Assembly (NCBI GenBank): GCA_009885525.1
Contig: VFKN01000050.1
Coordinates: 1 to 40,134, forward strand
DNA from: Anaerolineaceae bacterium
Lineage (GTDB): Bacteria > Chloroflexota > Anaerolineae > Anaerolineales > Villigracilaceae
Direction: 5' to 3'
Length of the DNA: 40,134 bases
This document shows positions 1 through 40,134 of the stretch, piece after piece. The translations under genes were made by a program, and so were the position numbers. The notes under the pieces were generated by a model. It had not been told where the DNA came from, did no database searches, and saw only the letters and a list, made by a program, of their open reading frames with translations. Position 1 is the stretch's first letter. Every line of letters begins with the position of its first letter.

Positions 1-67
1 ATCCGAGCAGCACAACAATGACAGGGATTGCCAAAAGATGTAAAGACCATAAACGTGTTTCGCGCAT
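1..67 (-). CDS. sdhD: Succinate dehydrogenase membrane anchor (SdhD-like), 5' end only
   Basis: Only the first 22 codons lie in the window; the gene runs off the left edge. The ATG (complement of 65-67) follows a good ribosome site, TAGGAG, 8 bases upstream. The peptide starts MRETRLWSLHLLAI and continues into a hydrophobic stretch, as at the N-terminus of small cytochrome b-type anchors of succinate dehydrogenase. It follows sdhA and sdhC on the same strand, which supports the call. The protein would help bind heme and quinone in the membrane. The identity rests on position and a short peptide, so it is provisional. No sdhB is visible; it may lie further left. Confidence 0.6.
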   Translation of the reverse strand, partial: MRETRLWSLHLLAIPVIVVLLG

Positions 68-83
68 AATGATTCTCCTATTC

Positions 84-163
84 GCCCTCACCCTCACCCT
101 AGCCCTCTCCCGAAGGGAGAGGGGACTCCCTTCCCCTTTCGGGGGAAGGGTTGGGGATGAGGG
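84..163. repeat. GC-rich double-hairpin intergenic repeat
   Basis: The gap between sdhC and the next gene is almost filled by two perfect short palindromes: CCCTCTCCC/GGGAGAGGG (103-123) and CCCTTCCCC/GGGGAAGGG (128-150), flanked by CCCTCACCC-type sequence. This looks like a REP-type dispersed element. Folded in the sdh transcript, it could stabilise the upstream mRNA or adjust expression of the last gene. Confidence 0.7.
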
Positions 164-176
164 AGCGAAGTGATAT

Positions 177-617
177 TTACGGGAAGAACAGACTCGATCC
201 GCCGAGAATGATAATCAGCGCGGCGAGCGCCATGATGATATAGGTCAGCGGGCGGTGATGCATCACAGAGGATGAATAGGGATAGATGGGTTCCTGCGGT
301 TTGCCAAGGAAGAAGCCCAGTTCGGTCATCAGCAAACGAATACCGTTCAACGCATGGAAAACTGCGGCGGCGAAAAGCAAATATTCGATGATCTTGAAGG
401 GCCACGAAGCGAACATGCCCATCAATTCCTGCCACGCTTCCACGCCGCGCATACGATTCGCTGTTTCCACGATGTGCAGAACCATATAGGCAATCAGGCC
501 CAGACCGGTGAGACGATGTCCGAGATACAGATAACGCTCAAAAGTATATTTCCCTGCATAGACCCAGCCTTTGATGCCGAGGCGATTGTTGTAAGCGGTT
601 GGTTTATTTGAGTTCAT
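177..617 (-). CDS. sdhC: Succinate dehydrogenase cytochrome b subunit
   Basis: This 146-residue protein has three membrane segments: around residues 30-52 (after YLGHRLTGLG), 75-98 and 118-140. The early YLGHR, the HIVE and the FHALNGIR motifs supply histidines and arginines expected near heme and quinone in the SdhC/cytochrome b556 family. The protein anchors the flavoprotein and iron-sulfur subunits and passes electrons to quinone. I chose the ATG at 617 because TAGGAG lies 8 bases upstream; a longer open frame extends upstream but lacks a comparable site. The gene begins 8 bases after the sdhA stop, so both are almost certainly on one transcript. Confidence 0.85.
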   Translation of the reverse strand: MNSNKPTAYNNRLGIKGWVYAGKYTFERYLYLGHRLTGLGLIAYMVLHIVETANRMRGVEAWQELMGMFASWPFKIIEYLLFAAAVFHALNGIRLLMTELGFFLGKPQEPIYPYSSSVMHHRPLTYIIMALAALIIILGGSSLFFP

Positions 618-625
618 AAATACTC

Positions 626-2338
626 CTAATATTTCCGCTCCACGGGTTTCCACATGGAGATATCAACAGGGATGTAATCCAACTTGGGGCCTTCGGGGGT
701 GATGGTGGCCATGGTGTGCTTTAACCAATTCTCGTCATCGCGGACTTTGAAATCACGGCGCGCATGTCCGCCGCGAGATTCGGTACGAGTCAATCCACCG
801 AGCGTGGCCACTTCCGCGACTTCGATCATGAAGCCGGTTTCGAGCGCGCGTTCCAAATCGGTGTTGTAGCGCAGCGATTTATCCTTGAGCGAAATATGCT
901 TGTAGCGTTCCTTCAACTCGCGGATCTTATCCAACCCTGCCTGCATCTGCTCGCCGGTGCGGAAGACGCCCATATTGATGTCGAGAGTCTTGCGTAATTC
1001 TTTTCTAATTTGATAATGGTCTTCGCTGCCTTTGGCTTCGATCAACTTATCCACACGCGCCCATTCTTCGTTCGCGGCGTTGACGGGATTTTCGGGAAGC
1101 GAAGCCTTCTCGCAGTAACGCGCGGCTTCTTCGCCGGTGACACGTCCCCACACGAGACATTCCGCCGTGGAGTTTGCGCCGAGTCTGTTCGCGCCATGCA
1201 ATGAAACGCAGGAGACTTCACCCGCCGCCCAAATATTCTCAACGGGCGTGTGACCTTTGATATCCGTATGCACTCCGCCCATCGAATAATGCGCGACAGG
1301 ACGAATGGGAATCGGTTTCTCAATTGGGTCAAGCCCAATATGTTTGATCGTAACTTCACGGATGAGCGGCAGACGTTCGAGAATTTTTTTTCTTCCGAGG
1401 TGGCGCAAATCCAGGTGGATGTAGTCCAAACCGTCGGGGCCGGGGAAGCCGCGGCCGGCTTCGATCTCGGTCATCTCGGAGCGCGAGACCATATCGCGTG
1501 GGGCGAGTTCCATTTTCGAGGGCGCGTATTCGCCCATGAAGCGCTCACCCTTCGCGTTGAGCAGCGTGCCGCCTTCGCCGCGGCAGGCTTCGGTCATCAA
1601 AATGCCGCTGGGGATTAATCCGGTGGGATGGAATTGCACGAACTCCATATCCTTGAGCGCGAGGCCCGCGCGGTAGGACATCGCCAGCCCGTCGCCGGTG
1701 ACTGTTTCGGAGTAAGTGGTGAACCCGAAGATTTGCCCCGCGCCGCCGGTGGCGAGGATCAGCGCTTTGCCGCGAATCAAAACCTTGCGGCCGTTGATCA
1801 TGTCGATCATGCTCAAGCCCGCGAAACGTCCGTTCTCGATAATGATCGAGGTGACAAAACCTTCGTCATAACGATTGATCTTTTTGGTGTGTTTCATCAA
1901 GGTGTCGTACAAAGTTTGCACTTCGAGGAAGCCGGTCTTATCGGCGGCAAAAACCGCGCGCGGATAAGTATGTCCGCCGAAGGGACGCTGCGCGATGTGT
2001 CCATCTTCGGTGCGCGACCAGGGAATGCCCCAGTGATCGAGGTGCAAAATTTCCTTGGGCATCTCGTGGACGAAGAAATCCACCACATCCTGATCCGCCA
2101 AAAAGTCAGAGCCTTTGACCGTATCCCAAGCGTGGAGTTCGAAACTGTCGCCCTTGTCCTGACGCATCACGGCGGCTGTCCCGCCTTCCGCGGCGACAGA
2201 ATGCGCGCGCATCAATTGCAGTTTGGAAACCAGCGCGATATCCAATTCCCCTTTACTTTGTTTTGCGGCTTCAAGCGCGGCGCGCAAGCCCGCCAAGCCA
2301 GTTCCTAAAATTACCAGATCGTGATTGTATACTTCCAT
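626..2338 (-). CDS. sdhA: Succinate dehydrogenase flavoprotein subunit
   Basis: This 570-residue flavoprotein oxidises succinate to fumarate in the TCA cycle and feeds the respiratory quinone pool. Visible motifs are the N-terminal dinucleotide fold (LGTGLAGLRAA, residues 11-21), the probable covalent FAD histidine in RAHSVAAEGG (His46), a GGHTYPR segment, the catalytic-region CRGEGGTLLN and HYSMGG, and the C-terminal ESRGGHARRDF and DDENWLKHT typical of SdhA/FrdA. Length is normal. The start at 2338 is preceded by GAGGAG at a workable distance; a 13-codon upstream extension is not needed. It is the first gene of sdhA-sdhC-sdhD(partial). Fumarate reductase is the main alternative; presence of icd nearby slightly favours the oxidative direction. 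Confidence 0.93.
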   Translation of the reverse strand: MEVYNHDLVILGTGLAGLRAALEAAKQSKGELDIALVSKLQLMRAHSVAAEGGTAAVMRQDKGDSFELHAWDTVKGSDFLADQDVVDFFVHEMPKEILHLDHWGIPWSRTEDGHIAQRPFGGHTYPRAVFAADKTGFLEVQTLYDTLMKHTKKINRYDEGFVTSIIIENGRFAGLSMIDMINGRKVLIRGKALILATGGAGQIFGFTTYSETVTGDGLAMSYRAGLALKDMEFVQFHPTGLIPSGILMTEACRGEGGTLLNAKGERFMGEYAPSKMELAPRDMVSRSEMTEIEAGRGFPGPDGLDYIHLDLRHLGRKKILERLPLIREVTIKHIGLDPIEKPIPIRPVAHYSMGGVHTDIKGHTPVENIWAAGEVSCVSLHGANRLGANSTAECLVWGRVTGEEAARYCEKASLPENPVNAANEEWARVDKLIEAKGSEDHYQIRKELRKTLDINMGVFRTGEQMQAGLDKIRELKERYKHISLKDKSLRYNTDLERALETGFMIEVAEVATLGGLTRTESRGGHARRDFKVRDDENWLKHTMATITPEGPKLDYIPVDISMWKPVERKY

Positions 2339-2488
2339 GAACAGCGTTCTCCTCGTAAAATGATACGAAATCACCAATTTAGACTTTATTGTAGGATTTA
2401 TTCCCGCTTTCCGTTAGTGATGATTGTCATTGAATGGGGGGATGGATAGCCCAAGGATTTTATTTGATCGAATTTAACGCGGATTTAC

Positions 2489-2600
2489 TCTCTCACACGA
2501 TTTTTTCGCCACCCTGATACCGCCGGGCTGCGCCTACAAAATCGGCTCAAGCCGATTGGCACACATTCATGGGGCGTGGACATTCATGCCAGAAGCAATC
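2489..2600 (-). pseudogene. Probable vsr relic (central and C-terminal coding pieces)
   Basis: On the minus strand, 2600-2560 reads CFWHECP followed by frame-disrupted sequence, matching the CFWHGCP signature of Vsr endonucleases. The plus-strand text at 2567-2597 aligns by eye with the same part of the vsr copy at 6591-6860. A second piece at 2489-2520 closely resembles 4490-4530, where a vsr C-terminal relic also lies. Part of 2585-2615 (GTCATTGCGAGGAG reversed) could instead belong to a dispersed repeat, so this is the weakest of the vsr relics. The rest of the 2339-2703 gap holds sdhA upstream DNA, the TIR gene promoter region and nothing else I recognise. Confidence 0.45.
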
Positions 2601-2636
2601 TCCTCGCAATGACATATTCATAATGAGAGGTGCTGG

Positions 2637-2665
2637 TTATGAACACTTATGTTTCACCGTATAAT
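2637..2665 (+). promoter_or_regulatory. Candidate promoter of the TIR gene
   Basis: A perfect TATAAT (2660-2665) lies 38 bases before the ATG. A weak -35 candidate, TTATGA (2637-2642), sits 17 bases upstream. Ribosome site AAAGGA is at 2691-2696. Confidence 0.4.
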
Positions 2666-2703
2666 GACATGAATTAAACTCAACCTTGCCAAAGGAATAT
2701 TTT

Positions 2704-4377
2704 ATGAAACCAAATATATTTATGAGTTACTCCCGCCGTGAAGTGGGTTTTGTAGATGACCTAACCCATAGGCTTGAAAAAGCGGGCTTCAACATCTGGT
2801 TGGATTACCGTAGTTTGATTCCCGGAACACCGTGGGCAGAGCAAATCAATAAGGGATTGAACGAAGCAGACCTGACCCTCTTTGTGGTTTCCAAAGAATC
2901 CATCGCCTCACCATATGTGGAACTGGAATGGCGGCATGCGCTTGAACATAACAAGCGCGTGCTGCTGGTACTCTTCGAGGCAGTGAGCCTCCCGCCTGAA
3001 TTGCAAAATTTGGAGTGGGTGGATTTTCGCGGCGGATATGAATCTGCGCTTAAGGATTTGATCAGCCGTTTGAATTCCCCCCGGCCGAATGAACAACCTA
3101 TTCCGCAATCGGGCTTCCGCGCCCCTTTTGTGATCTTCTTGACAACCGCACTGGCGTTATTGTCCGGTGTGGTTTCGCTGTTTAGTTTTTATACCATTTT
3201 GCTTCCATGGGTTTTGGTTCCTTTTGCAGGTCGTGTGCTCAAAAGAAATTTCGATTACGCGCAGGTGCAAACCACCTTGTGGCTTCAACCTGTGGGCTTA
3301 ATTTTGGGGCTGGTTTTTTTTGATAGCATGCAAGTGATCGATGATAGGATCGATGCTCAAGTGTTTTTTATGGACCTGCTGATGATTGTTTCAATCGTGA
3401 CAAGCATTGCTTTGCTGATGTTATTACGTTCTGCTGCATTGCAGCGCTGGGGCAGGCCTGAAGCGAATGCACCTAAGTTCGCCAACCCCTATAAGCCGAA
3501 CAATCCAAATCCGCGTCCCGTTCGTTTCTACATTGATCATGCCCCGCAAGACAGGTTGATCGCCAGGCATTTCTCAAGGGGATTGGTCAGATACAAGCAT
3601 GTCCCCGCAGCAGATGCCCAATCCGCAGAGGCTGTATTTGTATTGGTCTCCCGCTTCAAAACGGACACTGAAGCCAACCCTGAAACGCAGGTGGTTTTCC
3701 CGGTTCTGGTACAGACCGCGCAGCCTTCTGAAAAATTATCACGCGTACAATGGATCGATTTTCGCAGAGGAGTGCGTAAACTTGATGCCATTGCTCAATT
3801 ACTGCCCGAGCCTGCAAAATTGCTGGCAGCACTGGGAGTACGCCCCACCAATGGAGCACAGACTGTATTGCCCAATATTATCCGTGCAACCATCACATTT
3901 TTGACGATCATGATCATGATGAGTGTAGCTTCACTGCCGCTCTACATGGTGCAGGTTTTATACCGATGGGGCAGGGATATATTAATGAGTATGTTATTTC
4001 CACACTTGCTGAATTATGGAATCACGATAGTAATGTTTGTGGTTCTGTCTTATTTTTCAATTCGCGCGCTTACAGAGAGACGCGGGTGGTTGTCCTCGTT
4101 TTGGGTTTTCCTTTTTGTACAGATGGCGCTGCTGGCTTTGACCATTGTGCAGGTTCTTTTATTTAACGGAATCGAAGAGTTGTTGCTTTTAAAACAAATT
4201 GATGATGAAGTGGGACACCCCGTAACTCTGATGCAGCCTTTTCTCTTGATGGTTGGAGGCGTTCTGCTATTAGGTACATACGGACTTTTCCAGATAAACA
4301 CGGTCCGTCGTTGGTTCCCTGCTGCCATAGTAAATTTGGACATAATCCGCCGTTGGCTCCCTGCCAGAGTGAAATAA
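2704..4377 (+). CDS. TIR-domain membrane protein with a second, degenerate TIR-like region
   Basis: Residues 1-125 form a TIR domain: it starts MKPNIFMSYSRRE and carries IWLDYRSLIPG and the SPYVELEW segment, whose Glu75 matches the catalytic glutamate of NAD-cleaving TIRs. Two or more membrane segments follow (about 130-165 and 190-250). A soluble stretch (about 270-385) repeats the outline of the first domain (VFVLVSRF, VQWIDFRRG beside LFVVSKES, LEWVDFRGG) but lacks the catalytic SPYVE part. Several more membrane segments fill 395-545. The start at 2704 is 7 bases after AAAGGA. Prokaryotic TIR proteins are often abortive-infection effectors that deplete NAD; that role is inferred here. The gene stands alone between vsr relics in an accessory zone. 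Confidence 0.8.
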   Translation: MKPNIFMSYSRREVGFVDDLTHRLEKAGFNIWLDYRSLIPGTPWAEQINKGLNEADLTLFVVSKESIASPYVELEWRHALEHNKRVLLVLFEAVSLPPELQNLEWVDFRGGYESALKDLISRLNSPRPNEQPIPQSGFRAPFVIFLTTALALLSGVVSLFSFYTILLPWVLVPFAGRVLKRNFDYAQVQTTLWLQPVGLILGLVFFDSMQVIDDRIDAQVFFMDLLMIVSIVTSIALLMLLRSAALQRWGRPEANAPKFANPYKPNNPNPRPVRFYIDHAPQDRLIARHFSRGLVRYKHVPAADAQSAEAVFVLVSRFKTDTEANPETQVVFPVLVQTAQPSEKLSRVQWIDFRRGVRKLDAIAQLLPEPAKLLAALGVRPTNGAQTVLPNIIRATITFLTIMIMMSVASLPLYMVQVLYRWGRDILMSMLFPHLLNYGITIVMFVVLSYFSIRALTERRGWLSSFWVFLFVQMALLALTIVQVLLFNGIEELLLLKQIDDEVGHPVTLMQPFLLMVGGVLLLGTYGLFQINTVRRWFPAAIVNLDIIRRWLPARVK

Positions 4378-4416
4378 AATTCCCTGATTGCATTATCTAA
4401 AACGGCTTGCCCGTTT

Positions 4417-4515
4417 TTATAGCCGATTTATCAATTTCTCCGCAACTTTCTTTGGGATTTTCAACTCGCATGTAGCCGTTCGGATCTATTTCTCACACAC
4501 GATTTTTTCACCGCC
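4417..4515 (-). pseudogene. vsr relic, C-terminal coding part
   Basis: The minus strand from 4464 to 4417 encodes CELKIPKKVAEKLINRL and a stop, closely parallel to HELKITEKVTGKLRNLI at the end of the vsr copy at 6591-6860; the DNA of the two is also visibly similar. Upstream sequence to 4515 (GTGTGTGAG region) resembles the preceding vsr codons but contains an in-frame TAG and shows the frame has decayed. No start or catalytic part is present. It lies just downstream of the tetR gene end. The central part of what may be the same lost gene lies at 5955-6020, on the far side of the TetR/membrane-protein pair. Confidence 0.6.
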
Positions 4516-4522
4516 CCGATAC

Positions 4523-5095
4523 TCACGCCAGCATTGATTCGATGGCAGGCTGGGTCAACTGCTGAAAGATCGCATTCATGCGTTCAGGCGGATAGGGCAG
4601 GTCATGCTCGACCCACCAGGTGAGCAAGGCGATCAGTGAACTGGCCAGGTGATGGACAACAATTTCCAGCGGCACTTGTTTACTCGCATCCCATTGATCT
4701 TTGAGCGTTTCACGCATCAGCGCGGACAGGTATTTATGCATATGCGTGGACATGAGATTCCCACCCTGCTTCCCGACCAATGCCCGATAAACACCCGTAT
4801 AACTTTGCGCGTGCTGAAATACAACCAAACTCAAATCCCATACGCCGGCCTTCTCAACAGATTGACCCGTCAGATGCTGTTCAAACAGCGACCAGAGATT
4901 CTCGAACCCGCTCAGGAATAAATCCTCGATATCTTTGTAGTGCGAATAAAACGTGGAGCGGCCAACATTGGCGCGCTGAATGACATCCTGCACGGTGACC
5001 TTGTCGAAGCCTTTTTCGAGAATGAGTTCGATCAGCGCTGCATGCAAAACTTTACGCGTGCGTTGAATACGCCGGTCGGGGGATTCTTTTTCCAT
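4523..5095 (-). CDS. TetR/AcrR family transcriptional regulator
   Basis: This 190-residue protein has the TetR layout: a basic N-terminus (DRRIQRTRKVLHAALIELI), a helix-turn-helix around residues 32-60 (KVTVQDVIQRANVGRSTFYS, then HYKDIEDLF), and an all-helical ligand-binding region. The C-terminal part resembles the TetR_C domains typical of Firmicutes/Chloroflexi regulators. I chose the ATG at 5095 because TAGGAG lies upstream. It diverges from the membrane protein at 5398-5889, whose promoter carries a palindrome; repression of that gene and of itself is the simplest inference. The ligand is unknown. The pair lies between two pieces of a vsr relic. Confidence 0.85.
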   Translation of the reverse strand: MEKESPDRRIQRTRKVLHAALIELILEKGFDKVTVQDVIQRANVGRSTFYSHYKDIEDLFLSGFENLWSLFEQHLTGQSVEKAGVWDLSLVVFQHAQSYTGVYRALVGKQGGNLMSTHMHKYLSALMRETLKDQWDASKQVPLEIVVHHLASSLIALLTWWVEHDLPYPPERMNAIFQQLTQPAIESMLA

Positions 5096-5132
5096 CTTGT
5101 ATTCTCCTAACTTGGAAAACAACCAAAAAAAT

Positions 5133-5216
5133 TAACCACGAGGGGCACAAAGTATACGAAGTAATACAAATAAAACAGAAGGGCTTCCTTTGTGACCCTC
5201 GTGTCCTTTGTGTTTA
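5133..5216. repeat. Dispersed 'CCACGAGG...CACAAAG' inverted repeat
   Basis: The sequence contains AACCACGAGGGGCACAAAG and, in inverted orientation, GTGACCCTCGTGTCCTTTGTG, so a long imperfect hairpin can form between tetR and its divergent neighbour. A related fragment (AACCACAAAGGACACGAAG) occurs at about 39985-40012. It belongs to the window's set of dispersed intergenic repeats. Confidence 0.6.
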
Positions 5217-5296
5217 AAATGTTCTTGTTTTTTGTACAAGAATATAACTTCCAGTCTCCTCATTCCTGCACAGATCGGGCTGGAGTGTTCAGTATT

Positions 5297-5349
5297 GAAC
5301 GTTTGCGTTCGCACTGTTTGTTGACGTTTGTTCTTTCAGCCAGTATAAC
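5297..5349 (+). promoter_or_regulatory. Promoter and possible TetR operator
   Basis: A strong promoter reads TTGACG (5321-5326), a 17-base spacer, and TATAAC (5344-5349), about 50 bases before the membrane-protein ATG. Just upstream is the palindrome GAACG-TTTG-CGTTC (5297-5310), and a related half-site GTTTGTTC follows in the spacer. These are candidate operator elements for the divergent TetR protein; binding is inferred. Confidence 0.6.
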
Positions 5350-5397
5350 AAACTAAATATCGTGTTCAAAACAATTTATCGCTTTAGGAGAAAAAAA

Positions 5398-5889
5398 ATG
5401 AAAATCGAATTTGAAAACAAGTATGCGCGTTTAGCGTTGATCAGCATCACAGTGACCATGCTGATCACATCCATCCATCACGTCTACCGGCTGGGACTCG
5501 GCTTACTGATCCCCGCGCTGATTCTGACCATACTCCCTTACGCGCTGATGCGCTGGTATTCATCCTCCAAAAATGAAAACATCCTGAAAAGTTTTTCGCT
5601 CTTCAACGCGTTGATGTTCCTCTGGTTTGGATTCATCGACGGCTTTATGGATCATGTCTTCAAGGCGCTTGGCCTGCCAAACACCACATTTCTGCCCGGC
5701 AGCGATGCGGAAGTGGTCAAGACCGTCTTTTCCTTATGGTCTCCGGCGGCGAGTAACATTTTCTACGAAGGCACGGGCATATTGACGTTCGTCACTGGTG
5801 TTTTTGCGATGGTCTACGTGGTCAAGATGATCCAAACCAAACACGCGGCGGATAAAATTGCGGGACAATTGAAACCTGCGCAAAGTTAA
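5398..5889 (+). CDS. Small integral membrane protein of unknown function, TetR-linked
   Basis: The 163-residue protein has four predicted membrane segments (about residues 8-28, 33-52, 68-90 and 120-148) and short loops. I do not recognise a named family. The ATG at 5398 follows TTTAGGAG, a good ribosome site, and a well-formed promoter. A strong terminator follows the stop. The divergent TetR gene suggests that expression responds to a small molecule or stress, as for many small membrane proteins next to TetR regulators. A transporter or membrane-stress role is possible, but nothing in the sequence decides it. Confidence 0.75.
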   Translation: MKIEFENKYARLALISITVTMLITSIHHVYRLGLGLLIPALILTILPYALMRWYSSSKNENILKSFSLFNALMFLWFGFIDGFMDHVFKALGLPNTTFLPGSDAEVVKTVFSLWSPAASNIFYEGTGILTFVTGVFAMVYVVKMIQTKHAADKIAGQLKPAQS

Positions 5890-5906
5890 TCTGATCCGCT
5901 TACTAT

Positions 5907-5945
5907 AACGGGCAGGCCGAAATGGTCTGCCCGTTATTTTTTATA
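5907..5945 (+). terminator. Rho-independent terminator
   Basis: The stem AACGGGCAG / CTGCCCGTT (5907-5915 with 5927-5935) has a short loop and is followed by ATTTTTTAT. It lies 17 bases after the membrane-protein stop. Confidence 0.9.
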
Positions 5946-5954
5946 TAAATTATT

Positions 5955-6020
5955 CGCCAACTTCTCTCAAAATGGATGGTTGTTCTGCGACATATTCTCA
6001 TGGAGTGGACATCCTTGCTA
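5955..6020 (-). pseudogene. vsr relic, central coding part
   Basis: The minus strand reads, with one frame slip, GCPLHENMSQNNHPF, stop, EKLANN. The vsr copy nearby reads GCPKHANMPKNNRPF-W-EKKLQGN. The stop is TGA in place of the family's tryptophan TGG. The plus-strand DNA here aligns with 6748-6810 over about 60 bases, with most positions identical by eye. This is clearly the remains of a second vsr gene. It ends where the TetR/membrane-protein pair begins, and the matching C-terminal part appears beyond that pair at 4417-4515. Confidence 0.75.
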
Positions 6021-6030
6021 AAATACAAAG

Positions 6031-6067
6031 TAAAAAGAACTCTGAGAAAATCTCAGAGTTCTTTTTA
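6031..6067. terminator. Bidirectional terminator hairpin
   Basis: A near-perfect hairpin, TAAAAAGAACTCTGAG / CTCAGAGTTCTTTTTA with an AAAAT loop, has T-runs on both strands. It ends directly at the DUF2283 stop codon and separates the accessory genes on either side. Confidence 0.9.
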
Positions 6068-6274
6068 CTAGCCAACTAAAGGAGAGACTTGATAATCAAT
6101 CCTGCTCGGCACATTGACTCGCTGGGATGCGTCCATTATTTCCAGCGAGACTAGATTGCCTTTGTCATCATAATCCAAAATCACACCGGGCTTATCTTCG
6201 TCGCTTTCAGCAACAGGTGTTTCAGTAAAAATAATTGTCAGGGTATCGGTTTCACGATCATAAATAACTTTCAT
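6068..6274 (-). CDS. DUF2283 family protein, probable antitoxin
   Basis: This 68-residue protein has the DUF2283 pattern: an N-terminal MKVIYDRETDTLTIIF, then EDKPGVILDYDDKGNLVSLEIMDAS. The family consists of short acidic beta-rich proteins. The ATG at 6274 follows GGAGAT; a longer in-frame extension overlaps the upstream gene and is unlikely. It begins 4 bases after the stop of the DUF4258 gene, so the two are cotranscribed. DUF2283 genes are often found next to DUF4258 genes in a toxin-antitoxin-like arrangement. The antitoxin role is inferred from this pairing. Confidence 0.8.
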   Translation of the reverse strand: MKVIYDRETDTLTIIFTETPVAESDEDKPGVILDYDDKGNLVSLEIMDASQRVNVPSRIDYQVSPLVG

Positions 6275-6278
6275 GGAT

Positions 6279-6557
6279 TTATCTCCAATACTTCTCGATC
6301 TTACTTGTTCGGTAAACAGTAACAACATGCGGCGGAATACGGTCAATATCTACAAAAACACGAACAACATAGGTCTTGGGCGGCTGACTCATTTCAAGTT
6401 TTGCCTGATAGACCGCGCGCCCTTCCCGAACCAATTCCATTTGCTCAGGATTTGCCAACACATTTCTGACATCACTTTGACTGATCTCACGCCGTGCCAT
6501 TTCAGTTAAAGCATGGTCAGTAAAAATAAACTCACGAACTGGTTCGATGTTTGGCAT
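6279..6557 (-). CDS. DUF4258 family protein, probable RelE/BrnT-like toxin
   Basis: The 92-residue protein carries the DUF4258 outline: FTDHALTEMARREIS near the start, SDVRNVLANPEQ, a beta stretch GRAVYQAKLEM, and a C-terminal VVTVYRTSKIEKYW. The early histidine and the terminal YRTxKxxKYW segment are typical of this family, thought to share the small RelE-type ribonuclease fold. It is followed by DUF2283 and preceded by a perfect 19-base palindrome at its promoter, an arrangement expected for autoregulated toxin-antitoxin modules. Toxicity is not shown by the sequence. It lies between vsr relics in the accessory zone. Confidence 0.75.
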   Translation of the reverse strand: MPNIEPVREFIFTDHALTEMARREISQSDVRNVLANPEQMELVREGRAVYQAKLEMSQPPKTYVVRVFVDIDRIPPHVVTVYRTSKIEKYWR

Positions 6558-6567
6558 ATCTAGATAA

Positions 6568-6591
6568 AGTATAGCACTAAAATTTAGTGCT
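6568..6591 (-). promoter_or_regulatory. Palindromic operator and -10 box of the DUF4258/DUF2283 pair
   Basis: A perfect palindrome, AGCACTAAA-A-TTTAGTGCT (6573-6591), abuts a minus-strand TATACT (complement of 6568-6573) 11 bases before the DUF4258 ATG. It is well placed for autorepression by the encoded complex. No good -35 is seen. Confidence 0.5.
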
Positions 6592-6860
6592 CATTCGTCT
6601 TTTTCATGGATTAAATTTCTCAACTTCCCCGTAACTTTCTCCGTGATTTTCAACTCATGCTCCCACACACGGACAACTTTCCAGCCCAACTTCCGCAACT
6701 CGCGATTCACAAACTGATCCCTGACCTTATTCCCCTGCAGTTTCTTCTCCCAAAATGGACGGTTGTTTTTGGGCATATTGGCATGTTTGGGACAGCCATG
6801 CCAGAAACAGCCATCCACAAATAAGGCGAGTTTTTGCTTGGGAAAGACAAAGCCTAGCAC
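6591..6860 (-). pseudogene. vsr: Very short patch repair endonuclease (Vsr), 5'-truncated
   Basis: The 89 codons encode the C-terminal two thirds of a Vsr endonuclease: FVDGCFWHGCPKHAN, NNRPFWEKK, GNKVRDQFVNRELRKLGW, VVRVWEHEL. Vsr nicks beside T in T:G mismatches made when 5-methylcytosine deaminates. Family members are usually 130-150 residues. Here the N-terminal region is missing, including the PDxVF catalytic aspartate: the sequence reads VLGFVFP where PDFVFP is expected, and an in-frame TAA lies six codons upstream of the only available GTG. It is therefore probably inactive. It is the last cistron of the methyltransferase island, 47 bases after the nuclease gene. Confidence 0.8.
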
Positions 6861-6907
6861 AATTTCTGTGTCGCCTTAAATGGTTTAGTTCGGTATCATT
6901 TTATATT

Positions 6908-7351
6908 TTACTGCCCTTCTGCTTTAATCCACTCAATATATGTTGATGAATCAAATTCTTCTACCCCATATTTGGAAGGATAAATACCTGAACGAGAAAA
7001 TAATGAAAATAACATCTTCAACCACGAGTGAGCATTTTCTCCTTTGTTATGGCATATAGCAAACACTATTTTTCTATTATTACTGTTTGATAAGAACAAA
7101 GACAGCCATGTGACATAATTGAGCAATCTTTCTTGCGTGAAAATAGAGTTAGGCGACTCCGTGTTTTTTGCATCGCCTATAAAAAGTATGTCTGATTTTG
7201 TGTTTATCCGTATAACGTCTGGTCGTGTTGCGTCGGGTAGGTGGCTATCCAAACTTTGGGCACAGCCAAGCATGATAGCCATGGTGTCCAGAAACTTTAC
7301 AAGTCTTTCATGTTCATCAAGCCGAGAACTTAAGTTGTAAGCATTAATCAT
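6908..7351 (-). CDS. Small PD-(D/E)XK nuclease-like protein of the defence island
   Basis: This 147-residue protein carries a readable PD-(D/E)XK active site: an early helix with HERLVKF, RPDVIRIN (Asp45), and ILFIGDAKNTE (Asp60 and Lys62) on adjacent strands, followed by helices. This is the layout of type II-like restriction nucleases and related enzymes. The ATG at 7351 follows GGAGATAAAT and overlaps the end of the ATPase gene by 8 bases (ATGATTAA), so translation is likely coupled. A longer in-frame start at 7384 is less likely. I infer that it is the DNA-cutting subunit working with the SNF2-type ATPase. Base composition is AT-rich like the rest of the island. Confidence 0.75.
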   Translation of the reverse strand: MINAYNLSSRLDEHERLVKFLDTMAIMLGCAQSLDSHLPDATRPDVIRINTKSDILFIGDAKNTESPNSIFTQERLLNYVTWLSLFLSNSNNRKIVFAICHNKGENAHSWLKMLFSLFSRSGIYPSKYGVEEFDSSTYIEWIKAEGQ

Positions 7352-9128
7352 ATTTATCTCCAAAGATTTTTTTTGCTTCTTCAAGTTCGGTCAACATAAT
7401 TTCTCTAGTTAGATGGTGTTCTTCTTTATCGCCCAACAAATCATGCGCCATTTGCTCTTTATCCATCAGGCGTTCATATTCAGGGACTTCAATGGTCCCT
7501 TCTGAAAGCAAAACTATATATTCAACATTTTCGGTTTGTCCTCTACGATGAATACGGTCTAGACTTTGTAAGTAGTGCGCCGCTTGGTTGGACATTGATT
7601 CGTAAATTGCAATATGTGAACGGTGCAATGTAATACCTGCGCCAGCAGCAGCAGGATTCCCAACGAACATCATTGTTGTGGAATCTGACTGAAAATTTCT
7701 AATAGCATTTCTGCGTTCGTCAACTGAAGAAACTGCACCATCATAGCGTACAGGATTATATTTTTTATATCGTTCATAAATTGTACTCAGCGAGTGGGTA
7801 TAAAATGACCAAAGCACCACTTTTTGATTTCTATTTTCAATAACCTCACTAAGTAACTCGTCTAAAACTTCTAGTTTTGAAGGTGTTTCTGTGTAACCTT
7901 CGACTAAACGTGCCGGGTTTGAACAGATTTGGAGTAAAGCATTCCTTTTTGCCAAGAAGGATGTAATCTGTTTATTAAAACCTTGGTCATTTGTTACCTG
8001 TAAATCTAGAATCAATCCATCTAGAGCCGATTTATACAACCTTTGCTGAACTGGGTTTAGGGAAACCAATATTCTGTTAAATCTTTTTGAGGGCAAATCT
8101 GGCATGACCTGTGACTTCATATGGCGAATATAGATTCCACTGTTTTCTATAGCATTTTGAATAATTGGGTGAGCAGATTCTCTGTCGTCAGGGATATCAA
8201 GCCCGTCAAACGTCAAACCATAATCAACAATATTGAATTGTTGAATAAGGTCGTGCGGTGAATTTGGAGCCGGCGTTCCGCATAAGACAAAGGCCCGGCC
8301 ACAATATTCTCTTGTACGTCTTAACGCACGCGTCCTTTTGGCATTAAGGCTTTTTATAAAAAAAGATTCGTCAACAACCAAGACAGCGCGTTTTTCATAT
8401 CGAAGAATTAACGACCGTATTTCATCTTCTAACAAAACTATCGTTTCAAAATTTGTAACTAAGATGTCAGCACCTGAAGAAAGGGCTTTTGTTTTCTGTA
8501 TTTTATCTCCAGTGATAATTTCTATTTTATACAAATCGCCCATAAATCTCTGGAAATCATCCTTCCATTCAGAAACCATACTTTTAGGAGCAACAATTAA
8601 AGCAAAATCCGCTTGATTTTTTTCAAACAATATGTCAAAAGCATGTATAAAAGTAACTGTCTTTCCAGCTCCTTGCTCGTCAAAAACACACATACCAAAG
8701 GAATCTGGCAATGTCATGGCGGCGACATTTACCCATTGGTGATTATCGAGCCTGCTAAGTCGATCGCTGTGCGTTGCTAAAGCCATTTTTGCTACTTTTA
8801 CATCTCCAGCAATTAATTTCGAGACACAATCTCTCAATTTAGGATATATATTTTTTGCGTCTCGCCTATTTGCAACAAATAGGCGAGCATCTTGAGACCA
8901 ATGAACATCAAAAAAATTATCTAAGGATTCTAGTAAACTTGATTGGTTTGAAGGTATAGCCATTCCGATGGTGTAATTTCTTGTTATTATCTCAGGATAT
9001 TGTTGTTGAATAGTTCGGAGTAACTCTAAACGATCATTTTTATCTCGTGGCGTAATTAATATGCTATCAAGCATTTCCGATGTCCGGACATCAACAACAA
9101 TTCTGTGAGGCGAATGACTATTCAACAT
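7344..9128 (-). CDS. SNF2-type superfamily 2 ATPase/helicase
   Basis: The 594-residue protein has an N-terminal region of about 130 residues without a recognised domain, then two RecA-like lobes. Lobe 1 contains motif I (DEQGAGKT, 150-157), motif Ia (IVAPKSMVSEW), motif II (VVDESF, DESF at 253-256) and motif III (LCGTPAPNSP, from 282). Lobe 2 ends with DRIHRRGQ (524-531), close to the SNF2 motif VI. Such proteins translocate on double-stranded DNA. Its ATG overlaps the stop of the ParB-like gene (TAATG), and its own stop overlaps the nuclease start, so the three are translationally coupled. A role as motor for the small nuclease is inferred. Confidence 0.88.
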   Translation of the reverse strand: MLNSHSPHRIVVDVRTSEMLDSILITPRDKNDRLELLRTIQQQYPEIITRNYTIGMAIPSNQSSLLESLDNFFDVHWSQDARLFVANRRDAKNIYPKLRDCVSKLIAGDVKVAKMALATHSDRLSRLDNHQWVNVAAMTLPDSFGMCVFDEQGAGKTVTFIHAFDILFEKNQADFALIVAPKSMVSEWKDDFQRFMGDLYKIEIITGDKIQKTKALSSGADILVTNFETIVLLEDEIRSLILRYEKRAVLVVDESFFIKSLNAKRTRALRRTREYCGRAFVLCGTPAPNSPHDLIQQFNIVDYGLTFDGLDIPDDRESAHPIIQNAIENSGIYIRHMKSQVMPDLPSKRFNRILVSLNPVQQRLYKSALDGLILDLQVTNDQGFNKQITSFLAKRNALLQICSNPARLVEGYTETPSKLEVLDELLSEVIENRNQKVVLWSFYTHSLSTIYERYKKYNPVRYDGAVSSVDERRNAIRNFQSDSTTMMFVGNPAAAGAGITLHRSHIAIYESMSNQAAHYLQSLDRIHRRGQTENVEYIVLLSEGTIEVPEYERLMDKEQMAHDLLGDKEEHHLTREIMLTELEEAKKIFGDKYD

Positions 9129-10660
9129 TATTTTTTTGCCCTTTTTTCTAGCGCAGGTTTCACAAGCCTTTCCGCTAACTTCAAAGCATCAAGCAGCTTT
9201 TGCAGACTCTCGGTACTAACTTCATCTGGCTTGCTAAATGACCCGATTGGGAGTTTTTCCAACCAGTTAACGAAAGTTCTAATTCGTTGATCCGCCCCTA
9301 CAACTCGGGCTTCTTTGCTTCTAACCCTCGCATCGCCTAGCAATTTCTCCACATAATCTTCCGTGTCTTCATCGGCCGGCATGTTAAGTGCTTTTGCAAG
9401 CTGGTCACGATCCTCTAAACCTACATATCGCAAGTCTCGTATCAGAGACCAATTTTTGATTTTATCTTGAAACAATAAATCAAAAACCAATTTTTTCAGC
9501 TTTTCATCTCGGTCTAAAATATACGAAACACCATTCTCACTAATAGCACCTTTAGATAGCTCGTCAAAGTATTGGAATTTTTCATTCGCCTTGTGCTTAA
9601 CTTCAAATTCTTCAATATTCTTTTCAACAATTAAATAATCTTCAAAACTTGTTGCCCACTCTACCATTTTGATATACCTATTAACTTTATCGGCTCTGGT
9701 ACCAAGCGCGAATTTCGATGATAGATCGCGCTTCATTTCTCTTTCGCGTTCAGGACTTGGACGGCGAGGTTCTGTTGAAAGCATAGTTTGCCATTGGTCA
9801 TAAACCTTCCGTGCTTTGACATATTCTGGCCAAGCCTTCTTTAGATCTTCCTCAAAATTCAAAGAGACGATAACAGACTCTCGATCTTCATCAGTAGCAT
9901 GTTCAGTGAGCTGGTGGACAAACAAATACTCAACTTTACGTTTTTGTTCCGAATCAAAGTCTTCACTGTTCAAAATATAATAGCAAGCAGTTACTCGTCG
10001 ATTACCATCTAAGAGAGTACCATCAGTATCAATTATGGGTGGTACACGAACACCATTAATAGCGATACTTTCGGCTAGCGCTATGATATTAAACTCATCG
10101 TCTTTCCCAATTCCGGGGAGCTTGTTATTACTAAGCATCAATTCTAAAAGCTCGTTAGCGTCAGGGCTTCTTCCAAATTTATTTCGAAACTGTCCCAAGT
10201 GAATATCTAACCTGATATTATCTTCCCAAAGGTCAATATCTGTGGTCTTCACGTAACCACAATTCATAGGGACTTCCCGCATATGAAAGCGACGCGTAGG
10301 CTTGACAGGTCCTGGTTGAATGCTATTGCGAGATAGTAATTCGATTTTTTTCTTTTTATTCACGGTTACAGATCCTTTTTCCTTAATGTTATAAGCAGGT
10401 CTCTTGCTTAAAATTACATCAACAATTTGATTAATATCACCATCTAAATTTTCTAAAGTCACGCTATCCCCTTTTTTTTCCGCTGACTTACGGATGTAGG
10501 TGATTGCTTTTCGCAAAAGATTACGCTCTTTGTTTATATCTAGTGGATTTTCCATACCTTCTTTAAGGATTTTCTCGACTTGCTTTCCTGTATCAAGGGA
10601 AACCTTATACGCCTCTTCAACCAAGGAAAGAAATGCTTCTTCATTTTTTAGAGTTGACAT
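9128..10660 (-). CDS. ParB/Srx-fold protein of the defence island
   Basis: This 510-residue protein contains a ParB N-terminal-like domain at about 135-260: DIDLWEDNIRLD, then ALAESIAINGVRVPPII and DGTLLDGNRRVTACYYI. The DGNRR (218-222) corresponds to the GxRR nucleotide-binding motif of ParB/sulfiredoxin-fold proteins. The flanks are charged and helical, with no clear ParB helix-turn-helix. Because no parA is present and the gene sits in a restriction-like operon, chromosome partition is unlikely. CTP-dependent sliding or DNA nicking, both known in the wider fold, are possible. The ATG follows AGGAGG, 9 bases after the sigma-like gene, and the stop overlaps the ATPase start. Confidence 0.78.
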   Translation of the reverse strand: MSTLKNEEAFLSLVEEAYKVSLDTGKQVEKILKEGMENPLDINKERNLLRKAITYIRKSAEKKGDSVTLENLDGDINQIVDVILSKRPAYNIKEKGSVTVNKKKKIELLSRNSIQPGPVKPTRRFHMREVPMNCGYVKTTDIDLWEDNIRLDIHLGQFRNKFGRSPDANELLELMLSNNKLPGIGKDDEFNIIALAESIAINGVRVPPIIDTDGTLLDGNRRVTACYYILNSEDFDSEQKRKVEYLFVHQLTEHATDEDRESVIVSLNFEEDLKKAWPEYVKARKVYDQWQTMLSTEPRRPSPEREREMKRDLSSKFALGTRADKVNRYIKMVEWATSFEDYLIVEKNIEEFEVKHKANEKFQYFDELSKGAISENGVSYILDRDEKLKKLVFDLLFQDKIKNWSLIRDLRYVGLEDRDQLAKALNMPADEDTEDYVEKLLGDARVRSKEARVVGADQRIRTFVNWLEKLPIGSFSKPDEVSTESLQKLLDALKLAERLVKPALEKRAKK

Positions 10661-10669
10661 TTGTGCCTC

Positions 10670-11371
10670 CTACTCAAGATTGCTCAGTAATTCATCGTCA
10701 GATTCATCCTTAAGATGAAGGAAATCAAAGGGTCGCTGAGTGATATTCTCTTTAATGGCTAGCTCAGACAACCTGTTAAAGCCTCTATATAAACGATCTC
10801 GCACTGTTCTTAGACTTAGTCCAAAAGTATCTGCGATTTCTTGGTTCTCAAGGGTATCAACCCCTTTTTCTGCGGCAGAAATAACATAACTCAAAACATC
10901 TCGAACGCTTTGGGACTTAATTTTCGGTAGTAAAACTCTAGCTACTTTTATTGCTTCAATACGCATTATTTCTCGTTCGTCTAAGTCTTCTACCTCATTT
11001 TTTTCGAAGTCGCGTCCTAATGATTTATCTTGCAGGGTATTTTCAACATCATTCAGGTCTATTTTTCTTTTGGCTCTACGATAATACTCATGGGCTTTAA
11101 AATCTGCAGTTTTCCACAAGTATCCCATCGGGTTGGGGTTGGCCTTGCCTTGTCTAACATGATAAAAAAGTTCATCAATTGAAAAGCAAATAATATCTGA
11201 AAGGTCTTCATCGTCAATTACTCGCCATCGCGCACGCAATCGTGATACCAGGCCACTGATTGCTTTCTCTTGACTTAAAGTTGCTAAAAGAGAGACAGGG
11301 TCACCACGAGAAGCTGCATCTTGAACCGCAATTTTTATTCTAGTTAAAATTTCTTCATGTTCTTTATCCAT
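10670..11371 (-). CDS. Sigma-70 family (ECF-like) protein in the defence operon
   Basis: The 233-residue protein has a sigma region 2-like segment (about 40-105: VIDDEDLSDIICFSIDELF, MGYLWKTADFKAHEYYRRAKR). A sigma region 4-like helix-turn-helix follows at 174-205 (LENQEIADTFGLSLRTVRDR, then LYRGFNRL). An acidic linker joins them, and a 30-residue tail follows. It resembles extracytoplasmic-function sigma factors, but there is no anti-sigma gene. The ATG follows GGAGAG. It could direct polymerase to the island's own promoter, or act as a DNA-binding adaptor. Two copies of a partly palindromic 22-base repeat lie directly upstream. I know of no standard restriction system with its own sigma factor, although family assignment beyond the fold is uncertain. 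Confidence 0.75.
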   Translation of the reverse strand: MDKEHEEILTRIKIAVQDAASRGDPVSLLATLSQEKAISGLVSRLRARWRVIDDEDLSDIICFSIDELFYHVRQGKANPNPMGYLWKTADFKAHEYYRRAKRKIDLNDVENTLQDKSLGRDFEKNEVEDLDEREIMRIEAIKVARVLLPKIKSQSVRDVLSYVISAAEKGVDTLENQEIADTFGLSLRTVRDRLYRGFNRLSELAIKENITQRPFDFLHLKDESDDELLSNLE

Positions 11372-11389
11372 CTACTCTCCTTCATACAT

Positions 11390-11500
11390 AAGTGTTAGGC
11401 GTCGCACTTAAATTTATATTGAAATCAAATTGCACGATTCTGCATAAAGTTTTACCCAAATTTTCAATCTCTATATATAAGTGCCAGGCGTCGCACTTAA
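11390..11500. repeat. Pair of 22-base, partly palindromic direct repeats upstream of the sigma-like gene
   Basis: Copies at 11390-11411 and 11479-11500 differ at only two bases. Each has outer arms AAGTG and CACTT around AGGCGTCG. Their starts are 89 bases apart, in the 193-base gap before the sigma-like gene. They may be operators or promoter elements for a protein of the island, or a dispersed genomic repeat. Confidence 0.7.
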
Positions 11501-11501
11501 C

Positions 11502-11538
11502 ATAGAAACAGGCTGGTTTTTCACCAGCCTGTTTCTAT
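11502..11538. other. 15-bp perfect hairpin after the methyltransferase gene
   Basis: ATAGAAACAGGCTGG and CCAGCCTGTTTCTAT (11502-11516 and 11524-11538) flank a 7-base loop, 27 bases past the methyltransferase stop. There is no T-run after the stem on the minus strand, so it is a weak terminator candidate. It may attenuate or process the transcript between the first gene and the downstream four. Confidence 0.6.
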
Positions 11539-11564
11539 ACTGCCTCTAATTTATTGCTATGATT

Positions 11565-13547
11565 TTATGTTTGTTTGCCAAAATCACAATTTTTCTTCAA
11601 AATACACTTTTCGCAGTTAGGTTTTATTGCAAAACATACTTGTTGCCCATGAGAAAGTAAATTTACGTGGTATTTATACCGGTCATCGGGGTCAACTGCT
11701 TTTTCCAATTCATCATGGACACGACTTGTAGGCAAATTGATAGAAATAAAACCTATCCTTCGTGAAATTCTATCTATATGTGTATCCACGGGGAGAACTT
11801 TCCTGTCTAACGAATACATCATGACGCATTTAGCAGCTTTTGTGCCAATACCAGGCAAGGAAATTAGAAACTCTTCTACTTGTTTGTCATGCATATCGCG
11901 CAAAGGCTCCAGACTCACTTCTCCAAACTCTTTCTTTATTTTTTTCAGGATTGAGATCAGTCGAGGGGCCTTTTGGTGGCTAAGCCCAGCGTCTTTTATC
12001 TTTGTAGCCAGTTGTTTTGGCGTGAGATTCAAAAGTTTTGACCAATCGCTGAACTCTTCTTTCAATCGGTCATAGACTCTAGAATAACTTGGGCCAGTAG
12101 TCATTAAAGAAAGCAAGATAAAAACTAATTCATCGAGAGGGTTACTTTTATTGTTATGGTCTGGAGATTTATATTCCTTATGCAAAATCTCTACAACCTC
12201 GTGTGTCTTTACCCGAAGGAGTTGATTCTCCTTTGAAATGCTAAGGTTCTTGATAAATTCAACAACATCACCTCGTTTCCTACCACTTTCGCCAAACCAT
12301 TGCCCCGCTGTTTCTCCTTTCGGATCGTTCCGCATTTCAGGGGGATTAAGGAACGTAGTTGGCCTTTGAGCCATATTGTCTAGAATCTTGGGGGTTTCAC
12401 ACACAATTAAACCGAGTTTGTCAGGTGATTTTAGTTTAGGGTTCATTGATTTAATCAATGCTTTCCCAATGGCTTCTCCTAGCCCAACTGGTACAGCATT
12501 GCCAATTTGCATATATTTATTTGAAAGACTCCCAGAGAAAATCCAATTGTCAGGGAATTGTTGTATCCTTGCATATTCTTTTAAAGATAAGGGCCTTGCA
12601 ATAGTTGGATGGCATAACATAGTTGCTCTGCCATTTGGGTTTGTAGTTAATGCTGGGCTAGGCTCACTCCACGATAAGCGGCGTAAAAAACCACTGCGTC
12701 CACCCCAAGAGTTATAAGCACCACCGATTGCCTTTTTCTGGGAGCGCTTAGGCAGGTCATGCCAGTTCCCACCCTCAGGTATCATTTCTAAATACTTTAT
12801 TTGTTCATCCGTGAATGCTCTATATTCAGGCTTTTTGTCGTTAAGTCCGTGTAGACTATCTTTAAGAGTTGTCCACTTTTTCCGAAGTCCAGTGCCATTT
12901 TTATTATGTGTTGGAAAAGGCAACCTAAGCGGTTCGCCATCGCGAGAGCCTACAATGATTAACCTTTCTCGTTTTTGCGGAACGCCAAAATCTGCAGAGT
13001 TTAGCAATCCAAAGTTAATGTAATAACCCGTTTTTTGTAATTCTTTTAATATTTCCTTAAAGCCTGAACCTAACTCCTCGTCTGGAGATAAGTGCGGGAA
13101 CCCAGGGCCGCGTTGATTAAGAGGGCGATGCCTTATTGCAGCCGATAATATTCCTTTGACATTCTCCATAATAAAGAATCGGGGTTTTGCTTCATTAATT
13201 ATTCTAATATATTGAACAAACAGATTCCCGCGTGGATCGCCAAGTGAAGCGCGACTCCCTGCTGTACTAAAAGTTTGGCAAGCAGGGCCACCAGTAACTA
13301 ATGTAACTTCACCAACTTTAAGGCCACATTGCTCCAAGATTTCTTTGGTTTTTACTTCATGAATATCGCGATCAATCACATGAATATTTTTGCTGTTTTT
13401 CAGCCGTTTTTTATTATTCTCTATAGTCGAAGCTGCATATTTATCATTTTCAATAGCAACACAAATAGAAAAGCCGGCTCGATCCAAGCCGATGTCAAGC
13501 CCTAATGCCCCAGAAAACAAAGATATAGCTGTTAGTTTTTTAGTCAA
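11565..13547 (-). CDS. Cytosine-5 DNA methyltransferase fused to an endonuclease III-type DNA glycosylase
   Basis: Residues 1-365 form a complete C5 methyltransferase: FSGALGLDIGL (motif I, from 11), GGPACQTFS with catalytic Cys90 (IV), MENVKG (VI), QKRERLIIVG (VIII, 191-200), a target-recognition region about 205-320, and QIGNAVP (X, 347-353). After a linker, residues about 430-660 form a HhH-GPD glycosylase of the Nth family: LPGIGTKAA (564-572; Lys570 matches Nth Lys120), VDTH (Asp588 matches Nth Asp138), and an iron-sulfur loop Cys638-X6-Cys-X2-Cys-X5-Cys654. One enzyme thus both makes 5mC and could remove its T:G deamination product. The start is TTG with GAGG upstream. First gene of the island. 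Confidence 0.92.
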   Translation of the reverse strand: MTKKLTAISLFSGALGLDIGLDRAGFSICVAIENDKYAASTIENNKKRLKNSKNIHVIDRDIHEVKTKEILEQCGLKVGEVTLVTGGPACQTFSTAGSRASLGDPRGNLFVQYIRIINEAKPRFFIMENVKGILSAAIRHRPLNQRGPGFPHLSPDEELGSGFKEILKELQKTGYYINFGLLNSADFGVPQKRERLIIVGSRDGEPLRLPFPTHNKNGTGLRKKWTTLKDSLHGLNDKKPEYRAFTDEQIKYLEMIPEGGNWHDLPKRSQKKAIGGAYNSWGGRSGFLRRLSWSEPSPALTTNPNGRATMLCHPTIARPLSLKEYARIQQFPDNWIFSGSLSNKYMQIGNAVPVGLGEAIGKALIKSMNPKLKSPDKLGLIVCETPKILDNMAQRPTTFLNPPEMRNDPKGETAGQWFGESGRKRGDVVEFIKNLSISKENQLLRVKTHEVVEILHKEYKSPDHNNKSNPLDELVFILLSLMTTGPSYSRVYDRLKEEFSDWSKLLNLTPKQLATKIKDAGLSHQKAPRLISILKKIKKEFGEVSLEPLRDMHDKQVEEFLISLPGIGTKAAKCVMMYSLDRKVLPVDTHIDRISRRIGFISINLPTSRVHDELEKAVDPDDRYKYHVNLLSHGQQVCFAIKPNCEKCILKKNCDFGKQT

Positions 13548-13582
13548 AGTACTAGCCTCGTGTAAATTGCAATTGTTGTAAA

Positions 13583-13594
13583 CTATTATAATAG
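13583..13594 (-). promoter_or_regulatory. Palindrome overlapping the -10 box of the methyltransferase gene
   Basis: The perfect 12-base palindrome CTATTATAATAG contains a minus-strand TATAAT (complement of 13585-13590), placing the transcript start about 30 bases before the TTG start codon. The -35 is weak. Such a position suits autorepression, which is common for C5 methyltransferases. Confidence 0.5.
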
Positions 13595-13638
13595 AACACT
13601 TGCGCTAGGTCCATGCAGATAAAACTTCTGCTATAACC

Positions 13639-13780
13639 AAAAAGCGGACAGCCTTTCGGCTGACTGAGATTTGTGCTGGCGGGCTAAATCCAAGGTTTTT
13701 CAGCCCTCTTTATTGCATAAATAGATCCAATGTAGCTCCCATCGAGCTCCCATCGAGGTCTCATCGAGCTCCCATCAGCC
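13639..13780. repeat. Decayed hairpin cassette and 11-base tandem repeats in a gene-free gap
   Basis: In the gap 13548-13903 there is no gene. At 13639-13669 lies AAAAGCGGACAGCC with a right arm that no longer pairs, a decayed copy of the terminator cassettes at 13854, 14678 and 15677. At 13734-13780 the unit AGCTCCCATCG is repeated about four times with changes. A GGGCT/AGCCC hairpin lies at 13681-13705. Confidence 0.65.
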
Positions 13781-13853
13781 TCAATTGAACTACACAACCA
13801 TACTCGGCGACAGGTTACTCTCCCGTTTTACCTCGCACTACTCCGTTCTTACC

Positions 13854-13896
13854 AAAAAGCGGACAGCCTCGCGACTGTCCGCTTTTCATTTCACAA
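13854..13896 (-). terminator. Terminator cassette copy 1 (after HEPN gene)
   Basis: AAAAGCGGACAG / CTGTCCGCTTTT with an 8-base loop, then CATTTCACAA. On the minus strand it follows the HEPN gene stop and ends in a T-run. The flank and stem recur almost identically at 14678-14721 and 15677-15720. Confidence 0.85.
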
Positions 13897-13903
13897 ACCT
13901 TAC

Positions 13904-14287
13904 CTACTTGACTCCGAGTTTCTTTCGGATGAATTTCCGCACACGTTCAGCGGCATCAAACGCAGATTCTGCAACCTCTACCGAAGCGCTTGCGCCGGGG
14001 TAACGGATGGCAACAGCATAACGTTCAAGGCTTTTCAAGTCTGCTTCAAGTTTCTCGAAACCTTTATCAATTTGGACGCATAAATCAAGAAGCGGAAGCA
14101 TATCGTGTTTACGTTCAAAGCGAACTGCATGGTCCTGCAAAAATGCCTTCAAATACTTTTCAGCGCATTGCTGGCAATGAAACGAAGCCGTACTTGCAAG
14201 CGGGATTTCCACAGTATGCAAAAGAGCATCGGCGCTGTGAAAATCCTCCTCAGCCTTTGAGACCCACTCGCTGGTTACTTCGTTCAT
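13904..14287 (-). CDS. HEPN domain protein, probable toxin of an MNT/HEPN module
   Basis: The 127-residue protein is a typical HEPN helical bundle: WVSKAEEDFHSADALL, FHCQQCAEKYLKAFL, then RFERKH (Arg56-X4-His61), matching the RX4-6H ribonuclease motif, followed by DMLPLLDLC and a C-terminal helix VRKFIRKKL. The chosen ATG at 14287 overlaps the end of the MNT gene by 38 bases; a slightly longer start exists. In characterised pairs the HEPN protein is an RNase toxin that the MNT nucleotidyltransferase inactivates by adding AMP near the active site. This pair probably works the same way. It ends in a strong terminator. Confidence 0.85.
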   Translation of the reverse strand: MNEVTSEWVSKAEEDFHSADALLHTVEIPLASTASFHCQQCAEKYLKAFLQDHAVRFERKHDMLPLLDLCVQIDKGFEKLEADLKSLERYAVAIRYPGASASVEVAESAFDAAERVRKFIRKKLGVK

Positions 14288-14639
14288 ACAGCACCTTTCC
14301 CTTTTCAGTAATATCAATCAAAAACCAGTCATGCAATTTCTTCCGTCTTTCAATGACCTCCCGTGACCGGACAACAACATCCACATGAAATGATATCTTT
14401 GGAAGCGACTTCATGACAGCAAGTGATGTTTCAAATTCACCCATTGGCGTATCCATCACCACCAGCAAGTCCACATCGCTCCATGCGGTTGGTTTCCCAT
14501 ACGCATGAGAGCCGAACAAAACGATCTGCTCCGGGTCGAATTTCTCCGCAATATGCTTGGCAATCGCGCGAATGGTTTTCATCGGAATACGCCTGCGCTT
14601 ATTGATCGGCGGAACTTGGAATACAGTCTGTGTAACCAT
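14250..14639 (-). CDS. Minimal nucleotidyltransferase (MNT), antitoxin partner of HEPN
   Basis: The 129-residue protein contains the nucleotidyltransferase signature FGSHAYGKPTAWSDVDLLVV: Gly43-Ser44 and the metal-binding Asp55 and Asp57, with a third acidic residue in SFHVDVVV. It belongs to the MntA-like family that AMPylates HEPN toxins. Two starts are possible: the ATG at 14639 and an internal ATG at 14582 (MKTIRAIAK), which is closer to the usual family start. A perfect -10 box placed 6 bases before 14639 suggests a leaderless transcript from the longer start. The 3' end overlaps the HEPN gene, so the pair is coupled. Confidence 0.85.
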   Translation of the reverse strand: MVTQTVFQVPPINKRRRIPMKTIRAIAKHIAEKFDPEQIVLFGSHAYGKPTAWSDVDLLVVMDTPMGEFETSLAVMKSLPKISFHVDVVVRSREVIERRKKLHDWFLIDITEKGKVLYERSNQRVGLKG

Positions 14640-14645
14640 ACTTGG

Positions 14646-14651
14646 ATTATA
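14646..14651 (-). promoter_or_regulatory. -10 box positioned for a leaderless MNT transcript
   Basis: A minus-strand TATAAT (complement of 14646-14651) lies 6 bases before the ATG at 14639, so transcription would begin at or next to the A of ATG. No ribosome site precedes this ATG. The -35 is not clear. Confidence 0.4.
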
Positions 14652-14677
14652 CGATATTTTTCAAACTCGAAATTAAC

Positions 14678-14721
14678 AAAAAAGCGGACAGCCGAGAGGC
14701 TGTCCGCTTTTCATTTCACAA
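14678..14721 (-). terminator. Terminator cassette copy 2 (after AbiEii-like gene)
   Basis: AAAAGCGGACAGCC / GGCTGTCCGCTTTT with a GAGA loop, then CATTTCACAA. It follows the AbiEii-like stop on the minus strand and ends in a T-run. Confidence 0.9.
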
Positions 14722-14722
14722 T

Positions 14723-15406
14723 TTATTTCTTCACCGATTTGTCCATAAGTTTTACCGCCCAATCCAAAAAAGTTTTTTTAAGTATGCGCGGATCAAAAGG
14801 TTTAAGAATTTTTATGGGCCAGCGTTCAATTTCGTCGGGGAAATTCTCGCACCGATTTAAAGCGATGGCAAACCAATAAAGATCAAAACCTGTATCTTTT
14901 TGCGCGGCTTGTTCAAGTAATTGATCGGGCGATTCGTTCTGCATAATGAAATACAAGTCCACTGCATCACGCGGCTCGGCACGCCCAAAATAAGCCAGCA
15001 ATTTGTCCGTGCTTAAATCCGGATAATCATTGATGTAGATGCCTTCATTCGAAAATACAGGAGATTGAAACCGATAAGGCGAATCAAGCGCCAGGTCTAT
15101 TTTCAAACTCTCATCGTTTTTCTCCACCAAAAGTTCGACAAATGTCGAAAAGCGGCGGACTACTTTGAGCGAAAGTCCCTTTTTCTGGCAGGCAGTTTCA
15201 ATTTGATAAGATAACGGCAGGATGAGATTTTCGGTACCAGTGAAATAATCAAGATCAAACGAAAGACGGTGACCGAGGTAATATTCCGAAAGCGCAGTCC
15301 CACCGGCGAGATAGAATTGATTCTTGTCAGGCAGGCTGGCAAGAATTTCCATAAAATCTTTTTGGATGGGGGATAGCGTACCAAATCCCTTAACGATCTC
15401 TGCCAT
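14723..15406 (-). CDS. Nucleotidyltransferase AbiEii/AbiGii-family toxin
   Basis: The 227-residue protein has the DUF1814/AbiEii pattern: FYLAGGTALSEYYLGHRLSFDLDYF (residues 31-55, with GGTALS and the two aspartates in FDLDYF), a later LKIDLALDSPYRF strand, and LSTDKLLAYFGRAEPRDAVDLYF, the conserved K...R..DxxDLY block. In AbiE systems this nucleotidyltransferase is the toxin, for example by adding nucleotides to tRNA. Start ATG follows GGAG. It overlaps the small upstream gene by 17 bases; that gene is not an AbiEi-type regulator but is likely its partner. A terminator follows the stop. Confidence 0.88.
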   Translation of the reverse strand: MAEIVKGFGTLSPIQKDFMEILASLPDKNQFYLAGGTALSEYYLGHRLSFDLDYFTGTENLILPLSYQIETACQKKGLSLKVVRRFSTFVELLVEKNDESLKIDLALDSPYRFQSPVFSNEGIYINDYPDLSTDKLLAYFGRAEPRDAVDLYFIMQNESPDQLLEQAAQKDTGFDLYWFAIALNRCENFPDEIERWPIKILKPFDPRILKKTFLDWAVKLMDKSVKK

Positions 15407-15623
15407 TTAAATACTCCAAATATCGCCGCCACAGGCTTTCGATCTCTTTTGGCAAATCCAACTGATCAAGTTCCTGCTTAATATCCGCAAGTTGGAGCGC
15501 GCGGATATCCTCCGCCCTGCCATGTATCAATGTTTGACGCAACAGCCAGCGTTTTTGGAACGGATCACTTAAGTTAATTGTGTCCGTGCTCCAGACCAGA
15601 TGACGGGGGGGATGTACGATCAT
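15390..15623 (-). CDS. Small protein, probable antitoxin partner of the AbiEii-like gene
   Basis: The 77-residue protein begins MIVHPPRHLVWSTDTINLSD and continues with RWLLRQTLIHGRAEDIRALQL and LPKEIESLWRRYLEYL. I recognise this pattern (PRHLVW, PFQ-RWLLRQ-LIHGRAEDIR) as a small protein often found directly upstream of AbiEii-type genes in environmental bacteria, but cannot name a characterised function. It overlaps the AbiEii-like start by 17 bases, so the two are coupled. No clear ribosome site is seen. A short upstream reading frame (ATG at complement of 15641-15643, seven codons) ends across this ATG, which could couple initiation. An antitoxin role is inferred from order and overlap. Confidence 0.65.
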   Translation of the reverse strand: MIVHPPRHLVWSTDTINLSDPFQKRWLLRQTLIHGRAEDIRALQLADIKQELDQLDLPKEIESLWRRYLEYLNGRDR

Positions 15624-15676
15624 GATATTAAAAATATTACCATGAATTCTTCTGAAACCAGCAATTGCTTAAAATC

Positions 15677-15720
15677 AAAAAAGCGGACAGCCTCTCGGCT
15701 GTCCGCTTTTCATTTCACAA
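15677..15720 (-). terminator. Terminator cassette copy 3 (after icd)
   Basis: AAAAGCGGACAGCC / GGCTGTCCGCTTTT with a TCTC loop, then CATTTCACAAAATT. It follows the icd stop. The same cassette ends the two upstream toxin-antitoxin modules. Confidence 0.9.
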
Positions 15721-15734
15721 AATTATCTTTCTAT

Positions 15735-17138
<1,404 letters not shown>

Positions 17139-17222
17139 TGATTGATTACCTCTTTTTGTGAAAATTTTAGCAGATTATAACAGCAGACTTTTCATCCTCT
17201 CAGTGACGATTGTCATGTCTGT

Positions 17223-17314
17223 CCGTCATTGCGAGGGCGCTCTTGTTCCTGCCCGAAGCAATCTCGTCGAGTTGGGGATTGCTTCGCCGCAAAGAACGCG
17301 GCTCGCAATGACGG
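17223..17314. repeat. Dispersed 'CGTCATTGCGAG' inverted repeat
   Basis: The element starts CGTCATTGCGAGGGCG and ends CGCGGCTCGCAATGACG, with GAAGCAATC and GGATTGCTTCG as inner inverted arms. A sister copy lies at 31505-31592 and a fragment at about 2585-2615. It fills most of the gap between icd and the EamA gene. Confidence 0.8.
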
Positions 17315-17318
17315 ATAA

Positions 17319-18374
17319 TCACCCCTCGTGCCCATGCCGGTGATGAATATCCGGCGTGTGATCGTGACCGTGTTCGGCGACAGCATGTTCGTGCGCGTGC
17401 GAGTGAATCCCCGGCGTCGAGTCGTGCGCGTGGTCGGCATCCGCGTGGCTGTGCGCGTGGTCGTGATTGATCAGCGGATGAAGATGCTGATGTGTATGAA
17501 CTTCATTCACCAGCAAATACGCGCCGCCCAGCATCAGCAATCCCGCGACAATAAAAAGCGCGGATGGGATTTCACGAAACATAAAAATGGACAGAACGAC
17601 TCCCGCCAGCGGAGCGGTTCCGTACAACGCGCTGGTGCGCGCCGCGCCGAGTCCGCGCATCGAGCGGATGAAGAGGATGGTGCTCAACCCGTAGCAGATC
17701 CAACCGACGAGCATCGTCTCCAAAATGGTAACGATGGCTGGAAATTTATTGCCAAGTGAAGACGCGAGGATAAAAGAAAATACGCCCGCGATGATGCCCT
17801 TCCACGCCACGATCACGAGCGGATCTTTGCCCGAGATGTTGCGCGTGAAATTATTATCCACGCCCCACAAGACGCACGCGAGGACGATACCGAGCGCGCC
17901 GAACGATAACCCAAATCCACTGGTGAAATTGGCGGTGAGGAAAATACTCGCCAACGTTATAATTAATATCGCACTCCACGCGCGGCGGCTGATGGCTTCC
18001 TTGAAAACCAGCATTGCAATTAATGTCGTTGCCACGCCTTCAAAATTCAACAGCAGCGAAGCCGTGGACGCGGGCGTATGATCCAGACTCAGCATCAACA
18101 CAATCGGCGCAGCGATCCCGCCGGAGATGATTGCGCCCGCCAGCCAGGGAAGATCCGCGCGGATGATCTTTGCCTCCACTTGTTGATTCCGATTACGAAG
18201 TTTTTGAATCCCCTTGATCAGCGCCAACCCCGTTCCGCTGCCGAGATATAAAAACGCCGCCAGAAAAATCGGGTCTATATCGCCCAACAACAATTTCAAG
18301 ATCGGCGCGCTCGCGCCAAAAAACAGCGCGGCGAGTAAGGCTTGTAAAATAAAAGGAAGGGTTGATGTTTTCAT
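17319..18374 (-). CDS. EamA/DMT-family permease with histidine-rich C-terminal tail
   Basis: The 351-residue protein has ten membrane segments in two EamA repeats (residues about 1-145 and 155-290), typical of drug/metabolite transporters. After the last segment comes a soluble tail of about 60 residues holding 21 histidines, mostly as HxH and HD pairs, with two related units around HDSTPGIHSHAHEH and HDHTPDIHHRHGH. Such tails bind Zn, Ni or Co in metal transporters and chaperones, but are unusual on EamA proteins. This suggests metal transport or metal-gated activity. The ATG lacks a clear ribosome site. The gene is monocistronic, with repeats on both sides. Confidence 0.85.
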   Translation of the reverse strand: MKTSTLPFILQALLAALFFGASAPILKLLLGDIDPIFLAAFLYLGSGTGLALIKGIQKLRNRNQQVEAKIIRADLPWLAGAIISGGIAAPIVLMLSLDHTPASTASLLLNFEGVATTLIAMLVFKEAISRRAWSAILIITLASIFLTANFTSGFGLSFGALGIVLACVLWGVDNNFTRNISGKDPLVIVAWKGIIAGVFSFILASSLGNKFPAIVTILETMLVGWICYGLSTILFIRSMRGLGAARTSALYGTAPLAGVVLSIFMFREIPSALFIVAGLLMLGGAYLLVNEVHTHQHLHPLINHDHAHSHADADHAHDSTPGIHSHAHEHAVAEHGHDHTPDIHHRHGHEG

Positions 18375-18414
18375 TGTTTAGCCACGATTAAAAATTATGA
18401 GCCATATATTTTTA

Positions 18415-18481
18415 GCCACGAATTACACCAATTATACGAATTCTTTTTAAACAATTCGTGCAAATCTGTGTAATTCGTGGC
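18415..18481. repeat. Dispersed 'GCCACGAATTACAC' inverted repeat
   Basis: A perfect 14-base inverted repeat (18415-18428 with 18468-18481) flanks AT-rich sequence. Related degenerate copies occur at 29077-29145 and, more distantly, 5133-5216. Part of a further copy precedes it (18379-18390). Confidence 0.75.
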
Positions 18482-18485
18482 ACAT

Positions 18486-18578
18486 TTAACCATGCTCGCT
18501 TACAAACTCTCTCATTTCCTCAAAGACTTTTTTACTTTCAAGGATCATCTCGCCCAGCGTCTGCGAGACGGCCAGAGG
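18486..18578 (-). pseudogene. Possible gene remnant between the EamA gene and the 690-residue protein
   Basis: A minus-strand frame with no start codon reads LGEMILESKKVFEEMREFVSE then HG and a stop at 18486-18488. The amphipathic, gene-like C-terminus and good codon sense suggest the tail of a lost small protein. An in-frame stop lies about 30 codons upstream. The match to any family is not established, and chance cannot be excluded. Confidence 0.25.
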
Positions 18579-18600
18579 TCATCTGCGAAACGCGCGGAGA

Positions 18601-20673
18601 TTACGCAACAACCTTGCTCAAAATCTTATTCCAATCCAACATCGTCTTGAGGTGTTCAACGGGAGCCTGTCCTTCGGGAATGTATCCCACAAACGAGCGG
18701 TTGTATTGATCTTCCTTGCCATCGTCGAGATGCCAACTCAGCGGCATCTTGAATGTCCCAACCGCGGAGGTGGCATTGTCGCCGCCGGGCAGCGCGGTTT
18801 CGTAGGTGATGACGGTCATGCCATCGGCGGTCTCAGCCACTTCTGCCACTGTCGCTTCGTGAATCCAGCGCAGCCATTGATTCTCGACGGTCTTGGTTTT
18901 ATCCGCGTTGATGATCGTGCGCGAGCGCGTGGTCACATCTCCAAATTTATAAACCCACCCGCCAGATTTCCCTTTTCCGTTTTTAAATTCAGGCGGCAGC
19001 AAGCCGACCTTATCTTTTGTCTCAACCCACTTTGCGATCTGCCACGGGCTGGGTTCTTTGTTGACAAAGCGCAGCCACAAAATACTCGCGCCCTGGGTGT
19101 AATTTTTTTCCGAAGTCGGTTTCACATAATACGCGCCCGCCAGTTTATTTTCACTTTCGAGCGTGCTGTACCACTTTGGTTTTGGAGCCAACCCGCCGGG
19201 AGGAAGATGCCCGCGGAGGTGCTGGCAATGTTCGGCGGTTTCGTTGCAGACCGCGCGCGCCACGATCAACTCGTGCGTGCGTCCATGTTCATCGCGCCAC
19301 GCGGACGGGTCGTGATTCTCCCACGCATCCATCACCGCGCGGATGTCGTTCGACTCTGGCGCGTTGCGCGCAGCATCCTCTTCGGGCGTGAGTTTTTCCC
19401 ATTCCAAATCCGCGACCTCGGTCACGCGCAGCGGCGTGAAGCGCACAATTTCCTTCCACGCCCATTTCGGGAATGTGGATTTCATCTCGACTAATTTCTT
19501 CAACGCGTCTTCGGTGGTCAGCGTTTGAATTTCATAATTGACTTCTTCAGTTGATAATGCGATGAGTCCCGCGCGCTTGGTTTTCGGTCCGCTGGCTTTC
19601 ACGCTGATTAAGTGCAGCGCGGCTTTATTCTTCCACTCTTCTTCTGCGGCGAGTGCGAGTTTTGGTTTATCCCCGCTGCCTGCGCCATATTGCTCAAGTT
19701 TTTGCTGGCAGCGTTTTTCGACCTGCGTATCATCCAACGCCTTGAGTGCGCGCTCCACATCCAATATGCGCAGACGGATGATTAAATCCTTCGGGTCAAC
19801 CCACGAGCCGTGCGCGCTCGCGTAGCGCATCCCCGAAAAATGCACGACCATATATTGCAGCCATTGCGGAAATCGCTGCGGCTCTTTCATGAAGCGCTGA
19901 TTAATTTCATCCAGCAATTCATATTGATTTTTATTTGCAACAGACTTTGTATACTCTTCCACTTTTCCATATACAATATCGCGCACAGTCACTTTTTGAT
20001 CGGATGGAAAGTTGATCAGGAAATTTGCTTCGGGAGTTGCAAAACTCGGGTCGGCTTTGGAGAGTTTGTACCACGCCAGTTTGCGTGCCTCGATTTTGTC
20101 ATACGTGGCAAGGAACGCGCGCAGTTGCGCCATCTCCTGCTCAGCCATCGGCAGCGTGATGCTTTCCTTCGCGGCGAGTTCTTTGCCCTCGGATTCATAT
20201 TTCTCATGCGCGGGATCCATGACCTCATGTCTGCGCTTGCGCGATTTGACCCAATCGCGGATTCCGTCGCGGTGTATTTTCCAATTCGCGATGATGCCCT
20301 CCACAAAACTGCGCTCCCCGCGAATATCCTTGGGCCAGCTGCCCGCGAACAGCGCGTGGAGATTGTTGATCTCGGTCATTTCGGCTTCATCAATCGGATT
20401 GAATTTGCGATAATACGCGCGGACATCGCTTATTAAAAAATATTCCTTCAAAAATTTGTAAGTCTTATAAGCCGTAATCGCGTTCGCTTCCCATACATTT
20501 TTATACGCCTGCACTTCATCCACCAGCGTATTGATGTCCTTATCCTTGTACTGCGCCCAAACATCGACCTCCATGTAATAGATGAGGAAGTCGCGCAGTT
20601 TCACCTCGCGCATGGGATAGATCGTCTTGCACAAAAATTCGTTCTGCCATTGAAAATAGAGCGGGGCTGCCAT
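18601..20673 (-). CDS. Large soluble protein of unknown function with an internal repeat
   Basis: This 690-residue protein has no signal peptide or membrane segment, is rich in Trp, Lys and Glu, and matches no family I recognise. Two segments are alike: FPQWLQYMVVHFSGMRYASA (about residues 270-290) and FPKWAWKEIVRFTPLRVTEV (about 420-440). Both faintly resemble the first-arginine region of tyrosine recombinases (GLRxSExxxLxW), and HCQHLRGHLPPGG later faintly resembles HxLRH. A full catalytic set is not visible, so I do not call it a recombinase. The start at 20673 follows ACAGGAG; the upstream in-frame extension is rejected. It stands alone between repeats. Confidence 0.7.
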   Translation of the reverse strand: MAAPLYFQWQNEFLCKTIYPMREVKLRDFLIYYMEVDVWAQYKDKDINTLVDEVQAYKNVWEANAITAYKTYKFLKEYFLISDVRAYYRKFNPIDEAEMTEINNLHALFAGSWPKDIRGERSFVEGIIANWKIHRDGIRDWVKSRKRRHEVMDPAHEKYESEGKELAAKESITLPMAEQEMAQLRAFLATYDKIEARKLAWYKLSKADPSFATPEANFLINFPSDQKVTVRDIVYGKVEEYTKSVANKNQYELLDEINQRFMKEPQRFPQWLQYMVVHFSGMRYASAHGSWVDPKDLIIRLRILDVERALKALDDTQVEKRCQQKLEQYGAGSGDKPKLALAAEEEWKNKAALHLISVKASGPKTKRAGLIALSTEEVNYEIQTLTTEDALKKLVEMKSTFPKWAWKEIVRFTPLRVTEVADLEWEKLTPEEDAARNAPESNDIRAVMDAWENHDPSAWRDEHGRTHELIVARAVCNETAEHCQHLRGHLPPGGLAPKPKWYSTLESENKLAGAYYVKPTSEKNYTQGASILWLRFVNKEPSPWQIAKWVETKDKVGLLPPEFKNGKGKSGGWVYKFGDVTTRSRTIINADKTKTVENQWLRWIHEATVAEVAETADGMTVITYETALPGGDNATSAVGTFKMPLSWHLDDGKEDQYNRSFVGYIPEGQAPVEHLKTMLDWNKILSKVVA

Positions 20674-20741
20674 AAGATTTTCTCCTGTATTTAAATGATG
20701 GTTTAATTTTAATCGAAAAATCACACCAGATTGTTAAATAA

Positions 20742-20805
20742 CTGTAGCGCGAGATTTATCTCGCCTCGCAATCCTTTTAAGAGCGACATAAATGTCGCGT
20801 TACAA
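20742..20805. repeat. Dispersed 'TGTAGCGCGAGATTTATCTCGC' double hairpin, copy 1
   Basis: Two small hairpins follow each other: GCGAGATTTATCTCGC and GCGACATAAATGTCGC. Sister copies are at 29183-29238 and 34531-34589, and a fragment lies in 38899-38927. Each copy sits just upstream of a gene. Confidence 0.8.
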
Positions 20806-20919
20806 AAACCGAAGGCGTTATGTTAAGCCAGTTAAAACAGATGACATGCCTTGATTCATAAAAACATGATACCTAATCTCTGTGGCCTCTGCAGCAAAAG
20901 GACTTTTGCAGGAGGTCAA

Positions 20920-20961
20920 ATGAGAATTGCCGGCAAACCCTATGCCATCTCTCAGGGTTAA
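20920..20961 (+). CDS. Possible 13-residue leader peptide upstream of plsY
   Basis: The best ribosome site in this gap, GCAGGAGG (20908-20915), serves the ATG at 20920, which opens a 13-codon frame, MRIAGKPYAISQG, ending in TAA 7 bases before the plsY ATG. plsY itself has only a weak site. Translation of the short frame could therefore couple to, or control, plsY. A small hairpin (GCAAAAG/CTTTTGC) overlaps the region before the ribosome site. Confidence 0.4.
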   Translation: MRIAGKPYAISQG

Positions 20962-20968
20962 CGCTTGT

Positions 20969-21574
20969 ATGATATCTATCCTCTTTCCTCTGCTCGGTTA
21001 TCTCTCTGGATCACTGCCCTTCTCGGTATGGATCACGCGCCTCGTCAAAGGCGTGGATGTGCGCGACGGCGGCTCCGGTCACGCAGGAGCGACGAATACG
21101 CTGCGTCAAGCCGGGTTTGGCTGGGGCGCGCTGGTCTTTGTGCTGGACATGGCCAAGGGATTTATTCCGATCTATCTTGCTTTGGGCCGCAACGATATTC
21201 CGCGCTACGTGGTTGTCATCACAGCTGTCTGCGCGGTGCTCGGGCATTGCTTCCCCGTCTTCGCGCAATTCCGCGGCGGGATGGGGTTGGCAACTGCGGC
21301 CGGATGCGTGCTCGCGATCAATCCGCTTTCGGTGTTGGTTTGCATCGGCTTGCTTGTGGTCTGCATTTTGATCGTCCGGCATGCTGCGCGCGCGAGTGTC
21401 TTGGGGGGCGTCCTGGCTGCGCCGGCGTTATGGCTGCTAAACATCCGCGACCTTTCATTTTGGACGGCAATGGGCGTCGGGGTTGTCATTGCATTAAGAT
21501 TCCTGATAAATTGGAATCGTCAATATCAGGAGTTGTGGTTGGATCGGGAGCGGACAGAAAAAAAATCGGGATGA
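20969..21574 (+). CDS. plsY: PlsY-family glycerol-3-phosphate acyltransferase
   Basis: The 201-residue membrane protein has the PlsY pattern: LSGSLPFSVWI (motif 1), DGGSGHAGATNTLR (motif 2), and GHCFPVFAQFRGGMG (motif 3), with five to seven membrane segments. PlsY moves an acyl group from acyl-phosphate to glycerol-3-phosphate, the first step of phospholipid synthesis. Two positions differ from the usual consensus: GSGN is GSGH, and GGKG is GGMG. This may be a diverged paralog. I prefer the ATG at 20969 because the protein then begins directly with the first membrane helix; a TTG at 20927 and an ATG at 20942 are alternatives. Confidence 0.8.
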   Translation: MISILFPLLGYLSGSLPFSVWITRLVKGVDVRDGGSGHAGATNTLRQAGFGWGALVFVLDMAKGFIPIYLALGRNDIPRYVVVITAVCAVLGHCFPVFAQFRGGMGLATAAGCVLAINPLSVLVCIGLLVVCILIVRHAARASVLGGVLAAPALWLLNIRDLSFWTAMGVGVVIALRFLINWNRQYQELWLDRERTEKKSG

Positions 21575-21603
21575 GAATCTACGTTTTCTGCATCTCTGCT
21601 GTT

Positions 21604-21640
21604 TAAAAAAGAGACGCGGGATTAATCCCGCGTCTCTAAT
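21604..21640 (-). terminator. Terminator of the PP2C operon
   Basis: A perfect 26-base palindrome around GCGGGATTAATCCCGC (21611-21636) is followed on the minus strand by TTTTTT. It begins at the PP2C stop codon and also lies after plsY on the other strand. Confidence 0.9.
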
Positions 21641-22505
21641 CATTCCCCAGTATCCAATCCAGGATACCGTATTTTTTTTTTGTGCTGCCTTCAGTATTTG
21701 GCACAGTCAGGATTACCACAGTGATATTATCGTGCCCGCCGCGGTGATTGGCCAAATTGACCAAAGCCTCTGTCGCGGCGGTGATATCCACCTTTGCGCG
21801 GATCGTGTCGCGGATTTCATCATCCCACACCAGGTCGGTCAGGCCGTCGCTGCACAAAAGGATGATATCACCCGCTTCGAGATAAAAACCCTGATTACGC
21901 TCTGATTCTTCCCGGCTTTCAGAATCATCCACGCGTAGACGAAAATCCACCTCGGGCAATTTTGCGCCGCCCAAATGCCTGCGGATGACGTGCTGATTCG
22001 GGTGGTCATACATCTGCTCGGCAGTGATGATTCCCTTTTCAAAAGCTTCCTGCACCCAGGTATGGTCAACGGTCAGGCGCTGAATTTGTTTTTCGCGTAA
22101 AAGGTAAATGCGCGAATCGCCCACATAAGCTGTATATAAATGATTCTCAATGACCCAAACACAGGCGCAGGTTGAGCCCATTCCTTTGCGCTCTTCATTT
22201 TCCGTTGCGTTTTGGATAATGGCAAGGCTTGCTTCATGAATTGCCTGCTCAAGTATTTTTGCGGGTCTTTTCGCATTGCTCTCTGCAACTTTTTTTGTAA
22301 TATAACTGACCGCGAGTTCCGCGGCGATCTCCCCCGCTTTATGTCCGCCAATACCATCGGCAACAACGGCAAACACCGACAGGCGCGGATCTTCCTCACT
22401 TAACTGGAAAGATGAAACTTCATAGCGGTCTTCATTGTTCTTGCCTGACATGCCCGCATGACTGAGTGCTGCAATGTGAAGATGGGGAAATTTGGAACGG
22501 ATCAT
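21636..22505 (-). CDS. PP2C-family serine/threonine protein phosphatase
   Basis: The 289-residue protein has the bacterial PP2C (Stp/PrpC) motifs in order: GMSGKNNEDRYE, VVADGIGGHKAGEIA, GMGSTCACVWV, AYVGDSRIYLLR, LTVDHTW, LLCSDGLTDLV and GGHDNITVVIL. The aspartates in these motifs bind the two metal ions. It removes phosphate from Ser/Thr of target proteins. Its ATG overlaps the stop of the VWA-FHA gene (ATGA), so both are translated together, and FHA domains read phospho-threonine. No Ser/Thr kinase is in the window; one must be elsewhere. The stop lies inside the terminator stem. Confidence 0.93.
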   Translation of the reverse strand: MIRSKFPHLHIAALSHAGMSGKNNEDRYEVSSFQLSEEDPRLSVFAVVADGIGGHKAGEIAAELAVSYITKKVAESNAKRPAKILEQAIHEASLAIIQNATENEERKGMGSTCACVWVIENHLYTAYVGDSRIYLLREKQIQRLTVDHTWVQEAFEKGIITAEQMYDHPNQHVIRRHLGGAKLPEVDFRLRVDDSESREESERNQGFYLEAGDIILLCSDGLTDLVWDDEIRDTIRAKVDITAATEALVNLANHRGGHDNITVVILTVPNTEGSTKKKYGILDWILGND

Positions 22506-24430
22506 TCTTCAATGGTTTGTATAGTGATGGTTGGCTTTGAAGTTTCAGGCGGTGTCTTAAGCGTGAAACGATACATCAATTGTCCGAAGTGTACCATATC
22601 ACCATGCGCCAGCCGCAAACCCTCGCGCGCGACAGGCCCGTAATTCACCCATGTTCCCGCAAGCGAATTGCTGTCTTGCAGCAAATACCCGCCGTCATCG
22701 GTTTGGCGTATGCGCGCATGGATGGATGAAATGGATGGGTCATCCATGATCTGCGTGCATTGCACGGGATCGGTGCCGAAGGTAATCTCACTCCCCACCA
22801 GCAGGATCGGCGCGACTGGCGCAGCCTGACCATCAGAAGTCAGGCGCATCAGCATCGCGGCCGCATCTTTTTTCGACTGCGATGCTGATCCTGTTTTTCT
22901 GGATATGACGCGCGGCAGTTTAACTGTGCTCACTGGCCTGGTCGCTAAAGGAACGGTTGCATCGGTAACCGCCTGCACAGACTGAGTCAAAGGGTTGGCC
23001 TCGGCGCGGCGCGCCTCTTGCACAGCGCGGATTGAAAATACGCGTAAACGTCCGCTTAAGAGGATGGAGAAAAGAATCAGGCCCGCGAGAATGATCGCGC
23101 CAAAAGTAAGCTGCGTGCGATATTTTGCCAGCATCCCAAGTCCGCCGCTTAATGGGCGAACAACCGTAATCGTGATCGGAACGGGCATGCTTGTTTTTTG
23201 CAAACCGAGAACATCCACAGCCTCGACCATGATCTGATGTTCGCCCGTTTTTTTGTATGAGGTAATGTCCCACGAAAACACATCGAACGGCGCGGAAGTG
23301 TTCTCGTCCATGATGGCGTTATCCACATACAAGGTTGTACGCGTTAACGGACGCGGATGTCCATCTGGAAATTCGATGATGATCTTGATCTCCTGCTCGG
23401 ATGGCAAAAGGATATCCGTGTTAAACGGATCATCCTCAGGCGCGCGGCGCGTGATCTTGATATCGTTCGTTAATGGGAAGGGATTCGGCGGCTGAATATC
23501 CACGCTGAATTTTTGTTCAAGTGAATCCAATGGACCCGATGGGAGGTTAACCCTTGCAATGAGGCGATGGTCGCCTGCCGCATTCAGTCGTGATAAATAG
23601 CTAAGCGCGTACACTCTTCGCAATGAGGAAAAATAGGCTTCGGGGTCGGGGAAGCGTTCGACACCCGAATATGTAAATATCGTTCCGCCGGTTTGGATGG
23701 CGAGGTTGTTGAACGCCGCCGCGCTGGTGGTCTTGAAGGTTGTTTCAAGATCAACGAACCAGACGAAGATGCGAATGTGGTTTTCAAGCGCGCGCTGCAA
23801 TTGCGCATCAAGGGTTGCCGCGAGGTCGATGTCATCCATGTACGGGGTGATGAGCAGGATGGCGCGCTTCATACCCACGCGCGGAGTCTGCGCGGTGACA
23901 ACATCCATTGCGGTGGTGAGAGATAACAGGTTGGGAGTTGCCGCGCGGAAATCTGGTTTAAAGCCTTCAAGCCCAACGATGAAATCCGCGGCGCTGGCGT
24001 GATTGATGACAGGTCCCGCCTGGCTGACGAGACTCATATCATCGGGCAGGTCGGCGGGGAGTTTCGCTGCCCACTCCACTAATATTTGCGAGGCGTGGTC
24101 AAAACGTGATAATTGTGTCGGGTCGCGCACATCCAACTGCGGACCTTGATTGACGGCGACGACCAGCTGCAAGGGAATCGCCATCTCGGTGAGAGCATCA
24201 ACCTGGAGAGGCTGACCATCTTCGTAAACAGTAACCGCTTCGGGCTTGAGTGCAGACGCGAAAGTTCCGCGCGCGTCGAATACATCCAAAAATGTGGAAA
24301 TTTTCGGGAAGGCGGAAATATCCGCGGGGTAGAGATCCGCAAAGGCAAGGCTTTGTTGCTGCGCCAATACATCGTGCACGGCGCCGAGCAAAAGACTCAA
24401 ACTTAAAAGCAGAGCAAGGAACTTACGCAT
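22502..24430 (-). CDS. Secreted VWA domain / membrane / FHA domain protein
   Basis: The 642-residue protein starts with a signal peptide (MRKFLALLLSLSLLLGAVHD). A von Willebrand A-like region (about 70-275) follows: VAVNQGPQLDVRDPTQL in place of DxSxS, and later RAILLITPYMDDIDL. Next come Ig-like beta stretches, one membrane segment at about 445-467, and a C-terminal cytoplasmic FHA domain (about 545-630: ITFGTDP, SSIHARI, GTWVNYG). This layout joins an outside VWA domain to an inside phospho-threonine reader. The metal site looks incomplete. The ATG overlaps the preceding gene's stop by 8 bases; a longer start exists but the signal peptide supports this one. Confidence 0.85.
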   Translation of the reverse strand: MRKFLALLLSLSLLLGAVHDVLAQQQSLAFADLYPADISAFPKISTFLDVFDARGTFASALKPEAVTVYEDGQPLQVDALTEMAIPLQLVVAVNQGPQLDVRDPTQLSRFDHASQILVEWAAKLPADLPDDMSLVSQAGPVINHASAADFIVGLEGFKPDFRAATPNLLSLTTAMDVVTAQTPRVGMKRAILLITPYMDDIDLAATLDAQLQRALENHIRIFVWFVDLETTFKTTSAAAFNNLAIQTGGTIFTYSGVERFPDPEAYFSSLRRVYALSYLSRLNAAGDHRLIARVNLPSGPLDSLEQKFSVDIQPPNPFPLTNDIKITRRAPEDDPFNTDILLPSEQEIKIIIEFPDGHPRPLTRTTLYVDNAIMDENTSAPFDVFSWDITSYKKTGEHQIMVEAVDVLGLQKTSMPVPITITVVRPLSGGLGMLAKYRTQLTFGAIILAGLILFSILLSGRLRVFSIRAVQEARRAEANPLTQSVQAVTDATVPLATRPVSTVKLPRVISRKTGSASQSKKDAAAMLMRLTSDGQAAPVAPILLVGSEITFGTDPVQCTQIMDDPSISSIHARIRQTDDGGYLLQDSNSLAGTWVNYGPVAREGLRLAHGDMVHFGQLMYRFTLKTPPETSKPTITIQTIEE

Positions 24431-25343
24431 TTGCCTCAACAAAAATGGGCGCGTCAACTTTGGGCGTGGTCAGGCGCATAAAGGTCAACGTCCACGCGGA
24501 TTGGATGTAGGCGGTCAGGATGCCATTCAACACGAGGATAAATGGAAGATATGCAACGACACAAGCAATGCCAATCCATATTCCGATGTTGGCTCCGGAG
24601 GCTGCGCCAAAAATGATCGGCAGTACCGCAATGATAATTGGAAGGGCAAAAATAAAACCGATGATGCCGCTGCCAAAGCCAAGAATAAGCGCCATGATAA
24701 AGATCGCGCCCGCGTTACTTTTTGCAACTTCCCAGCCGCGTTTGAATCCTTCGAACATGCTGAGGTCTTCAAGCACGATGGCAGCGTTGGCTTGTTCCAA
24801 AACGATGCTGACCACGATGGCAGCCGGAATTAGAATGCAGAGCAGCGGAAGGATGCACAGGAAGCCGACGCCTGCCGTTACGATACCCACCAGGACAAGC
24901 GGAGCAATGATAACAAGAACGATCAAGCCAATCAAAAACGAAAGTCCGAATACGCGCCAGAAGTAGGGCAGGCTTTCAGAGAACAGTTCGCCAAAGCCGA
25001 GACTCTCCGCGCCTTTTTCCGCTTTGTACGTTCCTTTGATGAGAGCGATCTTTCCGACAAAGCCAAGTATCGCGAATATGATCGAAAGCAGAATGATAAA
25101 AATGACAACAACGACAATGATCCACACATTATCCTTGAGCCATTCAGTAGCGCGCGCAAATTGGTAACTGTATTGGTCGGTGTTTGATCCGCCATTGAAG
25201 CCGGAATTTCCGCTCCCGCCATTTCCACTGCCGCTGCTATTACCGCGCGCGCAGCTGGCAAGAATGCCGAAGATCCACAATATTTTATGCTTCCAGATTA
25301 TTTGCCAGGCGCGCGTGAGGACTTCACCGAAATTAAAGTTCAT
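24423..25343 (-). CDS. Multi-pass membrane protein of the VWA-FHA/PP2C operon
   Basis: This 306-residue protein begins MNFNFGEVLTRAWQIIWKHK, a start seen in the DUF975/GPDPase-membrane-domain type of bacterial proteins. A first membrane segment is followed by an extracytoplasmic low-complexity loop rich in Gly, Ser and Asn (about 33-55), then five or six more membrane segments. The function is unknown; related proteins are thought to be general membrane or secretion accessory proteins. ATG follows GGAG. It is the first gene of a three-gene operon with 8-base and 4-base overlaps, so it likely acts with the VWA-FHA protein. Confidence 0.75.
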   Translation of the reverse strand: MNFNFGEVLTRAWQIIWKHKILWIFGILASCARGNSSGSGNGGSGNSGFNGGSNTDQYSYQFARATEWLKDNVWIIVVVVIFIILLSIIFAILGFVGKIALIKGTYKAEKGAESLGFGELFSESLPYFWRVFGLSFLIGLIVLVIIAPLVLVGIVTAGVGFLCILPLLCILIPAAIVVSIVLEQANAAIVLEDLSMFEGFKRGWEVAKSNAGAIFIMALILGFGSGIIGFIFALPIIIAVLPIIFGAASGANIGIWIGIACVVAYLPFILVLNGILTAYIQSAWTLTFMRLTTPKVDAPIFVEANA

Positions 25344-25356
25344 GGGATTCTCCTTT

Positions 25357-25390
25357 CAATCGTAAATCACAAATCGTCAATCGTAAATTG
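25357..25390. repeat. 'AATCGTAAATC' short dispersed repeat
   Basis: Tandem-like AATCGTAAATCACAAATCG and TCAATCGTAAATTG between guaA and the membrane-protein operon. The inverse complement of the same motif occurs at 32524-32556. Confidence 0.6.
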
Positions 25391-25392
25391 CC

Positions 25393-26931
25393 TTACTCCC
25401 ATTCAATGGTAGCAGGGGGTTTACTCGTAATATCATACACTACTCGATTGATTCCTTCCACCTCGTTGACGATACGATTTGCCAATTTCGCGAGCAGATC
25501 GTGGGGCAGGCGCGCCCAATCGGCAGTCATGAAATCCTCGGTGGTCACCACACGGATCGCGGCGGCTTCCTGATACGTGCGCTGGTCGCCCATCACGCCT
25601 ACGGATTTAACCGGCAGCAAAACGACAAACGCCTGCGAGGCTTTTCCGCCTTTACCCAAGAATCCTTCTCTGGATAATTCTTCCTGCAGGATGTAATCAG
25701 CGGCGCGGAGTCTGGACACGCGCTCGGGAGTACACTCCCCCAAACAACGCACCGTCAAACCCGGACCGGGGAAAGGCTGCCGCCAAACGAGATTTTCCGT
25801 CAACCCGAGTGCTTCGCCGACCAAGCGCACTTCGTCTTTGAAAAGATAGCGCAGCGGCTCGACGAGTTCAAATTCCATATCTTCGGGAAGTCCGCCGACG
25901 TTGTGATGCGTTTTGATTCTCTCGGCTTTGTTGCGATCCGGCGCGGAAGATTCAACCACGTCGGGATAAATCGTTCCCTGCACCAGAAACTTTGGCTTGC
26001 CCAATTCCTTGGCTTCTTTCTCGAACAGACGAATAAATTTCTCGCCCACGATTTTTCGTTTTTGTTCCGGCTCGGTTACACCAGCCAGCGCGAAAAAAAA
26101 TTCTTCGCTGGCGTCGATGGCAACCAACTCCGCGCCGAGCCCATTGCGAAACGCGGAGACAACTTCCTCGCCTTCTTTGTGGCGCATCAGTCCCGTATCC
26201 ACGAACATGCAGACGAGTTGATCGCCGATTGCCTTATGAACCAGCGCCGCCGCAACCGAAGAATCAACTCCGCCCGAAACCGCCGCGAGCACGCGTTCCT
26301 TGCCAACCTGCGCCTGAATTCTTTTGACGCTTTCTTCAATAATGGATAACGGAGTCCACTCAGGTTTGACATTGCAAATATCAATCGCAAAATGTTTGAG
26401 CAATTCAGTTCCATTCGGTGTGTGATGTACTTCGGGATGAAATTGCACGCCGAAATATTTTCGCTGCATATCGCCCATCGCCGCGAAGGGACTGTTTCCG
26501 CTTTTGGCGAGTGCGATAAACCCTTCGGGCATCCTGGTCACTTTATCGCCGTGCGACATCCACACACGGGAGAGATTAGAGATTGGAGTATTAGAGATTA
26601 GTGGTTCGATTTCAGCATAACCGTATTCGCGTTGCGCAGACGAATCAACTTGACCGCCCAGTGCATGAGTCAATGCCTGCATGCCGTAGCAGATTCCCAA
26701 AATGGGCAGGCCTGATTCCAAAATAAATTTTTGGATATACGGCGCATCTTTTTCGTAGACGGATTTTGGTCCACCCGAAAGAATGAAGCCTTTGGGATTG
26801 ATGGCGAGAATTTTTTCCTGCGGCGCATCCCAGGGGAAAAGTTCGCAGTAAACATTGACTTCACGCACGCGCCGCGCAATGATCTGCGCGTATTGCGAAC
26901 CGAAATCGAGAATGGCAATGGATTGGGTCAT
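25393..26931 (-). CDS. guaA: GMP synthase (glutamine-hydrolysing)
   Basis: The 512-residue enzyme aminates XMP to GMP. It has the N-terminal glutamine amidotransferase (GICYGMQ, catalytic Cys81; FHPEVHHT with the His and Glu of the triad), then the ATP pyrophosphatase loop AVSGGVDSSVAA, and the C-terminal GMP synthase dimerisation domain ending YDITSKPPATIEWE. Length is normal. Residues 111-122 (LISNTPISNLSR) are coded by a repeat-like DNA tract (26571-26603). The start ATG has AGGA upstream. A HIT gene and xpt follow on the same strand to the right, so purine functions cluster here, though a repeat separates them. Confidence 0.96.
   Translation of the reverse strand: MTQSIAILDFGSQYAQIIARRVREVNVYCELFPWDAPQEKILAINPKGFILSGGPKSVYEKDAPYIQKFILESGLPILGICYGMQALTHALGGQVDSSAQREYGYAEIEPLISNTPISNLSRVWMSHGDKVTRMPEGFIALAKSGNSPFAAMGDMQRKYFGVQFHPEVHHTPNGTELLKHFAIDICNVKPEWTPLSIIEESVKRIQAQVGKERVLAAVSGGVDSSVAAALVHKAIGDQLVCMFVDTGLMRHKEGEEVVSAFRNGLGAELVAIDASEEFFFALAGVTEPEQKRKIVGEKFIRLFEKEAKELGKPKFLVQGTIYPDVVESSAPDRNKAERIKTHHNVGGLPEDMEFELVEPLRYLFKDEVRLVGEALGLTENLVWRQPFPGPGLTVRCLGECTPERVSRLRAADYILQEELSREGFLGKGGKASQAFVVLLPVKSVGVMGDQRTYQEAAAIRVVTTEDFMTADWARLPHDLLAKLANRIVNEVEGINRVVYDITSKPPATIEWE
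26571..26603. repeat. Intergenic-type repeat lying in frame inside guaA
   Basis: The DNA reads AGAGATTAGAGATTGGAG then TATTAGAGATTAG, a near-tandem of GATTAGAGATT, like the short tandem motifs found between genes in this window (compare TTAGGGATTAGG at 35104-35140). It encodes residues 111-122 of GuaA, just before the conserved VWMSHGDKV. Confidence 0.55.
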
Positions 26932-26949
26932 GGGGAGTCCTATGTCGAA

Positions 26950-27000
26950 GGTTGAAGGTCAAAGGTTACAGGTTGTGGATTGGGATTTTGACCTTCAACC
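26950..27000. repeat. 'GGTTGAAGGTCAAA' inverted repeat overlapping the HIT gene end
   Basis: A perfect 14-base inverted repeat (26950-26963 with 26987-27000) is followed by the related CTGCAACTTTAAACCTTTGAC to 27021. A sister tract CAACCTTGCAACTTTCAACC is at 27517-27541. The right arm contains the stop codon of the HIT gene. Confidence 0.75.
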
Positions 27001-27306
27001 TGCAACTTTAAACCTTTGACTTTTAGTATCCGAGATCAAATGAAAATGCAACTGCGGAAAATCCTGAAACTCGCCGCCGTTGACGATGAGACGATAAGCG
27101 GGGAGTTGAAATTCATCCACAAGGCTTTGGGCTGTGACGTATAAATCGGTGAGAAATTCTGTGTCGCGGGCATCCAATTCTTTCAACGACCTCACCGCCT
27201 TTTTGGGGACGATCAATACATGAAATGGATACGACGGTTTGGGATGATGAAATGCCATCAACGTTTTTGTCTCACGCAGGCGTTTGACGGGAATTGCAAA
27301 ACTCAT
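26995..27306 (-). CDS. HIT-family nucleotide hydrolase-like protein
   Basis: The 103-residue protein has the HIT fold pattern: MAFHHPKPSYPFHVLIVPKK, then LIVNGGEFQDFPQLHFHLIS. The family's active site is H-x-H-x-H; here the order is PQLHFHL, so the first histidine appears to be replaced by Gln while the last two remain. HIT proteins hydrolyse AMP-linked substrates (Hint type). The last nine codons (KSQRFKVAG) and the stop are made by a dispersed repeat, so the natural C-terminus may have been lost. The start has no clear ribosome site. Confidence 0.8.
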   Translation of the reverse strand: MSFAIPVKRLRETKTLMAFHHPKPSYPFHVLIVPKKAVRSLKELDARDTEFLTDLYVTAQSLVDEFQLPAYRLIVNGGEFQDFPQLHFHLISDTKSQRFKVAG

Positions 27307-27336
27307 GTGGGCAAATATCCAACCGATGAATTTAAT

Positions 27337-27482
27337 AACTCACCTTACGCAGGACTCAATCCCGAAGAGATGGCATGATTTGTGCCATAAAAACATGACA
27401 CCCCTTCGGGGTTATCGTGCCGATCTTATGAAAATCTATAATCATTCCACTCCTTCGGAGTTTTGCTTGCGTAAGGTGAGTT
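27337..27482. mobile_element. MITE-like element with 15-base terminal inverted repeats, copy 1
   Basis: Perfect termini AACTCACCTTACGCA (27337-27351) and TGCGTAAGGTGAGTT (27468-27482) bound 146 bases with no coding capacity. TTAA lies next to both ends. The interior has CCCCTTCGGGG and ACTCCTTCGGAG motifs. The same termini bound a different interior at 38774-38961. A relative of part of the interior (CATAAAAACATGA) lies near 20857-20871. Confidence 0.65.
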
Positions 27483-27544
27483 AACGACAATTGGACTCCA
27501 AAAAACACGCTTCATTCAACCTTGCAACTTTCAACCTTCAACCG

Positions 27545-28117
27545 CTATTCCACAAACGTGATTTTGTTATCATCCAGCGACTTAATGCACGCGAGCGATT
27601 CAATCGGCACGCCGAGGGATTGCAATGCTACGCGTCCGCCTTCGAAATCTTTTTCGATCAACGCGCCGATGCCGACGATCTTCGAGCCGGAGGCTTCAGC
27701 CAAACGCGCCAGGCCGAGAATGGTCGCACCGGAAGCGAGGAAGTCATCAATGATCAAAACTTTTTCTCCGTTGGCAAGATACTCGGGTGAGATGATCAAC
27801 TCGACCATGCGTCCCTTTGTGTGCGAAGGCGCGAGGGTGAGATAAACCTGATCGGGCATGGTGATGGGTTTTGTTTTGCGGGCGTATACGACCGGCAAGC
27901 CAAGATGAAACCCCGTGGTCAGCGCCGGCGCGATGCCGGAAATTTCGGCGGTGAGAATCTTCGTCGCGCCGACATCCGCAAAGCGTTTGGCGAATTCGCG
28001 TCCGCAGGCATCCATCAATGCAGGATCAACCTGATGATTGACAAACCCATCCACTTTGAGAATCCCACCACCCAAAACACGGCCATCTTTCAAAATACGA
28101 TCTTTCAATTGCTGCAT
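27545..28117 (-). CDS. xpt: Xanthine phosphoribosyltransferase
   Basis: The 190-residue protein starts MQQLKDRILKDGRVLGGGIL and matches B. subtilis Xpt along its length: KVDGFVNHQVDP, ISGIAPALTTGFHLGLPVVYARK, and the PRPP loop VLIIDDFLASGAT. It converts xanthine and PRPP to XMP, feeding guaA next door. I chose the ATG at 28117 with GGAG upstream; the open frame extends 71 codons further through repeat DNA and is not real. No purine riboswitch could be recognised upstream. It reads leftward toward the MITE-like element. Confidence 0.93.
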   Translation of the reverse strand: MQQLKDRILKDGRVLGGGILKVDGFVNHQVDPALMDACGREFAKRFADVGATKILTAEISGIAPALTTGFHLGLPVVYARKTKPITMPDQVYLTLAPSHTKGRMVELIISPEYLANGEKVLIIDDFLASGATILGLARLAEASGSKIVGIGALIEKDFEGGRVALQSLGVPIESLACIKSLDDNKITFVE

Positions 28118-28175
28118 ATCATGTCTCCGTTTGACTGGACATTTTTTTTGTATTGTACTTCGTTTTCGGAGCACA

Positions 28176-28334
28176 AAGTCTCCCGACTTTGGAGCAAAAT
28201 CTGCAGGTTGTGTGCAGCAAAACATGTCAGGCTGTTTGCTCCCTGCGCCGTCCCCGGCGCAGGGATTCCTCACAAAACGCCGTCGAGGACGGCGGCTGGA
28301 GCATAGGTAAGTCTCCCGACTTTGGAGCAAAATC
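28176..28334. repeat. 26-base direct repeat bracketing GC-rich hairpins
   Basis: The same 26 bases, beginning AAGTCTCCCGACTTTGG, occur at 28176-28201 and 28309-28334. Each can fold (AAGTC/GACTT). Between them are CGCCGTCCCCGGCG-type palindromes (about 28247-28265) and CGCCGTCGAGGACGGCG (28279-28295). The tract fills the xpt-maf intergenic region, a likely composite of dispersed repeats. Confidence 0.75.
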
Positions 28335-28386
28335 CAGAGATTTTGCAGCCCAATTTCTTAAAATAGTTTGTGTTAGAATCTTTTGC

Positions 28387-29049
28387 GTGAATGATAATTT
28401 AATTTTATTATTGGCATCCAATTCACCGCGCCGCAAGGAATTGCTGGCGCTTGGCGGACTGAGTTTCCACGCTGCCGGTGCGGATGTGGATGAGACTCCA
28501 CTCGCGGGAGAAATGCCTGGCGATTACGTCATCCGCCTCGCGCAGGTGAAGGCGCGCGCATTGGTGGAAAAAGCGCATGGCGAGCAGATTCTGATCGGGT
28601 CGGATACAACAGTGGCGGTCGATAATTCCATCCTCGGCAAACCGGCGGATGAAGCCGAAGCCGAGCGGATGTTAAAACAATTACGCGGGCGCACACATCA
28701 GGTTTATACCGGCGTCGCGATTTATCGCGCCCGCGATGAAAAAATGTTCACCGAATTGTGCGTGACGGATGTTCCGATGCGCGCGTATTCGGATGACGAG
28801 ATCGCGGCGTATATCAAAACCGGCGACCCGCTGGATAAAGCGGGCGCGTATGCCATTCAACACGCGGAGTTTAATCCCGTTGAAACGATGCGCGGATGTT
28901 ACGCCGGTGTGATGGGGCTGCCTTTATGTCATCTGGCGCGCGCGCTCAAAAAAATGGACGCAACTTTTGCAGTGGATATTTCGTCTGCGTGTCAGCGTTT
29001 TTTGAAATATGAATGTCCGGTTTCGAGCGCGATCCTGCGCGGAGAATAA
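28387..29049 (+). CDS. maf: Maf-family nucleotide pyrophosphatase
   Basis: The 220-residue protein removes non-canonical or excess nucleoside triphosphates by cleaving pyrophosphate. It carries the Maf signature SNSPRRKELL at its N-terminus, GSDTTVAVDN, GRTHQVYTGVAI, and GDPLDKAGAYAIQ. These fit the YhdE-type (dTTP/UTP) branch. No in-frame ATG precedes SNSPRR, so I assign the GTG at 28387; its ribosome site is weak. A longer open frame continues upstream through repeat DNA and is not coding. The C-terminal 30 residues (after GVMGLPLCHLARAL) are poorly conserved as usual. Confidence 0.9.
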   Translation: MNDNLILLLASNSPRRKELLALGGLSFHAAGADVDETPLAGEMPGDYVIRLAQVKARALVEKAHGEQILIGSDTTVAVDNSILGKPADEAEAERMLKQLRGRTHQVYTGVAIYRARDEKMFTELCVTDVPMRAYSDDEIAAYIKTGDPLDKAGAYAIQHAEFNPVETMRGCYAGVMGLPLCHLARALKKMDATFAVDISSACQRFLKYECPVSSAILRGE

Positions 29050-29076
29050 ATAGACTTCATCGAAAATAAAATTTTC

Positions 29077-29145
29077 AGCTACGAATTCCACAAATTGACG
29101 CGAATTTTCCTGAATTTCTTCGTGAAATTTGCATAATTCGTGGCA
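29077..29145. repeat. Degenerate 'ACGAATT...AATTCGTGGC' repeat
   Basis: CTACGAATTCCACAAATTG and, inverted, AATTTGCATAATTCGTGGC flank an AT-rich middle. It is a degenerate relative of the repeat at 18415-18481. Confidence 0.6.
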
Positions 29146-29182
29146 AAAAAAGAAGACAAAATAATTACCGATAAAGTCTATT

Positions 29183-29238
29183 CTGTAGCGGAGATTTATC
29201 CCGTCAAGGCTAAAGTGCGACATAAATGTCGCGGTACA
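29183..29238. repeat. Dispersed 'TGTAGC...GCGACATAAATGTCGC' repeat, copy 2
   Basis: CTGTAGCGGAGATTTATCCCG then GCGACATAAATGTCGC GGTACA, as at 20742-20805. It ends 17 bases before the PBP gene start and may form part of its leader. Confidence 0.8.
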
Positions 29239-29255
29239 AAACAAAAAGGAAAAGA

Positions 29256-31490
29256 ATGAAAGTTTTACGTTGGATCAATTTTATTTTAATCATAATGCTT
29301 TTATCAGCATGTGGTTCTACCAGCGGGACAGGCACTCCCGGCGCTCCGCTTATCAAAAACCCCTTTGCCCAGGATACGCCCACGCCCCTGCCGACCGCGC
29401 CGGTGAACATCACCCCCGCGCCGGATGCAAAAGTGGCTGTGAATGAATATCTAAAAGCGTTGCAAAGCGACGGCTATGACAGCATGTACAACATGCTGAC
29501 TCAGGCGAGTCGTAACGCGATCACGCTCGAAGATTTTTCAAAACGATATAACGAAGCCTTAAATAAAATGAGCGCAGCCAGTATTGAATACTCGATCAAC
29601 TCATCGCAGATCAGCCCGTTCCGCGCGGAGGTGGCTTATAGCGTTACTTATCGCACCATCCTCGCGGGCGATATTCAGCGCAATATCGTCATGCGTCTTG
29701 AAAATGAAAGCGGCGCGTGGAAAATAATATGGGACGACAGTTTGATCCTGCCGGAACTCGCGGGCGGAAATGTTCTCGCGATGGAATACAGCGTCCCTGC
29801 GCGCGGGAATATCTATGACCGCAGCGGAAATCCGATCGTTTCCCAGTCAGATGCCTACGCCTTTGGAATCCAAACCGACCAGATCGATTACAAAGTAGTC
29901 AACACGCTCGTCGAGGATGTTGGGCGGCTGTGCGGATATGACCCCCTGTACATCCGCAGCCAAATTGATGCTTTAGGCCCCGGCTATTACATGCCCATGT
30001 GCGAAGGTACAAAAGATGAAGCCGTGCGCCTGTTGGCTGTGAATCCCGGCGGACTGGTCATTTCGAAATACAGCTCGCGCTATTATTTCAAGACCGGACT
30101 CGCGCCGCAAGCGGTGGGATATACACTCTCGATCTCGCCCGAAGAATTTAATGCCTACCGCCGACTCGGCTACGATGGCAGTGAAAAAGTCGGGCAGGCG
30201 GGAATCGAAAAATGGGCGGAGCAATATCTCGCGGGAAAGCATGGCGGCATTCTGCGCGTGGTCAGCCCCAGCGGGCAGATCATCTCCACGCTGGGACAAA
30301 GCGCGCCGCAAGCCGCTGACTCCGTTTACTTGACGGTTGACGAGAACATGCAGTATTACGCCCAGCAAGCCGTGGAATATTTCCGCGGCGCGGTGGTGGT
30401 TATGGAAGTGGATACCGGCAGAATTGTCGCGATGGCATCCGGGCCGGATTTTGACCCGAACCTGTTTGAACCCGCCAACCCGAATAATGCCGGATTAACC
30501 GACTTGTTGAATAACGCAAGCCAGCCGCTTTTGAATCGCGCCGCGCAGGGGCAATATCCGCTTGGCTCGGCGTTCAAGCCGATCACCATGGCTGCCGCAC
30601 TCGAAAGCGGATTGTATGAGAAAGATACCCCATACGATTGTCAGTATGAGTTTAAAGAGCTGCCTGACCGCGTTCTTTACGACTGGACGTATGAGCATTG
30701 TCAGCAGGCAATCGCAGCAGGCGAGTTTTGCGATGACTCATCCACCAGACCTTCAGGTTTGCTGACTTTGCAGCAAGGTCTGATGCGTTCATGTAACCCA
30801 TACTTCTGGCACATTGGCCTTGACTTATATAATTTTGACCGCAAAGGCGATATCGCAAAAATGGCGCGCGCGTTTGGGCTCGGCGCCCGCACCGGTATCG
30901 AGCAGTTACCCGAAGCCGCCGGACAAATCATTGACCCGGTCGCAGATGTGGATGCGGTCAATCAATCCATTGGTCAAGGTGACATGCTCGTTTCGCCTTT
31001 GCAGGTTGCAACCTTCATGGCGGCCATCGCAAACGGCGGAACTTTATATCGTCCGCAGATCGTGGAGAAAGTTCAACCCGTGGATGGCAGCCCGAAGCTG
31101 ATCTTCAAACCCGAAGCGCGCGGCACACTCCCCCTGCGCGCCGCGAATTTGGATATCTTGCGTGAAGCCTTATTGATGGTCACGAACGAGCCAAAAGGCA
31201 CAGCCAGTTTTGCCATGCGCGGTTTGCAATTTCAAGTAGCAGGCAAAACCGGTACCGCCGAATCCGGCAACGGCAAGTCACACGCGTGGTTTGCGGGTTA
31301 TACATTGAACAAAGAAGGCACTCAACTTCCAGACCTCGCCATTGCGGTCATCGTGGAAAATATCGGCGAAGGTTCAGAATATGCTGCGCCGATCTTCCGC
31401 GCCATGGTGGAAACATATTATTTCGGCAGCCCGGCAGTGATTACACCCTTTGGCAAAATCGGCGATCCGCCTAACACGCCCACGCCGTAA
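29256..31490 (+). CDS. Class B penicillin-binding lipoprotein (PBP2-like, with MecA-type N-terminal domain)
   Basis: The 744-residue protein is a peptidoglycan transpeptidase anchored as a lipoprotein: signal peptide ending LLSAC with Cys19. After a Pro/Thr linker comes an NTF2-like MecA_N domain (about 60-165), a PBP dimerisation domain (RGNIYDRSGN, about 180-345), and the transpeptidase domain with the three active-site motifs SAFK (Ser438), SCN (512-514) and KTGT (Lys664). The N-terminal NTF2-like domain is also found in PBP2a/PBP3-type proteins of low beta-lactam affinity. ATG follows AAAGGA. It is alone on its strand between repeats. Function in cell elongation or division cannot be decided. 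Confidence 0.92.
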   Translation: MKVLRWINFILIIMLLSACGSTSGTGTPGAPLIKNPFAQDTPTPLPTAPVNITPAPDAKVAVNEYLKALQSDGYDSMYNMLTQASRNAITLEDFSKRYNEALNKMSAASIEYSINSSQISPFRAEVAYSVTYRTILAGDIQRNIVMRLENESGAWKIIWDDSLILPELAGGNVLAMEYSVPARGNIYDRSGNPIVSQSDAYAFGIQTDQIDYKVVNTLVEDVGRLCGYDPLYIRSQIDALGPGYYMPMCEGTKDEAVRLLAVNPGGLVISKYSSRYYFKTGLAPQAVGYTLSISPEEFNAYRRLGYDGSEKVGQAGIEKWAEQYLAGKHGGILRVVSPSGQIISTLGQSAPQAADSVYLTVDENMQYYAQQAVEYFRGAVVVMEVDTGRIVAMASGPDFDPNLFEPANPNNAGLTDLLNNASQPLLNRAAQGQYPLGSAFKPITMAAALESGLYEKDTPYDCQYEFKELPDRVLYDWTYEHCQQAIAAGEFCDDSSTRPSGLLTLQQGLMRSCNPYFWHIGLDLYNFDRKGDIAKMARAFGLGARTGIEQLPEAAGQIIDPVADVDAVNQSIGQGDMLVSPLQVATFMAAIANGGTLYRPQIVEKVQPVDGSPKLIFKPEARGTLPLRAANLDILREALLMVTNEPKGTASFAMRGLQFQVAGKTGTAESGNGKSHAWFAGYTLNKEGTQLPDLAIAVIVENIGEGSEYAAPIFRAMVETYYFGSPAVITPFGKIGDPPNTPTP

Positions 31491-31504
31491 TTTCAAAATG
31501 AATA

Positions 31505-31592
31505 ATGTCACTGCGAGCCGCTCTTTGGCGAAGCAGTCTTAATGTGACATGGGATTGCTTCGTCGGGGAGAACGCCCTCCTCGCAATGACAT
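31505..31592. repeat. Dispersed 'TGTCACTGCGAG...CTCGCAATGACA' inverted repeat
   Basis: Outer arms TGTCACTGCGAG and CTCGCAATGACA surround inner arms GCGAAGCAGTC and GGGATTGCTTCG. It is a copy of the element at 17223-17314 and separates the PBP gene from rsgA. Confidence 0.8.
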
Positions 31593-31613
31593 ATAAAAAA
31601 CATAGGTAAACAT

Positions 31614-32522
31614 TTGACAAACGAAATGTACAAACATGGATTAATCATCAAAGCCCAATCTGGTTTCTTTACAGTGGAGACCCGTGAGGGCTTTGTTGTT
31701 TGTCAGCTACGCGGAAAATTAAAGCAGGGCAGAGCCACCGGTGATATTGCCGCGCTGGGCGATCATGTGCAATTCACCCTGCTGACCGATGGAAGCGGCG
31801 TGATCGAAAATGTCGAGGAGCGCGAGCGATCCATCATCAGACTCGATCCGCGCCCGCAGGGGATGTATCGTCAAATTTTGCTGGCGAATTCAGATCAGGC
31901 CATGTTCGTATTCGCGTGCGCGAATCCAAGTCCCAAGTTGAGAATGTTGGATCGCTTTCTGGTCGTCACTGAAAAACAAAGCATCCCGGCTGTGATCATT
32001 GCGAACAAGATTGATCTTGTTGAAAACGCAAAAGAGATGTTTGAGGTTTACGAATCAATCGGCTATCGCGTGATTTATACATCTGCTAAAACAGGCGCGG
32101 GCCTGGATGAATTTCAAGCGCAGTTGCAAAATAAAATCAGCGCGCTGGCGGGTCCCAGCGGTGTGGGAAAATCCAGTTTGCTAAATGCGATTCAACCCGG
32201 GCTGGGGCTGGCTGTGAACGAGATCAGCACCGCGATGAAAAAAGGCCGGCACACCACCGTCACGCGCCAGATGTTTCCGCTCGAAGGCGGCGGATATGTG
32301 GCGGATACGCCCGGCTGGAAAAGCCTTGCGCTGTGGGATACCGAGGCCGTTGAGATGGACGCATACTTCCCCGAGCTGCGCGAGCTTGTACCGCATTGTC
32401 AATTCAGCGATTGTTCGCATGTCCATGAACCGGGCTGCGCCGTGTTGGCAGCAGTCAAAAGCGGAAAAGTCCGCGCGGAAAGATATGATTCGTATTTGAG
32501 ATTGCGGGCGGGGCAGGAGTAA
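31614..32522 (+). CDS. rsgA: Small-subunit ribosome biogenesis GTPase RsgA
   Basis: The 302-residue protein helps mature the 30S subunit. It has an N-terminal OB fold (LRGKLKQGRATGDIAALGDHV), a circularly permuted GTPase with the motifs in the order NKID (131-134), SAKTG (G5), GPSGVGKSS (180-188) and DTPGW (G3), and a C-terminal zinc site in CQFSDCSHVHEPGC. The permuted order is the family hallmark. The start may be the TTG at 31614 with AGGT upstream, or the ATG four codons later. It lies upstream of holB on the same strand, separated by short repeats. Confidence 0.94.
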   Translation: MTNEMYKHGLIIKAQSGFFTVETREGFVVCQLRGKLKQGRATGDIAALGDHVQFTLLTDGSGVIENVEERERSIIRLDPRPQGMYRQILLANSDQAMFVFACANPSPKLRMLDRFLVVTEKQSIPAVIIANKIDLVENAKEMFEVYESIGYRVIYTSAKTGAGLDEFQAQLQNKISALAGPSGVGKSSLLNAIQPGLGLAVNEISTAMKKGRHTTVTRQMFPLEGGGYVADTPGWKSLALWDTEAVEMDAYFPELRELVPHCQFSDCSHVHEPGCAVLAAVKSGKVRAERYDSYLRLRAGQE

Positions 32523-32523
32523 C

Positions 32524-32620
32524 AATTTACGATTTTTGATTGACGATTTACGATTGCTTCAGTGATTTACACCTAACACTCCATACTTGACACCTAACAC
32601 TTGACACTTGATACTTACCT
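32524..32620. repeat. Short tandem-like repeats before holB
   Basis: ACGATTTTTGATTGACGATTTACGATT (the inverse of the motif at 25357-25390) is followed by CACCTAACACT and CTTGACACCTAACACTTGAC-type near-repeats reaching the holB start. No ribosome site is evident here, so these repeats form the holB leader. Confidence 0.6.
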
Positions 32621-32622
32621 CA

Positions 32623-33630
32623 ATGACAGATAACTGGAACATCCTCGGACACGAATGGGCAGTGGATATGCTTCGCCAGCATGTAGCGCGCGGCGATGTG
32701 CGCCACGCCTATCTTTTTAGCGGACCTCCCGGCCTGGGTCGACGCACGCTGGCATTGCGCCTCGCGCAGGCATTGAACTGCACACAACCCATCGCCGCCG
32801 GAACTCCCTGCGGAACATGCCGCGATTGCCGGCAGATCGAAAATATGCAGCACCCCGACATGAATGTGATTCAGGCGCTCAACGATGACAGGCTCGCCAA
32901 AGAAAGCGGCACGCTCAAAGTCGATCAGGTGCGCGAAGTGCAGCATTCATTATCGTTGCGACCTTATCAATCAAAATATCGCGTGGCATTGTTTTTGCGT
33001 TTTCAAGAAGCAAATGATAACGCCGCGAATGCGTTACTCAAAACTTTGGAAGAAGCCCCCGCGCACGCGATTTTATTACTCACCGCCGATAATCCCGAGC
33101 AACTTCTGCCCACCATTATTTCGCGCTGCGAGATATTGCGCCTGCGCCCGCTGCCCATCAGCGCCATCGAAGCGGATCTGATCAAGCGCGGCGTGGATGC
33201 AGAGCGCGCGCGGCTGCTCGCCCACATCTCCGGCGGGCGTCCCGGTTACGCGCGCAGACTCGTGGATGATGTTACTCTGCTGGAAAAACGCGAAGAACGT
33301 TTGAACGATATGCAAACTTTATTGCCCGCCTCGCGCGTTGAAAAATTCGCCTACGCTGATAAACTCGCAAAAGATAAAGACGTGATGCGTCAGGTCATTT
33401 TGATCTGGCTCTCCTACTGGCGCGATGTGATGCTGCGCGTCGCGCAGGCGGATACTCCGCTCACCAATATTGACCTGAACATGGAAATCGAATTCCTCGC
33501 GGGCCGCCTCGATCTGCCCACCGCGCGGCGCGTGGTCAGTGGTTTGGAATCCGTGCTGGAGAAGATGGATAAAAATGTGAATTCAAGGTTATTGGCGGAA
33601 GTGCTGTTATTGGATCTGCCAAAGATTTAA
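32623..33630 (+). CDS. holB: DNA polymerase III delta' subunit
   Basis: The 335-residue clamp-loader subunit has an AAA+ lid: ILGHEWAVDMLRQHVARGDVRHAYLF, the P-loop-like GPPGLGRRT (Lys replaced by Arg, as expected since delta' is a poor ATPase), a zinc-like CGTCRDC, NALLKTLEEAP, and the sensor-1/SRC motif TIISRCEILRLRP. The C-terminal helical part is variable. The SRC motif identifies clamp-loader subunits; the degenerate P-loop favours delta' over DnaX. The ATG at 32623 is preferred over TTG at 32608. A bidirectional terminator follows 12 bases after the stop. Confidence 0.88.
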   Translation: MTDNWNILGHEWAVDMLRQHVARGDVRHAYLFSGPPGLGRRTLALRLAQALNCTQPIAAGTPCGTCRDCRQIENMQHPDMNVIQALNDDRLAKESGTLKVDQVREVQHSLSLRPYQSKYRVALFLRFQEANDNAANALLKTLEEAPAHAILLLTADNPEQLLPTIISRCEILRLRPLPISAIEADLIKRGVDAERARLLAHISGGRPGYARRLVDDVTLLEKREERLNDMQTLLPASRVEKFAYADKLAKDKDVMRQVILIWLSYWRDVMLRVAQADTPLTNIDLNMEIEFLAGRLDLPTARRVVSGLESVLEKMDKNVNSRLLAEVLLLDLPKI

Positions 33631-33641
33631 TTTTTTAAATG

Positions 33642-33687
33642 CAAAGACCCCGAAGAAAAGTTTGCGCTTTTCTTCGGGGTCTTTTTT
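33642..33687. terminator. Bidirectional terminator after holB
   Basis: An 18-base stem (AAAGACCCCGAAGAAAAG / CTTTTCTTCGGGGTCTTT) with loop TTTGCG is followed by TTTTT on the plus strand and A-rich sequence on the other side, so it can end both holB and the convergent membrane-protein gene. Confidence 0.9.
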
Positions 33688-33702
33688 GTATCTTTTGAAA
33701 AA

Positions 33703-34515
33703 TTATCGGATCGCGTAACTGATACTGATGAGCAGGAAAATAATGAACGTGGAACCCATCACCCACATCACGATCTGTCGCGCCTGCTCCCGCGCTTCGT
33801 GATCGACTTTTCCTTGTCCCCAGACAAAACGGGATTCGGGTCCGAACATGATGCGGAACGCGTTGGGTCTGTATCCAAGGAAGTCCACCGCGATGCCGCT
33901 CAAGACCATTAAAGCGGACGCAAAGGTGTACGCAAAAAACATCAAACGCCCGCCGGGTGTGGTAAACCAACCCGCCGAGGTGGTGAGTTGTGTGACGTAG
34001 GTCTTGATCATAAAAAACAAAGGAATGACGAACAGCCAGAAAATAATGGTGGGCGTGCGATTTCCGCGCGGGATGCTGTAGATGAGGTCTTCCAATTTAT
34101 TAATATAATCGGTTGCCCATTTGCGGTCTTCCGATTTCACGCGCAGTGTGATCCTGTCGGAGCGGGTATCCCAGAAATCTTTTTGCGGGATATTGAAGAT
34201 CACGCGGATATTCCAATTTTCAAGCGGAGATTTCACCGCGTCGCCGTCAATGTGCGCGTTCTGATCCACGAACTGCGCTTCCATGACGAGTTGGATGATG
34301 TTGAGTTTCTGTACATCCAGATCGTGGGTGACATCTTCAAGCCGTTTGGTTTGAAAATAACGGAAGTCCGAGTTGACAATGGTGTAGACGAGCTCGGCAG
34401 GCGCAGGAAAACGCTGGGCGGCGTTTTCCATCATCTTGTGGAAATTTTTTAAGCCGTCCTCTGTCAGGACAAAATTTTTGTAATACGTTTCTTCAACGCC
34501 TGTGGTTAATGACAT
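33703..34515 (-). CDS. Membrane protein of unknown function
   Basis: The 270-residue protein has a soluble N-terminal part of about 150 residues (MSLTTGVEETYYKNFVLTED start, then a mixed alpha/beta region) and three membrane segments: about 157-177, 185-210 and 245-268. A conserved-looking loop between the second and third segments reads LGYRPNAFRIMFGPESRFVW and GQGKVDHEAREQAR. I recognise no family. It is convergent with holB and shares its terminator. A repeat copy lies directly upstream, where the promoter should be. Role unknown. Confidence 0.7.
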   Translation of the reverse strand: MSLTTGVEETYYKNFVLTEDGLKNFHKMMENAAQRFPAPAELVYTIVNSDFRYFQTKRLEDVTHDLDVQKLNIIQLVMEAQFVDQNAHIDGDAVKSPLENWNIRVIFNIPQKDFWDTRSDRITLRVKSEDRKWATDYINKLEDLIYSIPRGNRTPTIIFWLFVIPLFFMIKTYVTQLTTSAGWFTTPGGRLMFFAYTFASALMVLSGIAVDFLGYRPNAFRIMFGPESRFVWGQGKVDHEAREQARQIVMWVMGSTFIIFLLISISYAIR

Positions 34516-34530
34516 ATCCGCTCTCGTTTA

Positions 34531-34589
34531 TGTAGCGCGAGATTTATCTCGCGCCGTGCAAAGCGACACGCTTTGCGTGTCGCAGTACC
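34531..34589. repeat. Dispersed 'TGTAGCGCGAGATTTATCTCGC' repeat, copy 3
   Basis: TGTAGCGCGAGATTTATCTC followed by GCGACACGCTTTGCGTGTCGC and AGTACCA, matching the copies at 20742 and 29183 in layout, with a longer second hairpin. Confidence 0.8.
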
Positions 34590-34590
34590 A

Positions 34591-35100
34591 TTATTTCAAC
34601 AAATCTTTCAACACAGAGAAGGGCGAGTCGCCGTCATCCTGGTTATGTCCGCAGTCTTTTTCGTTCAGGTTTTGACCGCATTCCATGCAAAGCCCCTGAC
34701 ATTCGGGGCTGCAGATCGGGCTGATGGGGATTTCGAGCAGTGCATAATCGCGCAGGAGTTCGGTGAGGTCAATGTGCGCATCTTCAGGGAGGATGAGTTC
34801 TGCGTCGGTTTCGGAGCGGTCATCGAAGGCGTATAGTTCGGTGAACGACCATTCGAGATTATGCTCAAAATCGGTGAGACAGCGAACACATTGGAGGGTG
34901 ATATCCGCGCTGAAATCGGCTTGCATGACCAAGCCTTGTGGAGTGCGTCCAACATTGACGTTACCGGCAATGTCGCGCACCTCGAAATCATCGCCGAGTT
35001 TGACCTTGTCGAATTCAAACGGGAAATCGTGACTGCGTCCGATCTCCTCGTGGGCGATGAAACCGACATTAATACGAAAGGGTTTTTTAGGGCTGGGCAT
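34591..35100 (-). CDS. yceD: DUF177/YceD family protein
   Basis: The 169-residue protein matches the YceD/DUF177 family linked to 23S rRNA accumulation. It has the beta-rich N-terminal part, then LQCVRCLTDFEHNLEWSFTELY, a central acidic stretch DLTELLRDYALLEIPISPIC, and the C-terminal metal-like cysteines CSPECQGLCMECGQ and DCGH. In many bacteria yceD precedes rpmF (L32); here no rpmF follows, and a repeat then a membrane gene follow instead. The start ATG lies beside TTAGGG-type repeat DNA and has no evident ribosome site. Not an operon with its neighbours by spacing. Confidence 0.85.
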   Translation of the reverse strand: MPSPKKPFRINVGFIAHEEIGRSHDFPFEFDKVKLGDDFEVRDIAGNVNVGRTPQGLVMQADFSADITLQCVRCLTDFEHNLEWSFTELYAFDDRSETDAELILPEDAHIDLTELLRDYALLEIPISPICSPECQGLCMECGQNLNEKDCGHNQDDGDSPFSVLKDLLK

Positions 35101-35103
35101 GGG

Positions 35104-35175
35104 GGTTAGGGATTAGGGGTTAGGTAATTAGGGATTAGGAAAATGCCTAATCACCCAATTGACGAATTACCTATC
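35104..35175. repeat. 'TTAGGGATTAGG' short tandem repeat
   Basis: Near-tandem TTAGGGATTAGGGGTTAGG, with inverse copy CCTAATCACCCAATTG at 35146-35162, between the polyprenyl synthase and yceD. Confidence 0.65.
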
Positions 35176-35177
35176 AA

Positions 35178-36143
35178 CTATATTTTTCGATCCACAATAT
35201 ATCTGGCGAGATTTTCAAGCGCGTCGCGTTCAATGCTTCTTTCGAAAGTATTGAGTATGGCGAGAGCGCGGTCAACGTGCTGTTCGGCTTCGACCATTGC
35301 TTTTTTGGTACAGCTGCTCGAGCGGATATTCTCCACGAGACGGTTCATATTTGCGTTGTTCGTCCAGCCGCCGTTGGGCAGGGAGAGCACATCGAGGTCG
35401 TCGGGGTTGATTTCGGCGTAGTAAATCGCGGGCAGGGTCACAAGTCCGTTCAGCAGGTCGGATCCGAGCGGTTTGCCGACGGCGTTTTCGTCGCCGTTGA
35501 AATCGAGGATATCATCCACGATCTGGAACGCCATGCCGATCTGATAACCAAAGTCGCGCATGGTTTCGATGACGCTATCATCCACCGGGCTGACCATTGC
35601 CGCGGCGCGCGCGGTCATCTCAAACAACGACGCGGTCTTGGCATAAATGCGCTTGTAGTAATTATCGCGATTGATCAATCCGCGCGATATAAACATCTGC
35701 GTCAGCTCGCCGTTGACGATGACCGCCAGCGTCTCGGAAAATAATTTCATCAACGGCAGGTGATCGGTTTCGGCGGCGAGTTTGGCGGCGCGCGCAAAAA
35801 GGAAGTCGCCGGTCAAGACAGTGGCGGGCGGCGACCAGCGCGCGTTCAACGTGGCCATGCCTCTGCGCAGCAACGCACCATCAATAAGATCATCATGCAC
35901 AAGTGTGGCGGTGTGAAGCAATTCCACAGCCGCGCCGAGGGTGACGGTTTTTTCGACGGGCGCACCCAACATGTTCCCAACGAGCAAACTGAGGGTCGGT
36001 CGGACGCGTTTTCCGCCAGCCGCCATTAAATGATCAAGAGCGGCACGCAAATCGGCATGAGATTCATCCGCCTGGGTCCGCATTCGTTCTTCAACGAGTT
36101 TAATTTCTTCTAGTACAGGTGATATAAAAGGTACTGCGCTCAA
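35178..36143 (-). CDS. Polyprenyl diphosphate synthase
   Basis: The 321-residue trans-prenyltransferase chain-elongates isopentenyl diphosphate. It has GGKRVRP (43-49), the first Asp-rich motif DDLID (84-88), the second DDILDF (210-215) and KPLGSDLLNG after it. The bulky residues before the first motif would set chain length; the product is probably an octa- or longer polyprenyl for quinones or cell-wall lipid carrier. The start is TTG at 36143, supported by GGGGAG 8 bases upstream inside tatD. Only one base separates it from the tatD stop, so the two are cotranscribed. Confidence 0.9.
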   Translation of the reverse strand: MSAVPFISPVLEEIKLVEERMRTQADESHADLRAALDHLMAAGGKRVRPTLSLLVGNMLGAPVEKTVTLGAAVELLHTATLVHDDLIDGALLRRGMATLNARWSPPATVLTGDFLFARAAKLAAETDHLPLMKLFSETLAVIVNGELTQMFISRGLINRDNYYKRIYAKTASLFEMTARAAAMVSPVDDSVIETMRDFGYQIGMAFQIVDDILDFNGDENAVGKPLGSDLLNGLVTLPAIYYAEINPDDLDVLSLPNGGWTNNANMNRLVENIRSSSCTKKAMVEAEQHVDRALAILNTFERSIERDALENLARYIVDRKI

Positions 36144-36144
36144 A

Positions 36145-36972
36145 TCAGTCTCCCCATGCGAATAGCCGCGCCGCGTTAGCGGCAGTAAGGTCGGCGATCT
36201 CCGCAGGGCTTTTTAAATGGATTTCTGCTATTTTATCAGCAATATGCGTCACATAGGCAGGTTCGTTTCTTCTACCCCGATGCGGAACAGGCGGCAAAAA
36301 AGGCGAGTCGGTTTCGATGAGAATCCTATCCAGCGGCAATTGCTTGATAATTTCGCGTTTTTTTTCCGCTTTGGGATAAGTGACCGGACCCGTAACGCCG
36401 ATATAAAAATTCAACGCCAGTGCTTTTTGCGCAGTTTCAAGAGTCCCATTGAAAGAATGCAGCACACCGGGTCTTTCTTTTAGCGAGTCACTCAAACCAC
36501 TTTGCCATTCACTTAAAATTTCAAGCAAATCCACCGAGGCTTGCCCGAACCACTCATCATTCTCTTCGCGCATGTGCAGGATAACCGGCTTATTGATTTC
36601 CTTTGCAAAGGCAAGTTGTTCTGTGAGTCTCTCGCGTTGAACGGCGCGCTCCTCAACATCCTTGACCCAATAATAATCAAGCCCAATTTCTCCAATGGCA
36701 ACAACCTTCGGATGAAGCGCGAGTTCTTTTACTTCTTCAAAAGTCTTTGGCGTGAATTCCTTTAAGTCGGTTGGATGAAAGCCCACGGCTGCATACACCC
36801 CCGAATTTGACTCTGCCAGCTGAACCGCATCCTTACTTGAGCGATGATGCAGCCCCGGCACCAGTATTCGGCTCAGCCCCGATTCTGTCGCGCGCAAAAT
36901 CACCTCCGCGCGGTCGGCGTTGAATTTGTGATAATCAAGATGACAATGCGTATCGGTTAATTTCATGGTCAT
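36145..36972 (-). CDS. tatD: TatD-family DNase/metal-dependent hydrolase
   Basis: The 275-residue protein begins MKLTDTHCHLDYHKFN (His-x-His metal pair), has VAIGEIGLDYYW with the metal-bridging glutamate, LHMREENDEWF, LHSFNGTLETA, and ends with RILIETDSPFLPPVPHRGRRN, the ETDSP aspartate motif. These make a TIM-barrel amidohydrolase of the TatD/YcfH type, linked to 3'-5' DNA exonuclease activity. Two ATGs are two codons apart; neither has a strong ribosome site. It overlaps nothing upstream and is followed by the polyprenyl synthase gene after one base. Confidence 0.93.
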   Translation of the reverse strand: MTMKLTDTHCHLDYHKFNADRAEVILRATESGLSRILVPGLHHRSSKDAVQLAESNSGVYAAVGFHPTDLKEFTPKTFEEVKELALHPKVVAIGEIGLDYYWVKDVEERAVQRERLTEQLAFAKEINKPVILHMREENDEWFGQASVDLLEILSEWQSGLSDSLKERPGVLHSFNGTLETAQKALALNFYIGVTGPVTYPKAEKKREIIKQLPLDRILIETDSPFLPPVPHRGRRNEPAYVTHIADKIAEIHLKSPAEIADLTAANAARLFAWGD

Positions 36973-36981
36973 AAAATTATA

Positions 36982-38583
36982 TCAGCCTGAATGCTGCTTC
37001 GATTTCCGCTGAAAATATATCCCGCCGAAAAATATGATCGCCCACAAAGCAAGGATAATCGCCGCCATTTGCGCAAAGGGCAGCTGCCCGCCGAGGTGAT
37101 AATAGCGGCTGGCATACCATTGCCCAAAAAATAAAACAAACACCATCTCCATCGCGATCACGCATCCAAACCATACACTGCGAGTCTCGCGCCACCACAC
37201 CCAGACGTACCCAGCCAGAATTGCCTGCCATAAAAATAATATCGTGCGGTAGCGCGGATTGTCCCACTGGTCGCCGCCCCCGCGCAGGGATGTGAACAAC
37301 ACCCAACCCCACACGACGAAACTTAACCACAGCCACAATCTGGATTCCTGTTTGGGGCGATCCCATGCCGCCACAAAAGACAAGATCAATAAGGGCAGCA
37401 ATGTGTACCATCCCAGCGCGCGCAAGATACCGATGATGCGCCAGATTAATGTGGTCGGTTCAAGCAATGCGGCGGGCAGGACGGGCTGAAAAACGCCATA
37501 GACCATCACGAAGGGCAGGCGCAGCCATCCCGGCATTTCATCGAATAATTTTTGCACCCAACCCGAGCCGCGTTCCAGTTGATAAACATCCCATTGCACA
37601 GCCAACTTCAGCCAGCCGCTCAGCACGTGTAATGGCGAAGTGGAATTAAAGTCGCCGGAGCGATTCAACGCGGAGGAGAGCAGGAAAAGACCGAGGATGA
37701 AAACCAAAACCGCCGCCGCGACTCCAATCCACGGGATGGGTTTATCCGCGCGGGTGAAGTACATCCAGCCGCCGAAAATAATCAGCGTCACAAGAGCAAC
37801 AACGGGCGAGACAAATAACATGCCGATGATTCCAATCGCGAGCCATACTCTGGAGTCCAGCATCTTGATGCTGGAATGTGTTCCAGAGTTTACAAACCCC
37901 CACAAGACAAATGCGCTGAACGTGATGAGATACGGCTCGCGCATGGCGGAGCCGCCGAGCAAAATACTTTCGGGATAAAGCGCATATATCCAACACGTAG
38001 CGATTGCGATTTTTTCATTCCATTGTTGATTGAGCGCTTTCCATAAAAACGGCAATCCCAACGCCGCCATGAATGCGGAAATCAAAACCAACATCAGCGG
38101 ACGATGCGCGTCGGGCGAAAGATAACGATATACAAATGCGCTCAGGGTCAGCAGCCCGCCGTATTGATCGTAGGCATATTTTTCGCTGAACCCGCTGAAC
38201 AAACTTTTATCGGAGGCTGCCAGTTCCCATGACTGATTGTCGCGGCGATGCGCGTCGGTGAAGACATAACCGGCGCGGTCATCTTTATCATCAAAGCCGT
38301 TGATCGGCAGCACCAGATAAGTTGTCACGCCGCCGATGAATCTTAGTGCGAATGCGAGCGCGACCATCCATGCGAGAGTCCTTCGGTGGTCGAGTGATTC
38401 ATCGAGACCACCGTCTGCCCATTTGACTGAAAACGAAAGAAGAAAGAAGGAAAGCAGGAAGAGGAAGGAAAATCCCAGCCAGCCGATGAGCCAACTGCCC
38501 GCTTGAATGGAAGATAAAATTGCGCCAAGCACAAGCGCAAGAGGAAGCGCCCAAATACGGTCACGTTGTACAGATTTGATCAT
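36982..38583 (-). CDS. Large multi-pass membrane protein, possible glycosyltransferase (GT-C like)
   Basis: The 533-residue protein has about 12 membrane segments. An extracytoplasmic loop after the second or third segment holds FDDKDDRAGYVFTDAHRRD, reminiscent of the acidic DD/EYD loop in GT-C polyprenyl-phosphate glycosyltransferases (ArnT/PMT-like) and the Wzy/DUF2029 group. Other motifs are YALYPESILLGGSAMREPYL and GGGDQWDNPRYRTIL, the second typical of the large loop in GT-C enzymes. Specific donor and acceptor are unknown. The gene ends 9 bases before tatD, so they may share a transcript. The start ATG lacks a strong ribosome site. Confidence 0.72.
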   Translation of the reverse strand: MIKSVQRDRIWALPLALVLGAILSSIQAGSWLIGWLGFSFLFLLSFFLLSFSVKWADGGLDESLDHRRTLAWMVALAFALRFIGGVTTYLVLPINGFDDKDDRAGYVFTDAHRRDNQSWELAASDKSLFSGFSEKYAYDQYGGLLTLSAFVYRYLSPDAHRPLMLVLISAFMAALGLPFLWKALNQQWNEKIAIATCWIYALYPESILLGGSAMREPYLITFSAFVLWGFVNSGTHSSIKMLDSRVWLAIGIIGMLFVSPVVALVTLIIFGGWMYFTRADKPIPWIGVAAAVLVFILGLFLLSSALNRSGDFNSTSPLHVLSGWLKLAVQWDVYQLERGSGWVQKLFDEMPGWLRLPFVMVYGVFQPVLPAALLEPTTLIWRIIGILRALGWYTLLPLLILSFVAAWDRPKQESRLWLWLSFVVWGWVLFTSLRGGGDQWDNPRYRTILFLWQAILAGYVWVWWRETRSVWFGCVIAMEMVFVLFFGQWYASRYYHLGGQLPFAQMAAIILALWAIIFFGGIYFQRKSKQHSG

Positions 38584-38680
38584 GTCTACTTTTTACCACA
38601 GATTAAGAGATGTTAACAAAAGTAAAGTATGTCTCACCATGAAATTATTTTTTCACAGGCGGTTTTTTAAGAAAAAAATA

Positions 38681-38750
38681 GGACGCTGATATACGCAGAA
38701 GAACGCTGACTTACGCCGATAAAGGCGGGAATCAGCGTTCTTCTGCGTCC
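38681..38750. repeat. Long perfect hairpin, 17-bp stem
   Basis: ACGCAGAAGAACGCTGA (38693-38709) pairs perfectly with TCAGCGTTCTTCTGCGT (38732-38748), with outer partial arms GGACGC/GCGTCC. No T-run follows. It is a dispersed palindromic element in the 383-base gap 38584-38966, which holds no gene; the rest is AT-rich leader sequence and the MITE-like element. Confidence 0.8.
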
Positions 38751-38773
38751 AAATTAAAATTAGGGTTAATTCT

Positions 38774-38961
38774 TCACCTTACGCAAAATTCTTATGCAAC
38801 CAGAGTTCTCGTTTGCCAACGCCGCCCTGACGTAAACGTCTGGGCTACTCTTACGAAGCCGCCTCCGGCGGCTCAGCCTGCGAAGCAGGCTTCGTAACAG
38901 TAGCACGGGGATTTATTCCCGTGCGGCGTCGGCAAAGGATTAACCTTGCTGCGTAAGGTGA
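38774..38961. mobile_element. MITE-like element, copy 2 (same termini, different interior)
   Basis: Termini TCACCTTACGCA (38774-38785) and TGCGTAAGGTGA (38950-38961) match those of the element at 27337-27482. TTAATT occurs directly on both sides (38766-38771 and 38963-38968), a possible target duplication. The interior has a GAAGCC...GGCTTC hairpin, CCGCCTCCGGCGG, and a fragment of the TGTAGC repeat. The right edge reaches the meaB stop codon. Confidence 0.65.
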
Positions 38962-38966
38962 GTTAA

Positions 38967-39968
38967 TTATTTTCTACCATTCATCAGCAGCCTGACTGCT
39001 TCAAGCGGAGATATACTCCGCTGCGTGATTTTCTCCAGCACAGCATCGTATTGCGTCTGCGGAACTTCTGCGCGGAAACGATTGACCAGCGCCTCGCGGA
39101 TCAGCGCGTCCAACTCCACCTCGAGTCTTTCGCGCTCGCGGATTTTCCAATCGCCGCTGTGATTGAGGTGCGCGACGTGCCGCGCAATCGCCTCGATCAA
39201 TTCATCAATGCCTTTGCCCTGAGTTGAGATCGTGCGCTGAATGGGTGGAATCCAGATTGTTTTTTGCGAATCAATTTCGGGCGCAGCCACACTCATATAT
39301 GTTCCGTGATGTTGAAAAACGCGCTGCGTGGGATGCGCGAGTTCCAGCATGGACTTCAGTGCCTTCTCGGTATTCTCCACGCCGGGGCGATCCGCTTTGT
39401 TGACGACGAGAATATCCGCGATCTCAAGAATGCCGGCTTTAATGGCTTGAATATCATCGCCGAGTCCCGGCGCTTCAACGACGAGAGTCGTATGCGCGAG
39501 TCGCGCAACATCAACCTCACTTTGACCCGCGCCGACAGTTTCGATGATGATGATGTCAAATCCCGCCGCATCAAAAACCTGCGCCATGTTTGCCGTGGAT
39601 TTCGCCAGCCCGCCCAGCGATCCGCGCGTTGCCATCGAGCGGATAAAGACGCCCGTGTCGCCGGAGAGGTCGCGCATCCGCACGCGGTCGCCCAGCACCG
39701 CTCCGCCCGTGAAGGGACTCGACGGGTCGACGGCGATGATGGCGATGCGTTTCTTTTCCGCTTTGCGATAATGCAGCGCGAGTTGATTGACCAGCGAAGA
39801 TTTTCCCGTTCCGGGTGAACCGGTCACGCCGATCAGGTGCGCCTTGCCGGTGTGCGGAAATAACTCGATCAACGCTTCACGTGATGCGAGGGTGTCATTT
39901 TCCACCTGTGTGAGCAGGCGCGTTAAGGCGAGTCTATCGCCGTTGAGGGTTGCTTGTGAGTAGGTCAT
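38967..39968 (-). CDS. meaB: MeaB/ArgK-family GTPase, chaperone of methylmalonyl-CoA mutase
   Basis: The 333-residue G3E GTPase protects and reloads adenosylcobalamin-dependent methylmalonyl-CoA mutase. It has VTGSPGTGKSS (Walker A, 48-58), VDPSSPFTGGAVLGDRVRM, SLGGLAKSTANM, ETVGAGQSEVDVA (Walker B/switch region), VVNKADRPG (base-specificity motif), and QGKGIDELIEAI. The mutase genes are not in the window. The start lacks a ribosome site. The stop codon TAA lies exactly at the edge of a MITE-like element, so the insertion may have set or nearly trimmed the C-terminus, but the GRK end is plausible for the family. Confidence 0.92.
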   Translation of the reverse strand: MTYSQATLNGDRLALTRLLTQVENDTLASREALIELFPHTGKAHLIGVTGSPGTGKSSLVNQLALHYRKAEKKRIAIIAVDPSSPFTGGAVLGDRVRMRDLSGDTGVFIRSMATRGSLGGLAKSTANMAQVFDAAGFDIIIIETVGAGQSEVDVARLAHTTLVVEAPGLGDDIQAIKAGILEIADILVVNKADRPGVENTEKALKSMLELAHPTQRVFQHHGTYMSVAAPEIDSQKTIWIPPIQRTISTQGKGIDELIEAIARHVAHLNHSGDWKIRERERLEVELDALIREALVNRFRAEVPQTQYDAVLEKITQRSISPLEAVRLLMNGRK

Positions 39969-40050
39969 AAATTAAAGATTTTTTAACCACAAAGGACACG
40001 AAGTACACAAAGTAAGAACCAAGACTCTGATTACCTTACAGAATGAATAA

Positions 40051-40079
40051 TTGCTACTGCTCACCAAATACGGCATAAT
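40051..40079 (+). promoter_or_regulatory. Promoter with overlapping inverted repeat at the right edge
   Basis: TTGCTA (40051-40056), a 17-base spacer and CATAAT (40074-40079) form a good promoter for the gene starting at 40112. CTACTGCTCA (40054-40063) is repeated inverted as TGAGCAGTAG (40113-40122) across the start codon, a possible operator or mRNA stem. Confidence 0.55.
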
Positions 40080-40111
40080 TTGGTTGCTTCACGACCAAAA
40101 GGAGGCCGCCG

Positions 40112-40134
40112 ATGAGCAGTAGTCAGGAATTGTA
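40112..40134 (+). CDS. Start of a gene cut by the window edge
   Basis: An ATG with an excellent ribosome site (AAAGGAGG, 40097-40104) opens a frame, MSSSQEL, that runs off the edge. The promoter just upstream supports a real gene. Too little is present to identify the product. Confidence 0.5.

Follow-up and report, generated by a model that had tools for sequence, protein, structure and literature searches.

A five-gene cassette of an Anaerolineaceae bacterium, which encodes a C5 DNA methyltransferase fused to a DNA glycosylase, a σ-like protein, a ParB/KorB-like protein, an SNF2-family ATPase and a small nuclease candidate, is probably a mobile restriction-modification-like system whose SNF2 motor and nuclease are loaded or guided by a ParB/KorB-like clamp. 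Observed here are the gene set, its recurrence and layout, a predicted ParB-type fold and the co-variation of the core proteins. Within the window (the whole stretch of 40,134 nucleotides that was analysed) the five open reading frames were found where the first-pass annotation had placed them, all on the minus strand:

13547-11565, minus strand: C5 methyltransferase-glycosylase, 660 aa
11502..11538, minus strand: perfect 16-bp inverted repeat, terminator-like, between the methyltransferase and σ-like genes
11473..11500, minus strand: upstream copy of a 28-nt direct repeat, operator-like, with the dyad AAGTG...CACTT
11384..11411, minus strand: second copy of the 28-nt repeat, lying downstream, 12 nt ahead of the start codon of the σ-like gene
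11371-10670, minus strand: ECF-σ-like protein, 233 aa
10660-9128, minus strand: ParB/KorB-like protein, 510 aa
9128-7344, minus strand: SNF2-family ATPase, 594 aa
7351-6908, minus strand: PD-(D/E)XK-like small nuclease candidate, 147 aa
6860-6591, minus strand: vsr remnant, N-terminal part missing

The set is compact, occupying about 6.6 kb. A gap of 9 nt separates the σ-like and ParB genes, ParB and SNF2 overlap by 1 nt, and SNF2 and the nuclease gene, whose start is more likely the ATG at 7351 than the TTG at 7384, overlap by 8 nt. The methyltransferase gene is separated from the other four by a spacer of 193 nt with the terminator-like hairpin. Judged from this arrangement, the cassette probably consists not of the single operon initially proposed but of two transcription units, the methyltransferase apart from σ-ParB-SNF2-nuclease. 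A perfect 11-bp hairpin occupies the equivalent place in the sister locus L005. The hairpin at 11502-11538 was absent from the list of a terminator pattern scan, and the promoter and terminator pattern scans returned counts no higher than in shuffled sequences. As had been noted from the letters, the block is AT-rich compared with both flanks (GC 38.8% vs. 49.6% in window positions 1-6000 and 51.8% from 15701 to the end), and GC is about 39% in both copies found in the genus (window and L005) against 50-53% in the measured flanks, which for L005 comprise just 4.6 kb on the left side. HEPN, nucleotidyltransferase and AbiEii genes (Pfam) adjoin the window block.

The C5 methyltransferase, ParB-like and SNF2 genes occur together in nine distinct loci, the window included, which span two Chloroflexota families and IMG/VR contigs, one of them clearly phage. 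All five components are present in four of the nine loci, and modification and restriction genes (methyltransferase, motor and nuclease candidate) recur together, with the ParB-like gene, in eight. ParB lies immediately 5' of SNF2 in every locus, and in the eight loci with both gene ends fixed the two genes overlap or are separated by no more than 18 nt; because all loci were found via ParB or SNF2, the presence of these two proteins is partly a matter of selection. Identities co-vary among the three core proteins: the matrices for ParB, SNF2 and methyltransferase give Mantel correlations of 0.93, 0.91 and 0.83 (as high in none of 5000 permutations each). That unrelated mobile genes merely became chance neighbours in a defence island might be suspected from a mosaic, AT-rich block that adjoins repeats and a truncated vsr, but the recurrence of the same set in nine loci with correlated identities contradicts this explanation, which is hardly credible.

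The set is rare, being found in three of 400 Chloroflexota genomes, that of the window counted. A single-sequence scan of genome contigs gave at least one locus, and the final ParB scan recovered only loci already known. A looser ParB profile (E 0.1) matched 39 of the 400 genomes; apart from the three real loci, its listed matches are short and mostly confined to about 40 residues around DGNRR, and were dismissed as generic ParB. Across 27 of these loose-profile loci two ORFs matched the queries, and only ParB-like ones, but each locus is just 2.6-3.2 kb long, so that neighbour genes are hardly covered. ParB relatives also exist without the set (L014). An SNF2 scan of IMG/VR returned ten loci, six of which are members of the set, and no other set component was found in L056-L059 (21-28% SNF2 identity). 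SNF2 matched 1637 phage and 426 plasmid records, all below 60% identity, of which two plasmid records were examined further.

The surroundings of several loci favour the preferred reading: terminase, portal and head genes lie alongside the set in L018, and L013 adjoins a serine recombinase and L012 an MmeI-type gene. L005 lies next to an rve-type transposase/integrase gene. The contexts of L018, L013 and L005 would also suit a competition module of mobile elements or phages, in which the same biochemistry would serve another beneficiary, by excluding superinfection or by protecting the DNA of the element itself. We consider this quite unlikely, since the window block sits on a 40-kb contig with toxin-antitoxin-like genes adjoining, and ParB of the window (E limit 1e-5) and of L010, L012 and L016 (1e-3) had no match among 72,556 plasmids, nor had that of L014 and L018 (1e-3) among 50,697 phage records. 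This argument is limited by distant ParB-like genes that do occur on plasmids, beside SNF2 and with no C5 methyltransferase matched (L008 and L009). The window ParB alone had no match in IMG/VR.

The ParB-like and nuclease-like proteins have no match in Pfam, PADLOC or NCBIfam and are labelled on the strength of PHROGs (ParB, E 1e-4), structural modelling and motifs. The ParB-like protein comprises a fast-evolving helical N-terminal extension (residues ~1-115), a ParB/Srx domain with a DGNRR motif at 218-222, and an HTH region. The usual ParB motif is GERR, of the CTP-binding GERRxRA type; close homologues of the window protein keep LDGNRR, with N in place of E. In a fold search with the AlphaFold2 model (pLDDT 76, pTM 0.57), KorB (8qa9) ranked first (Z 9.6, rmsd 4.0, 202 residues aligned, model residues 133-453), and the 17 top rows were ParB-superfamily chains, several at rmsd 8-12, with unrelated chains appearing from Z 5.3 down; Foldseek alone likewise put ParB chains at the top of its list, although with E values of 0.006-0.09. 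The predicted fold resembles KorB/Noc/ParB in domain plus HTH, beyond the ParB/Srx domain alone, and through this model the earlier idea of ParB as a DNA clamp gains support. Compared with the CTP-dependent ParB/KorB/Noc clamps, the window protein has DGNRR instead of GERR, an additional N-terminal helical domain and an SNF2 partner, and a scan of ten proteins at 6.6-15.6 kb found no ParA next to it. A role in plasmid partition (ParABS) was discarded given this lack of ParA.

In the proposed mechanism, the C5 methyltransferase would mark host sequence, as its motifs suggest. The ParB/KorB-like protein would be the DNA-engaging subunit of the restriction side, binding DNA via its HTH and perhaps closing as a nucleotide-gated clamp, and would load or guide the SNF2 translocase (Pfam SNF2-rel_dom 2e-23, Helicase_C 4e-9), which would in turn bring the small nuclease to unmethylated DNA.

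The 660-aa modification protein (Pfam DNA_methylase E 4e-65, HhH-GPD E 2e-9) consists of a methyltransferase domain (residues ~1-375), a linker and an EndoIII-type HhH-GPD glycosylase (~450-655). C5 methyltransferase motifs I, IV (PC), VI (ENV), VIII and X are present in the correct order (FSGALGL at 11, GGPACQ at 86, ENVKG at 128, QKRERL at 191 and GNAVP at 349) and are recognisable in eight of the nine loci; in L010, EEV replaces ENV and GQATP replaces GNAVP. The window glycosylase belongs to the HhH-GPD family and has the catalytic Asp and the iron-sulphur cysteines (K570, D588 and all cysteines of CX6CX2CX5C), K570 and D588 presumably suiting glycosylase/lyase roles. Its best PDB match is Endonuclease III (8a5c, 9e-38), and NCBIfam MonDNAglycDR2438 matches at 3e-40, under the family cut-off. 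The fourth cysteine was not seen in L012. The claimed methyltransferase-glycosylase fusion is thus real in the window, but the glycosylase is optional, being recognised in five of nine loci and fused in only two. Neither glycosylase nor nuclease was recognised within 15.1 kb in L016, where a marginal match to the L010 glycosylase was rejected as covering its HTH tail only. Against plasmids, the glycosylase domain gave seven records at E 1e-20, none covering 80% of the domain.

The glycosylase is best read, by analogy, as repairing deaminated methylcytosine: whether fused or neighbouring, it would repair T:G mismatches that arise after 5-methylcytosine deamination. Vsr and MIG.MthI perform T:G repair beside C5 methyltransferases elsewhere. 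In L010 the glycosylase has a gene of its own, and its top PDB match is the G-T mismatch repair enzyme 1kea (E 3e-43), which we take to be MIG.MthI, and a vsr remnant lies beside the window block; the window glycosylase differs from MIG.MthI/Vsr in being EndoIII-like, in retaining the lysine and in its fusion to the methyltransferase. Fusion to the writer in two loci, the presence of K570 and D588, and a PDB match to ROS1, a 5mC glycosylase/AP lyase (E 8e-20), would also suit a glycosylase that acts as effector, by base-excision restriction at target sites, or as eraser of 5-methylcytosine, in which case the fusion would both write and remove the mark. This is very improbable, as the match to Endonuclease III is far stronger, the L010 counterpart is MIG-like, and the glycosylase is recognised in fewer loci than the nuclease candidate (five vs. 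eight).

The nuclease candidate carries an RPDV...DAK motif (D45, D60, K62) on adjacent strands of its model (46-50 and 55-62; pLDDT 85), and RPDV...(D/E)AK is conserved in four of four homologues. The PD-(D/E)XK assignment of the first-pass annotation is upheld by this motif but not by the fold search, in which most rows were methyltransferases and IF3, with Z under 7; the only nuclease-like row noticed was 5lts, an endonuclease of an arenavirus (E 0.04, rank 32 in Foldseek). The nuclease candidates of the set form two groups, and a shallow profile comparison (four sequences each) detected no relation between them. The unrecovered nuclease fold, the unaligned groups, the lack of a recognised nuclease or glycosylase in L016 and the altered methyltransferase motifs of L010 count against the preferred reading, as do the rarity of the set and the ParB relatives outside it. 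The damaged vsr reported after the block matches TIGR00632 positions 52-119 (NCBIfam). Its alignment with an intact Vsr of 150 aa begins only near residue 65 of the latter, so that the N-terminal part of the window copy is indeed missing. No vsr was found in the examined stretches of the eight other set loci, and Vsr was rejected as a component of the set, occurring among the loci scanned in the window and L014 only.

The σ-like protein shows a weak σ region 4 in Pfam, under the curated cut-off, and its best NCBIfam match, CAS_III-E_sigma (4e-5 over 41-204), is likewise under cut-off, as is sigma70-ECF (4e-5). A profile of four σ homologues weakly matched SigW (59-205, E 0.009) and CnrH (53-203), the top row being an unrelated CAP-repeat chain, matched over 22 residues. 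A σ-like gene as part of the set is borne out in five of nine loci, but it is optional (none was found in L010, L018, L019 and L055) and all its family matches fall below cut-off. Where present, it may activate the ParB-SNF2-nuclease operon to which it belongs, independently of the methyltransferase, and protection would then come before restriction.

The 21-bp core of the two 28-nt repeats occurs only twice in the 4.1-Mb assembly (with at most three mismatches), both times directly upstream of the σ gene, and L012 has two 21-nt repeats likewise upstream of its σ gene; no such repeats were found in the searched stretches of L016, L010 and L018. These sole strong dyad repeats lie at the σ promoter and would equally suit ParB as a KorB-like repressor. 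The repeats, together with KorB, titled a transcriptional repressor, as top structural match, could mean that the ParB-like and σ-like proteins are only regulators, i.e., a KorB-like repressor and an ECF σ factor acting at the two 28-nt repeats while SNF2 and nuclease alone restrict. However, no such repeats were found in the searched stretches of the three loci named above, ParB lies directly upstream of SNF2 even in the four loci in which no σ gene was found, and L008 and L009 keep a ParB-like gene beside SNF2 with no C5 methyltransferase matched. As this adjacency persists where no σ or C5 methyltransferase gene was found, a shared machine fits better than a promoter-specific regulator, and a purely regulatory role is unlikely.

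The ParB N-terminal extension tracks the σ gene: all five σ-bearing loci have it, with DGNRR at residue 217-231, and the four σ-less ones lack it, with DGNRR at 105-115. The N-termini of ParB and SNF2 diverge together with σ: between window and L005, identity is 48% for σ, 58% for the ParB N-terminus and 46% for that of SNF2, whose first 125 residues evolve fast, vs. 84-89% for the cores. A possible but rather unlikely elaboration is that a sliding ParB/KorB clamp loads on unmethylated DNA and recruits SNF2 and nuclease, and that its extension holds the ECF σ factor as an anti-σ factor, so that loading on foreign DNA both cuts and frees σ to boost the operon. The five loci with σ and extension group together by identity, and their link may thus reflect a single event; the anti-σ role of the extension is only a guess.

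SNF2-type motors beside DNA modification or nuclease genes are likewise found in class 2 DISARM, Dpd, Zorya (ZorD) and BREX type 3 (BrxHII), compared with which the window SNF2 is lean (594 aa). In a PADLOC scan of six window proteins, considering the best 25 of 64 methyltransferase and the best 25 of 27 SNF2 matches, the SNF2 core and the methyltransferase gave generic matches to ZorD, DpdE, DrmD, HmaA, BrxH, DrmMII and DruM models, and DrmA, DrmB and DrmC of DISARM, PglZ and BrxC of BREX, and HsdS and HsdR of type I restriction-modification were unmatched. The σ, ParB and nuclease proteins matched no PADLOC-2023 model, all matches being to shared enzyme classes and Vsr. Type III-E CRISPR (CASP) shares the best NCBIfam family of the window σ-like protein, but no Cas7-11, Csx29 or Csx30 was found among the window proteins scanned; in the excerpted text of PMC10028731, Csx30 inhibits an ECF-like σ factor, and σ motifs occur in the locus's own promoters. 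ParB-like proteins of L008, a Bradyrhizobium plasmid, weakly match PD-Lambda-5_A (3e-5, 1e-3) and PDC-M38A (6e-6), whereas the window ParB has no PADLOC match. PMC9519451 describes PD-λ-5 as what seems to be an RM+Abi system in compacted prophage form. PD-λ-5 was rejected as parent family, the window genome's own match (C148, E 2e-35) lying on another contig. No description of the five-gene set was found in open-licence PMC literature on ParB with SNF2 or restriction, nor in the excerpts of PMC12839542, PMC10853773, PMC3710099, PMC5512222, PMC2292703, PMC9519451 and PMC10028731. With the set recurring as a block and no named system of PADLOC-DB 2023 matched in full by the six window proteins, the proposal of a new defence system has survived so far, and the interpretation offered in the first-pass annotation is partly supported.

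ParB-type clamps are known from chromosome and plasmid partition and from KorB repression; a ParB/KorB-like clamp protein beside cutting machinery is an unusual feature for a restriction-like cassette. If the preferred reading is true, a defence family would be added of which PADLOC-DB 2023 recognises just the methyltransferase and SNF2 domains, and which is found in phage as well as bacterial contigs. Restriction would then have taken over ParB-type clamps as functional components, which would represent a new mode of DNA engagement for it and would connect nucleotide-gated clamps with immunity in a testable way.

The block at 6908-13547 comprises five ORFs on one strand followed by a damaged vsr gene and is AT-rich compared with both flanks (38.8% GC versus 49.6 and 51.8%), as the first-pass annotation had described it.

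Features of the block
13547-11565, minus strand: C5 methyltransferase fused to an HhH-GPD glycosylase (Pfam DNA_methylase 4e-65, HhH-GPD 2e-9)
11371-10670, minus strand: ECF-sigma-like protein (Pfam, weak sigma region 4)
10660-9128, minus strand: ParB-like protein (no Pfam match)
9128-7344, minus strand: SNF2 ATPase (Pfam SNF2-rel_dom 2e-23)
7351 (best start) to 6908, minus strand: small PD-(D/E)XK-like protein (no Pfam match)
6860-6591, minus strand: vsr remnant, after the five ORFs

The proposal that these genes form one operon suits the sigma, ParB, SNF2 and nuclease genes, which touch or overlap (gaps of 9, -1 and -8 nt), but is doubtful for the methyltransferase gene, which is separated from the sigma gene by 193 nt containing a perfect 16-bp hairpin (11502-11538). 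A 28-nt sequence is also directly repeated in this spacer, its two copies lying 89 bp from each other and the downstream one stopping 12 nt short of the sigma gene. A search of the 4.1-Mb assembly (89% complete) that allowed up to three mismatches located the repeat core at these two sites and nowhere else, and the reversed control gave no match. A hairpin at the equivalent position and one related-looking element (AAGTGAGACACC) are present in the sister locus L005, and two 21-nt repeats, 70 bp apart, precede the sigma gene of locus L012; no such repeats were found in the stretches searched of L016, L010 and L018. Consensus scans for promoters and terminators gave no excess over shuffles. The layout suggests that sigma, ParB, SNF2 and nuclease may constitute a separately promoted, autoregulated putative restriction operon.

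The complete block is also present in G047, another genome of this genus (locus L005), with identities to the window of 90% for the methyltransferase-glycosylase, 48% for sigma, 78% for ParB, 80% for SNF2 and 82% for the nuclease. The upstream neighbours of L005 are unlike those of the window block and include an rve-type transposase/integrase gene. Broader scanning of IMG/VR and Chloroflexota genomes recovered seven further distinct loci.

Gene content of the further loci
L012: methyltransferase, separate glycosylase, sigma, ParB, SNF2, nuclease, then an MmeI-type gene
L013: sigma, ParB, SNF2, nuclease; glycosylase and methyltransferase on the opposite strand, then a serine recombinase
L016: sigma, ParB, SNF2, convergent methyltransferase (SNF2-methyltransferase spacing 15 nt); neither nuclease nor glycosylase recognised
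L018 and L019: methyltransferase, uncharacterised 273-275-aa protein, ParB, SNF2, larger nuclease candidate
L055: relative of the L018/L019 273-275-aa protein, ParB, SNF2, nuclease candidate, methyltransferase
L010 (another Chloroflexota family): ParB, SNF2, nuclease candidate; divergently, an XRE-type HTH protein, methyltransferase and separate glycosylase

L018 and L019 are close relatives (79-95% identity), and L018 is from a phage, its contig carrying genes for terminase, portal and head proteins. A protein of 273-321 aa replaces the sigma gene ahead of ParB in L018 (8137-8958), L019 (8140-8967) and L055 (6528-7490); the L018 and L055 copies gave no Pfam match above the cut-off, and the L018 copy no PADLOC match.

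The set recurs, with methyltransferase, ParB and SNF2 in all nine loci, the presence of the latter two being partly a product of selection because every locus was found via ParB or SNF2; neither the methyltransferase nor the nuclease served as a query. A nuclease candidate occurs in eight loci, sigma and a glycosylase in five each, all five components in four, and the methyltransferase-glycosylase fusion in two. Methyltransferase motifs are recognisable in eight of the nine, L010 deviating in two (EEV, GQATP). Across the nine loci, the correlations between the identity matrices for ParB, SNF2 and the methyltransferase are 0.93, 0.91 and 0.83, values that none of 5000 permutations reached. Among the genomes sampled the set is rare, being present in 2 of 101 related genomes and 3 of 400 sampled Chloroflexota genomes (the window's own included in both counts), and in the class of genome G172 only in the query's own (1 of 41). 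Four SNF2-scan loci (L056-L059) showed no other component of the set.

Among PDB structures, the window glycosylase domain best matches the Deinococcus Endonuclease III 8a5c (9e-38), followed by ROS1 (8e-20), Endonuclease III 2abk (1e-16) and the G-T mismatch enzyme 1kea (2e-12). It retains the lysine and aspartate typical of bifunctional glycosylases. The L010 glycosylase has a tyrosine in place of this lysine and matches 1kea best (3e-43), and in the L012 copy the fourth iron-sulphur cysteine is not visible. Since two different glycosylases, each optional, occur beside the methyltransferase, repair of deaminated methylcytosine fits better than a role as effector. The vsr remnant fits the same need, but vsr was found in none of the eight other loci in the stretches scanned. 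An intact vsr lies immediately ahead of a ParB-like DGNRR gene in L014 (134-1715), a phage contig found via ParB that has a terminase gene and no SNF2.

The best NCBIfam match of the sigma-like protein, below threshold, is the sigma family of type III-E CRISPR, in which, according to PMC10028731, an ECF-like sigma is inhibited by Csx30, an earlier case of a defence system under sigma control. The DGNRR motif of ParB starts at residue 217-231 in the five sigma-bearing loci, which cluster by identity, and at 105-115 in the four sigma-less loci. Between the window and L005, the ParB extension, the SNF2 N-terminus and sigma have diverged in parallel (58%, 46% and 48% identity), whereas the remainder of ParB and SNF2 retains 84-89%. 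As a guess, the ParB N-terminal extension could be an anti-sigma or partner-binding part.

In the ParB model (8 sequences; pLDDT 76, pTM 0.57), a bundle of helices at the N-terminus and a stretch of low confidence near 91-103 precede the ParB/Srx domain and further helices. The six best Foldseek rows are ParB or Spo0J chains, with modest E-values (0.006-0.09). On realignment KorB ranks first (Z 9.6, rmsd 4.0 over 202 residues, model 133-453). Ranks down to 17 are taken by ParB, Noc, Spo0J, pNOB8 ParB, PadC and sulfiredoxin, and unrelated chains begin at Z 5.3. Because several of these rows have rmsd 8-12, and a Z-score under about 8 may reflect a common arrangement, it is the agreement among the listed chains that carries the fold match. 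The predicted fold supports a clamp-type ParB, as had been proposed, over a ParB/Srx nuclease domain standing alone. Because PMC5512222 and PMC10853773 discuss ParB-superfamily proteins in conflict systems as nucleases or NTPases, nicking of DNA by this protein is a further possibility.

In the nuclease candidate, RPDV...(D/E)AK is kept in all four homologues and maps to strands 46-50 and 55-62 of its model (pLDDT 85), with which fold searches recovered no clear PD-(D/E)XK fold. L010, L018, L019 and L055 have a different candidate, with the motif D...E(I/V)K, and profile comparison gave no alignment between the two groups, which may represent interchangeable nucleases.

Next to the block, at 13904-15623, lie a HEPN gene paired with a nucleotidyltransferase gene and, preceded by a small ORF, a gene of AbiEii type; DNA of the AbiEii region also occurs, at 74-78%, in relatives G029, G017 and G034. 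These modules are separated by a 36-44-nt palindromic repeat in four copies (AAAAAGCGGACAGCC...GGCTGTCCGCTTTT; 13627-15721). Its core has seven matches in the window (0.08 expected), BLAST found partial copies on other contigs of the genome, and the repeats may be hairpins that space the modules of a cassette-like island. At 6068-6557, two small minus-strand ORFs that overlap, with DUF4258 (4e-9) and DUF2283 (7e-18), are a possible toxin-antitoxin-like pair. A different contig of the same genome has a strong PD-Lambda-5_A match (G000:C148:3646-4494, E 2e-35).

The SNF2 search matched 426 plasmid records, and in both that were opened ParB-like genes adjoin SNF2. In L008 (Bradyrhizobium p187_1, 5235-10365), three consecutive ParB-like genes are accompanied by a small nuclease-like ORF and SNF2; this is a possible related defence locus, and its neighbours are annotated as radical SAM, DGQHR-domain and ATP-binding. 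L009 (Enterococcus lactis), which adjoins a type I restriction-modification system, has one ParB-like gene by SNF2, assigned solely from its DGNRR motif and position and matching nothing in Pfam or PADLOC. Neither stretch gave a match to a C5 methyltransferase, so the ParB-SNF2 core may extend beyond the set that includes the methyltransferase.

Of the six window proteins scanned, PADLOC recognised only the methyltransferase, SNF2 and Vsr, with hits to models from many different systems, and no named system was found in PADLOC-DB 2023, Pfam, NCBIfam, PHROGs or the open literature searched. The proposal of a defence system survives the tests of recurrence and of identity with a named system, as far as these were run, and the block is filed as a putative, previously unnamed variant among restriction-modification-like systems.
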